A DNA stretch of 64,000 bases from Climacium dendroides (Eukaryota > Streptophyta > Bryopsida > Hypnales > Climaciaceae): contig OX467090.1 of NCBI GenBank assembly GCA_950106755.1, forward strand, positions 1,054,001-1,118,000, written 5' to 3'. Below the pieces are notes generated by a model. The model was not told the DNA's origin, made no database searches, and was given only the letters and a program-made list of their open reading frames with translations. Position numbers and translations under genes: made by a program. Positions 1-64,000 of the stretch are shown piece by piece; positions within the stretch are counted from its first letter, which is position 1, and every line of letters begins with the position of its first letter.

Positions 1-917
1 CGAAATCATCCTTCCGGCTGGCAAGCCCGAGTCCTCCTGGCTGGAATCCGTATACGTCCCGCCACAAAGCCTCGGTCCATTGGACCAGATTCCCTCTCAG
101 GGTGTTATCGAATCGATTCGATACACCACTCAGGATTTCTCTAACCATCCTCTCATCTTTGAAACCCCAAGGTTTCAAAGCTAATCCCTGACAACCCATC
201 AACAATAAATCCTCTCTGAGTTCTCCCTGTTCCGGTTCCTTGGTCGGCATGACCGGAACCACTTTTCTAAGCTTTACTTCACTCGGGGGCGGGGTGTTAG
301 AGCCTCTCTTCCGGTTCAGCCGCGGCATGAGGGTAGCTCTACCCGGTTTTCACTCTTTATAGTCCTAACAAGGAAGCGCTGACACTCAGATGTTCCGCTC
401 CGCCTGTAAACTAACCTACTGGCGTGCTCACACTCTTAGTCTCTCACGGTTCCGTATCCACTCGCACTCAATGTCTCACCCACTCATGTCCGGAGGAGAT
501 CTCTCCGTCTCACACCCCTCACTCACTTCCGGGCCTTCTTGTACTTTTTCTCCTTGCCGTGGTAAATGACAAAAACGTCAGGCGCTAAGTCAGGAAACGA
601 CAACACGTGGAAAACCAGAGACCTAAAAATGGGCAAGGTCAGGCTTTATATAGTCCTGACGTCCTGGACTGTCTTTATGACCGGTCAGATATCCGGTCCG
701 GTTCTCTCCAATCCGGTCAACGAGATTCCGGTTGGAAATACTATCCGGTTGGAAATCTAATCCGTTCCGCTTCTACCTAAAACCGGATTAGTTCCGTAAG
801 GTCCTTTTGTGACTATTTTTGGATTTATCTTTCTCTCTTTAGATGAATCCGGATACCTATTTCTAATTTCCGGTTCACTCGAAAAGGTAAACAAATAAAA
901 ATTAGAAATATGAGTTG
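1..917. other. Non-coding part of retroelement A
   Basis: CCGG-rich sequence with no supportable reading frame. Repeated TTCCGG/CCGGTT words near 660-800 resemble those at 5100-5260 and 31790-31830. It is probably the continuation of gag-pol or an LTR region too decayed to read. Confidence 0.4.
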
Positions 918-1256
918 TCACATCATTCTCCTTAGTCGTCCCAAAGCTCTGGCTTTACCACCTGCCTCTCTAAACGTGTGAGTGAACAAGCTAGTAAGCT
1001 GGTCCCAATCATTCTGGATATTGACCGGAACATCCTGGTACCACTTTAATGCTTCTCCCTTCAACAACCCCTGGAAGCTGCGCTGCTTCGCCTCAAAATC
1101 TTCCTGGTTGGCTGTGACAATTGACTCAAACTCACAAAGCCAGTCATCAACATCTTGGCTTCCATCTCCTCTAAACCTATTGTACTTTAGGCGCGTAGAA
1201 CCAACCATCATGTCACTCTCTGAATCCGAGGGTTTCCTGATCTTCTTCCTCGTCAA
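918..1256 (-). pseudogene. Retrotransposon gag fragment
   Basis: The 112-residue frame contains a classic Ty3/gypsy gag core: a KYNRFRGDGSQDVDDWLCEF stretch, then LKGEALKWYQDVP and a WDQLTSLFTHTFRE segment. This is the capsid-type domain (Retrotrans_gag-like) that forms the virus-like particle of LTR retrotransposons. Only the core is present. The frame opens at a TTG codon, so the true start is missing or upstream, and no zinc knuckle, protease or polymerase follows before the window edge. It lies about 1.6 kb downstream of the extra ORF of the same element on the same strand. It is a remnant with high confidence in family and low confidence in exact ends. Confidence 0.75.
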
Positions 1257-2888
1257 GATTTACCGAAATCTCTTCGATAATAACCGAAACAAGGTTTAAT
1301 GGCGGTGTAATTTCTACGTCTACCTCTAACACTTCTATACTTTCTAACACAAGACTACTACTATCTAACTATACTGAATGTGACCTTGGCTCTATGTTTA
1401 CTCTTGGAAGAGCATGTTCTGAGGTTCCCTTTTTCCTTAGCCGGTCAGATCTTCTTTCCGAAGTTCCTCCCTTCTCCACTCGTTTCATAGGGACCTCAGT
1501 CCTCGGTCTAGGTGCACTATTTAGCAACAAGATAAAAAAATTCAGTTGTTACCTCTAAATCCTAAATGTCCCTCTATTGTGGCACTCTCATCAAAAACAA
1601 AATTTTCTACTCATCAAATCCCCAACAGCAGCACCACTTTTCCGTGTTGTAGCACAGGAAAGTCAGGTTGCTTCTCTAAGACCAGGAATGATCCTAAAGT
1701 GACCCGTTTATCGTTCCTACAGAGATTTAGTTGGAAGAATCCTTGTTTGTCCAGAAGAGAGGGATTTGCCTTGTTACAACAAACCCACGAACATCTACTC
1801 TAATCCGATTAAGTCTAATTATTCTATTCTATTACCATACTCACCCTTTAACTTCTTCTATTCACACATTATCCACAATCTATTTACAATCAGGCTGGAA
1901 CTGAAAAGGGGGTAGCTAGTCCGACTTTCCCGTTCCTGGTAACCGGAATTGAGTTTAACCTCTGAATCAAGAGGGATCTGCGTATTGGCTTTGAGGTAGG
2001 AGGCTTAAAACCTACCCTCTAAGTTTTAGAGTGACAAGAGATCCACTATAAAAAGAAGAAGAAAAAAACACAACACAATAAAGCCGAATTCCAGCCGAAT
2101 TCTCCTTCACAACTGAACCGGATAGCTATTGGGCTCAGCAGGTCACGTAAGGTATAATTGGCTAGAATGCTAACTTGGACTACAGCGACGGCCTATTAGT
2201 TAATCTGGATTCCTAGCAAAAACCGGGATGGCTGAGTTAGGAAGTTGTTACCTCCCCTTCGGGATTCCGGTTAAGTTTGAACCTATCGACTGGGAAAACG
2301 GGAGCTGCTCTGGAACAATCAACAGTTACACTCCGCACACATCCGGGACTATCAAAACTTAACTAGAACCACGAACCGGTCACTTTTGGGTCCGGAAAAC
2401 ACCCTCGCTCGCAGTCTCTCTTCAAGAATTCGGACAATCTTAATATCCGGGCACACTCCCTCCTTACCTATTCCTGCAATCTCTACAAAACATTCATCAA
2501 CAGTTATCCACCACCAAAGCACACACCGCCACCTCAAATTGTGAACAAGAAAGTTGATTTGGATTGCACAATGCTAAGAAAACAAAATATGGAAATGCAC
2601 ACCGGAATAACAATAACCGGCTAACTAAATACTAAACAACCCATTGGACTCCTCAGTCCAGGGGAATCAAAATCTACCTTTCCTGAATCAATACGTGCCC
2701 TCCTCCTCATCTACAAAAAAATGACGTTGACTACTATAATCCTAGAATTAGCCGTTAAAATTCCCGTTCCGATAAATCCGGATCTAGGAAGTCAATTCTA
2801 CCTTTCCTGCTAAAAGTGATTTACAAAATACTTTCTTCCCAAAACTTGGGTTTTCAGCCAAGATTCTATCCTACCTATCTGTCCTATT
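1257..2888. other. Inter-ORF spacer of retroelement A
   Basis: About 1.6 kb between the gag fragment and the extra ORF on the minus strand. It has scattered TTCCGG words and a purine-rich patch near 2050-2070 but no frame I can support. It may correspond to the untranslated or intron-like segment seen before gag in some Ty3 elements. Confidence 0.4.
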
Positions 2889-4774
2889 CTAACTTTCCTG
2901 CCGCTTCCCCGGTGTTGCACTTGGTTTCGGGGTGCCTTTCCGCGCTGGTTGTTTCCGGACGGAACCAAAAATTGTCTTCCGTTTTTTGGCCTTGGAGGAT
3001 TGAGCCTTAGTCTTGGCTCTCTTCTTCTTTGGTGCGGCCAGTTCTTGATCCGGATCAGAGTATGGTTCGGACTCCTTTCCGGATTCAAAATTGGAATCGT
3101 CTTCTTCCTCCTCTTCTTCTAAATCCTCATCTTCTTCTTCTTTCTCTGACTTTGCCCAAGTTGATTTTCTTGCTGATGGAGGCCTTGGAGTCTTCAACTT
3201 TGCCTCGCTAGGAGTGGAAGAGGCCTTCAAAATCTTGCTCTGCAGCGTCCCTAAATCTACCTCTTCCACTTTCACCTTTCTCCACAATACTGATCCGGGT
3301 ATTGGTGTGTGCAGTTCCAGTTTCCAGAGTAATCATCTCCTTAGCAGGAGTGACTATCATCACGTCTTCGAATGAATGTCCAGATTTTTCCCGTGTCATT
3401 GGGGATGTCTGCTTGGTCTCCGACCGCGGTGGCTTGGATGGAGTCGCCTCTATTGTACCAACCATTTCCGGTTTTGATTCCGATTGGGGAGGTGGACTGA
3501 CCTCCCCCATGACCTCTCTCAATTGAACAAGTAGCTGTTCCATCTTAGAGTTGAAGGATACTAGGACATGAATGACTTTGTCCCCTAGCTTTCCTACCCC
3601 TTCCAAAACCTTCTCATCAAATAACCTAGCCTTGTTCAATGTTTCTGCCGGAAGGATGATGAACTCCCTAATCCAGTCAATCGTCTCCTCCATTTGAACT
3701 GAGTACTTCCGGTTACGCTCACTCTCCTGTTTCTATCTACTCAATTCTTCTTTAAGGGACAACAATTCATCCACTAAATCCTAATACTTCGCCTTTCCGG
3801 ATTTTCCCTTAGTATCCTCTATCAAGTTCTGGATTTGCTCTACACACTCTGTCCTAGGAATATCTCCCAACATCTTACATACCTTTTTCAAGGTATTTCG
3901 CTCTTTCTCATGTTCTTCCCGGACTTTTTTGAGCTCTCCTATAATTGACCCTAAGGGATCACTGTTCCAGATTGGATCCTTCTTTTCCTCTATCTGGACC
4001 TCTTTCCCTTTCTTCTTTTTCAGTTTCGATTTTCCCGACGAATCGGAAGCCTCTTTCTTAACCTCTCTCTCTTCCATCTCATCATCGGAGTCAGGTTTCA
4101 TCTCGTGGGCGAGTTTGACCTCCTGGACTGTGTATTCCTGCCTCTCTTGCGCCCTCATACAATCTTGGGCATGATACAAATGAAAAAGAAATGGGGAAAT
4201 GCTAGATGGTTTAGTCTTTCCCACTCCCTTGCATAGTTTGGCGACATAATCTCTCAAGACTAACCCCCAATCTACCTTCTTGTCTCCGGACAGTGCACCA
4301 AAGATTGTATTTTCCAAAGTGATGGTCATCCGATTTCCTCTATCCGGACTGAGAATCGGAACTAGAAATTCTAGCACCCTCTTCTCTCGCTCATCCTTGC
4401 AATCACTCACCGTGTATCCATCCTTTGTATGAGGGGCGTTCCGGAACTTACCCACTGTGGTCTTGTCTGTCCGGGAGGCCATCCCTTCTTCGCCCCGAGC
4501 AAAACCGTAAACCTCCCGCCATACTCTTGCGGTCCACTTGTCCAGAAGCACCCTCACGGTCTTCCTCCATTCGTTCAACTGCAGATGCTATATCCCGCAC
4601 CATCACTTCGTCTTTGAAACTCCAGGGCCTTTTTATCAGCCCTGCACAGCCCATCTGAGTAAGATCTTCCACCAGGTCGGCTCTCTCTCCTACATCTTCC
4701 GGAATTACCGGAACAATGTTTCTAAGCGATATCTTCGTGGTGGGGGTCTCTTCCTCAGCCTCACTCCCAGACAT
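2889..4774 (-). pseudogene. Extra ORF of retroelement A (unknown function), broken
   Basis: The start is the ATG at 4774. The protein is clearly homologous to the ORF at 31536-29587. Shared blocks are an N-terminal DLTQMGCAGLIKRPW segment, then SDCKDEREKRVLEFLVPIL, NTIFGA and SPFLFHLYH. After these come an acidic/lysine-rich linker, a coiled-coil-like stretch, and a basic, Ser/Pro/Lys-rich tail. The frame shifts near 4560, again near 3250 and once more toward the end. Two in-frame TAG codons lie between 3780 and 3694. I do not recognise the domain. Position ahead of gag suggests an accessory retroelement protein (compare ORF1 of Ogre/Tat elements). It is non-functional as it stands. Confidence 0.65.
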
Positions 4775-5388
4775 GGTTGCAGTGCTCTCCCTTCTCTTCT
4801 CCGACTAACCCTCGCAGCAGTCGCTCGTACTATAGCATTAGCTCACTCAGAAACTTAAATCGTCAACAAAAACCAGAAACTCCCCAATCAACTATGAACC
4901 CTAACGGAAACAATTCCCAAGTTATAACTTGCTGGAGAAACTGGAAAAAGGTCTAACATTGAATTCTTTCTACTTCCCATTTTCTACCGTTGGTTTTGAC
5001 GTTTCCAGTCACTGGACCGTTAAAATGGTTGTTGGAATTTCGCCGTGAAATCCTCGGGACCTTTACTTTGCTCATCATTATCTAGGGATGACCGTTATTT
5101 TCCGATTTCCGGTTTCTACTGAGCCATATCTTTTGGAATACCGACTGAAATCAATCCCGTTCCCAATTATTGATTTTTCGGTTCCGGATTTTAGGAGTAC
5201 CCATTAACTCTATTATGGAGTTAAGGTTTTCTGATTTTCCGGTTCCGATTCTTCTCTCTCCCTATTCTCTTTTTATAGCAAAAAGACAAAAAATTTATCT
5301 AGATGAACCCACTATGTCCTCAATTTCTCCTAAAAACTTCTAAGGCCCTATTTAGGACTTCCACAATAGGATCCTCCTCTTGGTGCTT

Positions 5389-6177
5389 CTATGACATCGA
5401 TGTAGATCCATGTTCTGTTGGCCGAGGGAGCTTCATTGCAACGTTGCTTTCTGGCACCCCTTCTAACACATTTTGTATAGGGTTCAAATCTGTCGATAGA
5501 GTCAAAAAGACCTCTCCTTCCACACCGTCCACAAGAAAAGTGGTTCCTTTTGTGGGGTCACCCGTACAAGCCGGTTCTACCACCATTTTCTTTCCATTCA
5601 CCACTTCCGTATGACGCAATTGGATTTCAGGAGGGATCTGAATTGATTCCACAGCGTCCTCTAAGGCTTTCTTTTTTTCACTTGCTTCAGGAAGTTGTGC
5701 CTTCGGAACAAACATATCAGGAATATGTTTCTGAGGTTTGGCAATCGCAAGTGGCAATGTCGCTACCGTAGAATACGGACTCCAATCCACCTTACAGCCC
5801 AATATGAGTTCAATGTAAACCATGCTTGCCAAGCTGTAATTAATTTTGCCCTTGCTCATAGCCTTCTCCGGGAAAAAGGCCTTCCACACCTCCATCGAAC
5901 GGTGCACAAAATGTTCATTGAGGCAATTCAATGGTTTAAAACAATATTCACGAGTGTGAAGAGGGTGACACTCTCGAGGCCACAACTTCCCAATGTGATA
6001 CATTTTCACGTATTTGCGGCACAATTTGGAGGTCCAATACTCCACATCCTCTTTCTTCCAACCCGTCTCAGCCTTGATGTTGACATCATCCAAAATGTCA
6101 AACCGTAGCTCATAACCAACGCCCTTCGGTTTTGACTTCTTGTTGCCTTCAGCTGCAGCGCTACGAGCCCCCGCCAT
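5389..6177 (-). CDS. Family X protein, N-terminal module (left copy)
   Basis: The frame is 262 codons from the ATG at 6177. The first 130 residues are clearly paralogous to the start of the gene at 10243: WTSKLCRKYVKMYHIGKLWP, a C-x3-H-F motif (CLNEHF), EVWKAFF, and MSKGKINYSLASMVYIEL followed by KVDWSPY. The paired Cys and Cys/His residues hint at a zinc-binding fold, but I do not know the family's function. The frame ends at TAG (5389-5391) and stays open for about 28 more codons, so the original protein was probably longer, like the RING-containing paralogue. TATA-like sequences lie about 75 bp upstream. The GC-rich promoter of this unit (8440-8850) is now separated by repeat R1. It may be expressed in truncated form or be a pseudogene. 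Confidence 0.6.
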   Translation of the reverse strand: MAGARSAAAEGNKKSKPKGVGYELRFDILDDVNIKAETGWKKEDVEYWTSKLCRKYVKMYHIGKLWPRECHPLHTREYCFKPLNCLNEHFVHRSMEVWKAFFPEKAMSKGKINYSLASMVYIELILGCKVDWSPYSTVATLPLAIAKPQKHIPDMFVPKAQLPEASEKKKALEDAVESIQIPPEIQLRHTEVVNGKKMVVEPACTGDPTKGTTFLVDGVEGEVFLTLSTDLNPIQNVLEGVPESNVAMKLPRPTEHGSTSMS

Positions 6178-6224
6178 GACTGTTTGAGTATTGAGTACTC
6201 ACTTGCAATTTTAGAATGGAAATT

Positions 6225-6262
6225 TGCAATATATAATCCCCGTTCTCCCAAAATATATAACG
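6225..6262 (-). promoter_or_regulatory. TATA-like sequences between R1 and the left family X gene
   Basis: On the minus strand two TATATAT-type boxes lie in the 100 bp between the end of repeat R1 (6281) and the ATG at 6177. They could give the interrupted gene a substitute core promoter. Seen in sequence only. Confidence 0.3.
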
Positions 6263-6280
6263 TGCTTCAATGTCTCCAAG

Positions 6281-8399
6281 CGTTGTCGTGTTGAGAGCGG
6301 TTTGCCTTGGGAAATCACGAAGATTTTGGCTGCAACTAGAAATGGCTAAGGAATAAAAATATGATAGGAGAATAAAGGCAAGTGGACTTGTCACTTGCAA
6401 ACCCAGTCTTCTAACTAGAATGATGAAGGTGAGTGAACTTGTCACCCACAAATTCACCAGTCAAATACAAAATGATATTGTACAACAACAAAATTTGTTG
6501 TCTCTCGTGAATCTCTAATCTTGGTCTTCAAATCTCGTATACGGTCGTCGAATCATCAATCTTCAATCTTCAATCTTCAATCTTCAAACTCCTCCCCGTT
6601 GGCCTATCCTGTGGTGGCTCTATAAGGGTAAGGGTAAGGGTAAGGTGATAAGATCCCACGGCCTCGGACGGGTAAATCGGGACAGCCAACACGAGTGACC
6701 GTCCGGATGATGGGACCCTAAACTTTCAAACCCACAGTGACCAGGAAGCGCCTTTCACCAATGGGAACAACATAAAAGAGCAACCAAGTGGGTGATTAAA
6801 TCCCAAATAGTCTCTACAAACACAAAATGGAGCGCTTACTGGATAACCACGGCTCGCAACAGTTTCACAATGCTGAAATTGAAAATTGCAACTAGCCTCC
6901 AAAACCGGCTGGGAATAACCATAGAAAGACAACGAGCCCCCAAATCCGGCTAGGAATAACAAGCCACAAGCCACAACACACGAGTCTTCAATCTTTGTGT
7001 CTTCAAATTTCAACTTCAAATCATCACTCAAAGCTCCACCTCAACTTCAACTTCAAATTTTCACTCAAACTCCAACTTCAAATCTCTACCCCAACTCCAT
7101 CTTCAAAGCTAAACTTTGAATGATCACCACCGTTGCTTCACAACTTCAAATGGGTTGCATGATAACTCTCTGGAAAGCTAACACAATTCTCTCCATTTCC
7201 TCCAAATCTCAACTCATTCCAATACTCTGACCCAAAACTATGGTCATCCAAAGTTTCGGCCTCTACAAGTGAAGGCAACAGACCCTCCTTCACTCCTACA
7301 CTCACAACTTACTCATAAATGCTCCAATTACTTCGAATGATAGCTTCTTAGAAAGCTAACAAAACTTTACACATCCTCTCCAAAACTCAAATCAAATTAA
7401 CACTCTGTCCACCTTTCATGGCCACTCAAAGTTTCGGCCTCTAGAAATGATAGGCAGCAGACACTCCTTCACTTCTACACTCGTAACTCACTCATACAAG
7501 CTCCAAATAGAATGAGTGAGATCTTCCTAGAAAGCTAACTTAATTTCCTACACTTCCTCCAAATATCAATGCAAACCAAGAACCTGTCCGTCTTTTATGG
7601 TCGGTCGAAGTCTCTGCCTCTTAATTTCGAAGGCAACAAACCTCCCTCCACTCAAACTAGCACAACTTTTGATTCACAACTCCAAATCAAGCAAGTGAGA
7701 TCAATTTAGAAAGAAGACACCATGATACATAACTCCACCAATTTTCATTTCAAAATTCCAAAAACCCACAACACAATGGCCCTCCAAACATTCGGGTCTT
7801 TCCCTAAACTCACAATGGGAGAGAAGATGAATCCTATCCAACTTTTCCTCTACCTTATCTACTCTCAACCACACAAACAAGTGGGGTCCGCCTCTAACTC
7901 ACTCTTAAAACTCCTCTAACAATAATTGAGCACTTATTTAGCCCCACTACTATCTCCTTATCTTTATCTTTGAAGGAAATTTACTTCAAGTTCACCTAGA
8001 AGGCAAACCATTTGAATATTTCCTTACAACTACTTCACAAACACAAAATTATTATAAAAATTCACTTCAAATATGGAATGAAGAACTAAAACTCAACGTA
8101 CACCTATTAGAGGTAAAAAAAACTAGAATTCCAATTTCATCTTGGGACTCAGAAAAAACCCTCCAATTCGACATACTGAATCTATAACAAATAATGAAGA
8201 AAACTACTTCAAGTTTGATGGAATTCTAAGATGGCAACCTAATCTTATATAGATGACTCAGGCCATCGTAAGAAGGCGTCACCTTGAAGCCACTAAAGAT
8301 GATGTCATTATTCTCCTCATATTCGTGAAAACCAAATCAATAGAAATAAAACATTAGCACACTTTTTTACACTATGTACGCATTTACAGTGCGACAACG
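6281..8399 (-). repeat. Repeat R1, left copy (2.1 kb, inverted relative to 16717-18839)
   Basis: Read on the minus strand this matches 16717-18839 almost base for base, including a 65-codon frame (7722-7919) identical to 17392-17195 and a small insertion/deletion near 6970. Both ends carry a short imperfect inverted repeat: CGTTGTCGTGTTG at 6281 and CAGTGCGACAACG ending at 8399. Inside are a TCTTCAA heptamer run (about 6559-6587), a TAAGGG run (about 6624-6645) and degenerate units of about 180 bp with GGCCTCTA-type anchors near 7258, 7437 and 7616. No protein domain is seen. It sits between the GC-rich promoter (8440-8850) and the ATG (6177) of the left family X unit. No convincing target duplication was found. 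Confidence 0.8.
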
Positions 8400-8439
8400 T
8401 ATGTAAATAACCAAGGAACAAAATCCAGTGTAGTATGAT

Positions 8440-8850
8440 CAAAATATAACCCCCACTCTTCACCACGTAGGAGCAACTAATGCGTGAAGCAATAGTAGCA
8501 CATCCGATATGGCAATGATTCCCAAATGGAAGAGTGAAAGTGAAAAAAAACTAAGTTGGCCATCCGCCAATATACCCGTCCGCTCCCAGACCTAGAAGAG
8601 GCTCGGGACCGGACCTGTCCCGAACCACGACACCACGCGAACGTGGCCCGAGCCGGCGAACGGGCGGACTGACGGAGTTGCCTTGTCCACCGTCGAAGCG
8701 GACGGACAGACGAAGTTGCCCTATCAGCTGCCGAAGCGGACAGGCGGATGACGGATGACCTGACTGCGTCTGCCCTGTCCGCCCGCCCGCCCCGTCCGCC
8801 CAATTTGCCCAGTCCCCCCTTACTATTTCCAGGCATCCATATTTTTTCAT
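8440..8850 (-). promoter_or_regulatory. GC-rich CGGAC island with TATA-like box, promoter of left family X unit
   Basis: On the minus strand this region aligns with 9740-10170 ahead of the paralogous gene. It has a CGGACGGGGCGGGCGGGCGG-type island, then a TATA-like GGGTATATTGG (about 8568-8578), then a shared 5' leader containing CATATCGGATGTGCTA and GTTGCTCCTACGTGG. The conserved leader after the island shows that it is the 5' region of a leftward unit. Low-complexity frames across the island are not genes. Confidence 0.6.
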
Positions 8851-9717
8851 ATTGGCATATTTCGTAAGCCACGAGACATAGGATTCTTCTCAAATTGCCT
8901 TTACCTACTATCAGATTTTTTTGGTCAATTAAAGTTTCAGCATCCTATACTTTTACCACTAATCCAAAAAATAAAAAATAGACAAGTTATAATCAAATTT
9001 TAAATAAGCATCTAGAGATCTTTGAAGTTTACGATGAGACCCTAAACCCTAAACCCTAGAACCCAAAACTCTTAGTCTCCTACATTTCAGATTATGCCAT
9101 TGTTTTGAGCAGATTTTAAATTTGTAATATTCATTTGAAATTGTATGCATACAAATTTTAACTAGACATAAAGGATATTATTATTATTATTTAATCATGA
9201 AGGACATTTGAAAGGGAAAGAAAAAAACAAGAACATGATCAACATGTGATACGCATAATTAGCCGTTAGTATCCTTACAACGACAAATTGTTGCAAGATG
9301 ACACGAATTATCGTTCCAGGGAACTCTACTATGATATCGATGGAATTAGAAGTATCCGGATCGTGACTACACCCTCAATTTCCTTCTTATTACTTCCTCA
9401 TCTCGTTCCGGAAACTTAGTACTTTCCGGATTCCGTTCCGGATCCAGACCACCTCCAGAACCTAGTTCCGTCTCTCCACTATTACTGGTTTTTGTTGCCT
9501 CTGTTTTACCCTCAAAGGATCTGCCCTTGGTCTAGAAAGGGGTGGGGACTCACCACTTGTGTAACTAACCTCTCTACACTCAAATCCTAATTAACAACAC
9601 ACCCTAGACAACGCAGTTGTAGGAGGAGGAAGGAGTATTCTCTTACAATTTCCGGATTGGCCGATCCGGAAGCAGGTCACACAAAGAAATTCTTACACCT
9701 CTCTTACTACAATGATG
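8851..9717. other. Spacer with telomeric motif and retroelement B remnant
   Basis: AT-rich to about 9240, with a short telomeric run at 9039-9059. Then comes TTCCGG-rich sequence (about 9340-9680) resembling the retroelement sequence to the right of 28877. I read 9240-9717 as the part of retroelement B left of the 9718-28868 insertion. No gene is seen. Confidence 0.45.
9039..9059 (-). repeat. Interstitial telomeric repeat (CCCTAAA)
   Basis: Three consecutive CCCTAAA-type units, the plant telomere sequence, are readable directly. It may be a telo-box cluster or a remnant of telomere healing. Confidence 0.7.
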
Positions 9718-10012
9718 TAGGGTTGTCTTGGACGTACGTCCATCACGAAATCGCGTCCAAAATCCGGACGTCCGGACGTCCGTCGTCCAGGCGTCATGGA
9801 CGCGGCCGGACTGTGGTCAGTCGGCGTCCAGCGGTTGGTCGAACGGTCGTGGGAGCGGTCGGGCGTGACGTCACAGCGGTCGGGCGACCGACGGAGCGGT
9901 TGGGTGGACCGCCAGTCCGCAGGTTCGGGAGCGGACGGACCATCCAATCGAACGCCGTCCGCAGGTTCGGGGTAGGTTCGCGTTGTCCGGGGTAGATTCA
10001 AGAAGACAAATT
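9718..10012 (+). repeat. Left GC-rich terminal region of the 19-kb element
   Basis: It begins with TAGGGTTG, followed by tandem GGACGTCC palindromes near 9765-9783 and about 230 bp of CGGAC/GGTCGG-rich sequence. The terminal order (YAGGGTTR, GGAC, GGACGTCC) recurs in reverse at 28868 and 38971. Confidence 0.6.
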
Positions 10013-10029
10013 TTAGGTTTGGGCGCGGA

Positions 10030-10170
10030 TGGCTATATGAGGGGACGGCCAAGGCATTTTTCCTCACTTCAACTCTCCTCCTTGGGAAACAACACCATAT
10101 CGGATGTGCTATTGTTGCCTCACCGCGCCAGTTGCTCCTATGTGGTAGAGAGTTGGGGTCATACATCTTT
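10030..10170 (+). promoter_or_regulatory. TATA-like box and conserved 5' leader of the family X/RING gene
   Basis: A TATATGA box at 10034-10040 lies at the downstream edge of the GC island. The next 130 bp, including CATATCGGATGTGCTATTG, are conserved with the leader of the left family X unit (8560-8440, minus). The ATG follows at 10243. Confidence 0.5.
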
Positions 10171-10242
10171 GATTACACCAGAGGGGTTTTGAATCGATCA
10201 TTTACACACGGTTGAAGAGAAGAATCAAGGCATCAAGTAGCT

Positions 10243-13200
10243 ATGGAAGAAAAGGGCGGCATTAAAGGTGAAAGCAGCAAGAGATCGAAACAAAAAGGAG
10301 CTCGTCACGAGCTCTGTCTTGACATTTTAAAGGATGAGAACATTTTAGCAGAGCCTGAGTGGGAGAAGGTAGTCGATGAATACTGGACTTCCAAGTTGTG
10401 CAAGAAATATGTGAAGATGTATCACATTGGGAAGTTGTGGCCTGAAGAATTACATGTTGGTCACACTCGGGAGTTTTCTTTTAAACCCGCAAGTTGTCTC
10501 AGCCCTCATTTTGTCCATTGTTCCGTAGAGGTGTGGCGGGCTCTCTTCGGGGACAAATCGATGAGCAAGGGTAAAATTAACTACACCATAGCAAGCATGG
10601 TGTATACAGAATTGAAGTTGGCTCACAAGGTGGATTGGAGTACGTACCCCAGGACAGTAGAAACACCGCTTGTGCTTCCTGATGGCCAGAAAGATATTCC
10701 CGATACGTTTGTTTCAAAGGGACAAGTCCTTCAAATGGTTGAAGGCAATGCTACTCTACAGCACAACACGGAAGAAAAACGTGTTTCTATTCAAAACGAA
10801 GTGTAGAACATGAAAGACAAAGGGGAAAACAAGGAGGAGCGCCCCCTTGAAAGTAGCAAAATGAATGCCACATCAGCGGATCTTACGAATCAAGCTGACA
10901 TTTCACTTCAACCCGAAGTGGAAAATACAAAAGGTAATGGAGGAGGAAGTATGACGCTAGAACCGGATACCGTATGTAATACTACAAAAGCTTTAGCGTC
11001 TTCTTCGAAGGGTGCGGAACGAGTCGTGCTTGACACTCTACCGATGTTTCTGAGCCCTTTACCAATTGCATCAAGCGCGAAGGGAGAATCTGGTATTTTC
11101 AACGTGCCATCTCATCCATCAAAACAAGGATCGACATTGAAGACATTGGAGTGCAAAGAAGAGGTTCCCTCAGAAGAGATGGACAGGGCAACTGCTAGAA
11201 TCACTCGTCTTCTAGACAGTGATGCCCTCATGGACATCAGTACCAGGACTACAGATGAAGAAATTAACAGAAGTCCAAGTCCAGTTTGGAGTCCAATGCA
11301 TGAAGTGCCACCTTCTCAAAACATGAATGATGAGAACCTATAGAAGGCTAAAATGGACTCTCGGGAACCGAGCGTTCTTAACAATGGCAAAGAGACCCCA
11401 AAGACGGAGGAGAATCCAATCCTAACGTTCTTGGGTCCAGAGGATCTAAAGACTTTATCGATGATGCCTCCGCTACAAGAAATAGAGCACTTACTACAAT
11501 GTTCTCTTAAATGGAAGACTTTTGAAATTCAAGAAGAAGTTCATCCTTCTGCAAATGAAGAGGGTACAACAAACGAAGGAGGCACGATAGATGAAGGGCA
11601 AACCTCAATCCCGTGCAACCGAGTATGGAAGTTCGGCGAACTGTTCAAGACTGCCTACTCTCTATCATGTACAGCTAAACTTGTAGCTGTTATGACACCT
11701 GCCCTCACACAAATAGCTGAAGAATTTATGAGCATGACACCAGAGATACTGGAGGGTGCCGTGGCCTTCAGAAAATTCATTGAATTTGCAGATAAGCTCC
11801 AAGAAGAGAAGGTGGAAAATCTCAAAGCTTTGTTTGAGCTTCAAACACAAAACGAAGAGCTCATGAAGGTCAATTATGACAAAGAAGATCATGATTGCCT
11901 GAAGGTCAAGTTCGACAAATTGGATAAGCATTGCTCTATGGTGTTTTGGGATAAAGACCATGAAGCCTTGAGAGATATGTGTTTTAGTCTTCAAAAAGAA
12001 GTTGAGACTTTAAAGCTCTCGAATGGGACGTTGGAGTCCCAAAACCAAAAGTTGGTTTTGCAATTGAAGACATGTGAGGACAATTTACAATGGCATCGGG
12101 AGATGTTGAAGACATTACAAAACGACAAGTCATCTGAACATTGCAGGGATGGAGCAAGCCTCTTGGAGGCAAGTCAACCAACTCAAGAAAACGATCAACT
12201 TTCGCTTCCTCTTGACAAGGGCAAAGCTGTGGACGAGACTGTAGAAGTCGTTATGGCCATTGAGAGCCCTAAAGTTGTGCCTCCACTCTCATTAGAAGTT
12301 GCTTGCACGCAAACGGTGAATCATGAAGTCCAAGAATTAAGGCAACAATTGGACTTGGCAATTCAAGCAAAGAATGACGCAGAGTCTTCACTACGGAGAA
12401 TGGAACACGTACAAATACTATACGATATCCTTCCAATGAAGACCGGGGATCTACGGTGGGTGCTGTGGGCAAGGCACCTACAACAACAATCCGGTTTATG
12501 CTCTCAACTCATGAGGGGGCTCTTGAAGTATGCAATGTAGTTGGACGAATCGTTGAGCAACGTGCAGTCTTCTCACCTGCGTTTGAAAGAGAAGTTCGAC
12601 GCAGAATTAAAGGATCCCGAAGTGTGCATTACAGTTTGGGGAAACATGGATAGAATGTTCGAGCGGTTGAATCACGGGAGAACCTATGAATCAGACAACA
12701 TCAATTGGGCGTTGGAAGCGGAAGAAGGATGGGTTCCTCACAACACATTGTCTGCTCATATTGTTCAACATGAGAAGCAGCTTATACCTGGAAGTGATCC
12801 CAATGTTCTTTTGATGAAGGAAAAGTGTTCTCTTTGCCAATATCGTTTTGGGCCTGAAGGAGGTCTAACTTTGGGTCAATGTGGCCACTCTTTTCATATT
12901 CTTTGCATCCAAAGAGCAGCACAATATTCCGCCATTGCCCCAACTGTCGTACTCCTTTGAATGCAAGGTTTTATGAAATGCTAGGAATATTGCATTCTAT
13001 GGCATCGGGTCATGAATTCAACCGGTGGAACCTTCCATTAGACCAAGCGCCACACAAATTCCAAAATCATTTGCATTGGGGAAAACCAATGGTATGGCTA
13101 CCAAACAAAGGGATGCATTCATTATACATGGATCCTCAAGACAAGGATGAGTACTTCTGGATGACGCGGGACTTGGAAGTGGAATTGCGTGCCTTCGGGA

Positions 13201-13881
13201 TCTCGGATAACGATGCAAGAGAAATGTTTTGTCGTAGCATGGGGGGGCACTGGAGCACGCAGCACCAAAAATTCTTCCGATTTCCTGATAAGGAATGGAA
13301 GAAAGAAGGGCCAAATGACCCTTTTGTGGAAGTGGAGTCTGATCCTAGAGTCACAAAGCAGTACGAGGGGTACAATTTTGATTTGGTCGGTCGGGCCCGC
13401 ATCTTAGCGAAGTTGGAAGAAGCAGCTAAGGTTCATTGCATGTTGGACTTGAACACAAAAGCAATGACAGGGCATAAGATGGAAGAGATTGCTCGGGCTT
13501 TCGATAAACGGATGGATGATATTATCACCAAGTGGAGGGGGCGAACCTCCAATAGCTGATAAAGGTGTACCAGCTTGGTATTACGTGCAGAGCGAAGATA
13601 AAGTCATCCAGTACCTCGAAGACTTAGTAGATGCCGCTCTGAAGACTTTAAACGCCCATGAAGTGGAGTTGTCTCCGAAGCGGAAGAATAAACGGAGAGT
13701 TGAAGAAGAGGATGACCACTCTCCAGAAACTAAAAGACTATTTGAGAGGGTTGACATGGAAGTACAAACTGGAGAAGGACCCAGTGGTGGTGAGGCGATA
13801 CCTCGTCGCAAAAGCAGAAGACTCATGGCGAAGAAGGGGACATCTCGTGCTGCAGAAGAACATAGTAGTACTGAAAACTAA
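10243..13881 (+). pseudogene. Family X / coiled-coil / RING-finger protein, broken
   Basis: The frame starts at the ATG at 10243 and runs open to 12960, interrupted only by three in-phase TAG codons (10804, 11341, 12538). Order: family X module (residues about 25-150; WTSKLCKKYVKMYHIGKLWP, C-x3-H-F, NYTIASMVY), a long Ser/Thr/Glu-rich region, a coiled coil (about 11790-12130), then a RING finger. The RING opens at about 12826 with CSLCQYRF and CGHSFHILC. Its last pair, CPNCRTPL, lies in another frame, so there is a one-base shift near 12930. A second shift near 13555 leads to the basic C-terminus (KRKNKRR) ending at 13881. An intact version would be about 1,200 residues, possibly a ubiquitin ligase. 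Gene order places it first in the 19-kb element. Confidence 0.65.
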
Positions 13882-14260
13882 TAGGGAAATGTTTCGTTTC
13901 CTACTCTACATCTATTATATTAGTACTAGTAGAAAATAAATAGCTTGTGGGGATTTTAATTAGTAGTTTTCTCTACCAAAAATTATTGTACATAGGCTAT
14001 CGCGTTCATCATAGCTTCTTCATAATGTACATCGAATTATAGGTGTATGCCACAAAAATATGTTTTGATTTCCTTAACTTTACATGTATATCTATATATA
14101 CATATTTTGTATTCTCTCTCTTTCTTTATATATATAGTTTTTTTTTTACATATGAATTGAAGAATATGTCTATTTTTTCATTTATTTATTTATTTCATTG
14201 TTTGAATTCAATTCAATATGTTCTATTTCAGACTCAATGTTATGCCTCATTTGCTTGCTC
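13882..14260. other. AT-rich spacer after the RING pseudogene
   Basis: About 380 bp of AT-rich sequence with T and TA runs (about 14090-14150). It probably holds the 3' end of the upstream gene. No gene is seen. Confidence 0.4.
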
Positions 14261-14265
14261 AGCCC

Positions 14266-14475
14266 TATGGGGTCGGTCGGCCCCGTCCGCCCAGACCGCG
14301 TGGTCGGCCCTGTCCGCTCGGTCGGACCTTTTCGTCGGTCGGCCCCGTCCACCCACACCGCGCGGTTGGCGCCGTCCGCTGATTTCTCACGACCGTTGTA
14401 CTCGGCCTACGGACTGTGCAACGGTCAATTCTTATTTCTGAAGCAAAGTGTGGACTGGGCAGAGTATAAGAGCAA
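14266..14475 (+). promoter_or_regulatory. GC-rich island with TATA-like box ahead of the hAT transposase
   Basis: A GGTCGGCCCCGTCCGCCC-type island spans about 14270-14400. A TATAAG box lies at 14465-14470, about 265 bp before the transposase ATG. The layout is the same as the other cargo promoters in this window. Confidence 0.45.
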
Positions 14476-14734
14476 GGTTCAAGTCATTTGCAAGCACTCC
14501 TGAGAAGCTGAACGCTAAGATTCCCAAGGGCTACGAGCTGCAAATTGAAAAATTTGTATCTGTTGCTTGGTAATGTATAGTTCAGTGGACAAGGGGGCTT
14601 GGTTTACAAGGCTTCATACACAAATTTTTTTTCGTACATGTGATTGGGTGCAGGAATGAACGTACTATGCGTTTGAAATCGAAGGCCGATATTTGAAGTT
14701 TCAAATTGGATCCGCAAGCTATTCATTTTTTAAA

Positions 14735-16732
14735 ATGAGTACAAATTCTCATCTTTGGTATACCATTCCATCCCCCGGCAAAGTGAAGTGTAAGGCATGT
14801 GGGCTGGAGTTCGTAAATCGGAAATGTCGCATGTTGAGCCACTTGGGATACGAAGGCAAAAATGGCAGGCGCGACTCAGGAATAAGCCTATGTCCACGAT
14901 TGACATCGGATGTCAAGTCTCTTTTCCTTCGTTGTGATGGGATGTTTCCATCCAAATCAATCATTGAAAATGTAGATGGTCGGAACGCACTGATGGTTCT
15001 AGGCAATACCTCAAACGGAAGGGAGTCGCCATGTTCAACACAAGAAGACTCGTGCACAGCACCGGAACAAGCAGCTCTTTCAGCTTCAAGGGTGATTCCT
15101 AGTGCCCAAACATCAAGTGACCAACGACCTACACCTTCTTCTGTAACTAGGCCTCAAAAACAAAGCCGATTAGCAGATGGATTTGAAGAAGCCGAAAGAC
15201 GGAAGTTGAATATGTTGTGGGCTAATGTCTTCTATTCAGCAAACATACCATTCGCGGTAGCTCGGACTGCAGCATTCAAAGAAGCCGTCATGAGAACGGC
15301 TGACTTCAAAAGGCCATATAGTCCTCCATCGTATCAAGCTCTACGAACTAAATTGCTAGACGAAGCAAAGGTAGATCTTGAGGTGAAGTTGCATAAGAGG
15401 ACCGAGGATAGTATCCGAAAGTTTGGTGCAACATTGTCTATTGACGGGTGATCCTCGGTTACGAATCGGCCATTAGTAAATGTCATGTTTGTATCTTCCG
15501 CAGGGGAGCAATTTCTGGGATCAGTGGATACAAGTGGACATGAAAAGAATGCAGAGTACTTGGCTTCTATTTTGGATGAATTCATACAGAAGGTGGGGCC
15601 TTAAAATGTGGTGCAAATAACAATGGACAATGCTCCTGTGAATCCCAGAGCGTGTAAGATTATAACCGACAAATATCCTCACATTTTTTTCCAAGGTTGT
15701 GTAGTTCACGCCTTAAATTTGTTGCTCAAAGATTGGAGAAAGGAAGCATGGGTGGAGACGGTAGTAATAGACGCCCGAGCGGTTCTTAAGTTCTTTAGAA
15801 AGCGACACATACCACTTGCAATATTCCGGAGTTACGAGAAAGAGTACAGCTTGTTAATGCCGGGGGAAACAAGATTCGCCTCCAATTACATGGCGCCTCA
15901 CTAATTGTTGAAGGTAAAGGGTGCTTTAAAACAGTGTGTAACAGACCCTCGTTGGCGAAAATATGCGAGGACATTGAGGAAGAAGAAGAATGGTGGCGAG
16001 GAGTCTACAAATGCGACAAAGATAATTAACGATGACCACTTTTGGAGGCGTTGCACCAATTTCGTTCAGTTGCTGGACCCCGTAGTACATGGCCTACGTG
16101 ATTTAGATGCAAAGATGCCATGCACAGGCAAGGTTTTGCATATCATGAGGAAAATACGGAAGCACGTGGCGGATTTGGAGAATTCGCCTTTTAAACTAAG
16201 TTCGAAACTTGCAAAGCCATTGAGGGCAGCATTCCAACAACGATGGGAAATGGTGGAGACCGATATTCAATATGCAGGAGTTCTTTTAAATCCCTACTTG
16301 CTTCACGACAAAGAACTAGCAGACGATGGTGAGGCGATTGACGCATGCAAGCGTGTCCTCATGCGAATTTGTAAGCGTGGAAAGTACGTTGACGTCGTGA
16401 AAGAATTCATGGCTTTTCGACATAAAGAACCGCCTTTTCACAATATGCTGGACCCAAGCGAGTCCAAATTATCGGCACATGCTTGGTGGGATTTTGAAGG
16501 TGTTTGTGGAAAGCTCATTGCTCCGATTGCAAGGAGAATTTTAGGGCAATCGGTCTCTTCCTCTTCATGCGAGCGAAATTGAAGTAGCTATTCCTTTATT
16601 CATAATAAGTCTCGAAATAAGTTGAAAACAAAGAGAGCCATGGATTTGGTGTATGTGTATACCAATTCCAGAGTCCTCGCTGCTTCAAAGGAGAACGATG
16701 AGAAGATGTGGTACCGCGATGTCGCACTGTAA
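14735..16732 (+). pseudogene. hAT transposase with BED-type zinc finger, inactivated
   Basis: I chose the ATG at 14735 because the BED-like motif (VKCKACGLEF ... MLSHLGY) follows directly. The rest fits a plant hAT transposase: a central catalytic region (SIDG ... TNRPLVNV, then ITMDNAPVNPRACK) and a C-terminal dimerisation region (HAWWDFEGVCGKL ... SSSSCERN). The reading frame is continuous for 666 codons without frameshifts but has four stops: TGA at 15449, TAA at 15602, TAA at 15902 and TGA at 16580. Two replace residues that are normally Trp in hAT proteins (after DG and after CERN). The normal-looking stop TAA at 16730 lies about 13 bp inside repeat R1. It would have driven excision and insertion of the surrounding element. 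Confidence 0.85.
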
Positions 16733-18839
16733 ATGCGTACATAGTGTAAAAAAGTGTGCTAATGTTTTATTTCTATTGATTTGGTTTTCACGAATATGAG
16801 GAGAATAATGACATCATCTTTAGTGGCTTCAAGGTGACGCCTTCTTACGATGGCCTGAGTCATCTATATAAGATTAGGTTGCCATCTTAGAATTCCATCA
16901 AACTTGAAGTAGTTTTCTTCATTATTTGTTATAGATTCAGTATGTCGAATTGGAGGGTTTTTTCTGAGTCCCAAGATGAAATTGGAATTCTAGTTTTTTA
17001 CCTCTAATAGGTGTACGTTGAGTTTTAGTTCTTCATTCCATATTTGGAGTGAATTTCTATAATAATTTTGTGTTTGTGAAGTAGTTGTAAGGAAATATTC
17101 AAATGGTTTGCCTTCTAGGTGAACTTGAAGTAAATTTCCTTCAAAGATAAAGATAAGGAGATAGTAGTGGGGCTAAATAAGTGCTCAATTATTGTTAGAG
17201 GAGTTTTAAGAGTGAGTTAGAGGCGGACCCCACTTGTTTGTGTGGTTGAGAGTAGATAAGGTAGAGGAAAAGTTGGATAGGATTCATCTTCTCTCCCATT
17301 GTGAGTTTAGGGAAAGACCCGAATGTTTGGAGGGCCATGGTGTTGTGTGTTTTTGGAATTTTGAAATGAAAATTGGTGGAGTTATGTATCATGGTGTCTT
17401 CTTTCTAAATTGATCTCACTTGCTTGATTTGGAGTTGTGAATCAAAAGTTGTGCTAGTTTGAGTGGAGGGAGGTTTGTTGCCTTCGAAATTAAGAGGCAG
17501 AGACTTCGACCGACCATAAAAGACGGACAGGTTCTTGGTTTGCATTGATATTTGAAGGAAGTGTAGGAAATTAAGTTATCTTTCTAGGAAGATCTCACTC
17601 ATTCTATTTGGAGCTTGTATGAGTGAGTTACGAGTGTAGAAGTGAAGGAGTGTCTGCTGCCTATCATTTCTAGAGGCCGAAACTTTGAGTGGCCATGAAA
17701 GGTGGACAGAGTGTTAATTTGATTTGAGTTTTGGAGAGGATGTGTAAAGTTTTGTTAGCTTTCTAAGAAGCTATCATTCGAAGTAATTGGAGCATTTATG
17801 AGTAAGTTGTGAGTGTAGGAGTGAAGGAGGGTCTGTTGCCCTCACTTGTAGAGGCCGAAACTTTGGATGACCATAGTTTTGGGTCAGAGTATTGGAATGA
17901 GTTGAGATTTGGAGGAAATGGAGAGAATTGTGTTAGCTTTCCAGAGAGTTATCATGCAACCCATTTGAAGTTGTGAAGCAACGGTGGTGATCATTCAAAG
18001 TTTAGCTTTGAAGATGGAGTTGGGGTAGAGATTTGAAGTTGGAGTTTGAGTGAAAATTTGAAGTTGAAGTTGAGGTGGAGCTTTGAGTGATGATTTGAAG
18101 TTGAAATTTGAAGACACAAAGATTGAAGACTCGTGTGTTGTGGCTTGTGGCTTGTGGCTTGTTATTCCTAGCCGGATTTGGGGCTCGTTGTCTTTCTATG
18201 GTTATTCCCAGCCGGTTTTGGAGGCTAGTTGCAATTTTCAATTTCAGCATTGTAAAACTGTTGCGAGCCGTGGTTATCCAGTAAGCGCTCCATTTTGTGT
18301 TTGTGGAGACTATTTGGGATTTAATCACCCACTTGGTTGCTCTTTTATGTTGTTCCCATTGGTGAAAGGCGCTTCCTGGTCACCGTGGGTTTGAAAGTTT
18401 AGGGTCCCATCATCCGGACGGTCACTCGTATTGGCTGTCCCGTTTTACCCGTCCGAGGCCGTGGGATCTTATCACCTTACCCTTACCCTTACCCTTATAG
18501 AGCCACCACAGGATAGGCCAACGGGGAGGAGTTTGAAGATTGAAGATTGAAGATTGAAGATTGATGATTCGACGACCGTATACGAGATTTGAAGACCAAG
18601 ATTAGAGATTCATGAGAGACAACAAATTTTGTTGTTATACAATATCATTTTGTATTTGACTGGTGAATTTGTGGGTGACAAGTTCATTCACCTTCATCAT
18701 TCTAGTTAGAAGACTGGGTTTGCAAGTGACAAGTCCACTTGCCTTTATTCTTCTATCATATTATTATTCCTTAGCCATTTCTAGTTGCAGCCAGAATCTT
18801 CGTGATTTCCCAAGGCAAACCGCTCTCAACACGACAGCG
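16717..18839 (+). repeat. Repeat R1, right copy (2.1 kb)
   Basis: Inverted near-identical copy of 6281-8399. It starts CGATGTCGCACTG and ends CAACACGACAGCG, which gives imperfect inverted ends. Degenerate units of about 180 bp are anchored by AGAGGC at 17491, 17671 and 17849. The ATTGAAG heptamer run and CCCTTA run lie near 18534-18565 and 18475-18496. The 3' end of the hAT frame overlaps its first bases. Its right end falls inside the open acidic frame of the next gene. Near identity of the copies implies recent duplication or gene conversion. Confidence 0.8.
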
Positions 18840-20250
18840 AGAATGCGGAGTCAGAGGAATCCGAGGGGCTTATGGAGGATGACGAAAGTAGTGATCATGA
18901 TGTCGAGGAAGAACATCTTCCACGGCGTGGAAATGAGGAGGTCAATGACGACAGAGGGGAATCGGAATTGGAACCAGAAACAAGTGATGACAACCTCAAA
19001 TCCGATGAAGAAGAGGATCTGAACGAGGACACGTATGCTTTTCGTGGTAGACCGTCACAAAGACGAAATGAGTATGATGATGACATGATTGACTTGGGTA
19101 CAAATAACCAAGATGAATTTGAATTTTTAGAAGACGAAGATCTACCTTCTATAGCGAGATTTGTAGATGGGAGCTGACTTCTAAACAGCCATACCGTTTT
19201 GGCAAACAAGGAAGACACCATTGTGGAAAAGGCGGTTCAGAATGGGATATCAGTTACAAGAGGCCAAACTTTACAAGCAAATGAAGTGATTGAACGTGAA
19301 AGGTCTCCATCCATACCATTAGGCCAACCTGGAGAAAATGACAAACTACATTCTTGGGAGAAAATGAATGCGGACAAAACAAGCTTCGAATTTGGAGAAA
19401 AATTGGTTGATAAGAGCATCGAGGGATCGGGCTCCCTAAGCCTTAAACCGCTAGAGGTATTGGACAAGGGGGATTCAGGTTCGAAAGAGTGCAGAAGTCC
19501 GAACATGGTCCACAATGGCCAAGGCAGAAATGACAACATGCAGAGGTCGCAACGTCCAACGAATAACGATCCTCCACCCGCTCCACGCTCATTGTTGAAC
19601 GGTGGAAGTGGTAGTACTACTCTGGGGGGTTCAGCGAGTTTTCTACCTACATTGCAAGCTTCCAACATTCAAGAAGAAACTGTGAAGTGGAAATTCACTA
19701 CTTTAGAGTGTACTAGTGATGGAGAAGATGAGACATTGGAATCAATGTTCAAGAGCATAGCAAGTCGCCCACCACAATGTTCTCAAAGACTAGAGGACAT
19801 GAAATTGCGATCTCTGAATGAAATAACAGCGGTTGCTTGCCAACGGAGGCAACAGGCAAAAGAAGCAATGGTAGAAGAATCCGCTAAACCTAAGAAGAAA
19901 CGAGTGATGGAACCATTTGCTATCTCCCCAAGGAAGAAAGTACATGGAGGAAAAAAACCCTGGATACACGACTATCCCTTCCAACTCTTCCCGCAAGGAA
20001 AGGACGATTGGCCGGCGGTCTTCGAGAACGCATCCTCGGTAAGAATTTCTTACGGAGGAAGGATGATCCAAATATAGGCACGGGGAAGAAAGCTTCTACA
20101 TCTACGGAAATCAGAGGAAAAGAGAAAGAAAAAGTATTGGCTTCATCAGATGATGAAGACAATACTTTCGACGATGAAGACGACGGATGGATATCAAGAG
20201 ACTATAGTAGTGGGGCAGAGGTAAAAGGAGATAGTGATTATCATCCTTAG
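18840..20250 (+). pseudogene. Acidic, low-complexity nuclear-type protein gene, 5'-truncated by R1
   Basis: The frame is open from the R1 border at 18839 (SENAESEESEGLMEDDESS). It continues with a strongly acidic domain to 19174, where an in-frame TGA occurs. It stays in phase to 20077, then shifts near 20030 into a final acidic segment ending at 20250. The middle is Ser/Pro/Gly-rich. A basic segment (PKKKRVMEPF ... RKKVHGGKKP, about 19890-19960) looks like a nuclear localisation signal. There is no recognisable domain. The missing 5' end and the sharp border show that R1 joined this gene by insertion or rearrangement. I cannot name a function. It could be the disordered tail of one of the other cargo proteins. 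Confidence 0.5.
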
Positions 20251-20637
20251 GAATTGAATCTTACATTCTTAGAACGGATTAGATTAGAATACGTTACATA
20301 GATAGTTCTTCAAATCTTTATGATTTGAATTTGGAAGACTTTATGAACGCAGGAGAAATGAGGTTTGACATTTGACACGCATTGCTCTATAATAGGAATT
20401 TGCGTGTTTATTTTGAAAAATGTAATAAACCTTTTTTATTCATTATCTTTGGTTGAATGGTTGAATAGGAAATTGAAGAAGTCTTCACTACGTGTATTTT
20501 GGTTATTCATTCTCCATGTACAAAACAAATAAATCAGATAATTTCTTGGGAAGCGTTAGAAATAATGAACCTCAGAAAGAAAGCTTGCATAGAAACTGAA
20601 ATCTGTAAATACCAAATTACAAAATTGAAGATCGTGG
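20251..20637. other. AT-rich spacer
   Basis: Short spacer between the acidic-protein pseudogene and the GC minisatellite. It probably contains a 3' UTR. No gene is seen. Confidence 0.4.
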
Positions 20638-20639
20638 TT

Positions 20640-21090
20640 GGCGGAATGGCGGGGGGGGGGCACAACGGCAGCACTGCAGCAGACTCTCCGACCGCGTGGA
20701 AGGACGCGGATGGGCCGACCGCAGGTCCGTAGCAGACCGTCCACGAGAGAAAGAAAAGAGAGGCAAGGGCCGCGGACTGGCCGACCGGGCCTACCCAAGT
20801 TTAACGACGGTCCGACCGGCAACCGCAACGGACGGGGCCGACCGAAGGTTCGCAACGGACTGTCCTACCGCACGAATGGGACGACCGCACCGGACGGGGC
20901 CGACCGATGGTCCGCAGCGGACTGTCGGACCGCGCGGATGGGCCGACCGCGCCGGACGGGGCCGACCGATGGTCCGCAGCGGACTGTCGGACCGCGCGGA
21001 TGGGCCGACCGCGCCGGACGGGGCCGACCGATTGTCCGCAACGGACTGTCTGACCGCGCGGATCGGCCGACCGCAGCGGTCGCATAAAGG
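20640..21090 (+). repeat. GC-rich minisatellite (62-bp unit) with TATA-like edge
   Basis: Four tandem 62-bp units start at 20829, 20891, 20953 and 21015, each opening with CGGACGGGGCCGACCGA. The last three are nearly identical. A related irregular GC region precedes them (from 20640, after a run of Gs). The downstream edge reads CGCATAAAGG (21081-21090), which resembles the TATA placement at other islands. No convincing gene follows. Arg/Gly/Asp-rich frames across it are artefacts of the repeat. Confidence 0.75.
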
Positions 21091-23606
21091 TGACCCAAAT
21101 GATTAAGAGGTCATCTGCCATTCGGGAAACTAGGACTTACTGTGATTCTTGTCTTCAGGTCTCAGGTCTGAGGTTCGATCACTTGAGTTCATGCAGTGGT
21201 ATGAGGCTTGGTTTCAACTTCCAACAACCAATTCGCATTTCTCAAAAATGGGTGATCTATTCATTCTTTGTGGAAAAGGGTGGGGGATGATTGGACGAAT
21301 GAATTGATCCTCTTGCTTAAGTAGATGTTCCTATAAGGTTGGAAGAAGTGAAAGTTGAATTCCGTTCAAAGATTTTCGTATCACTATTATGATTCAGAAG
21401 TCTCTGACCGGAAGGCAAAAATCATCCCTTCCAGCCTTCAAGGAACGTCAATACCATATTACCATGACATTTTTTTTTGGAGGGGGGGGGCGGGAATTTG
21501 GTTTAGCAAACATTACAAATTATACATTTATACATAATTTGGGAATGAACAATAACAAAGCTAAAGCCCTTGCCAACGAATCTTAACTGAAACCTACCGC
21601 TAGAAAATGCAAAGAGTAAATTACTTAAATTTTTTTCGATTTCAGGGCTACAGTTTTTCACGGCCAGTCGGCTATGTCACCATGTAGCATTCTTTACAGA
21701 ATTACAATGCATATATTTATATGGTCAAACTATAAATGGAACCGGTTTTAAATGAAAACAAGGTTTCATGTAGCGGAGAAAGCTCTATGTGAAATCCCTA
21801 CATAAGTACATTTGTATTCTTTGTAATTTGAAACCTCCAACCAAATTGTTCCGCAAAATATTTAATCCAAGCTGGAAAGCTCAAATGAATGAAGAAACAC
21901 CTATACTATTTTCTATCTCACCTTGCATGTTGATTTGTTTGTTGGCCAGAAATTCTGCATTTTAGATCTACATGACTCAAGATTTATTAATAAGGTATTT
22001 ATAACTATTTTACAGCTTATCTAATTTCTTGGCAATTTTAATATTTGGGATTTTTAGGACTATTTAGTACCCGAATAAACAAATTTGAATCTAAGATTTG
22101 AAGAAGATGATTTTGTAGCAAACTTAAAGGAATCCTAAAAATATTGAATTTTATGTGGTGTACAAGTTTACTAAATGAACTTTTTTATTAATGACTTTTG
22201 AAACACGTAATGTTCTTTGAATGGTTCTTTTCATAAATGACCATCTTTAGAAAATTGTTACAAATGGGATTTTTATAATATTTGTATAGTTTTTCCCTTT
22301 TTTTTTTAATTACACGTTAGAGCATATATTTTCTTGAAATTGGAACTATTCTAGAACTTTCTCCTACTTATAGAATTTTTTGGTGGTTTTGTTTTTGGTA
22401 ATTGCCTTCGTCTTGAAAGTGAATACATTGGACATTACTTGGACATATTTCTTCAATGTTTTTTGAATATTTTTCTTTTAAATTTTAAAAAGAATTCTAC
22501 AAAAAAATCATGAGTATTGGACGAAGCACAACAAAATTATCAAATGTTTCTTGCAGTCACCTAGATCCATTAGAAATTAGAAAAAATTTAGAATTTTCAT
22601 TGTATTTTATTTACATTTCAATGTCAAAAGGCTCCGAATTCTATATTTGGAATGATGAACTAAGTGACTAGGAAGATGTTTCATCTAAATCAAGATGTTT
22701 TATCCAAAATGATTCTGGAGAGTGCAAACCTTCAATGACCAATTTGATGAAATGGAGGTAACCAATAAACCAATATGTAGTTATGTACACAAAGAATAGA
22801 AGCAAAAATATACAAGATTTAGAATATTATTCTTTTGTTAAATTACTAACAACAACTTCAAGGGGCTCTAACTCTAATCCCTCAAGTTGACTTCACATAA
22901 ATACCTAAATATGACCTATAAACAGAAACCGAATTATTTAATGCATTATTGCATTGAGATTTGTAACTTTAAAGGACAATTTGTTTAATTGTTTAGATGC
23001 AATTTTATGAAATGGAATTGGAGTTGGAGATGGAATAAGGTCATTCTATATTTAACTATAGTGAAAAGTGATTGAATGAGTATTTTATCATAGTTTGTAA
23101 CTTTGTATAATCATACTTTCTTAGTTTTTGTTGGATTTTATTCGCAATTGAAGGGTGATTTTAAGAAATACTCATATTATTTTAGAGTCATGTATTGAGT
23201 GCTTGCAAGTTGCAATGTCTTTTTTTATAACTTTTCATACTTGATTTTTTTTGAGTTTACTAAAGTTTTGACTACTGAAAGCAATACTTTTACTCTTTTA
23301 GAAACAAGCTTTTACAAGTTCTGAAGTTTACAGTTCAGATTTTAAGTATTTCACAAAGAATCATTATTTTATGATTATATGCATTAGAAAATGACTACAA
23401 ACTTCACTTTTCTTCAAATACATACTTTTAAAATTCACCATGAAAAAATGAAAATTTAGTCTCTCTCCCTCTATATATATTTACAGTTTGTATTCAAAGT
23501 ACTTATAAGATGTAAGAATGAATCAATTGCAAACATATTTGATGAAGAGAAATATCGAAATTCTAAAAGTGAGTAGTCATCAGAATTACAGGTAGGATTC
23601 ATGGTT
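21091..23606. other. AT-rich spacer
   Basis: About 2.5 kb of AT-rich sequence with homopolymer runs (T9 and G9 near 21470-21490, a T run near 22300). No supportable gene, TE end or RNA gene is seen. Confidence 0.5.
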
Positions 23607-23634
23607 TTTAGGGTATAGGGTTTAGGGTTTAGGG
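23607..23634 (+). repeat. Interstitial telomeric motif (TTTAGGG)
   Basis: Degenerate TTTAGGG units (one reads TATAGGG) in the orientation opposite to that at 9039. It lies about 200 bp upstream of the GC promoter of the X2 gene. Confidence 0.6.
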
Positions 23635-23814
23635 CATGGAGTTATTTTTCAAGTTTCACATTGAAGGGGCAAAATTCCCGTCGTCAGTTTTCAAAGTTTT
23701 TATGTCCTTACCTGAAATTCATGACGAACTAATGGTCTAACAGGCTGCCAGCTCACTCCTTTGGATTCTCTACTCACAAATAACTAATTTGGAGAATCCA
23801 CAGGTCGTGGGCTA

Positions 23815-23965
23815 CTTGGCCGTCCGCTCGGCAGACATTGCGCCGACCAAGCGGTCGGCGAAAGCAGTGACCCGTCTGCTGAGCGGATGGGCTGATAGCC
23901 TATTGGTCGGGAGGACGGTTGATCGGTCGGGGCAGACGAAGTCCGTCCGTCTGCCCATTATAATC
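23815..23965 (+). promoter_or_regulatory. GC-rich island with TATA-like box, promoter of X2 gene
   Basis: A GTCCGCTCGGC/GGTCGG-rich island at 23818-23953 ends in a TATA-like ATTATAATC (23957-23965). This is 58 bp before the ATG at 24023. The spacing suits a core promoter. Confidence 0.5.
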
Positions 23966-24022
23966 TGAAACCACTACACATTAATCATTCTAACGTTGAG
24001 GTCATTTATAGAGAAGGGTACT

Positions 24023-25219
24023 ATGCCTCGCAAAGGAATTCCGGTTCTTTCCGGTTCTTCGAAGAAAAGTTCGAAGGGGAAACCACAAGAACTAGATTGG
24101 GATGTTTACTTCGATGAATTCAATGTGGCAAAGGAGGGGTGGGAGTACGAGTCCGACAAAGTGTGGACTTGTACAATGTGCAAGAAATATGTGACCATGT
24201 TACACATAGCCAAACTGTGGCCAACAAATGACAGTTTGGAGAAGCAAGTGAGACGGTGGAAAGGCCCTATGAAGACGTGTACGAGTAGACACTTTGTAGA
24301 GAGATACGAAGAAATTTGGGCAGCTTCAAATCTAGGTCCCTCGAAGCCTACCATCATGAACTATTCTACCATGGCAATGGTTTGGGCGGAGATTGTATTC
24401 CAGAAAGACGTTGACTGGCGTACAGTTATAGGGATGAATAAAGAGACGAAGATGACGTGTCACTTAGCTGTGGTGTTCACTAACTGGCGTGGCAAAAGTG
24501 ATTGCATGCCTGCTTGGTCGAACCGAGGTCAATTTGGGTGCCCAAGTTGGCCTATGCGGGATGCAGAGGATAGTGATGCTGACGATGATGAAGAACCAGC
24601 TGAACAGTTGCCACCTCCACCTCCACCTCCGGAGAGGCACGAACGCCGAGAAGAACGCGAAGACATAGAATACGAGAATCAAATGCGGGAAGCATTGAGG
24701 AGGAGTGTCGAGGATCAAGGCCGACCTCGTGGATATCACACTTCACCTCGTCGTGAACGTGATGTACATGGCTCGCGACATGGAGGAAGTAGTTTACACT
24801 ATAGCAACAACCTTCGAGATGGTGGTCCAAACGTAGAAGGAGGCTATAGAACTACGACCTATACGGACTACGGTGGTCTTTCACATGGCGGCCCTCAATA
24901 TTACCCAGGAACAAGGGGACCTCATGGAAACACCAGTTATACAGACTATGGTGGTTCGGAACAAGGCGGCTCGCAAAATTATCCGGGAACAGGAGGACAT
25001 GATTTGTATGGGCTTCATGGAAGTTCTTACTACACTGGTTCAAGTCATGGAGGGACTGGAGGCTCACATGAATATGCTTCAGTTCCACCTCCAACTTTTG
25101 GAGGTCCTTATTACGAAAATTATGGACAAGGGCGACAATCAAGCGGATATGGGCCATATGGTGGCTCCGGTTCTACGCCTCAAAGTCAAAATCATGATAA
25201 TAGTTCTGATTCTGAATGA
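24023..25219 (+). CDS. Family X2 protein: Cys/His module plus Gly/Tyr repeat tail, intact
   Basis: Single open frame of 398 codons. I chose the ATG at 24023 (MPRKG) over an in-frame TTG at 23996 because it follows the TATA-like box by 58 bp and matches the start of the paralogue. Residues about 30-160 are related to the family X module: WTCTMCKKYVTMLHIAKLWP, then CTSRHF, NYSTMAMVWAEI and KDVDWRT. A C-x2-C ... C-x3-H pattern suggests a zinc-binding fold. Next come an acidic stretch, a run of seven prolines and a charged segment. The last 150 residues are Gly/Tyr/Ser-rich with repeated YTDYGG and YPGTxG units, a prion-like low-complexity composition. No catalytic domain is recognised. It may bind nucleic acid or condense. 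The paralogue at 34602 is a pseudogene. Confidence 0.75.
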   Translation: MPRKGIPVLSGSSKKSSKGKPQELDWDVYFDEFNVAKEGWEYESDKVWTCTMCKKYVTMLHIAKLWPTNDSLEKQVRRWKGPMKTCTSRHFVERYEEIWAASNLGPSKPTIMNYSTMAMVWAEIVFQKDVDWRTVIGMNKETKMTCHLAVVFTNWRGKSDCMPAWSNRGQFGCPSWPMRDAEDSDADDDEEPAEQLPPPPPPPERHERREEREDIEYENQMREALRRSVEDQGRPRGYHTSPRRERDVHGSRHGGSSLHYSNNLRDGGPNVEGGYRTTTYTDYGGLSHGGPQYYPGTRGPHGNTSYTDYGGSEQGGSQNYPGTGGHDLYGLHGSSYYTGSSHGGTGGSHEYASVPPPTFGGPYYENYGQGRQSSGYGPYGGSGSTPQSQNHDNSSDSE

Positions 25220-26883
25220 AGTATAGTGTTATTTTGTAGAAAAATACAAGGTGCCATTATGTAGTTATGGGCTTTGTTTTTTAATGTGGTTTCAAGTGTA
25301 ATGCATTGTCAATTTGTCATTTGCCATTTGGAAACAATGCAATAGTTGTAGGAATGCAAGTATATTCGAACAAGTGAGATGTATGAAGAACTTGTTTTAG
25401 CCCCCAAAACAAAAGTGGTATAGGCTATAAGACTATTTTATAATATAATAAAATTATTTGCTTTTTATCTTGTAGAGTAAGTAGAGTTCCATACTATCAC
25501 TCCAATATGAATGGTTAATTGTTGCAAGTGTTGAGTATGTGAATGATGTGGTGTAATGTATTTGAACATCAGAAGTTACGTATTTTGGTCATTTGTAATG
25601 AATGCGTACTGAAAACTATGAAAGTTACGTGCTTGTATATAGAATTGCAAATGTACGGTTGTTTTTTGAGACAAAATGGTGTGACCAAATCATTTTTATA
25701 AAACCTTTGTCGAATAACTCAACACCTTTTGGTATGCACCAAAAGAAATTTCATTATGTAATTAGCTTTGATGTTGTACTTCCCAAATGCTATTTTAAGT
25801 ATTGGACCTTCACGACAACAATTCAAGACTTATTCTTCTTTAGGTATTTAACACTAGAAGAGTAAAAACAACAAGATGTCTTGTTGTTGAAATTCATTGA
25901 TGAAATGAATTCGAGCTCTCTGGATATTAGATAGGCAAGAATATAATGTACAAGTAAAAAATTAAAAATTAAAAATTAAAACAAGTTGCAATTATTTTCC
26001 TACCTACTATGACCTACTAGGCTACTACCTAGTGCAGTAGTGCCTACACTCCCCCCCGTCCCTTGTTTTCAGCAATTTAGGTCATAACTTCTATTCCCGG
26101 TCACTGATTGTGGAAAAAATGAGGTCTCCATTATCCCATATAGCTTAATAAGCTTATCAATTTTTCCATCTTCAGAAAATATTTCAAAAAATCACGACAA
26201 AATTTCAAGTTGTAAGTACCTACCTAATAACCTCTAAACCCTCAAAGGGACCCTAAGCCCTTTAGAAGTGAACCTTCAACTCACAATTAGGCACTCACAT
26301 ACAATCATACATTCATACACGATGTTTCCTTCGATCCTTTAGTTGCCCTCCATCGTCATATCAATTATAGAGACATAGACGTAAGTAAACGCTTACCATT
26401 TTTTATATTGTCATTGACATTATTATAATGAACATCTTCAATCACATTTACTGTACCACACAAATGAAGACAAGGACTTGTCAACCTAACAATCAATGAA
26501 TCATTGAATCATCAATCATCAATTAAAAATTGAATGAATAAGGAATTGCAAATTATTTCATATAATGATTTCGAGATTTCCAATTTTCCATCCAAACATA
26601 CAATGACAAATGGCGTAAAGACTTCCAAATTCTCCAAAATCATTGTGAATTAAAACATGCTCATTGATTACAAATGCTGAGATGCACCTTGCTGTAAAAC
26701 AGCATTCACAATCAATCCAATCATTGGTGATGAAACTGAGGTATATCATCCGTATATACTGTACTACTATGTAATTGACATGTAACTTAGTATATGTCTT
26801 TGCCTCTATGAATAGTGCATACTATAAACACCTATAGGCTATAGTTAATTACTTATATATGATATATTAATATCATTAAAGAC
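25220..26883. other. AT-rich spacer
   Basis: Holds the 3' ends of the convergent X2 and kinase-like genes, a run of AAAAATT units near 25957-25980 and a short C run near 26051. No gene is seen. Confidence 0.5.
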
Positions 26884-28380
26884 TTAAACTACAGCTCCAA
26901 AGTGGCGGAAGTGTTCATCCGGTATAGGCCAATGAAACGAAAAAGTAAATCGCGAAATCACTTGCGCCAAACTACTATGGCCATCGGGACCATCTTCGCA
27001 AAGTCTCCCCAAATACACTTGAAAGACTTGTGCTAAGTCGTGATGCGAGTACAACACATGTTTTTTGCTTCCACGACCTTGCAAACCGTAGTATGTCTCT
27101 GACATACATGTATTGTTGATTCTCTTCGCTATTTGACCAACAACAAATTCTTCGGACTTAATAGTAAGTACGGGTATGTTCTCCACATCTGCATCTCTTC
27201 GATGTACGTATGTAATCTTTGGATCGATCCACCACCTCCTCCTCAGAACTTCGTCCCGATCACTTATTGATGTGAATGTATACAATGACTTCATGGGCTC
27301 TGTACTAGTCGTGGTCATCCTCCAATCACAAATTCCAATGAAAACCTGCGACTCGTCTTCCGGAAAATGGAACATGATGTTGTCTGGAGAAATGTCGATG
27401 TGAAGATGTCCGGCACCATGTACCGCATTCATAATATGCAGCAGTGCCCAAGCAAGCTCCGTACGCTTTGCTCTTCATCGCTTTAGACGATGAGCACGAA
27501 TGACCTCCTCGTCGCTAATTTTGGGGTCACACATAATGCGTATGGCGATATTGTCTAGATAATCGTTATCCATTCTCAACATTTCACGCAAAGTACCACC
27601 ATTCCACCACAATGAATAGCCTTCATTCCGATTTGTGTGGATTGCAACGAAGCGTATGACTCCATCGTGCGGAATCCGCACCGCCATCGATTCAGTTTGG
27701 TGTTCCATCTTTGCAAGCTCAGGTCGTCGACCCTCTTGGAGAGACATCTTTGCTGCAAATTCCCAATGTGGTTGAAGTTCAGGGCACCCTTCGATTCGCA
27801 CCCTACGAATTGTGGCATAGCCTCCGCGTAGGACAATATTATCTTGTGGAATCACCCTTGCGGTTCTCGGGAGCGCTATTAAATGGCGAAATACAACTCG
27901 CATGTTTACTCTCCCTTCGTGAGTTGTCCACCAACTCATAAATCCACCTCTATTTCGTCTTGAAGCAAATGGTCTCATCCGACTCACGAACATGTCCACT
28001 TTTGTAATCACGTGCGTGAAGGCTTCATCATCAATGCGATGAACCTTACCAAATTTTTCGACAGTCCCTTTCGCATTCCATAGTGCATCATGCGCCCGTT
28101 TGTCCAACCAACTAGTGAAATCCTTCTTTTCCATTTCTTGATACCACCCTCCCACCCGCAACGCTTCATGCATCATGTCCTTTATATCGCCTTTGAACTT
28201 CTCAATGCCCTCCTCTTGATAACGAACATACTTAGAGTCAAGAGACATGGTAGTTTCTCTCTCATAGAATTCAACAATGCATTTTCTCAAAAATGCGGTA
28301 CAAGTGTGCGAGGGGTTGTCCATGATGTCGACCTCAGTAGATTCCTCCACAAACTTCGTTTTCTTCTTCGCCCTTGGCAT
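26884..28380 (-). pseudogene. Protein-kinase-like gene with one in-frame stop and DW in place of DFG
   Basis: I chose the ATG at 28380 (MPRAKKKTKF). The N-terminal 170 residues are unrecognised. A kinase fold follows: a glycine-loop-like LRGGYATIRRV, a VAIK-type lysine in WEFAAKMS, a hinge-like NGGTLREML, the catalytic loop HLHIDISPDN (about 27410-27381), and ICDWRM where DFG would stand. A TGA at 27475-27477 interrupts the frame 20 codons before the catalytic loop, but the phase is unchanged on both sides, so a CGA-to-TGA change is likely. Total length is about 498 codons, ending at 26884. The HxDxxxxN catalytic loop is kept. Its promoter is the GC-rich right end of the 19-kb element, so it reads inward and converges with X2. 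It is a captured kinase or a readthrough gene. Confidence 0.7.
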
Positions 28381-28539
28381 CTTGATGAATGTCGCACGAT
28401 TCCAGAAAAAAAATGGCAAGGGTCCCCCCAAGATTTCACTTTTACCCTCCCGAGGAGAGGAGGCAATAGGGCCCAAAGGCACTAAGCTTCTCCGCTCTCT
28501 CTTGCAAGCAAGGGGGAAGGAAAAAGTGAGAGGCGGACG

Positions 28540-28868
28540 GCCCGACCGCCTCTTTTGTATGAGGCGGACGGCCATCCCATCCGCCCAATCTCAGCCATCC
28601 GCCTTAGCGGACGGCCGATCGGGCGCCCCGTCGGGTCCGTCCGATTGGCCGTCTGATCGGACGGGCCACCCGATCAGCCGACCGATCGGTCGGACCCGTC
28701 TGCCCCGTCCTCGCCGTCCGACCGCTCGGTCGGCTCATTGAACCGGCCGACCGCCCGTCCACTGGACGGACGCGAGTCTGAAATTTCTATGTCCCCGGAC
28801 ACTCGGAAACCCGCGGACGTTGGACGTCTGTCCGGACGTCCGGGCGTCCCAGTGTCCGTGCAACCCTG
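28540..28868 (-). repeat. Right GC-rich terminal region of the 19-kb element and kinase promoter
   Basis: It ends GTGCAACCCTG at 28868, inverted relative to the TAGGGTTG end at 9718. It contains GGACGTCTGTCCGGACGTCC-type palindromes and a CGGCC/GGTCGG-rich block. On the minus strand a TATA-like TACAAAAG (28553-28560) lies about 170 bp before the kinase ATG. The terminal 80 bp resemble the end at 38971. Confidence 0.6.
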
Positions 28869-28876
28869 CAATGATG

Positions 28877-29586
28877 GATCCGAACTCATAAATCCAAGGG
28901 AGTAGATTTTCAAGGAGAAGACAATGTACCAAGGGGGAGGTTGGTAGACCTTCCGGAGTAGCGGGAGTTCCTTTCCTCTAGCGGTCACTTATCTCCGCAT
29001 GGAACCCTCCTGGTTCCGGACTCGTAGGGACCTCTACCTTTCTTACCCGGATCGCTGTTCCAGCAATTTAAAGGCACGTAACACTCACACTCCCTTACTC
29101 AGCTTGCATCCCTCCTGATTAACTCAACACCCAAGAGATCCGTAGCTCAAGATCTGGATTCCTCCTCTCCCTTCCCTCTCTTACTCCAGTACAAGGATAC
29201 GACACAAATGCATACACTTAGCCAAACACCTCTGTTAAGCAAAGTACAGCTAGAGGCACCCGGGCTGACTTAGATTAAGAAAAAAAATTGAAATACATAC
29301 GTGAAAGCACGAAGATGGAATTGGGATGGGATGGAATGGAATGGCAGACCATTAACTGGCCTGCCCTTAAAATACTAACACAAAAACCCAAAGTCAACTG
29401 CTAAAAGCTTGAAAAGGAAACCCGGAAATCTAGGCCACCAATCACTAATCTTCCAAAATATCCGGAAAGGCTAATTACTGCCGTCCGAGATTGCCAGATT
29501 TCTCCGAACAATACGCCTAAGAATCCGGAAACTAGGCCCATGCTCGGAAACCCGATCTGAATCCGATACTACTCTCCCTACGAACT
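28877..29586. other. Non-coding part of retroelement B
   Basis: CCGG-containing sequence downstream of the extra ORF (minus-strand sense), including a TGGGATGGGATGGAATGG run near 29324-29345. No reading frame is supported. Confidence 0.4.
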
Positions 29587-31536
29587 CTAATGCTTTGGCT
29601 TCCGTCCCTTCCTCGAGCGGCTTCCCGCTTGACTAGTTGGTGTCCCCTTCATACTTTTAGCTAGAGTTGTTTTCGTTGTTGCTCGAGTCTGAATATGGCG
29701 CATCGCGGAAGACGAATCGTTGTCTCCTTCAGTTCCGAAAGTGGAGTGTGCACTCTCTTCCTCGGAATCTTCAATGACTTGAACTTCCTTCTCCTTCTCT
29801 AGCGGTGTATCCTCCAATGTCATGGGTTCGCTTCTCCTTTCTGGTGTGGTCTCTTGCATGTGCGAAAATCCTTCCGGATTAGTTCGAGCCGGATTGGTCA
29901 TCCCACCAATCCGGTTGATGAGGTCTCCTCTAATTTGCTGTCCTAAAACTTTGAATGTTCCCTTCATCAGGTTCGGCACTGTTTGTGACTTGGGAATTTC
30001 CGGAGTCGAAAATTTGGGTGGTACCGGAACCAATTTCACGCTGGACTCAGGTTCCGGTTCCGAAGCTGGCCTCAAATTCAGCTCCGTCATCCGCATCTTG
30101 TTGGCGGAAGGCTCGGCTGGCGTGAGTATCCCTCTCAATCCTTCCATTCGAGTTGCACAATCCACTACCAGCCTCCCTGGTGTACCCAAGACAAAAGAAA
30201 GTTCCAAAAAGGTCAAGAAATCCATCGCCTGATTCGGATTGATGGCTGCCAATAGCTGCCGGAGCTCCTCCAAAACTCGCTCTATCTTAGCAGTGAAGTC
30301 CACAAGGATGGTCACTATCTTGGTTCCGGTGATGTGGCCTTCCAATATCAGCTTTGAGTCAAACAAAGCGGCTTTCGTGATGACGTCGGCTTTGATGTCG
30401 ATTGCTTCGGATAGATTCTTGACAAGAGAGAGAGCCTCCTTCTCTTTCTCCTTTGAAGCTGCCATTTCCCCTTCCGCCCAATTCAATCGGGCCTAGAGTT
30501 GGTTCCATTCCGCCTCCAACTCCTGAATCCGATCCTCCCTTCTCTTGAGATCTTCTGGCTTGGGTAGTCGCTTGACGGCTTCCACAATCTGATCCGGTTC
30601 CACCTTCAAAACTTTCGCGGTATCTATCACCAGATCCGCCAGGCTGTCGTGGAGTACCTTGGCCTCGCGTATCCATTCGAACCCAGCATTTAAAAATGCT
30701 GATTCAGTTTCCACTTCCGGTCCTTTGCTTGACTCTCCCCTCTCCATCACCGATGGCTTGGATCGCGATCCCGGATCGGTTGACTTCCTCTTCTTGTTCC
30801 TCGGATCGGTCAAGTGTTCCTCAGGAAGTTCTTCCGGATCTGACTCGACCGGATCTTCCGCTTCTTCTCTAGACAGTCCATATGACAAAATCGCCTTTTC
30901 GGTGTCATACTGGATTACTTCCGCCACACTCAAAAGTTCCTGCTAATGGTATAAATGGAACAAGTAGGTGCTAACTGGACTCGCCTTCGCTCGGGTCACA
31001 TGATCTACTAACTTAGCAACTATCCCGACTATGACTCTAGCCCAGTGCACCACTCGGTTTTCCATAGCCCCGAAAATGGTATTGGCCACCGTAATGGTAA
31101 CCCATGTAGGTTTTTCCGGATATAGGATGGGGATGAAGAACTCTAGTATCCGCCTATGTCTCTCGTCCTTGCACTCGCTAATAGCAAATCTGTCCTTAGG
31201 GTTTGCAGACCCTGTGAACTTCCCAGCTACAAAACGGTCCATCCTTGATGCCAACCCGTTTCCGCTCTTCCGAAACTAATAGACATCCGCCCAGATGTCC
31301 TCAATCCACGTGACTGGCCGTCCTCTCAGAGTGAGCTCATACTGATTCGGAACACCATGAAGTAGCTCCTGGATCATATCTTCACTCTTAAGGTTCCATG
31401 GTCGGTGTAATAGACCGACACACCCTAACTTAGTCAAATCTTCCTCTAACTGCTTGTGTAGTTCCGAATTGTCCGGAATGGCCGGAGAGATAACCCGGGC
31501 AGATACTGCTACCTTCTGTACCGGTCCGGATGCCAT
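29587..31536 (-). pseudogene. Extra ORF of retroelement B: one frame with three amber stops
   Basis: The frame begins at the ATG at 31536 and stays in phase for 650 codons without any frameshift. It is interrupted by exactly three TAG codons (31276-31278, 30943-30945, 30487-30489). It aligns to copy A in the blocks DLTKLGCVGLLHRPW, SECKDERHRRILEFFIPIL, NTIFGA and STYLFHLYH. Downstream of these are an acidic linker, a Lys/Glu-rich helical region (about 30700-30400) and a Ser/Pro/Arg-rich basic tail ending SRKGRKPKH. I do not recognise the domain. All three stops are one C-to-T change from CAG, so the protein may have been intact recently. Likely an accessory retroelement protein. Confidence 0.65.
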
Positions 31537-34200
31537 ATGACCTAAGTAAGAACGAGAGAAGAGTAACCCTACTTCAGTCGCTAACTCACCACTCTTTCTC
31601 TCAACTACTCACACGGACAGTCTCAGAAAAGCAAAACAAGAAAATGAAGAAGAAAACCCTAGGCAAACAGCTTAAATACTAAACCGTCTTCTTACGGAAT
31701 TCAAGACAACGGCTACAGGTTCGTTGTACTAATGGTATCCTACTTCCATAGCTACGAGATCTATACGGTAGGTTCCTATGTTTCGGGTAAATCCGGATTC
31801 CGGATCCGGATAAGTTCCAGTTACGGGTTTTGCCGGAACGTTTATTTCCTAATTTGGGTTATCTCACACAAAAACCACGTTCTAACTATAATTTTTTTGA
31901 TTTTTTCCTATTTTTCTCACCTAATTCTTGTATCCTCGATCCATTTCCGGATTCCGGATTCTCACACAACATTAGTGATGAAGTGAAACATTATAATTTA
32001 TAATTGACTGAATTGAGAGGGTGCCACAATCACAACAATTACTTGAAGAGGTTTGGTTTTGGTTTTGGTTTTGAACCTCATGGACAATTTCCATTGACTT
32101 CAAGGTGTTTTGTACATATGGACTTATGGAGAAGCCAAAAATGTATATAACTTATGCATGTCACACACTTCAACGTCATGTTTGTATTGTATTTTGTAAT
32201 GCCCTTTTTTTATTAGGATTGTTTTAAAAATAAGGGCATACAAAGAGTGTAAGACTTCACAACATTTCTGGAATTAGTGGAACTCTAAAACCCTGTCGTA
32301 ATGGCAAAAACATTATAATCTTCTAATCCATAAAAGATATGTTTTGGGGTGTTTTTTCTTTCCATGGTTTTGTTTCCAAGCTAAAAAACTAAATCTCACC
32401 ATTGGGATGTGTGTATTTTAATTGTCCATAAAGGACATTTGGGTTTTAGATTTTCCTTTTATCTTGTACATACTTCTACTTAGCAATTTCCTTAAGAATG
32501 GAAAATTAAGTTTTTTTGAATTTTTGTTTTTTTCTTAGATTCTCAACTCAATTTTCTACTATAAAGATTTAAAGCTCAAAACTATATAGTGCAAAAATTT
32601 GAAGTTAAAAATGTTCAAAGTCAAAAAATGTAGTATCACTCTATACCAGAAAATTTGTATTTTTCATTGTACATGCAAATACCTTGCAATCACTTGCTTT
32701 AGATTTTTTGAAATTTTCTCAGTACATTTTCATACTATTTAGGTATAAGATCCTACAAATAGATGTGTAAAGTAAACATATTTTTAAATTCTTTTACTCT
32801 TTGCTATAGAAATGTGTTCAACGTTGTTTTTGAATTTGGCTATATGAGGTTTAAAGGGTACTTGTCCTAGAAAACTATGAATATGAATTTCAAATGCCCA
32901 CAAATTGTGCTTACAACATTCATGCCATTATGTCAATTTCACTCCCTCATAAAGTATAGCAATATGATTTTTTCAATGTATTTGATAAACTTTCGATGTA
33001 ATGCCCACAAAATGTAAATCATATTAACACTATATTAACACTTGAAAGTTGAAACAAATGGGAACCCATTGTTTTTTGTTTTTTTTTAACAAACCATTGC
33101 ATTAAATTGGGAACCCATTGCATTACAAACCATGTTGGATGTTTCTTGCAAAGAATTAGATCAAACTTTATATATTCTAAGCCGTCACTCACGTTCTTCA
33201 TAATTTCATAATTTGGCTCATACAATTTATTTTTCACTCATTTTATGATTGAATATTTCCCGTCCTCCAACCCACCCCATTGCAAGGCAAAGTTCAGTGG
33301 TTTAGGGGTCTCACGGAGTCACCATCCTCATTAGGCTCATTAGTGTGCATAAATTCTAGGTTACAACTATGAACCGTTTACATTGTCCTACAATTTGTAA
33401 CCTAATAGTATAAAAACAAATTAAAAGAGTATAGCAATGAGAGTCTTTGCTTACACTTTGAACTCAATGTTTCATCATAGAAAATTCATTAATTCAAAGC
33501 CCTTCATTCAAAGATTGAGAACTTCAAAGCCCTTAGTCAATAAAAATGAAATCAAAGTAAAGAAGGTTCAAAGTTAGAAAGATTATTAAATATAGTAGAG
33601 AAACATGCGAAAATGGACACAAGAATGCAATTCAATTTATATGCAAATATGTTGCAGTCTATCAAAGTGAAAGGCATACCGAGATTCTTGCACACATTGT
33701 CATCCTCATCACCTCATGTTATTGAAGATGTCAAAGATTGTTCAAATTTAACAATTATTAAAAAACAAATAAAGGCTACAATGAATGATTTAGGGACTTT
33801 CTAATTTAAAGAAAAACAAGATTACACTTGGAACTTATGAAAGAAACATACTTATAAGTTGTAAAAGTAAAAATGTATCCAACAAAGAGAACCCTTTACA
33901 AATATATTTTTTTTTTCTAGAAGAAATGGTGAACCTTACAAGGGTTTAGGAGGTTCGATTCAAAGGCCCTATGGGCCATGTTCTAGAATTTTGGTGGAAT
34001 TCATAAAAGGTTTGAATTTAGGGTTAGAACTTGTAAGATTAAGAATTCTCTTGTGAACTTTGGCAAACATTGACGTCTGGAGACTTTAGTGTAGACAATA
34101 CTTTAACACAATTGGACCACTTCCTGGACTTGATGAATTCAATTCATATAGTAATGAAACAATTATTAGCAATTAGGAATCCTAAGAGTAGGATTCTTAA
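31537..34200. other. Retroelement flank and AT-rich spacer
   Basis: To about 31980 the sequence is CCGG-rich (possible LTR/leader of copy B; CCGGATTCCGGATCCGG near 31793-31809). Beyond that it is AT-rich, with a GGTTTT repeat near 32049-32073 and T or A runs. No gene is seen. Confidence 0.45.
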
Positions 34201-34204
34201 TGCT

Positions 34205-34410
34205 ACCTACCCCTTGTCCGCCGTCCGTTGTCCGTCCGCCGCGCAGTCGGAGCGTCTGTCCGTGGGCTTCGTCCGCTGTAGTCGTCCGCAGTTCGTCGAG
34301 GCCGTATGATTGGACGTGCCGGGGCATATTTGCCGTCCGATCTGGCAGTCGGCCCATCCGCCCGTCAGATTTGGACAGTAACGTCCGAATCAGCGGACGG
34401 TATAAAGAGG
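34205..34410 (+). promoter_or_regulatory. GC-rich island with TATA box ahead of X2 pseudogene
   Basis: A GTCCGCCGTCCGTTGTCCG-type island starts near 34215. A good TATAAAGA box lies at 34401-34408, followed about 200 bp later by the X2 pseudogene. Confidence 0.5.
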
Positions 34411-34601
34411 GGCGCGGACAACCCATTCCACATAGTTGTTTTCCTTGCAGAGTGGACTGATGCAGCGCCAATTGGTATCTGTGAGCCCCTTCCGACTTGG
34501 AGTGTGAGCAACTGTGAATGAATTAACTTCTTTTTTTATAATCTCTTCATCACCTTGTCATTTATACAAATTGTAAACTTCTCACTCAAACGTTACATTC
34601 G

Positions 34602-35728
34602 GTGCGGAAAAGAAGGGTTACCATAGCTCCAAAAGGATTTCCCAATCCTTTCAAGAAGAGTACAAAGGGAAAATCACAAGACATGGATTGGGACGCCTAC
34701 TTCAACGACTTTTGTGTGGCTGGAGAGGGATGGCAATACAAGCCCAAAACAGTATGGACTTGCACAACGTGTCGAGAGTATGTGAAAATGTTACACATTG
34801 CGAAACTCTGGCCAGTAGATAACACAGCTGTGTTAGAGAGACAAGTGAGACGGTGGGAAGGTCCCATGAACACTTGCAAGAGTGAACATTTCAAGCAGAG
34901 ATACGAGGAGATTTGGGCATCTTGCGGTCTAGGTGCTTCCAAACCAAATATCATGAACTATTCTACCATGGCAATGATTTGGGCGGAGATTGTACTCCAG
35001 AAAGACGTGGATTGGCGTACAGTGCCTGCAAAGGACAAGAAGACCAAATTGAACTGTGACAAAGCGGTGATAAACACCAATTGGGTTGGCCCAAGCGATT
35101 GCATGCCATAGTGGTCTAATCGTGGTCAATTTGGATTTCCTCCGGAACCATTGCTAGATGTAGTGGACAATGATGATGATAACGAAGAAGATTTGCCACC
35201 TCCACCTCCACTTCCACAAAGGCATGAATGTCGGAAGAGCGCGAAGACCTCAACTTCCAAAATCAATTGCAAGAGGCAACAAGAAATAGTATTTTGGATC
35301 AAGGTCACCCGCGTCAACAACGGTCACCACCTCATCATGATCGTGATGTGCATCGCCCGCAATATGGAGGAGGAAGTTCACGTTTTAGCAATGGCCCCCA
35401 CAATGACTTCCAAAACGTACAAGGAAGCCATGGAAGCACAAGGTACACGGACTACGGTAGGTCTCAATATGGTGGGTCGCAATTCTATCCAGGGACGGGA
35501 GGGCCGGACTCATATGGGCCTCGCGGAAGCTCATACTACACTAGCTCAAGTGAGCGAGGGACAAGAGGGTTCGAGGCAAATGCACCACTTCCTCCACCTC
35601 CACCATTTGGAGGTCCATACTTCTCTGATTACAGACAAGAAGGAGGGTCTGGCGGATATGGGCGATTTGGTGGCTTTGATTCCACGCCCCAAGGTCAAAA
35701 TGACGATAGTAGTTCGGATTTAGAATAG
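34602..35728 (+). pseudogene. Family X2 protein, second copy, inactivated
   Basis: It aligns throughout with the intact X2 gene at 24023: WTCTTCREYVKMLHIAKLWP, CKSEHF, NYSTMAMIWAEI, KDVDWRT, a Pro run, YTDYGRSQYGG and YPGTGG repeats and an acidic C-terminus. Three lesions are visible. The expected start is GTG at 34602 with no ATG in that position. A TAG at 35109 falls where the intact copy has Ala in a CMPAWSNRG context. A frameshift near 35235 moves the rest into the frame that ends at 35728. In the intact part the two proteins differ at many positions, so the duplication is not recent. The CxxC ... C-x3-H residues are conserved in both. Confidence 0.75.
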
Positions 35729-37243
35729 AGTATAATGTAGTTTAACTATTTAAGGGTAGAGTAGAAGATGTTTTTTGACTTATTCGAAGGTTATGGATTT
35801 ACTATTATTGTTTAAATATATTTTGTGACCACTTTTGTGACCATCATTGGTCAATGATGTCACTATCTAAAACTTTAAACATGCACATCATTCTATTGAA
35901 AACAACATGTATAGAAAATCCCTTCTATATAAAAATACAAGAGACGTGCGTTTTATTTTGTACTTTATATTATTGAAACGTGCGTTTTTTTCTTTCTGAG
36001 ATATAGTGCAAGGGTACCCAATGCAATGTTGACTTTCTGTATTGTTTACCTGCTCTTGGAAGTTGGAAATGAGATTGAAATACAATTAGTCCTTGAGAAA
36101 AAATTAGAATCCAAATTCATTTGGAAGAATTGTATAATGGTATTGTGGATTTTGATTGGCCCTAATGTAATTGGGCTTATACACATTAAGCCTTCCACAT
36201 TTTTGTGTGACGAAGTTCATAGGTTTGACTTGCAAAAAATATTTGAACTCTTTTTTGCAATTTGAACACCCTCATAGGTAAACATTATAATTTTTAACTC
36301 CATAAGGGATATTGTTGTGCTTTATTTTCTTCCATGATCTCTAGCATGTGTAGTTTGAATTTGTACGGTTAAAATTTCAAAGAAATGATAAATCTAATGA
36401 AAATATTGGCATTTCTTCAAAATTAAAAATTTCAAGAAATTTAAGGAAGTTGAGAAGAAGCCTTGGGTCTATTTTTTTATTATTAGGCATTGAAATGCCC
36501 AATTCCTCCAAAACAAGAAGACCTACATAAAGCCTATTGAATGAAAAAGGGGAAAAATCACTCTAAAAATGTCGGACAAAAATAAGGCTCTACATATTTT
36601 TGCCAAAATGCTTCCAAAAACAAATGTTCATTTCTCATATAGTCATATAGAGCCAAAATATACAAAATTTGCATACATAAATTATTTATTCCAAATGTCA
36701 TACATTAAGTTTGCTTCCTTTGATTCAAACTCCTACAATGAAACCTAAGAGTAGACTCTAGACCTTCATTTACCCCCTAAGTGGTTTTGGGTGTCTTATA
36801 ATACATATGTACAATGGCAATCACAGTATACAAAGCTTTGCATGTGAATGGTTTACATTTCGATTTTTTTTTTATATTTTGTTGAATTGTTTAATGAAGT
36901 CTTCTATTGAGATACGTACTTCTTGGTTGCATTTGACATGTATGTAATTTTGTAGTAATACATGTATTTTTGAGAAACTACAGAGTTGAGTATGTTTGGT
37001 GGCCTCTCATTTCTACAACGAGCATTACACCATTTTTTTTAAATCATGAGGAAATCAATAGGTGTTCCACCTTTAATTTTGTAGTTTACATATTTGATCA
37101 ATACTTCATGTAATTTTGAGAATACATGGCACGTAGGAATTGCACTCAAAACCACTTAGGGGGTTAAAAAGGCCACATAACCATTTGTCGGAGAACCCTA
37201 AAACAAAACCTGCTTGAAAATCTTCAATCGTCCGAATTACGCT
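35729..37243. other. AT-rich spacer
   Basis: 3' region of the X2 pseudogene and AT-rich sequence up to the CACTA insertion. No gene is seen. Confidence 0.5.
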
Positions 37244-38584
37244 CACTATAAGAAAACGTAGTTTTTTTGGATGTCACAAAAAACAGGCATCTGTGTTTTT
37301 AAAAACGGGTTTGACATCGACGTTGATGTCCTCCGAAATCCGTCAAAAAAGAAACGTCCAAAACATGCTAAAATTTTTGTGAACGTCACCAATAACATGA
37401 CGATTTTTTGTGACGTCAAAATAATTCAAGGCCTCCAAACTTCTCTAAGTGTGACATGTGGAAGGGTCCAAAATGCCAACTCAACTTTTGTTTGGGCAGT
37501 TTTTGCCACGTGTACTTTTTTCCCCCCACCCCCTTCCTGCCCGGGGCGGTGACGTGGACCCCTTTCAAATCTGACGTGGCATTTTTTGATGTGGACATGC
37601 CACATCAGATGCCACGTCAGCAATATTGGGTGAGTTGAAATTCTAAAGTCTTGTTGTTCATGACGTCTCATAAAACGTAGACGTGTCCATTTTGACATCA
37701 TTGTGAACAACCTTTATGTCATGCAAAGGTTAGTACAAAAAACCCTAAACAAGGTCAGTATAAAAAATACTATTGAAAAAATAAAATAAAATAAACATAT
37801 AAAAAATTTTAATTCAAAAAAATGTAAAGAAAACTTACCATGTACGATCAAAAGGATTTTTGATGGCAAAATGAAGGAAATAAGTCATTAAAATTTATTA
37901 AAAATGAAGGTAAAGGGGTCCTATTTATATTCATTCTCTGTCCATGATGAAACAAAAGATATGGGATAAATGGAAAATGGGAATTTGAACACTGTCCATT
38001 TTGACGTTGTTTTAGACATGTAGATGTTGTTTTAGACATGTGACATGTTGATTTAGACATCAGAATCAACAAGTCTTGTTTTTTTACACATTTTATATTG
38101 AACACAAGTTTTGTTGTACTTATCCCATATGGATTGTTTCTCTTCCTATCACCCCACTAGTATAAAAACCAGCTCTTCTCATCCATGGTGCACATCCATC
38201 CATGTCCTTTTTTTTTGTAAGGTATGCCACGTAGCTGCCCTATCCTTAAATTTTTATATGTGGTCAACATTTCAAAACAATTTTTACTAATTTAGCCATA
38301 ATCAAAATAAGTTTACTTGCTGACGTGGATTTCTCATGTTTTTTGTGATGTCAAAAAAAACATATTCTGTTGTGTTTGACGTCATGGAAGACATGTGACG
38401 TTGCAAGTGACATTCATTTATTCTCTGAATTTTGTTGCCTTGTTGTCGTTGACATCAATTGAAATCTCATTACCCAGCACTTGTTTTTTGGCAAACGTCG
38501 GATGTTTTTGAAAACATGTGACATTTTTCTAGACGTCACGTGTTTTTGTCAAAACATCGTCAAAAACGCAGTTTTCTTATAGTG
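37244..38584. mobile_element. Non-autonomous CACTA (En/Spm-type) element, 1,341 bp
   Basis: It starts CACTATAAGAAAACGTAG and ends in the inverted form CTGCGTTTTCTTATAGTG with the CG shift expected of imperfect ends (GCAGTTTTCTTATAGTG at 38568-38584). The 3-bp target duplication GCT stands at 37241-37243 and 38585-38587. Both features define the CACTA superfamily. Inside are many GACGTC/GACATGTGAC words, the subterminal transposase-binding repeats expected in this superfamily. No transposase frame is present, so it depends on an element elsewhere. It interrupts the distal GC-rich region of the 34-39 kb unit. Confidence 0.9.
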
Positions 38585-38971
38585 GCTGGATGTGGCGGAC
38601 AGCTTGGCTCGTCCGCTTCATCGGACGGTTGAGATGAAGCGGGCGATCTAAAAACCGCCCCCTTTGGACCGTCCAATCACGCGGACAGCTATCCGTCCGC
38701 CTAATTGGACGGCCTTTGTCTGACCGGGCAGACCAGACGAGGCGTTCGCCAGGCTGTTCGTCCGATTGAACGACCCCACACCAACCCGCCTTCCTGTCCG
38801 CCTCGTCCGCCTTTCCATCCGCCCTCCCGTCCGCTCCGTCCGCCTCCCTGTTCGCCCCGTCCGCCTCCCCATCCGTTGGACGGGGACAGTCCGAACGTCC
38901 TATGTCGGCGGACGTTCAGGAACCGACGGACGCGGACGTTGGACATCCGTCCGGATGTCCATGTAACCCTG
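38585..38971 (-). repeat. GC-rich CGGAC terminal region ending GTAACCCTG
   Basis: A CGGAC/GTCCGCC-rich island ending ATGTAACCCTG at 38971. Its last 80 bp match the end at 28868 (GCGGACGTTGGACRTC, GTCCGGAYGTCC, TGYAACCCTG). It is therefore probably the right terminus of another element of the same kind, perhaps the one carrying the X2 pseudogene. No matching left end with a target duplication was found. Confidence 0.55.
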
Positions 38972-39902
38972 TTTAGAATTGATATTTTTCAATTCCATAA
39001 TTAAATTGTTAACAATTTAATATTTTGAACCATTCTCTACTTTTTTCTACTTATTATCCTTTTCCTATATATTTTGTGCATTTTCAAATGATCTAAAATT
39101 TTTAGAGCATATAACCAACTTGCTTTGAAGAATGAATTCAAATGAGCACCACCATTTTGAACATTTTTTTATACAAATGTGCACTTGTGAAGTGCAACTC
39201 CCATTTTATTGCAAGGCCAAAAAAAGACTTTTGTCACTTCAAACACTAGTATCTTGCAATTTGTACAATGAAAATTTCTCAAATTTTTCCCACATATTCT
39301 TAAACCAAAGTACTTCAAGATCCTAAGAGTTATATGTCCAAAAATGTTTTTTTTCAGAAAAATTTGAGATGGCAAGTTTTGAGCGTTTTTGTTGATCGTA
39401 TAATCAAAGGAACTTTAGGGTTTAAGAATTCAATTTTGAAGGCTTAATGTACAGTTTTCACAACAAATTCATGAATATTGGTCTAAAGCAGTCCTACAAG
39501 AAACTAGTATATTCTGCAATTGTGCAATTGGTGGTTCAAATCTCAGAGAGAAGTGATATCATCCCTAGTACTAGGGAAAAAAGGAAAAAAAATACCTCGA
39601 TTGCCCAATCCAACTCTCAATAAATTCAAAAACAATGGTGGAATAGGAACAAGTTTTCCAAGTGGATCATTTCGACCCTCGTTTGGGAACTAGATTGCTT
39701 GCTAAGTCCTGCCCAGAAGATGTTCTCGTCGCATCCAATTCACCTTCCACGATGTCCTCAGATCTGCCCAGAAGATGTTCTTGTCGCATCCAATTCACCT
39801 TCCACGATGTCCTCAGATAAAACCTGGGTAGCTAGTGCAATGAAGGATTGGCAAATCTCCAAACATAGCTGAAATATCTGTTGCAGACAAGCACGAGTTA
39901 AT
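38972..39902. other. AT-rich spacer with a 55-bp tandem duplication
   Basis: No gene is seen. Two copies of a 55-bp unit (CTGCCCAGAAGATGTTCT ...) lie in tandem at 39709-39763 and 39764-39818 and differ by one C/T. Confidence 0.5.
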
Positions 39903-40278
39903 GAACTACAGGCATATTTGAGAAGGACAATACGCACTTTTCAAATTCTTCAAATGCATCCTGATCGTGCATATTCTAGCTACCCTGCTTCACTAATTTA
40001 CCTAATACCAAGACAGCTTCCTTGTTGTTCCCACTCTTAGAGCCAGTTTGATCCTTTCTATGAGCACAATTCTGCAGGTCAAGCTGCGATCCCAAGGTTG
40101 GCTTCTCATGGAGACCTGTTAAGTCGATTCATCAAGGACTAAAATGTATTGAGAAAAGAAGTAATTGCAAGCTTGAGCATTCACAGTCGTGATTTCACAG
40201 TGGACACAGTGCAAAACAAAGCAGCAAGGTTAGAAGTACTCTATGATACAGTAAACTTGTACATTGTGATTTCAAACG
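39903..40278 (+). pseudogene. Exon-like fragment of an unidentified protein gene
   Basis: One frame of about 125 codons reads as a normal globular protein (ELQAYLRRTIRTFQILQ ... FDPFYEHNSAGQAAIPRLAS ... DFTVDTVQNKAARLEVLYD). It is interrupted by a TAG and a TAA in phase. The composition is unlike the AT-rich surroundings. I do not recognise the family. With the neighbouring Lhcb and NOC4-like pieces on the other strand it looks like a captured host-gene fragment. Confidence 0.4.
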
Positions 40279-40287
40279 ATTGACACT

Positions 40288-40440
40288 ATAGCTTCCGGGG
40301 TTGAAGTTGGTGGCGTAGACCTAGGCGTTGTTGGCCACGAGATTGGCCAAGTGGTCGCTTAAATTTGCCAACGGGCCCTTTCCAGTCACAATAGTCTGCA
40401 TGAAAAAGTTGAATATCAAAAACATGGCCAGGCGACCCAA
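40288..40440 (-). pseudogene. 3' end of a light-harvesting chlorophyll a/b-binding protein (Lhcb) gene
   Basis: On the minus strand the translation contains [24 protein letters not shown] and VANNA followed by VYATNFNPG. These are the third transmembrane helix end and C-terminus of Lhcb proteins, the antenna of photosystem II. A TAG replaces the Trp expected between NNA and the YATNF motif, and the usual terminal Lys-stop is lost. Only about 50 codons remain. This is the clearest sign of a photosynthetic host. It is a dead fragment, probably captured by a transposon. Confidence 0.75.
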
Positions 40441-40583
40441 AACGCTCAAATGTGCAACAGACACTCAACCAAGTGGTTGAAGCAAATTTCAACTATTTAA
40501 TCAGACACAAAGAGTTGCGTCGTTGGACATCACTTCAGCAGGTGCATAATAGTAAGTAGGAAAAAATGTGAAGGGCATCGCAC

Positions 40584-40713
40584 CTTGAAAACGAGCTCGA
40601 TGCTTGGCTCAAGCAAACCATAGTGTTTGTTGTAAAAATCAGGATATTCTAAGCCATGACTTGTTAGGAGAATGAAGAGCCCATTGATAGCAATCACACT
40701 TATTAGGCCTCCC
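40584..40713 (-). pseudogene. Single exon of a NOC4-like (nucleolar complex protein 4) gene
   Basis: On the minus strand 43 codons read GLISVIAINGLFILLTSHGL, EYPDFYNKHYGLLEPSIELV and FK. They end at a GT splice-donor-like site (AAG/GTGCGA at 40583). This matches my recollection of the CBF/Mak21-type region of NOC4, a 40S ribosome-biogenesis factor. Only one exon is seen and no flanking exons. Together with the Lhcb fragment on the same strand it suggests gene-fragment capture (Pack-type element or Helitron), though I could not define element ends. Confidence 0.55.
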
Positions 40714-41424
40714 ACATTTTAAGAGTTTGTCAAAAAGTCACTGCAAACATCAGTCAAACATCAGTCAGACATCACAAGAGTCACTGATCACACAACATTG
40801 CAAAACCTAATAGATCCAATACAGTAGAGTTAAAGTAATGCAGGAAACTTAAAATTACTGCAAAGTGAAGACTTCAACCAAATAGGAAACCAACTAAGAA
40901 AAGAATGTACAATTGAACCAACAATGTCGAAAATAAGACATAAGATAGCCAGGTTACTTGAGAAGGATTGGGTTTGAAAGAAAGGGGATACAACTCATCT
41001 CCACAACCGGAAAATCCCCTCGCGTGACGCACGAGAAGCCTAATTTTGTGAACTTTACCCTTGCAATGCAAAATTTCATCCCAAATTTCATCCCAAGCTC
41101 TTGTTCTCGGCAAGATATGACAACTTCTTGAGGGAATTCCCAAAAATCCTGCAACGAAACAAAATCTCCAATGCAATACTCATTAGGAATACCTAAACCC
41201 TAATATCCAACTCTCGATTTCCACACCGACCGCAAATCCGAGCTCCCACAGGCCTTCCAAATCTTCCTCCGAAATAACACTGTCGATGCACCCGTGCTTG
41301 TGAACCCCTAATTTCTTCCTTCGAAATAACAACACCAATGCAACCGTCAATAAGAATCCTAGAAATCTTTCTCATCAACAATACTAATATCGTGAAAATC
41401 TGCAATTCAATTATGAGAACAGGA

Positions 41425-41477
41425 GTTCCCTCCGACATTCCCTCCGACATTCCCTCCGACGTTCCCTCTGACGTTCC
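41425..41477. repeat. 12-bp tandem repeat (RTTCCCTCCGAC)
   Basis: Four consecutive 12-bp units (41425, 41437, 41449, 41461) and a partial fifth, with single-base differences. Read on the minus strand it gives GTSE/GMSE peptides, but no gene is supported. Confidence 0.8.
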
Positions 41478-41529
41478 TCTTGGCGGCGCTTCATGGGAAC
41501 GTAAGCATTTGCTATAAGGTAGGAGCACT

Positions 41530-44500
41530 CATAACCATCAATTTAAGGGTTTTGGACATCATATCTATTAATAGACAATCACAAAATTATTGGACCCTAC
41601 TAGCAAGAGAAAAAGAATTCCTATGCACTTTTAAATGTATCATTTGGACACTGAGAATAAGTTGAGAATTTTTGAAGAGCCCATGCACCTAATAGCAATA
41701 CCATGGACTAATGTTCAAAAGTAGTACATCCTTATAATCACATCTATTCACTTCCTAAGATTTTCCAAGATTTTAGAAGTGACGGTTATAAGTATAGTGA
41801 TGGTTATGAGTGCTCTTACCTTAATAATTAGAATGATTGAAATTTTTTAAAGATGTTCTTGACAATATATATATATATATATATATATGCTAATATTATT
41901 AATTGTTAAACTTCAAAAATTGATGCATTTTTTAAAATTTTAAAATTTTGTAGGATCTAATTTGGTCAATTTTGGCTTTCTACTCCTTTTGTTTGAAATT
42001 GGATATAAATTTGAGAGAATTTTTATTTTCTCATTTTTTTAAAATTTAAAAAATACTATATTTCCTTTAGTTTTTTTGGAGGGTAAAATAAACATTATTC
42101 ATCTGCTAATAATTAATCTTCTCCCAAAACTACATTATTTGCCTATAAAATTGATCATAAAAAATTGTTATAATCTAAAAATCCAACAATCAAAATTTTT
42201 GACAATTAATTTTGTGCATACTAGACAAAGTATTCTTGATTATTGTATGGTTAAAATTAAAAAATTCAAACACATCCTTGTACAAGAAAACATCAAAGTG
42301 AGACAATTCATTGAAAACCTCCTTTGTCAAAAAATTGTTGGACCTTGAGGGGTTAGCATTCACTATTTGTATTATGAATGTTTTCAAAAGATTACTACTA
42401 GAGATACAAGAAATGGATGGAGTACATCCAAGTGTACTGAATAAACAATTTTGTCTATTTGTCATCAAGGCAACTAGCATGCTCACTTAGTGCTTTATGG
42501 TTATTGTTGAAGGTCGTGAATGACTTCATATCGGATAATATGGATGGGAAGGAAATAAAAACATACAAAAATCAAGATATAATGTCTTGATTCTATTCAA
42601 GATTGCATTCAAAATTGCATTCTATAATTAATTTTTCCAAATTCTACATCCACCTCCTTCTTGGATTTTTAGGAATCACAGGGGAGGACTCTAGGTAAAC
42701 AAATAAATTTCCTATATTTTCAGCTTTGAAAATCCATATAATAATGAGTGAATATGAGAAAACTATAAAAACAACAACTTGGATTAGTGTGAGTGAATTT
42801 CACCTTAAGGTAAAACTCATTCACAAACTTGGGCCAAGGAGGAGTGCATGGAACCCTAACTACTTTGCCTTCCAAGCAACGGACTTTTTTAGGTTTTTAT
42901 TAGAACTTCTTTTTTTTGTAAATTAACCCCAAGTGAAAGAGGACCAGCCCTCCTAAACCTGTAAAATCAGGCCCTAACTTAGTTGAATCATCTCATCTAA
43001 CCTCCACATGATTTAGTGGAGCTTCCTAAGTCAAAATTGCATTCAAAATTGCCCTAGAGGTCTAAAATGGCCCCAAATTGAACCCTAATTCTCAATTCCA
43101 GCACACCATGCTCCCACAAACCTCCAACTTCTACTAAATCTTAACCATTGAGCTTGCATGCAACTTCAATCATCATCAAGCATTCCAATTGACCATTAAC
43201 ACATAAACAAAACCTTTTATAACCATGTGCAATGAAAATTGAAGAGAAAATTCACCAAAACCTCAAATTTGACCTCTTGCTAGGGTCAACAGACACCTCT
43301 TCACTAAAACCTCCACCAATGCTTTGATTCCGCTCCAAATTGAGTGAAATTAGTCTAGCTTGAAAGTTGACTCGAAGGCGCATCTTTTCCCTAAGTTTCG
43401 CTTGAATCCATTACCCCAGTTGCGTGCGATAGCTCGTTAAAGTTGGACGTCCTTCATGGTTGCGGTTGAGACCACCCTACACAAAATTGGTTGCTCTGAC
43501 CTTGTCGTAGCTCCAAATCGGGCGAGACAAATCTTGTTGGAAAGCTGACTTCAAGTAGCTCCTCTTCAAAATTCAGCTCCATTGGATTTTCCATGCATCC
43601 ACAATTGTCCATCAAAGTAGGCCATTTGATTTTCTTCACAGTTTTCAACCACTTTCCTCTTCTAACCTACAACCACCCTCCATTTTCACTTCGTTTTGTC
43701 CTTCACCAAGTGAAAACCTACTCGACAAATTGTTCCTAAAAACTTTCTACCCTAATCTCCCACACTCTTTACTTTTCATGCTATGAATTCTCAAAACCCT
43801 CTCCCACACAAAACACACAATATTTATAATCTTATAAATCATATTTGAACAAAGCATCACCACAAAGCACTCTCGTCATCATCTCAAATATGGTCATCTT
43901 TAAATAAAAATGACTAAAATTTTTGTATAATTTTTTTTAATAAGTAAGCATATATTGAAATGTACCCCAAGGAGAAGAGAGAGAGTTGGGAAGATGATGA
44001 GCCTCCAACCCTAATTCGACTTTTTCCCTATTTTCCCAAGTTACTAACTCCTACTTACTTTCATCCATCCTTCATTTACTGAAAAATGCCTTTAAATTAC
44101 TATTTTGTCTAATTTAGTGCTCCTATGACTATGTAAGTATTTTCCTAATAGTTTTCACTTCAATAACTTTTTTGGTATTTTTATGTTTCTTCATTACTCA
44201 TAGTTTCCCATTCACATTAGATTCATTTTTTAATTCTACGCTTGGTTTCCACTTGATGTTTTGTATTTTTACTTTTTATGTTTTTTAGTTAATAATTTGA
44301 TCTAGGTTCATTTTCTATGAACTAAAAAGTGTGCAACCTAATGATTGTAGCTTACTTTAGGATATTAACATTTTTAAATTTAAAAACTAACACCTAATTT
44401 TTATATTTTCATTTATCATAAATGTGAACCAATATGGTGGTTCACAGTTAGTTTCCTTTCAAGGATGATACATAAAAATTTTACCAAAAGATTCATCATT

Positions 44501-44918
44501 TGAACCATTCATCTAGAAGGGGCAAAAAAGTTGATGGTGTTTTGGAGGTACTTTTCACCTTAATGTAGTATTGAAATACAAATCTATTTTCTAACTTCGT
44601 TATAGGTATATGATTGGTCTAAAGGTAGGAAGAACTAAAATAGACCATGCATGCTCTAAAAGCTTCCTTTAGAGCATTAGCAAAGGTACATTTCTCTTTC
44701 TTCAATGCACCATCAATGTACAAAAAGAGTATATTTCAAAAAGTGGAGGCTATTAGTGACCATTGCATTACAACTTCAAAAATTCTTAACTAATTTCGTA
44801 TAGGTTTCAAAAAAAGGGAAACAACTTGAATTAGATGACTATTACATTTTTCTTTCAAGAAAAGCTCACTAAAAAATATTTCAAGGAATTTTGCTTCTTC
44901 AATATGCAATAACTTTTA
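41530..44918. other. AT-rich spacer
   Basis: 3.4 kb with an (AT)n microsatellite at about 41865-41888 and T/A runs. The Lhcb/NOC4 fragment cluster ends before it. Nothing coding is supported. Confidence 0.5.
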
Positions 44919-44927
44919 ACCTTGAAA

Positions 44928-44996
44928 CAACGACGCTAGCATGCGAGCTTGGAGCGGCGAGCTTGTGAGCGGCGAGCGAGGAGCTCGTGAGCAGGG
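44928..44996 (+). repeat. Left terminal inverted repeat and GAGC-rich subterminal repeats
   Basis: The terminal 21-mer is followed by GGAGCGGCGAGCTTGTGAGC and related GAGC words up to GTGAGCAGG. The mirror image stands at the right end (61905-61959). Such arrays are usual transposase-binding sites. Confidence 0.8.
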
Positions 44997-45289
44997 AGCC
45001 TGAAAATTAATTATTTTTAAATTAAAAGTAAATTTTAAAAAAATAAAATTGGACTTAAAATTTATTTACTTTTTTTAGTAAATTATGAGTCCTATGACCG
45101 CTTGCCCTATTACCGTGCTTTTCACAAAGTTTTCATTTTCAAGGTAGTAATTTCTTTTATATGGCAAAATTAAAGAATATTACTTCTTTCATGTTTAACC
45201 AGTTCCCTTCAATGATTGCATTTGTGATGTCCATAAACTATAAAAATAATAATCCTACTACAATTGCTTTGCTTTTAGCTCAATACAGG

Positions 45290-45400
45290 GATTGCACCTT
45301 GGCATAATTAGAAGCCTCACGGGATTCGAACCCGGGCCACCTCATTCTAGTCTCATAGACCTCTCGCAATTTTGCTAATATACTCTCAACTTAATGGAGT
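45290..45400 (-). repeat. tRNA-derived SINE-like sequence or tRNA relic
   Basis: On the minus strand there is a box-B-like GGGTTCGAATCCCG (about 45326-45339) preceded by a box-A-like TTGAGAGTATATTAGC about 50 bp upstream. The acceptor stem and cloverleaf are not complete. It looks like a Pol III-derived retroposon rather than a working tRNA. Confidence 0.4.
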
Positions 45401-45621
45401 GACCACATCTTCACATAGAAGTTATTTAAATGGGTAACGGTTTCATCATCCCAAAGAAGAATTACACAGAAAATGAGAAGTACAAAATTTTATAACCATA
45501 CAACAACTACAAAGCAGACATTTCATAAAAAAAACACAAATGCCAATATTTTGCAATTCAATTGTTTAGAACTTCATATTCATAGTATATAATTCAAGTA
45601 CATAGAAAAAAATATTTGTGC

Positions 45622-48600
45622 CTATTCCGGAATAGTAATAATCCCCGCTCGAACTAAGAGAACCTTTAACTCGTTGAAACTATAGCTTGGTGCATGAATG
45701 AATTTGTCATCCTCCATGCTCATCTTGCAGAAGTATCGATACAAGTAGTACAAATGCTTGCAATTAACATATTGCTGACGTCCTCCAATGGCAGATACAA
45801 CCATACTTACAAAGTCTGGACATGTGCAGGAAGGGAACATACCCATTGTAATGCGATACACATTTTTTTTGTCATCTGCTCCTGTCTCCAATGATACAAT
45901 TGCACCTAGACCTGGTAATGGAAGCAAGGTCACTCCTATGATTTGGCCTTTGATATTCCTTGCACTTTCCCACTTGTTCCGTTGCTCTATTGTGGGGGCA
46001 TTTGCAAGTCTACGAATACTACGATTGTTCCTCACTGTTGGATACACATCTGCATTTGATGGCGGTGCATGATCATATAAAACAGTCTGAAAAACCTTCG
46101 ACATACTGAAAATTTTACGTGGTGATAAAGTTGGTCGCTCCTGCAGACAGAATCCCGCATGCTGCAGGAGCAAAGTCTCTTCCCGACTTAAATTGGTCCC
46201 ACTTAAAACAGGCCAAATGTCTGGCAAACTTGGCCAGTCAATGACCCACTTCCGCTTTGTACCTTTCACACAACGTTCAATGTCATCTGAACAAAACCAG
46301 AAGTCACTTATCACCTCTCTCCTGCTTCCGTAATCTTCTTTTCTTCCGCGATAAGTTGGAGCTGGTGTTCCCTTCCGTCCCTTCGAGATTTTTGCAGTGC
46401 ATTTCATATTTGACCCCCGCTGTTGAGCATAACATCTTGCATTCGATTTGTGGCTGATCCTTGCAATGTGCCACTTAGATGTATCACAGTCACTTTCAAA
46501 TGCAACTGTAACATGATTGAAGTCATTTGTCCCTTGTTCTTTTCCTTTGTCACTAGAAGACTCCACCCCAACCACAGATGACCTTGTACGAATACGAGGT
46601 TGCGAAAAATTAACCTTGTCCGGTCGATGTGAATCCCCTGCATCACCAATAGGTACGTCCAACTTCCTCTTTGTGCTTCCAAAGATTTCCTCTCCCTCCA
46701 AGTGTGGTACACGAATTCCAAAACCTTCACATCCAGGTAAGGTATTCAATGCCTGTGCCATCTTCTTAGGGTCTCCACTTCGTCTAGCAGCTCTCAACTT
46801 CAACTCACCTTTCGATGGGCCACATCCAGATGCATGCCCTTTTAAATAAGCTCGATAGTTAGTCATTTGCATCCACGCACGGATGCTGTCATCGCATGTA
46901 GCATCAAATAGATTGTTTCCTCGATTGCCAGACATTTGGAGCCACTTATTGTGAATTGTCTCCGACAAATTGCAAGAAGGCATATCCGCCATCTCTTCCA
47001 AATTCAAATCCTACATTGCATCACAAGCAGAGAAAAAAAAATTGCAGTCAATTCCATACATTACAATCTTCCGCAATAAAAAAAAGGACTATTACATCCA
47101 GTAATTTAATTTAGTTTAGGGTAGAATTTTGAAGACGACAAAATCCTTCATGCTATTCTTCATAAACGATTTCTCTATGCGCTTAACTACTAAAACACCA
47201 AGAAAAATATTAACAATTAATACCATTTCCTTTAATTCTATTCACCTCCCTTTATTTTAGATCATTTACGTATCCTATTTTATTACTAAAACGAAGACCA
47301 TGTCCTTGGGGTAGTCTTCTATATCTACTCTAATGTACATGATACAGAAATGTTGTACTCACCATTTGCATGAATCCCCCCCATTGCCGATATCGAAAAT
47401 GCCAAAATGCTAACCAGTGATCTAAGTGATGAAGCGCATCTTCAGTTGCTGCTCCAGATGATAACCACCATGACTTAATTGCTAGATATCGTGTCTCCGC
47501 TTCTTCCATTGTCTTCGAATCTTTGTATTGTTTACAAAGTTTTGTATGCTGATGTTGGAATTCCTCCTTGATGTATTTTTGAGTATGCTTCTGAAGTGAA
47601 GTGCTCCAATGCAGTAAGCATGTTCGCTCACGATTCTCCATTCTGTCACTAGCTGAACCATTTCCATAGACTATACGAACAGCATTCCAATTTGCCATAG
47701 CGCTATCTGCCATGAATCCCTTGAAGTTTGGGTGATGTACTCCGTTTCGTGACATGACGGCATTCAAACACTTCCAAAATTGCACTTGAATTTCAGTATC
47801 TTCAGATTGCATATCACAGACTGCAATGGTCATTACCTTCTTGTATTGTGCATCATAAACATGACATGCCATTGTTGTCCACTCCTTCACACGCTTCACA
47901 TGGTCAAACATCATCCAAGCATTCTCCAAATTCCCTCCAGGTTGCATGCGCTTCACCAAATCCACTCCACTTCCAGGACCTTCAGTAAGCATCTTGAAAA
48001 TGTAAACTTTCTCCTTTCCCTGTCCTGGAAATACGCTGTCGTGAATGAATTCAAACTTTGATTCCTTCTTCATGGTCATGATGTTATCAATTACACCTCC
48101 TCCATTGCTTGAGCGAAATGATGATATGACATTTCTAACATTCGGACTGCTTAAGAATTCAAAGCGATCCATCACTTCCTCCAACTCTTCTCCCTTCAAC
48201 ATTTTTTTTTCCCCTTGACCATCATGAAATAAATAGTTCGTCAAAAACTCTTTGCTTGCAGACAAAGCAATTGCTGAGTTAGTGGCCTTTGGTGTCTTAG
48301 CCACTTCATCTGCTAGAAGTCCACAAATTTTTTTTGCAGAATCCCTGTACATTCCTTTTGCAACAGGGTGAGTGTGGTCTCCAAAGTGAATTGCAGCTCT
48401 ACTCATATGTGGATTAGCACTATAGCAATAGTAAATCCGAGCATCACACACACTTAGGCATGATGGTGAAATCTTGCACACTTTGCAAACAAGCGTACAA
48501 TCTTTTGAAGTATTGTTTCCTACTTCAAAAGGAAATGTTGTGTAGCCACTCCATTCTGTCTCATTGCGTTTAGAAGTCCTCTTCACATAATCACAATCTG

Positions 48601-49522
48601 GATTCTCACAAGCAAGATGACCTGCACAATATGACTTACGGAACTTCAGATTGTCAGAGTTCTGAATGTTTGTAGTCACCAATTTGCACCAAGGATGTCC
48701 ATCGTATCGCTTATCCATTCCTTCCAAGTTCTTCGCTGCTGCTGAAGAGGACGACAGTCGACAAGGAGGCAATTCGAAAATGACATTTCCATTGAATATG
48801 GCTGGAAGAAATTGCACGCGGTGATGCTTCATACTGTTGAGGTCCATTGTGGATAACTCGTTCCTTGAACGATGCATAGATGCCAATCTCTTCAGGCATT
48901 CTATTATACTCAATCGACTGATTGCACTTGGATGCAACGGGGGACGTGACACAGAAGAACGCCCTGGACTACTGGATAGGGTGTTCTGCACCGAAAATGG
49001 ACTTCCGTTTTCATTTAGAGCAGCCTTGTTAGGAAGCAATGGCTCTAACACTTCTAACTGAAGAGATTCTCCTGATGAATCGCTAGACAACTCGATAACA
49101 GAATCTTCTTTCTCTAGTTTCACTGCACGAAGAACAGAACCATGTGGAACAGCTCTAGACACTTCTCGAGTCGAACTAGGAGATAATACATAATTAACAT
49201 ACGGCATATTGACAGTAGAAGTATCTGAATGCCGACTTGGGATTTCTGATGATGAAGATACCAAACACAAAGGAAGACCGTAAGCTCTATAGTTCCCCTT
49301 CGATAGATACCAACAATGACCACTTTCTTCTTCAGACTTCACCATAGGAATTGACTCTTGCACTTGTCCTGACAGTGACATCCTCTCTTCTTCAACATAA
49401 ATGGAAGATTCTACAAACTTGAAACGAACATGTAAGAGATGGCTCAATACTTTTGCTCGTCCTCCTTCATTAACCGGAAAAATAAGTGGAACTTCATATC
49501 CATCTACACGAATGGAAGCCAT
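45622..49522 (-). CDS. MULE-type transposase with SWIM zinc finger (two exons)
   Basis: Exon 1 is 49522-47363 and exon 2 is 47010-45622, about 1,182 residues with no internal stop. The intron has ATG/GTGAGT and TGTAG/GAT borders and phase 0. I chose the ATG at 49522 (MASIRVDG) over an upstream TTG. A Cys/His-rich DNA-binding-like region is at about 280-400 (CAGHLACENPDC ... CKVC ... HFGDHTHP). The DDE-type core at about 555-670 includes MMFDHVKRVKEW, AVCDMQSEDTE, GFMADSAMANWNAV and CLLHWSTSLQKH (C-x2-H after the second Asp, as in MULEs). The SWIM motif at about 1115-1140 is CTCPDF ... NCKHLYYLY. It would cut and join the ends of the 17-kb element in the nucleus. Lying inside those ends, it is likely autonomous. 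Catalytic residue assignment is by eye. Confidence 0.8.
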
Positions 49523-49531
49523 GATATACAA

Positions 49532-51076
49532 ACCATATGCAAAAACTACACAAGATGTAAGAGTGTAATCCTTATAGGTCAGTGCTGAACCACTTCTTTT
49601 TCTACGGTATAATAACGTACATGGAATTTGAATTCCACCTCAAATTAGGAGGCGTAGGAATGGACGACCCTCCTTTCTTAGTTACTATTATTGAATCCAA
49701 ATTTTTAGGTAGCCATTTTAAAGCACTTATTCTGCACCGCCTTCCTATAATACATTCACAGCATCTCAGAGGCTATGTTCGGCATCATAATTATGTGTCC
49801 ACATCACCTATGCAATAGAAAAATGAAGCACCTACTTTTGAGCTGCTTCAATTAGAATAATATTAAACGCAAACATGTAGCTATGTCAGTTAGTTCCAAA
49901 TTGTGTGTAAATTAAGATTTCAGAATATGGTTTAGGAAAGTTCACTCATGGTTATTTTTGATATTTCTCTAGTATGAGATGGCATTTTCAAATGGACAAT
50001 TTCAGCGCCGACGTTATCAATTAATATCACAATGCAGCAAAATTACCTCACATTCAGTGGTTGGATGAAAATTCAAAAATCAGGTGAAAACATAGTATAA
50101 AAAAAAGGGCGGGGTTCACAATATCAATTGCACCACCCAGCCTTAAGTCTCCTTGTCAAAGCGCATAGCTCTCCCTCTTTCTTATTTCAATCCTTTCTTT
50201 ATTCCGTGCAATTGTATAGATATTGCTTTCACTTGCATTTTGAGTTTCAATGACTGCGACTATGTTTTCAGTTTAAAGATTCTTCAGCGCTTGTTTTCAA
50301 TTCTTAGAAGATAGTACAAACTAGTACTCATTCTCACGTTGATCTCATTTGGGCATTAGAAGTCATCTTTCAATTCTACAGCTTCGGAGTTCATTCACCG
50401 GAAGAAGCCACGAACTACCGTGACTGTCGTCAACTTAAACTGGAACATTTTTTTTGATTAGGAGCGTTCATCAATCATCCATCCTTGAAGTCTAAGTTCT
50501 TAAAGTACTTTTATATTAGGACTCCTGTTCTTCTGCAACGTCTTAGGACTTGGTCATTCTTTTCTTCATGTGGAGAATAGATATTTCATTAAAATGATGC
50601 CATTTTAACGCCATTTTTCTACTCTTTTTCTACAAATGGTGTACATTTAGAACACATGCTCTAAACTGATGTAGGACTGGTGTACATTTTAGAACACATG
50701 CTTTAAACCTGCAAGTGCCAAGTTTGCGGAATAATGCCGTTTTAACGAAATATCCGTTAAGGGTTGTGCTAAATCATCAATTCCTCATTATTTTTTCGAT
50801 TGATCGCGTCTCTTCAACACTCACAGAATGTCTAGCTTCATTCACACGTGGCAAGGTGAGGGGGTTGGTAGTTTAGTACTTTTTGGAACCCTGACAGTTG
50901 TTGTCCATACCGGTACATCTGTGCTGGGCCGGTTCAAGGGTAGTCAATTACCAAACCCACAGTCCAAGTTTTCCCCATAACGCTGTTTAACTTTCTTAAA
51001 TGATTTCACGTCAGCAAGCCATTTCGCGTGCCGGACACTTCTAAAATGGCTTTTGTTGCTTTCACGATATGTAGAG
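49532..51076. other. Central promoter region of the 17-kb element (transposase side)
   Basis: Non-coding sequence upstream of the leftward transposase. It probably contains that gene's promoter and 5' UTR. No other gene is seen. Confidence 0.4.
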
Positions 51077-51079
51077 TAA

Positions 51080-52343
51080 GAGCGCGTTTCCATTGACCGC
51101 CTGGACCTCCAGGTTCGGGAGGTCCAGGCGGTTTCCATTGGGGGGAAGGGGAAGCTGGACCTCCAATCAGACGTCCAGGTCCCCCTCCAGCCTCCAGGCC
51201 TGTTGAAGCTGAAAAACAGACCTGGAGGGCCTGGACCCACTGGACCCCCCCAAACTTGGAATACGACAGCCCATGTCGTGCTACAGGGTCCTGCAAAAAT
51301 TCTCTGAAAAGTTACTGCGGAAGCCTTGTTTGCCATATGTAAATCCAGAGTGGTTAGTAATTCTGTGTTCCCATTTCCAAAGCCCTGAGCAGCTTGGGCA
51401 TGGGGGTATGGCTCCCTTGCTAGGCTGGGAAGAAATGCTGAAATTTTATTTTATAATTTTTATTGATTCTTTACACTGACTGCTGAAGTGATTGAGTTGA
51501 GTTCATTATGCTGAGGGTATTCATGTTGATATCACAGAATTTTTAATTATTAAATTTTCATCATAATTTTCAGTATTTATATTAATAATAAAATAATAAG
51601 ACTAATATTACTTAACAATATGAAATATGAAATAGTAATACTATTAAATAATTAATAATGTTTATATTAATGTTAGAATAATTATAAATATTAATTAACA
51701 ATGAATAGTATGTAAATGAATGCTGAATTTTTTTTCATAAATAATATAATATGTGAATTTTCAATGGGTAAAATCAGTTCAAAGGAAAAAAAACATTACA
51801 AGAATAAAATGGACACTAATGGATTTTAATTAACTCTTAAAGGACCAAGCCCTTTTATTTCCTTCCTAGAAAACAATAATTAAAAGCAATAATTGAAAGC
51901 AATAATTAGTAATACGAATTAATAATAATAATAAAACAATAATGAATAAAATTAATTAATAACAGTAATTAACATAATTAATTAATAACAATAACTAATA
52001 TAATTAATTTCTAACAGGAACTAACATAATTAATTAAGAACAATAATTAACATAATTAATTAATAACAGTTATTAACCTAACTAATTAATAACAGAAACT
52101 AATATAATTGATTAATAACAATAATTAATAGAATTGATATGGCTTAAGTTCAGTATATACCTTTTCAATTTACTTCGGAGTAAGCTGAGTTAACAACCGT
52201 TTTCTAATTGCCTTGCTATGGCTCCTCCAGGACCTGGAGGTCCAGCTTCCAATGGAAAGCTGGACCTCCCTTCCGGCCATCCGACTCCCATCCAGTCCGC
52301 CCTCCAGGAGCTGGACGTCCACGAGGGTAATGGAAACAGCCTC
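51080..52343. mobile_element. PIF/Harbinger-type MITE, 1,264 bp
   Basis: The left end GAGCGCGTTTCCATT and the inverted right end GAGGCTGTTTCCATT form 15-bp repeats with three mismatches. The 3-bp duplication TAA flanks it (51077-51079 and 52344-52346). TAA duplications and a GAGGCTGTTT-type end are typical of PIF/Harbinger. Each end continues into palindromic GGACCTCCAGG/GGAGGTCC words (about 51105-51250 and 52228-52322), while the middle is a very AT-rich AATTAATAACA repeat. No transposase is encoded. It is inserted between the two genes of the 17-kb element. Confidence 0.8.
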
Positions 52344-52895
52344 TAAATTGAAGACTACCATTACAACAAGTCTCCAACAACCAACTGAACTGAAACCTGT
52401 GAGCGATGCTATGGTTTCTGAGCGATGCTATGGTTTCATCAGAGGAGTTTTGAGACGGTCATCAAACAAATATTATCCTTTTTGTGCTTGCCATGAACAT
52501 TACTGTAGTGATTTACAGAAGAGTGGTCCACATGTTCTGTGCAAAGAGACAGTAGAATACGAGTGAATTAGCACTCATAGACTAGTATGTCAATAAACTC
52601 AACGTCTCACAGAATCAAGGAAAACTGAGATAATCTCGGCAACAACTCCAGTGCAGAAGTTGTAATTTCGAAATCTAAGTTGCCGTAACAGTCATCCCGA
52701 GTTTCAGTGCTGAACTCTGCGGCAATTGGGCGACCTGCATGACCTGTAACAATTTTTTGGTGCATCCATTTATTCGATCTGTTATCGAAGACCCTTTTTC
52801 TCCCACTACGTGATGGATTTGGACCAGCCTTTTCCCATTTCCAGATGATGTCACAAAGACCTAAAACCTCACGATAGCACATTGAATCCAGAAAA

Positions 52896-52987
52896 GGGCC
52901 GCCGAGGACGCACCTGACACCGCAAGTTGTGCGGTGCTTTATCAGCCGCTAGACCCTATCTCCGGGTAAGCCGATTCCAGGGTAGGC
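52896..52987 (-). rRNA. 25S rRNA fragment (copy 1)
   Basis: On the minus strand it reads CCTGGAATCGGCTTACCCGG, then AGATAGGGTCTAGCGGCTGA, then AAAGCACCGCAC and GGCGGCCC. This is a conserved stretch of the eukaryotic large-subunit rRNA as I recall it. It is only 92 bp and carries transitions relative to copy 2. It is a relic, not a functional gene. Confidence 0.7.
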
Positions 52988-53253
52988 AGGTTGTAAAAAA
53001 AAAAAGCGCAGCTCGGTCGATGATCAATCGCCCATTAGTTACTGACTTTTGCACGGGTTGGCATGCATGCATGAGGCTTCGGAATTGCTCGATCACCTTG
53101 TTGACTTGTTGATGTAACTTGCACAGTAAAGTATATGTAGAATAAATTGCTCTAACTATACGTGAGGCAACTTGTGAATGCCTTTCGGCGCATGTTATGT
53201 AAGCTTGTGGAACGTCAATGGTCTTCCAACTTGGCCAGGTGTTCAGAAACTGC

Positions 53254-53360
53254 TCCTGCAGATTTTCAAGGGCCGCCGAGGACACACTTGACACCGCAAG
53301 TCGTGCGGTGCTTTATCAGCCGCTAGACCCTATCTCCGGGTAAGCCGATTCCAGGGTAGG
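53254..53360 (-). rRNA. 25S rRNA fragment (copy 2)
   Basis: Same stretch as copy 1, extended by the conserved GGCCCTTGAAAATCTG motif. Both copies are followed on the plus strand by CARGTTGT and an A run (A11), so they descend from one duplicated or retroposed piece. They lie about 374 bp apart in direct orientation. Confidence 0.7.
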
Positions 53361-53787
53361 CAAGTTGTAAAAAAAAAAAGGGCGCAATTTGGCACCGGAA
53401 CCCGGCTTTCCGTTCATCTCGCATGGCCAGTTGTGTTTACCACAAATGGTCGACTTGGAGTGCTCATTCTGTCCCGGGATTCTCTTGCACAGCGCTCCAA
53501 TTTAAACTCACAGCGCTCCGAACCGAATTCAGATTCAATGAACCACAATTGCTGAGAATTAACTAAACGGCGTTGAAATTAACTAAACGGCGTTGAAACT
53601 TTCGTTACCAATGAAAGATCATCCACCAGGTCACCGTCACTTTCCCCGTCACAGCACCCTTCCCTTGTGCGGCCCTCTCTATGGACACTCAGTCTTTTGT
53701 TTTTTAAGAATTCTTTTTGCACCTGAGAAAGAGACGGCTGCAGCTCTGTTGCGGGAATTTCAGGAAACCGTACAGCTTGGCTCCACG

Positions 53788-56700
53788 ATGAGGCACACTC
53801 GTTCTCGCGCGAGATTGGACTCCAGCTCTCCTGCATCGCAAGAGCAGGCGTCTGTGCATACGGTAAGTTCAGCTCTACATTTTTTTCTGTTTCCAGAACA
53901 GTAACTAACGGTGCATCTCCTTGTGCATTCCGATTCCCCACTGAAATGTTGGGGTCCTCTAGCGACTTCGGGGAAGACAGTCGGATCCGACGCTTCCTCT
54001 ACTAGTCGCTCCTGGACCCCCAAATTTGAGTGCGGTCATCGCCGCAGTTGTCCTTTTTATCTTCTTGTTGTTGCTGTACCGATCAAAGATACTTCTTTCT
54101 TGAAATTCATTGTGGTTTTAGGAGTATGCACAAACGGGGAGTGAAACTAATGTATATTATTGAACCCGGACTATGCTTCAATGAATCCCGATTCCCAAAA
54201 GCAGTAAGAAGTGTGAACTGATCTTGAATGAGATCAGCAACAACCTTCAGATCCGAGGTGTGCGAGTTCTTTTGAGAATGTGGAACGATTTCAAATTTCA
54301 GCTGAACTACGTATGTCCAGTGGAAAGACAGAGTATTGAATTCTCAAGCCACCTCATTTTGGGGGGTCCTCGACAGTCCAGTGAACGGACAGTCGGATCC
54401 GACGGTCTCCTTCCTGGTGGTAACGGGACCCCCTTCTTTTGATATAATTCTTGGATTCTCTTAGAAAGGTTATAATTTTTCTAAGTTTCTACACTAGTCG
54501 ACTTTTGAAGGCTCCAAGTTGCTGACTTGCTGTGAAGGTAGAATGCATAGGTGGCGAAAGCTGGCAGACCAAAGTGGGATTTAGGGTGTTTGGGTCGAAA
54601 TCCCCCGCTGTCATATGCCATAGCTGGCGTGGGTTTATAAGGTTCCAAATTCTGGAAATATGTGGGTCGTGGTGACCATAGGGAATGTACTATCGGATCC
54701 AATGGTCTATTTGCCGTTGCTGCCTAGACCTCCGAACTTCTAATGTTTGAGTTTTAATATTTTTGTTTTTATTTGAACTTTGACTCATTTGTATTAATTG
54801 CGCAGCGTTTGATTGTAGTTTTGAAGTCTTCTTAAAGTTTCAGGAGTTGACCTTGACCTTCATTTTTGATATGTGACGAGTCTTTTAATTTTTTTTATAA
54901 TTTGCATTTAATATGTAAGAGTGCCTTTTTGTTTATGGTTACTTCAATTGAAAAGGCCAAACAGAAGTTGTTGTTTATTCGCATTATGTCCTTAAGAATG
55001 CTGACGACAGAAACTACGGCAACTATAATCCCATGACGGGGGGTGTAGGACTTTCTTCATCATGGACCATCAGATGTGACTGTAAAAAATCATGTTAGCT
55101 ATAGACCCCTCCGTTTGACAATAAAATTTTGTACTCTTTCTGAATGTGTGGTATTATAGTAATTTCTAAAATTTAAGTACATTTGGGCTCTTTTCTAGTA
55201 GGTTCAGTTGTAGATGAAGTGAATTTGTACATTCAATAATGTGTATGGTTTGATAAGTTGGTACTATTCAACAAAGAAAAAATGATGTTAGTGTTCATGA
55301 CTTTCTCTTTAGTTTTATTAAATCTTGTGATTGTCATTTGGGAAAGAATATAGTGATATAAAATTAGTGACGTTTTATGTCGTCTAATTGGATGTGCAGG
55401 GAGGACATCACAGGAGTACATCGACAGGAAGAGACCGTCCTCCAAATCCCCCGTTGCTATCAAGGGCTGGACCTTCTCACATTTCGACACCATCACCAAC
55501 GGCCACGGAAGTCTCCAGCAGTTCGGAAGAAGATGAACGAAGAGAAGAAGAAATGGTAAGTTTTTCCAAATCTGAATAAGTGCACATTATTTGGCAGATG
55601 TATACAAGAAACGTGCCCTCAATCATGTGAGTGATCCAAGGATTGTGCATTATTCTATGTTAGTGTTGTTTTACACTAGATTTGGACGAATCCTTAAAAT
55701 AAGGATGCATTTAGTCATAGGACAGCAGAGCACTCTCTACAGAGTTCAGAGGAAAAACAACACTAATAGGCAGAGTTATATTACTGACAATGCACCTATA
55801 ATTCATGAAACTTTTGATTGTACATGGAGCACAATTACACATAGTGAAGATGTTGTGTTCATTGATCTTTGTTCAGTCTCAAATTGACATGTAACAAACT
55901 TCTATGTTGTATCTTGTATTGGTTTATTAATTTATTTGGTTATTTTGGTGTGTTTTTGAAATTGTTACTTTAGAATCATTTTCAATTATTAATTTTGTAC
56001 AAAGCTCGTCTGTGATGGTCTTCATTGTAGACATATTAGTTACCTATGTAGTTTGAAATTGACAGTGAGTTCATAGTATTCTGTTGGTCATTGTCTTTGT
56101 TGGAATCCTTTCTAATTCTTTCATTTTCATATTTGAACTTTCAGATGCAAGACGATACAACTAACCTTTGGGTAGAGGAAACCATTCCCGAGACTCAGGC
56201 AATCGAAGCTTCAGAGCAACCAGACATTGAACAAGAAACTGAAGATGAAGATGAAGGTGAACATGAGTACGGGGTAGGTGATGCAAAGAAGGACGTTGTA
56301 GAAGATGAGTCTAAAGACCTTCTAGAGGATGACCTTCGGCAGTATCACAAGGTAGATGCTGTGAAGTCTATTGCAGCTTTGCGGATGAAGCCGGACCACC
56401 TATTTCGGTTGCAAATACCATTGTGTAGAATGGTAGCCATGCCTATGGTAAGGCCCACTCTTGCAAGTGACCTATTGTTACTAGAGCATGAATTTGTGAA
56501 TGGCTATAGAGATGGAGCCGCAGTGTTTTATGTGACAACAACAAATGAGGGAGGGGAGAGTTTGGAGTTCATGGAAGAGGAGATGGAGGCTTGGGGTCCT
56601 ATTTGGAAAGAGAAAAATGCCATTTTTACCTCGCACTTAGAGTCAGTGCCCGAGCTCAGGTTTATGAAAAACTTGAAGTTCTACGTTTGCGATGGAAACC

Positions 56701-59700
56701 ATCGGCTAATTTCTTGGATGACCCACATCAAGAGGCGTCACTTCGGTGACGCAGATTGGCACTGTGCTGTGGATTCCATTGTCCTAAACACAAAGGGGAA
56801 GACGGAGTTGGTCATGCATGTAATGCATGACATAAATAAGTAAGTCTTTTTTTCCTTTTTAATATGGCATTGTCTATTATCTTTATTTGCATATTTTTTT
56901 TTATGATTGTATTTCAAGTTTTTAATTAACCCATTTTATCAAATGAATTGTAGGTCGACGGAGGATTCACATGTGAAGACTAATCTTGTCCACACATTAT
57001 ACAGAGTCCAAAAGTATGGACTTCTTCCCATTGACAAGTTCAAGGAAATGTTGAGGCCATCTGAACTCAAACTATGTGATGCAGTGAAGATGAAGAGGAC
57101 TTGGTATACTATGCCTGTACAGGTCTTCACTTGTTTTCTTTTCCGGGTAAGAGATGTCTTCAACAATTATGAATTACTGGATGCATGTTTTGTTGTCATG
57201 TGGTTGGATTTGAGCTTTCAAGCTGTTTGTAATTTAATTTATCATGTAATTTTTGCAGCAAGAGATAGCTCAAGCTGCAGATGGAGCAGTACGAAAGTAC
57301 CATGAAGTCACTCCTAAGGAAGAGAACATGCCAGAAGGGGTGGCACATGCAATGAGAGCTGGAGCACGGGAGAAGATAGGGAAATTGAATATAAAGATGA
57401 TGAAACTTGTTACAGTGGCCAATCCAGCTCTCAAGCCAGAGTTCCTACAAGAGGTTTGTGTCTTATGCATATGCAACTACAATTTGACTCCTATTGTTGA
57501 AAATGACATTTGAGGCTAACAAAAAATTTGCAAATTGTAGGTGGAAAGGCATTGGAGTGCTAATGAGATTCCAGAGATGACTCTGGAGAAGCTACAAATG
57601 GTTGCAACTTGTAACACTACACCAGCACATAAAATAAAGTTCTTGAAGTGGTGGAATTCATCTGGGCCATCACGTGATGCTAGGCGTTTTCCGCCGAGGC
57701 CAGTGTCTGAGATATTACTTGCACCATTTTTAAACAGATGTGTTTGGTATGCTGGGGTGAGAGCTTGTTTCCTTTATAAGTGCATGCATTAGTGACTAGG
57801 ACTTTAGGAAAAAAATAATAACATTTTGCCCTGCTTATACATACGGTAGGATAAAACAGTTTTCCTATTTTTTAAGAACATGCTCAATATTGGAACGTTG
57901 AAAGAAGTGTATACAGTTTTATACATGTATTGTAATCTTTGAACTTTTTACTTACTACAAAATTGAAGTGTAGGTGCATGGAGTAATTGCATTGCATTGT
58001 ATATTTTGGACAAAGCTTACAAGACCTTTGTCTCTTAGATTGAAGATGCAGCCGTGAAGGAATTCGACAGTATTGTGAAGGGTGACAATATTGCTGTGAA
58101 CATGGACGTACCAGAGCAACCAGATACCTTGGTGGACTACCTAGAAGGTTGGAGAAAGAAGATTTGGGATCAAGGGTTCTTACCACACTTGAGAGGAGCA
58201 AATTATTTCAAGAAGAATGACAACTTTGAGGCCTATGAAGGGTCCAAGCAAGCGGTGCGAAGAGTTCTTTTTCGGTAAGTGTTAAGTAATCTTAAGTGTT
58301 CATTGTATTTATTTTGTACTTCATACAATGAAGTGAAGAATATGTCATTGTATGTCAGAAATGTAGATGTGCAAGAATACTTATAAGGAGTTGGGGACTA
58401 TGGGCACAATTGAAGAGGTTTATAGTGTGAGTTGAAAAGTTGTATGACATGATTCAAAGTTTGTGGACAGAGTTCTTGCTCCCTTTGGTCTTGTTTGTTG
58501 ATGAATTTTTTTTTTTTAAATTGCAAATAAATTAATGAAGTGTATTTGAAGCATTTCTTAGTATAAATGAAATCTTGCAATCTGTTTAAACAATATTGTG
58601 ATGTGTTTTGATTTTTCTTTTTTGCATTGTACAATGGAACTACAGATACTTCAAGTTTGAGTTGCTGGGCAAAGGTGCAATTGAGAAGAAAGACTTCCCT
58701 ACATTCCTATCGAATTTCTTAGACCGTACTTCCCCGAGTTGCATGTACACTTCCATGCAACTGAGGACGTATACAACGGCCCATCTTGGTGGTGGTGGAT
58801 GGTACCTTGACTGCCCAATTTCATACACACATCCATCGGAATCACAGCTCCGGAACTCATTGGAGGGTATTGGTGCCATTGATTTGGAAGTGGATGAGTT
58901 CGTAGGGATGACCGATGTCCAGAAACGGAGGGCCATTTCGAAGAGGGAGTCTAGTGACAGGAAGAAGGCAGCAAAGCTTAAAGTTGCATTGGAGAACAAA
59001 CAGAAGAAGGAGTTAGAGCGTTTGGCGAAGTTGGCAGAGAAGGAAAAGGAGAAGGAAAAAGAGAAGGAAGAAAAGGCTAAGGCGAAAGGGATGAAGAAAG
59101 ATGAAGGTGGACCCGTTATTCCTACATCATCAACGGTGGACCAGAGCTCTGAGATGGTAGGAAGAAGTCAAAGCGGAATGAAGAGGAAGGCAGTCCTACC
59201 AGACTTCAATGAAGATATGGTCACCCAGGGGACTCAGCTGGTTCACATTTCAGACGACGAAGAGGTATCGTCGGAGGAGTTAATCCTGAATGTCTCCATC
59301 GAAGACATCATGGAAAATGAACTAAAACCTGGGCCGAATTGCTACACTGAGGTTATTGATTTCCTAGAAAAGGTAAGGATTTCTTGTTTTTGTTCTTTAC
59401 AAGATCATTTAGAAGTCCAGAATGAGAATTCCATCTTAGAAACTACTAATTGGTACCAAATTTCCTATTGTAGGTGGTAGTAGAGAAAGACAGGGAATAC
59501 GATGGGAAGGTAAACAAATTTCCCGGATTTGACTTGATGGTCTTTGACTGCCAAGAGAATTTGCCGGTGCCGGGGTGTTCATTGACAACAGATATTATAC
59601 CGGCGTGGAACTCAGACCCCCATTACAATATGATATTCCAAGCATTTGCATTTGCAGAGAAGCATTTGCAAGACCATGGTGCAATTGTGGTTTTCCATTC

Positions 59701-60872
59701 GTGGAGTGTGGATGCAAAGAGCACCATTGCGGGATTATGTACAGAATTTCAAAAAATAGTTGTGAAGAAGGAGTGGCTATGTACGAATCGAGTGCATCTA
59801 ATATCGGCCGTGGACAAAAAGAGCACGGTAATATTTTCCAAATCCCTTACAGTTTTTGGAACATTATCGTGGTTGAGTTTTAATTCATTTTTTTAATGTG
59901 AGTTGTGTTTTTGTACTAGTAGACCTTGAAGTTTGGTATCACCATTCTCGTGAAAGACCTTGGTCCTAGAGGGAAATCAAAGTTCTCCTTCAAGCGATCA
60001 AAGGCAATGGAGCAAGCCAAAGTGGACCTTAAACAAGATGACGTGCTTATGAACTATACGACAATAGATTCCCTATCGGTGAATAAAATCGATGGAAAAC
60101 CGTGGCGTGGGGCTCGAGAAAAGGATGCTCGACTATTGGCATTTCTCATTGACGGTACCACTGACGAGGGAGACATTGTTTTTGATTGCACAGCGTCAAC
60201 GGGTAAGTATGAAATTCAAATGAAGTTTGTATATAGTCTTCAAATGCAACACCAACCCTAAACACTTATTGAATGAAATTTCTTTTGGTTTTCACAGGTG
60301 CCTCCATCAAGGCCTGTCGCGGAACAGGGCGCCATATTCTAGCGTTGGAGAAAGACGAGAACATTTTCAAATATCTCCTTGAACCTATGAAGAGGACTAT
60401 TACTCCTATAAGTCCTGTTGCCCCAATGGGAATGAGCGAAGCTGCTGACGTTCAAGTGTCACAAGATCCAGATTCAATGACAATTGTACCTCGGAAGTTC
60501 CCTCGTCGTGATAGACCTAGTAAGTAAGTTTTCTTTAGTCCTCAAATTCTAATGTTTCTTAAGTACATGTAAGATGTCATGATCTAATTGTGAATCATTT
60601 GCATGTGCAGCAGTCCGAGATTGATGGCAGATGATGCAGTTAAGAGAAGGCGAAGGCTTCTCCTTAGTCCTGAAAAGTCATTTGACTTACCAGTTTATGC
60701 ATCGCAGTTAGCATCAGCATTTGCAGAGTTTGGGACTACAGAACCCAAACGCCGAAAGCCTTTGTACGCGCTAAATGTCTTGCAGTTTATAGATGGATCG
60801 GCCTCAGAGGGTGAAAAAACTTCAGATTCTTCTAGTGACAAGGATTCTGCAGTAGAATCGACTGCCACTTAG
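53788..60872 (+). CDS. ParB-like / DNA methyltransferase-like protein, 12 exons, intact
   Basis: Exons: 53788-53862, 55400-55555, 56145-56839, 56954-57122 (or 57146), 57259-57453, 57541-57756, 58039-58274, 58646-59372, 59474-59827, 59923-60202, 60298-60523, 60611-60872. All introns are GT-AG, phases join, and the product is 1,196 (or 1,204) residues without a stop. After an acidic N-terminus, FYVCDGNHRLISW (residues about 256-268) resembles the ParB/Srx nucleotide-binding loop. A KEKEKEKE coiled-coil linker follows. The C-terminal third has the order of beta-class N4/N6 DNA methyltransferases: FDLMVFDCQEN (motif IV position), then GKPWRGAREKDARLLAFLI, GDIVFDCTASTG (motif I) and GRHILALEKDENIF. 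The (D/N/S)PP(Y/W) tetrapeptide is absent, so it may bind SAM or DNA without methylating. Shares the 17-kb element with the transposase, divergently transcribed. Exon borders were chosen by eye. Confidence 0.75.
53949..54023. repeat. Foldback repeat 1 in intron 1 (CGGATCCG centre)
   Basis: About 75 bp. The arms TTGGGGTCCTCTAGCGAC and (inverted) TTGGGGGTCCAGGAGCGAC flank CAGTCGGATCCGACG. It is a miniature palindromic element. Confidence 0.6.
54357..54436. repeat. Foldback repeat 2 in intron 1
   Basis: Arms GGGGGGTCC and inverted GGGGGTCCC surround the same ACAGTCGGATCCGACGG centre. It is related to foldback 1, about 400 bp downstream. Confidence 0.6.
54656..54735. repeat. Foldback repeat 3 in intron 1 (degenerate)
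   Basis: Centre ACTATCGGATCCAATGGTC is related to the two others. The arms are eroded. Confidence 0.4.
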
Positions 60873-61904
60873 ACTCATAAGATTGACGTATCTTATGAGT
60901 TTAAACAATATGTGTTGATTTTGATTATGATTGGATTTGTGTGTTTTATGGTTATATGTGTGTATATCACCGTTTTTGCTCTACAATATACAGTCGTGCA
61001 TTCAAATGAATTCTAACCTTAGTGTCTTACATTTGACACTTTTGAATGACAATACAAGGGAATACATAGTAGTTCATCATTTCAAGTGTCTCAATGAAAG
61101 AGACACAGCCTATAAGAAAAATAAACATTCACAATGACCATGGTTTGAAAAGATTTCAAAACTACGGAATATTGGGTTTAAAAAAACATTCCAACTACAT
61201 GAATGTGCTTAATTTAAACATTTTGTAGCCATATAGGGTGTCCAATAACATTACAAGTAATCGAAAGTTTTTGTAGTGTATTTAAAAAAAATTGCAATTG
61301 CACACGACTTATTCTCCAAAATATAAGGTGTCAAAAAAACACAAGTACTGTAGATTTTGAATGATCAAGAATAGGATGTCATATTAAAATTGAAACTATA
61401 AATGTGGGCTTCCAAAAAAAGATGTCGAAGAACATTACAACTATCCAGACTCCCTACAGCTTATATACTAGGGTGTCTACCAAAATAGAAACTATACCAA
61501 AACTTTCAAAGAAAAATATAGATTTAAAATAAATGGCAACTATTCCAACACTTCCATTAAAAAATATAAAACCCTCAACAAAAAAACAATTGCACAGAAA
61601 TGATTTTTGTTGAAAAAGACAGTGTGAAATACAATACAAGTACACCAAAGCTTCAGTGACATAAATTGTGGTTTAACCAGAAATAAAGCTTGCAGAAGAC
61701 TGATTACCATCACTACATAGATAGCAAACAAATCTTTATATATCCCTAAACCTACACCCTAAACCTAAACCTACACCATTATTAGGGTTACAACAAATAC
61801 CAAAAAATATACAACCACGACCCTCTAAAGATTAAAGAACCACGGTCATAGGTGATTCAATCATTTTATGAATCCATGGTCATAGGTAATTCATGTTTAT
61901 TTGT
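60873..61904. other. 3' region of the cargo gene
   Basis: Contains the 3' UTR of the ParB/methyltransferase-like gene and AT-rich sequence. A telomere-like CCCTAAACCTACACC run occurs at about 61745-61777. No further gene is seen. Confidence 0.45.
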
Positions 61905-61959
61905 TCCTGCTCACACGCTCACATGCTCACGCTCACACGCTCGCACGCTAGCAACCCTG
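61905..61959 (-). repeat. Right terminal inverted repeat and GAGC-rich subterminal repeats
   Basis: GCTCACACGCTCACATGCTC-type repeats end in GCTAGCAACCCTG at 61959, directly followed by the duplication ACCTTGAAA. Confidence 0.8.
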
Positions 61960-61968
61960 ACCTTGAAA

Positions 61969-64000
61969 TAATGGACCTATGATTACTTTTCCAAACTTCA
62001 ATGTTCCTCTTTTTGTATACTCTCATTTTGCATCTATCTATGAATGAAAATCTTTTGTGATTACATGTCTTCTATAAGTTGTAAAAATTTCAATTTTTTT
62101 GTGAAACTTTAGAATTACTCTAAATTTTTAAATAAAAATTCATATCAAATACAAAATATGTCTGAAAAATCTGAAATCTTTTTTGTAGGTGTAAATTATA
62201 GTATAAAATACCATGGTACAATTTTTTTGATTGTATCATTCTAAAATTGGTACTCCAAAGTAATAGGTTCCAAATTCAAATTATAAAAAATATTCCAATT
62301 TAGGAATTTTTCAAAATTTTAAATTGGAATAAAAACTAGACATCATAAGCTTTATTTCAATAGTTGATATTAATTCTAAAAGATCATTTCTATGGCTTAA
62401 ATTCAGATTTTGAGAAAGGATACATTACACAACAATTCATGTTTTGGGAATCAACATTCATGGAGTTTTTGGTGTCCATACTTGCATATTACTACTTCCA
62501 ATGAGTCCAAAAAAATATAGATGAAAAATAGTTGTTTTTTATACTTGTAGAGCTCTCCATTCATCATAATTAAGGATGTTTTTGGTTCTTGTTTGTAGTA
62601 GAAGGTTAAATGGTGTTTTATAGACCTTCTACTTTAGAACAACTCTAATCCAAACAAGGAATCAACATGGCAACGATATAATGATAGAATCACTAAAAAA
62701 CCCCACTCTCAATACAATTGGCATTGATCACTCTTTATTCCTTGGCTCAACAATTTAATAAAATATGAAAAGCCCACAGGTTGACAATAGTAAAAATCAT
62801 AATTGTCATACCTTTTCAAGCATTGTTATATGTGCCATGAATTGAAATTCTCCTTGTTTGCATAAAATGTCTTTTATAATGAAATGTCTTTTTTAGTGTA
62901 GAATCTTTTCTTTAGTCTTTTTTATAATGCAAAAAAGTCCATTTGAGGTTTGGATTGTTTACCTTGGATCTTTTTCTTTAAAGTCATCAAAGCAAAATGA
63001 AGTTCACCTCCTTCCACTTTAATATCTTAATACTATACATGTTTCCATTCTTCTATTGGAGAGCTTTTAGTGGAATATCATATAGTACTTTAGGTATTTT
63101 GTATGATTAGATATAATACAATAATGAAATGAGCAACTAAAAAATTCATTGTCCTCATTGTTTTTTCATGTAAGATTGTGAATTAAGGTAGACCAACACA
63201 TTTTTGTTCACAACCTAATTAAATCATTCTACTTTTGGTTTCAATACCACCCAACACATCATCCAAATCTAGACATTTTCTGAAAAATCATTGCAATGCC
63301 TACGTGACTTAATTAGGATGATGGCAAAATGGTTTTACACTTTCAAAAAGGTGGTAATAGAGATGGAGAGGTGTATGTTGAAGATAGGATCATTTTAACC
63401 TCCTTGTAGCTAGAAGACATGGCATCATGAACCTCCATAAGTGCCATCAAATACGTGAAAGAATGACCTTATGGGTTGTCTATAGGATGTTTATGACTCC
63501 ATTTTATGAATGGATTTGTAATTTCAAGGCAAACCACTTCAAAAATTTTAATTGGAAAATTATAATTCCACTTGGGTTTGATTCTTGAAATAAGCACTCA
63601 CCTCTAAAAAAATATGTACTCCTTTTGGACTTGGCCCCAAGATATTCAAATTGCTAGTTTGCATGGTAATGGGCTTGTTTACCTTATGAAGTATGAACCA
63701 ATGGTCAGGAAAAATCGACAACTAGTTCAAAGTTAGCTAGTGGAATTAGAAAATAAAAGGTGTAGTATTGGAAAGAATTTGAAAATCGACCTCTAACTCC
63801 AAAAAATTGAAGGATATTTTAACCATATCCTTTCAACACTTGGTAAATTTTAGCTACCATGAGATAATAATGAGTGTCAATATTTGGAAGAGGCGTGATA
63901 CCCGGATGAGGTGGATAAGAACAATGCTTTGCAATAGTCATTGACTCAATGCATTGTCCTAAATTGCTTGGCTCCTACAAAATTGGCAACCATGAAGAGC
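61969..64000. other. AT-rich flank
   Basis: Sequence to the right of the 17-kb element. AT-rich with homopolymer runs. No gene, RNA or element end is supported. Confidence 0.5.

Follow-up and report, generated by a model that had tools for sequence, protein, structure and literature searches.

The window, a 64,000-nucleotide stretch of the Climacium dendroides genome (G000:C39:1054001-1118000), contains a MULE-type DNA transposon of 17,032 bp (44928-61959) that carries, next to its transposase gene, a second gene (the cargo) whose product, as judged from a fold model and a profile match, combines a ParB-CTPase-fold domain and a beta-class N6/N4-methyltransferase domain, the latter with an altered catalytic motif. 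Both genes travel jointly between the same ends. That they form a two-gene mobile system, as proposed in an earlier note on this DNA, is well supported by the distinct target duplications of cargo-bearing copies and by the occurrence of both genes in three subfamilies. The best explanation of the whole, held with confidence a little short of even, is an autonomous MULE-type family with a selected, probably obligate second gene that contributes to an anti-silencing DNA-reader complex. The transposase and cargo gene models are both computational.

The element is bounded by two perfect copies of ACCTTGAAA, the 9-bp duplication recognized previously (Table 1). Between random flank positions, a 9-mer match arose by chance in 26 of 200,000 draws. 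The 21-bp ends had been described as inverted; they agree at 16 of 21 positions when counted by eye, and are therefore inverted but imperfect. They run on into alignable subterminal GAGC arrays, also reported in the earlier note, which contain 8 (left) and 5 (right) GAGC per 75 bp versus at most 4 per strand in interior 75-bp windows of the element. The transposase is transcribed leftward and the cargo rightward, so the two genes are arranged head to head with an intergenic region between them. This region contains a nested MITE with ends GAGCGCGTTTCCATT and GAGGCTGTTTCCATT, which we take to be PIF/Harbinger-like on the basis of its end and duplication features. It also contains two 116-nt direct copies (52894-53009 and 53268-53383; 96% identical and 374 bp apart) that both finish in a run of A and are possibly SINE-like or a duplicated piece of promoter upstream of the cargo.

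Table 1. Positions (in the window) of the ends, genes and nested insertion of the element.
Feature	Position	Strand	Remarks
Left target-site duplication, ACCTTGAAA	44919..44927	.	Directly outside left end
Left terminal inverted repeat, 21 bp	44928..44948	+	16/21 versus right end
Left GAGC subterminal array	44928..45002	+	8 GAGC in 75 bp
Transposase exon 2	45622..47010	-	Residues 721-1182; aligned with P0004
Transposase exon 1	47363..49522	-	Residues 1-720
Nested MITE, presumably PIF/Harbinger-like	51080..52343	.	Intergenic, between the two genes; TAA duplications
Cargo exon 1	53788..53862	+	Start codon uncertain
Cargo exon 2	55400..55555	+	
Cargo exon 3	56145..56839	+	Predicted ParB-CTPase-fold domain; GxxR box (DGNHR) at 56691-56705
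Cargo exon 4	56954..57122	+	Present in two other subfamilies
Cargo exon 5	57259..57453	+	
Cargo exon 6	57541..57756	+	
Cargo exon 7	58039..58274	+	
Cargo exon 8	58646..59372	+	Contains Lys/Glu-rich stretch
Cargo exon 9	59474..59827	+	Methyltransferase-like domain; motif IV position DCQENLPVP, 59546-59572
Cargo exon 10	59923..60202	+	Motif X region, start of motif I (DCTASTG from 60184)
Cargo exon 11	60298..60523	+	Remainder of motif I, then strand LEKD
Cargo exon 12	60611..60872	+	Contains stop
Right GAGC subterminal array	61885..61959	-	5 GAGC in 75 bp, read inward
Right terminal inverted repeat, 21 bp	61939..61959	-	Pattern CAGGGTTGCTAGCRTGCGAGC
Right target-site duplication, ACCTTGAAA	61960..61968	.	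Directly outside right end

The transposase gene (two exons, minus strand, 1182 residues) has no internal stop and is uninterrupted, as had been claimed; its designation as a SWIM gene is carried by a SWIM-type CxC...CxH pattern in exon 2 (about 45754-45831) that was recognized by eye and has no Pfam SWIM match. A Pfam search of the transposase gave no match at E≤1, and the MULE Pfam model was absent among the 13 members of A2, which include the window transposase. In an AF2 model, residues ∼245-390 form a WRKY-GCM-like zinc region and residues ∼476-720 an RNase-H-like DDE core that is nearest to ISCth4, in agreement with the IS256-like RNase H core of the MULE superfamily. D540 and D606 are candidate catalytic residues and, together with a CxxH at 635-638, were assigned by eye. 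The N-terminus encoded by exon 1 is tentatively predicted to be ubiquitin-like. No relatives of the transposase were found in the viral contigs scanned.

The cargo gene extends over 53788-60872 on the plus strand and encodes 1196 residues. Its 12 exons are separated by GT-AG introns and are free of internal stops, in line with the uninterrupted 12-exon gene described before; the model includes an alternative donor for exon 4 and an alternative acceptor for exon 12. A sequence search of the cargo gave no ParB match, and the ParB part gave nothing convincing by sequence against the PDB (best E 0.99), so that a fold model was needed. The model, from which the middle region (exons 4-8) was left out, has the ParB/Srx fold; by Foldseek alone the ParB match had an E of only 0.12, and VIA is a re-ranking of Foldseek's own list. 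The GxxR P-motif (Box II) of ParB-CTPase fold proteins is present as a DGNHR box in which, over 71 aligned sequences, N is invariant and D, G, H and R are nearly so. Pfam matches of the cargo at E≤1 comprised N6_N4_Mtase and four weak others. PF01555 matched the window cargo at E 0.0011, under the curated cut-off, and matched four of five core members (best 7e-8), the fifth being a ParB piece only. The KDZ/TET link raised in the earlier note was ruled out as inapplicable, there being no TET/JBP family among these Pfam matches. Among 7994 candidates scored for similarity to the cargo protein, three proteins of Ceratodon purpureus were the sole named relatives found. Scans with the cargo gave five loci in viral contigs and three in genome contigs (viral, bacterial or archaeal), all of which match cargo residues 978-1104 only.

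To find further copies, the genome (412,615,100 bases in 123 contigs) was searched with the ends and both proteins, as the earlier note had advised. The left 14-mer GCTAGCATGCGAGC occurs 123 times and the right 21-mer pattern CAGGGTTGCTAGCRTGCGAGC 72 times, and neither pattern occurs when read backwards as a control. Pairing of 100 left sites among the matches listed (90 after dropping right ends) with the 72 right sites yielded at least 21 left-right end pairs at a spacing of 15.9-32.5 kb, at least 12 of which contain family-A cargo (11 by cargo search, including the window, and one more from sequence). Based on exon 3 and exon 8 rows, there are at least 17 cargo loci at 88-99% amino acid identity (family A) and at least 16 at about 62-66% (subfamily 2). 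Copy numbers for the cargo and the transposase are lower bounds, since only the best 33 of 3488 and the best 38 of 2266 candidate regions, respectively, were scored; the window's own transposase is absent from the transposase regions listed, and several cargo copies showed no transposase there. Of the cargo loci, 14 of the 17 in family A and 9 of the 16 in subfamily 2 have an exact right end no more than 9 kb away. Both genes occur together in at least eight family-A copies (the window, C1:1.15, C35:33.1, C3:37.9, C3:3.0, C34:7.9, C41:21.1 and C39:5.8 Mb).

Ten further family-A copies were read at both ends, and nine have their own perfect duplication (9 bp in two, 10 bp in seven), all of them different. 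The tenth copy (C34:7.9 Mb) has no target-site duplication; at C3:3.03 Mb, where the end carries a substitution, the boundary was moved by eye. The duplications of the window element, of these nine copies and of one subfamily-B copy, at 9 or 10 bp, fall within the 8-11 bp characteristic of the MULE superfamily. The search recovered two-gene copies with new duplications, and in this genome the ends recur in other copies and the cargo is not a stable single-copy gene outside them; the multiple end copies and the duplication-flanked further copies rule out a single-copy accident. Over 2.6-2.9 kb, copies in C38, C39, C40 and C3 share 99.76-99.93% identity with the window and have therefore moved recently, in line with the earlier suggestion of recent activity. 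The most diverged family copies are 95-98% identical. The dN/dS of some family-A cargo genes is 0.4-0.66 and several family-A copies carry stops or a frameshift, as expected with decaying copies. Transposase pairs at G000:C29:1574922-1585567 and G000:C100:1961-12606 are mirror images with identical scores and spacing, and G000:C37:27989756-28009323 contains a mirror-image cargo pair, as would result from inverted duplications or from palindromes in the assembly.

Besides family A, one copy each of subfamilies B and 2 contains both genes. The subfamily-B element (C38:1.32-1.34 Mb) is flanked by its own 10-bp duplication, GACGTTCATG, and has a transposase with 74% (exon 1) and 80% (exon 2) amino acid identity and a cargo with 52-74% by exon; this cargo copy is broken by a stop in exon 9. 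In the subfamily-2 element (C38:27.80 Mb) the left end is present; the transposase, at 68/75%, is broken by a frame break in the copy read, and the cargo exons are at about 45-88%. A right end of this element did not turn up within the 1.3 kb examined. The pairing of transposase and cargo across these three diverged subfamilies is old. Between subfamilies the cargo has a saturated pS of 0.77-0.80 and a dN of 0.28-0.30, and the transposase compared with two 76% copies (L053, L054) has a dN/dS of 0.08-0.10, showing a strong excess of synonymous change in the element genes. In a comparison with L043 and L077/L078, the window cargo is closer to subfamily 2 in exons 4 and 6-8 and to subfamily B in exons 9-12; the window transposase, too, is closer to B. 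This mosaic points to recombination between the subfamilies or to a change of rate in the methyltransferase half. Just past its right end, the subfamily-B element is followed by a second piece of a cargo last exon (61%; L078 1893-2069, G000:C38:1335892-1336068), and it therefore appears to be inserted in or beside another cargo copy.

Genes of the cargo's type are otherwise known chiefly from phages; this one may help the element to stay switched on or to move. Among shielding from silencing, assistance to the transposase and DNA methylation, shielding is our first choice. The ParB-like part of the cargo would bind nucleotide and close on element DNA, and the methyltransferase-like part would read DNA instead of writing marks on it. 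The resulting complex, perhaps loaded close to the terminal GAGC arrays, would keep the element open to expression, an anti-silencing function comparable to that of VANC. Points against this reading are the Foldseek E of 0.12 and the missing sequence match for ParB, the broken B and subfamily-2 copies, the family-A copies with stops, a frameshift or a cargo dN/dS of up to 0.66, and the family-A copy that lacks a target-site duplication. A more specific history, which we advance with some hesitation as one that could well prove wrong, is that a plant MULE lineage captured a phage-type ParB-CTPase/N6-N4-methyltransferase fusion whose catalysis was disabled, giving a nucleotide-switched anti-silencing clamp that would read or coat the DNA of the element. 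If so, a eukaryotic transposon would contain a self-protection system assembled from phage components, and this would be the first known ParB-fold DNA machinery to serve such a transposon, as far as the open-licence literature goes, which is not a full survey.

A somewhat less probable reading is that the cargo is a transposition co-factor, a second element gene like MURB of MuDR, that binds the ends and aids the transposase with no role in silencing. The head-to-head pairing in three subfamilies, the GAGC arrays at both ends and the suitability of a ParB fold as a DNA-loading switch are all consistent with it; however, the methyltransferase-like domain would be superfluous for such a role. 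The GAGC arrays could be bound by either the transposase or the cargo protein; they may simply be transposase sites, which would count against loading of the cargo there.

The cargo is unlikely to be an active DNA methyltransferase that places 6mA or 4mC marks on the element. The catalytic motif of active beta-class N6/N4 DNA methyltransferases is [DNS]PP[YFW]. The cargo of subfamilies A, 2 and B departs from this, with DCQE at the DPPY position, as do P0002 and P0003, with DAPE, and GSG of motif I is replaced by STG or ATG. The replaced catalytic motif speaks against marking by methylation, one of the roles suggested in the earlier note. On the other side, the domain is beta-class by profile, E1052 and K1008 (which we take to be the acid on the ribose side and the lysine of motif X) do not vary, and P0001, a Ceratodon relative, keeps a near-canonical DTPF; loss of DPPY does not prove inactivity. 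In addition, retrotransposon DNMTs are able to methylate CG, according to the available part of PMC5890265.

Capture of the cargo as a passenger with no role for the element, in the manner of Pack-MULEs, is very improbable. Host gene fragments are often captured by MULEs (PMC6446971, in part), but here the transposase is present and the cargo, with 12 exons in constant place and orientation, is common to three diverged subfamilies with saturated dS and a dN of about 0.29; on the three-subfamily presence and the dN/dS pattern, this reading was rejected. That the 17-kb unit is an accident of two unrelated elements side by side is hardly conceivable: nested insertions such as the MITE do occur inside it, but many copies have the same span, and the family-A and B copies with their own duplications refute it.

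The element resembles members of the MuDR/MULE superfamily (mudrA/mudrB) in its 9-10-bp duplications, terminal inverted repeats, DDE core, putative SWIM-type motif and second gene. It differs in the lack of a Pfam match for its transposase and in its ParB-methyltransferase fusion, the extra genes in the accessible part of a MULE survey being others (PMC6446971). Arabidopsis VANDAL elements are likewise MULEs that encode an additional protein and have short tandem motifs in their non-coding DNA, and their VANC proteins bind tandem motifs, leading to loss of methylation (PMC10398659, in part); judging by its Pfam matches, the cargo appears to differ from VANC in domain make-up. Both domain types of the cargo are found in a phage fusion. 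According to the portion available of a 2025 survey of the ParB-CTPase fold, its fusion to N6_N4 methyltransferase is commoner in phages and enriched in prophages, and sulfiredoxin is the commonest eukaryotic representative of the fold and the main form in which this NTP switch is known in eukaryotes (PMC12704722); the word stems 'transpos' and 'plant' do not occur in the survey's text. Unlike the phage fusion, the cargo resides in a eukaryotic DNA transposon, has a long middle region and 12 exons, and has lost DPPY.

Fungal DNA transposons (KDZ and others) that carry TET/JBP also combine a DNA transposon with a DNA-modification-type second gene, which is however a dioxygenase gene accompanied by other transposase families (PMC12730594, in part). 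DIRS1, with a methyltransferase domain of unknown function (PMC3266345), and some retrotransposons with DNMTs (PMC5890265) are mobile elements that encode a methyltransferase-type domain; in contrast to the present element they are retrotransposons, and a ParB fold is not mentioned in the available parts of these papers. Among the matches listed from the open-licence literature, none describes a ParB-methyltransferase gene carried by a eukaryotic transposon. Few transposon families are known, in the partial sources above, to encode factors of their own that promote or oppose epigenetic marks (VANC, TET/JBP, retrotransposon DNMTs and SET). The anti-silencing reading, if true, would add a different class of protein in which a pseudo-methyltransferase is fused to a ParB-type NTP switch. 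Since some copies are nearly identical and flanked by fresh duplications, and the subfamilies are distinct in their two genes as well as in end-array layout, it can be tested whether the accessory acts on its own family only.

Other repeats are present elsewhere in the window. Four related reading frames with a CxxYVxMxHIxKLWP motif (5389-6198(-), 10216-10806(+), 23969-25219(+) and 34542-35111(+)) constitute a local repeat family. Pieces of a hAT-like transposase gene at 14660-16582(+) have, by eye from the translation, a BED-like start and a hAT-dimerisation-like end.
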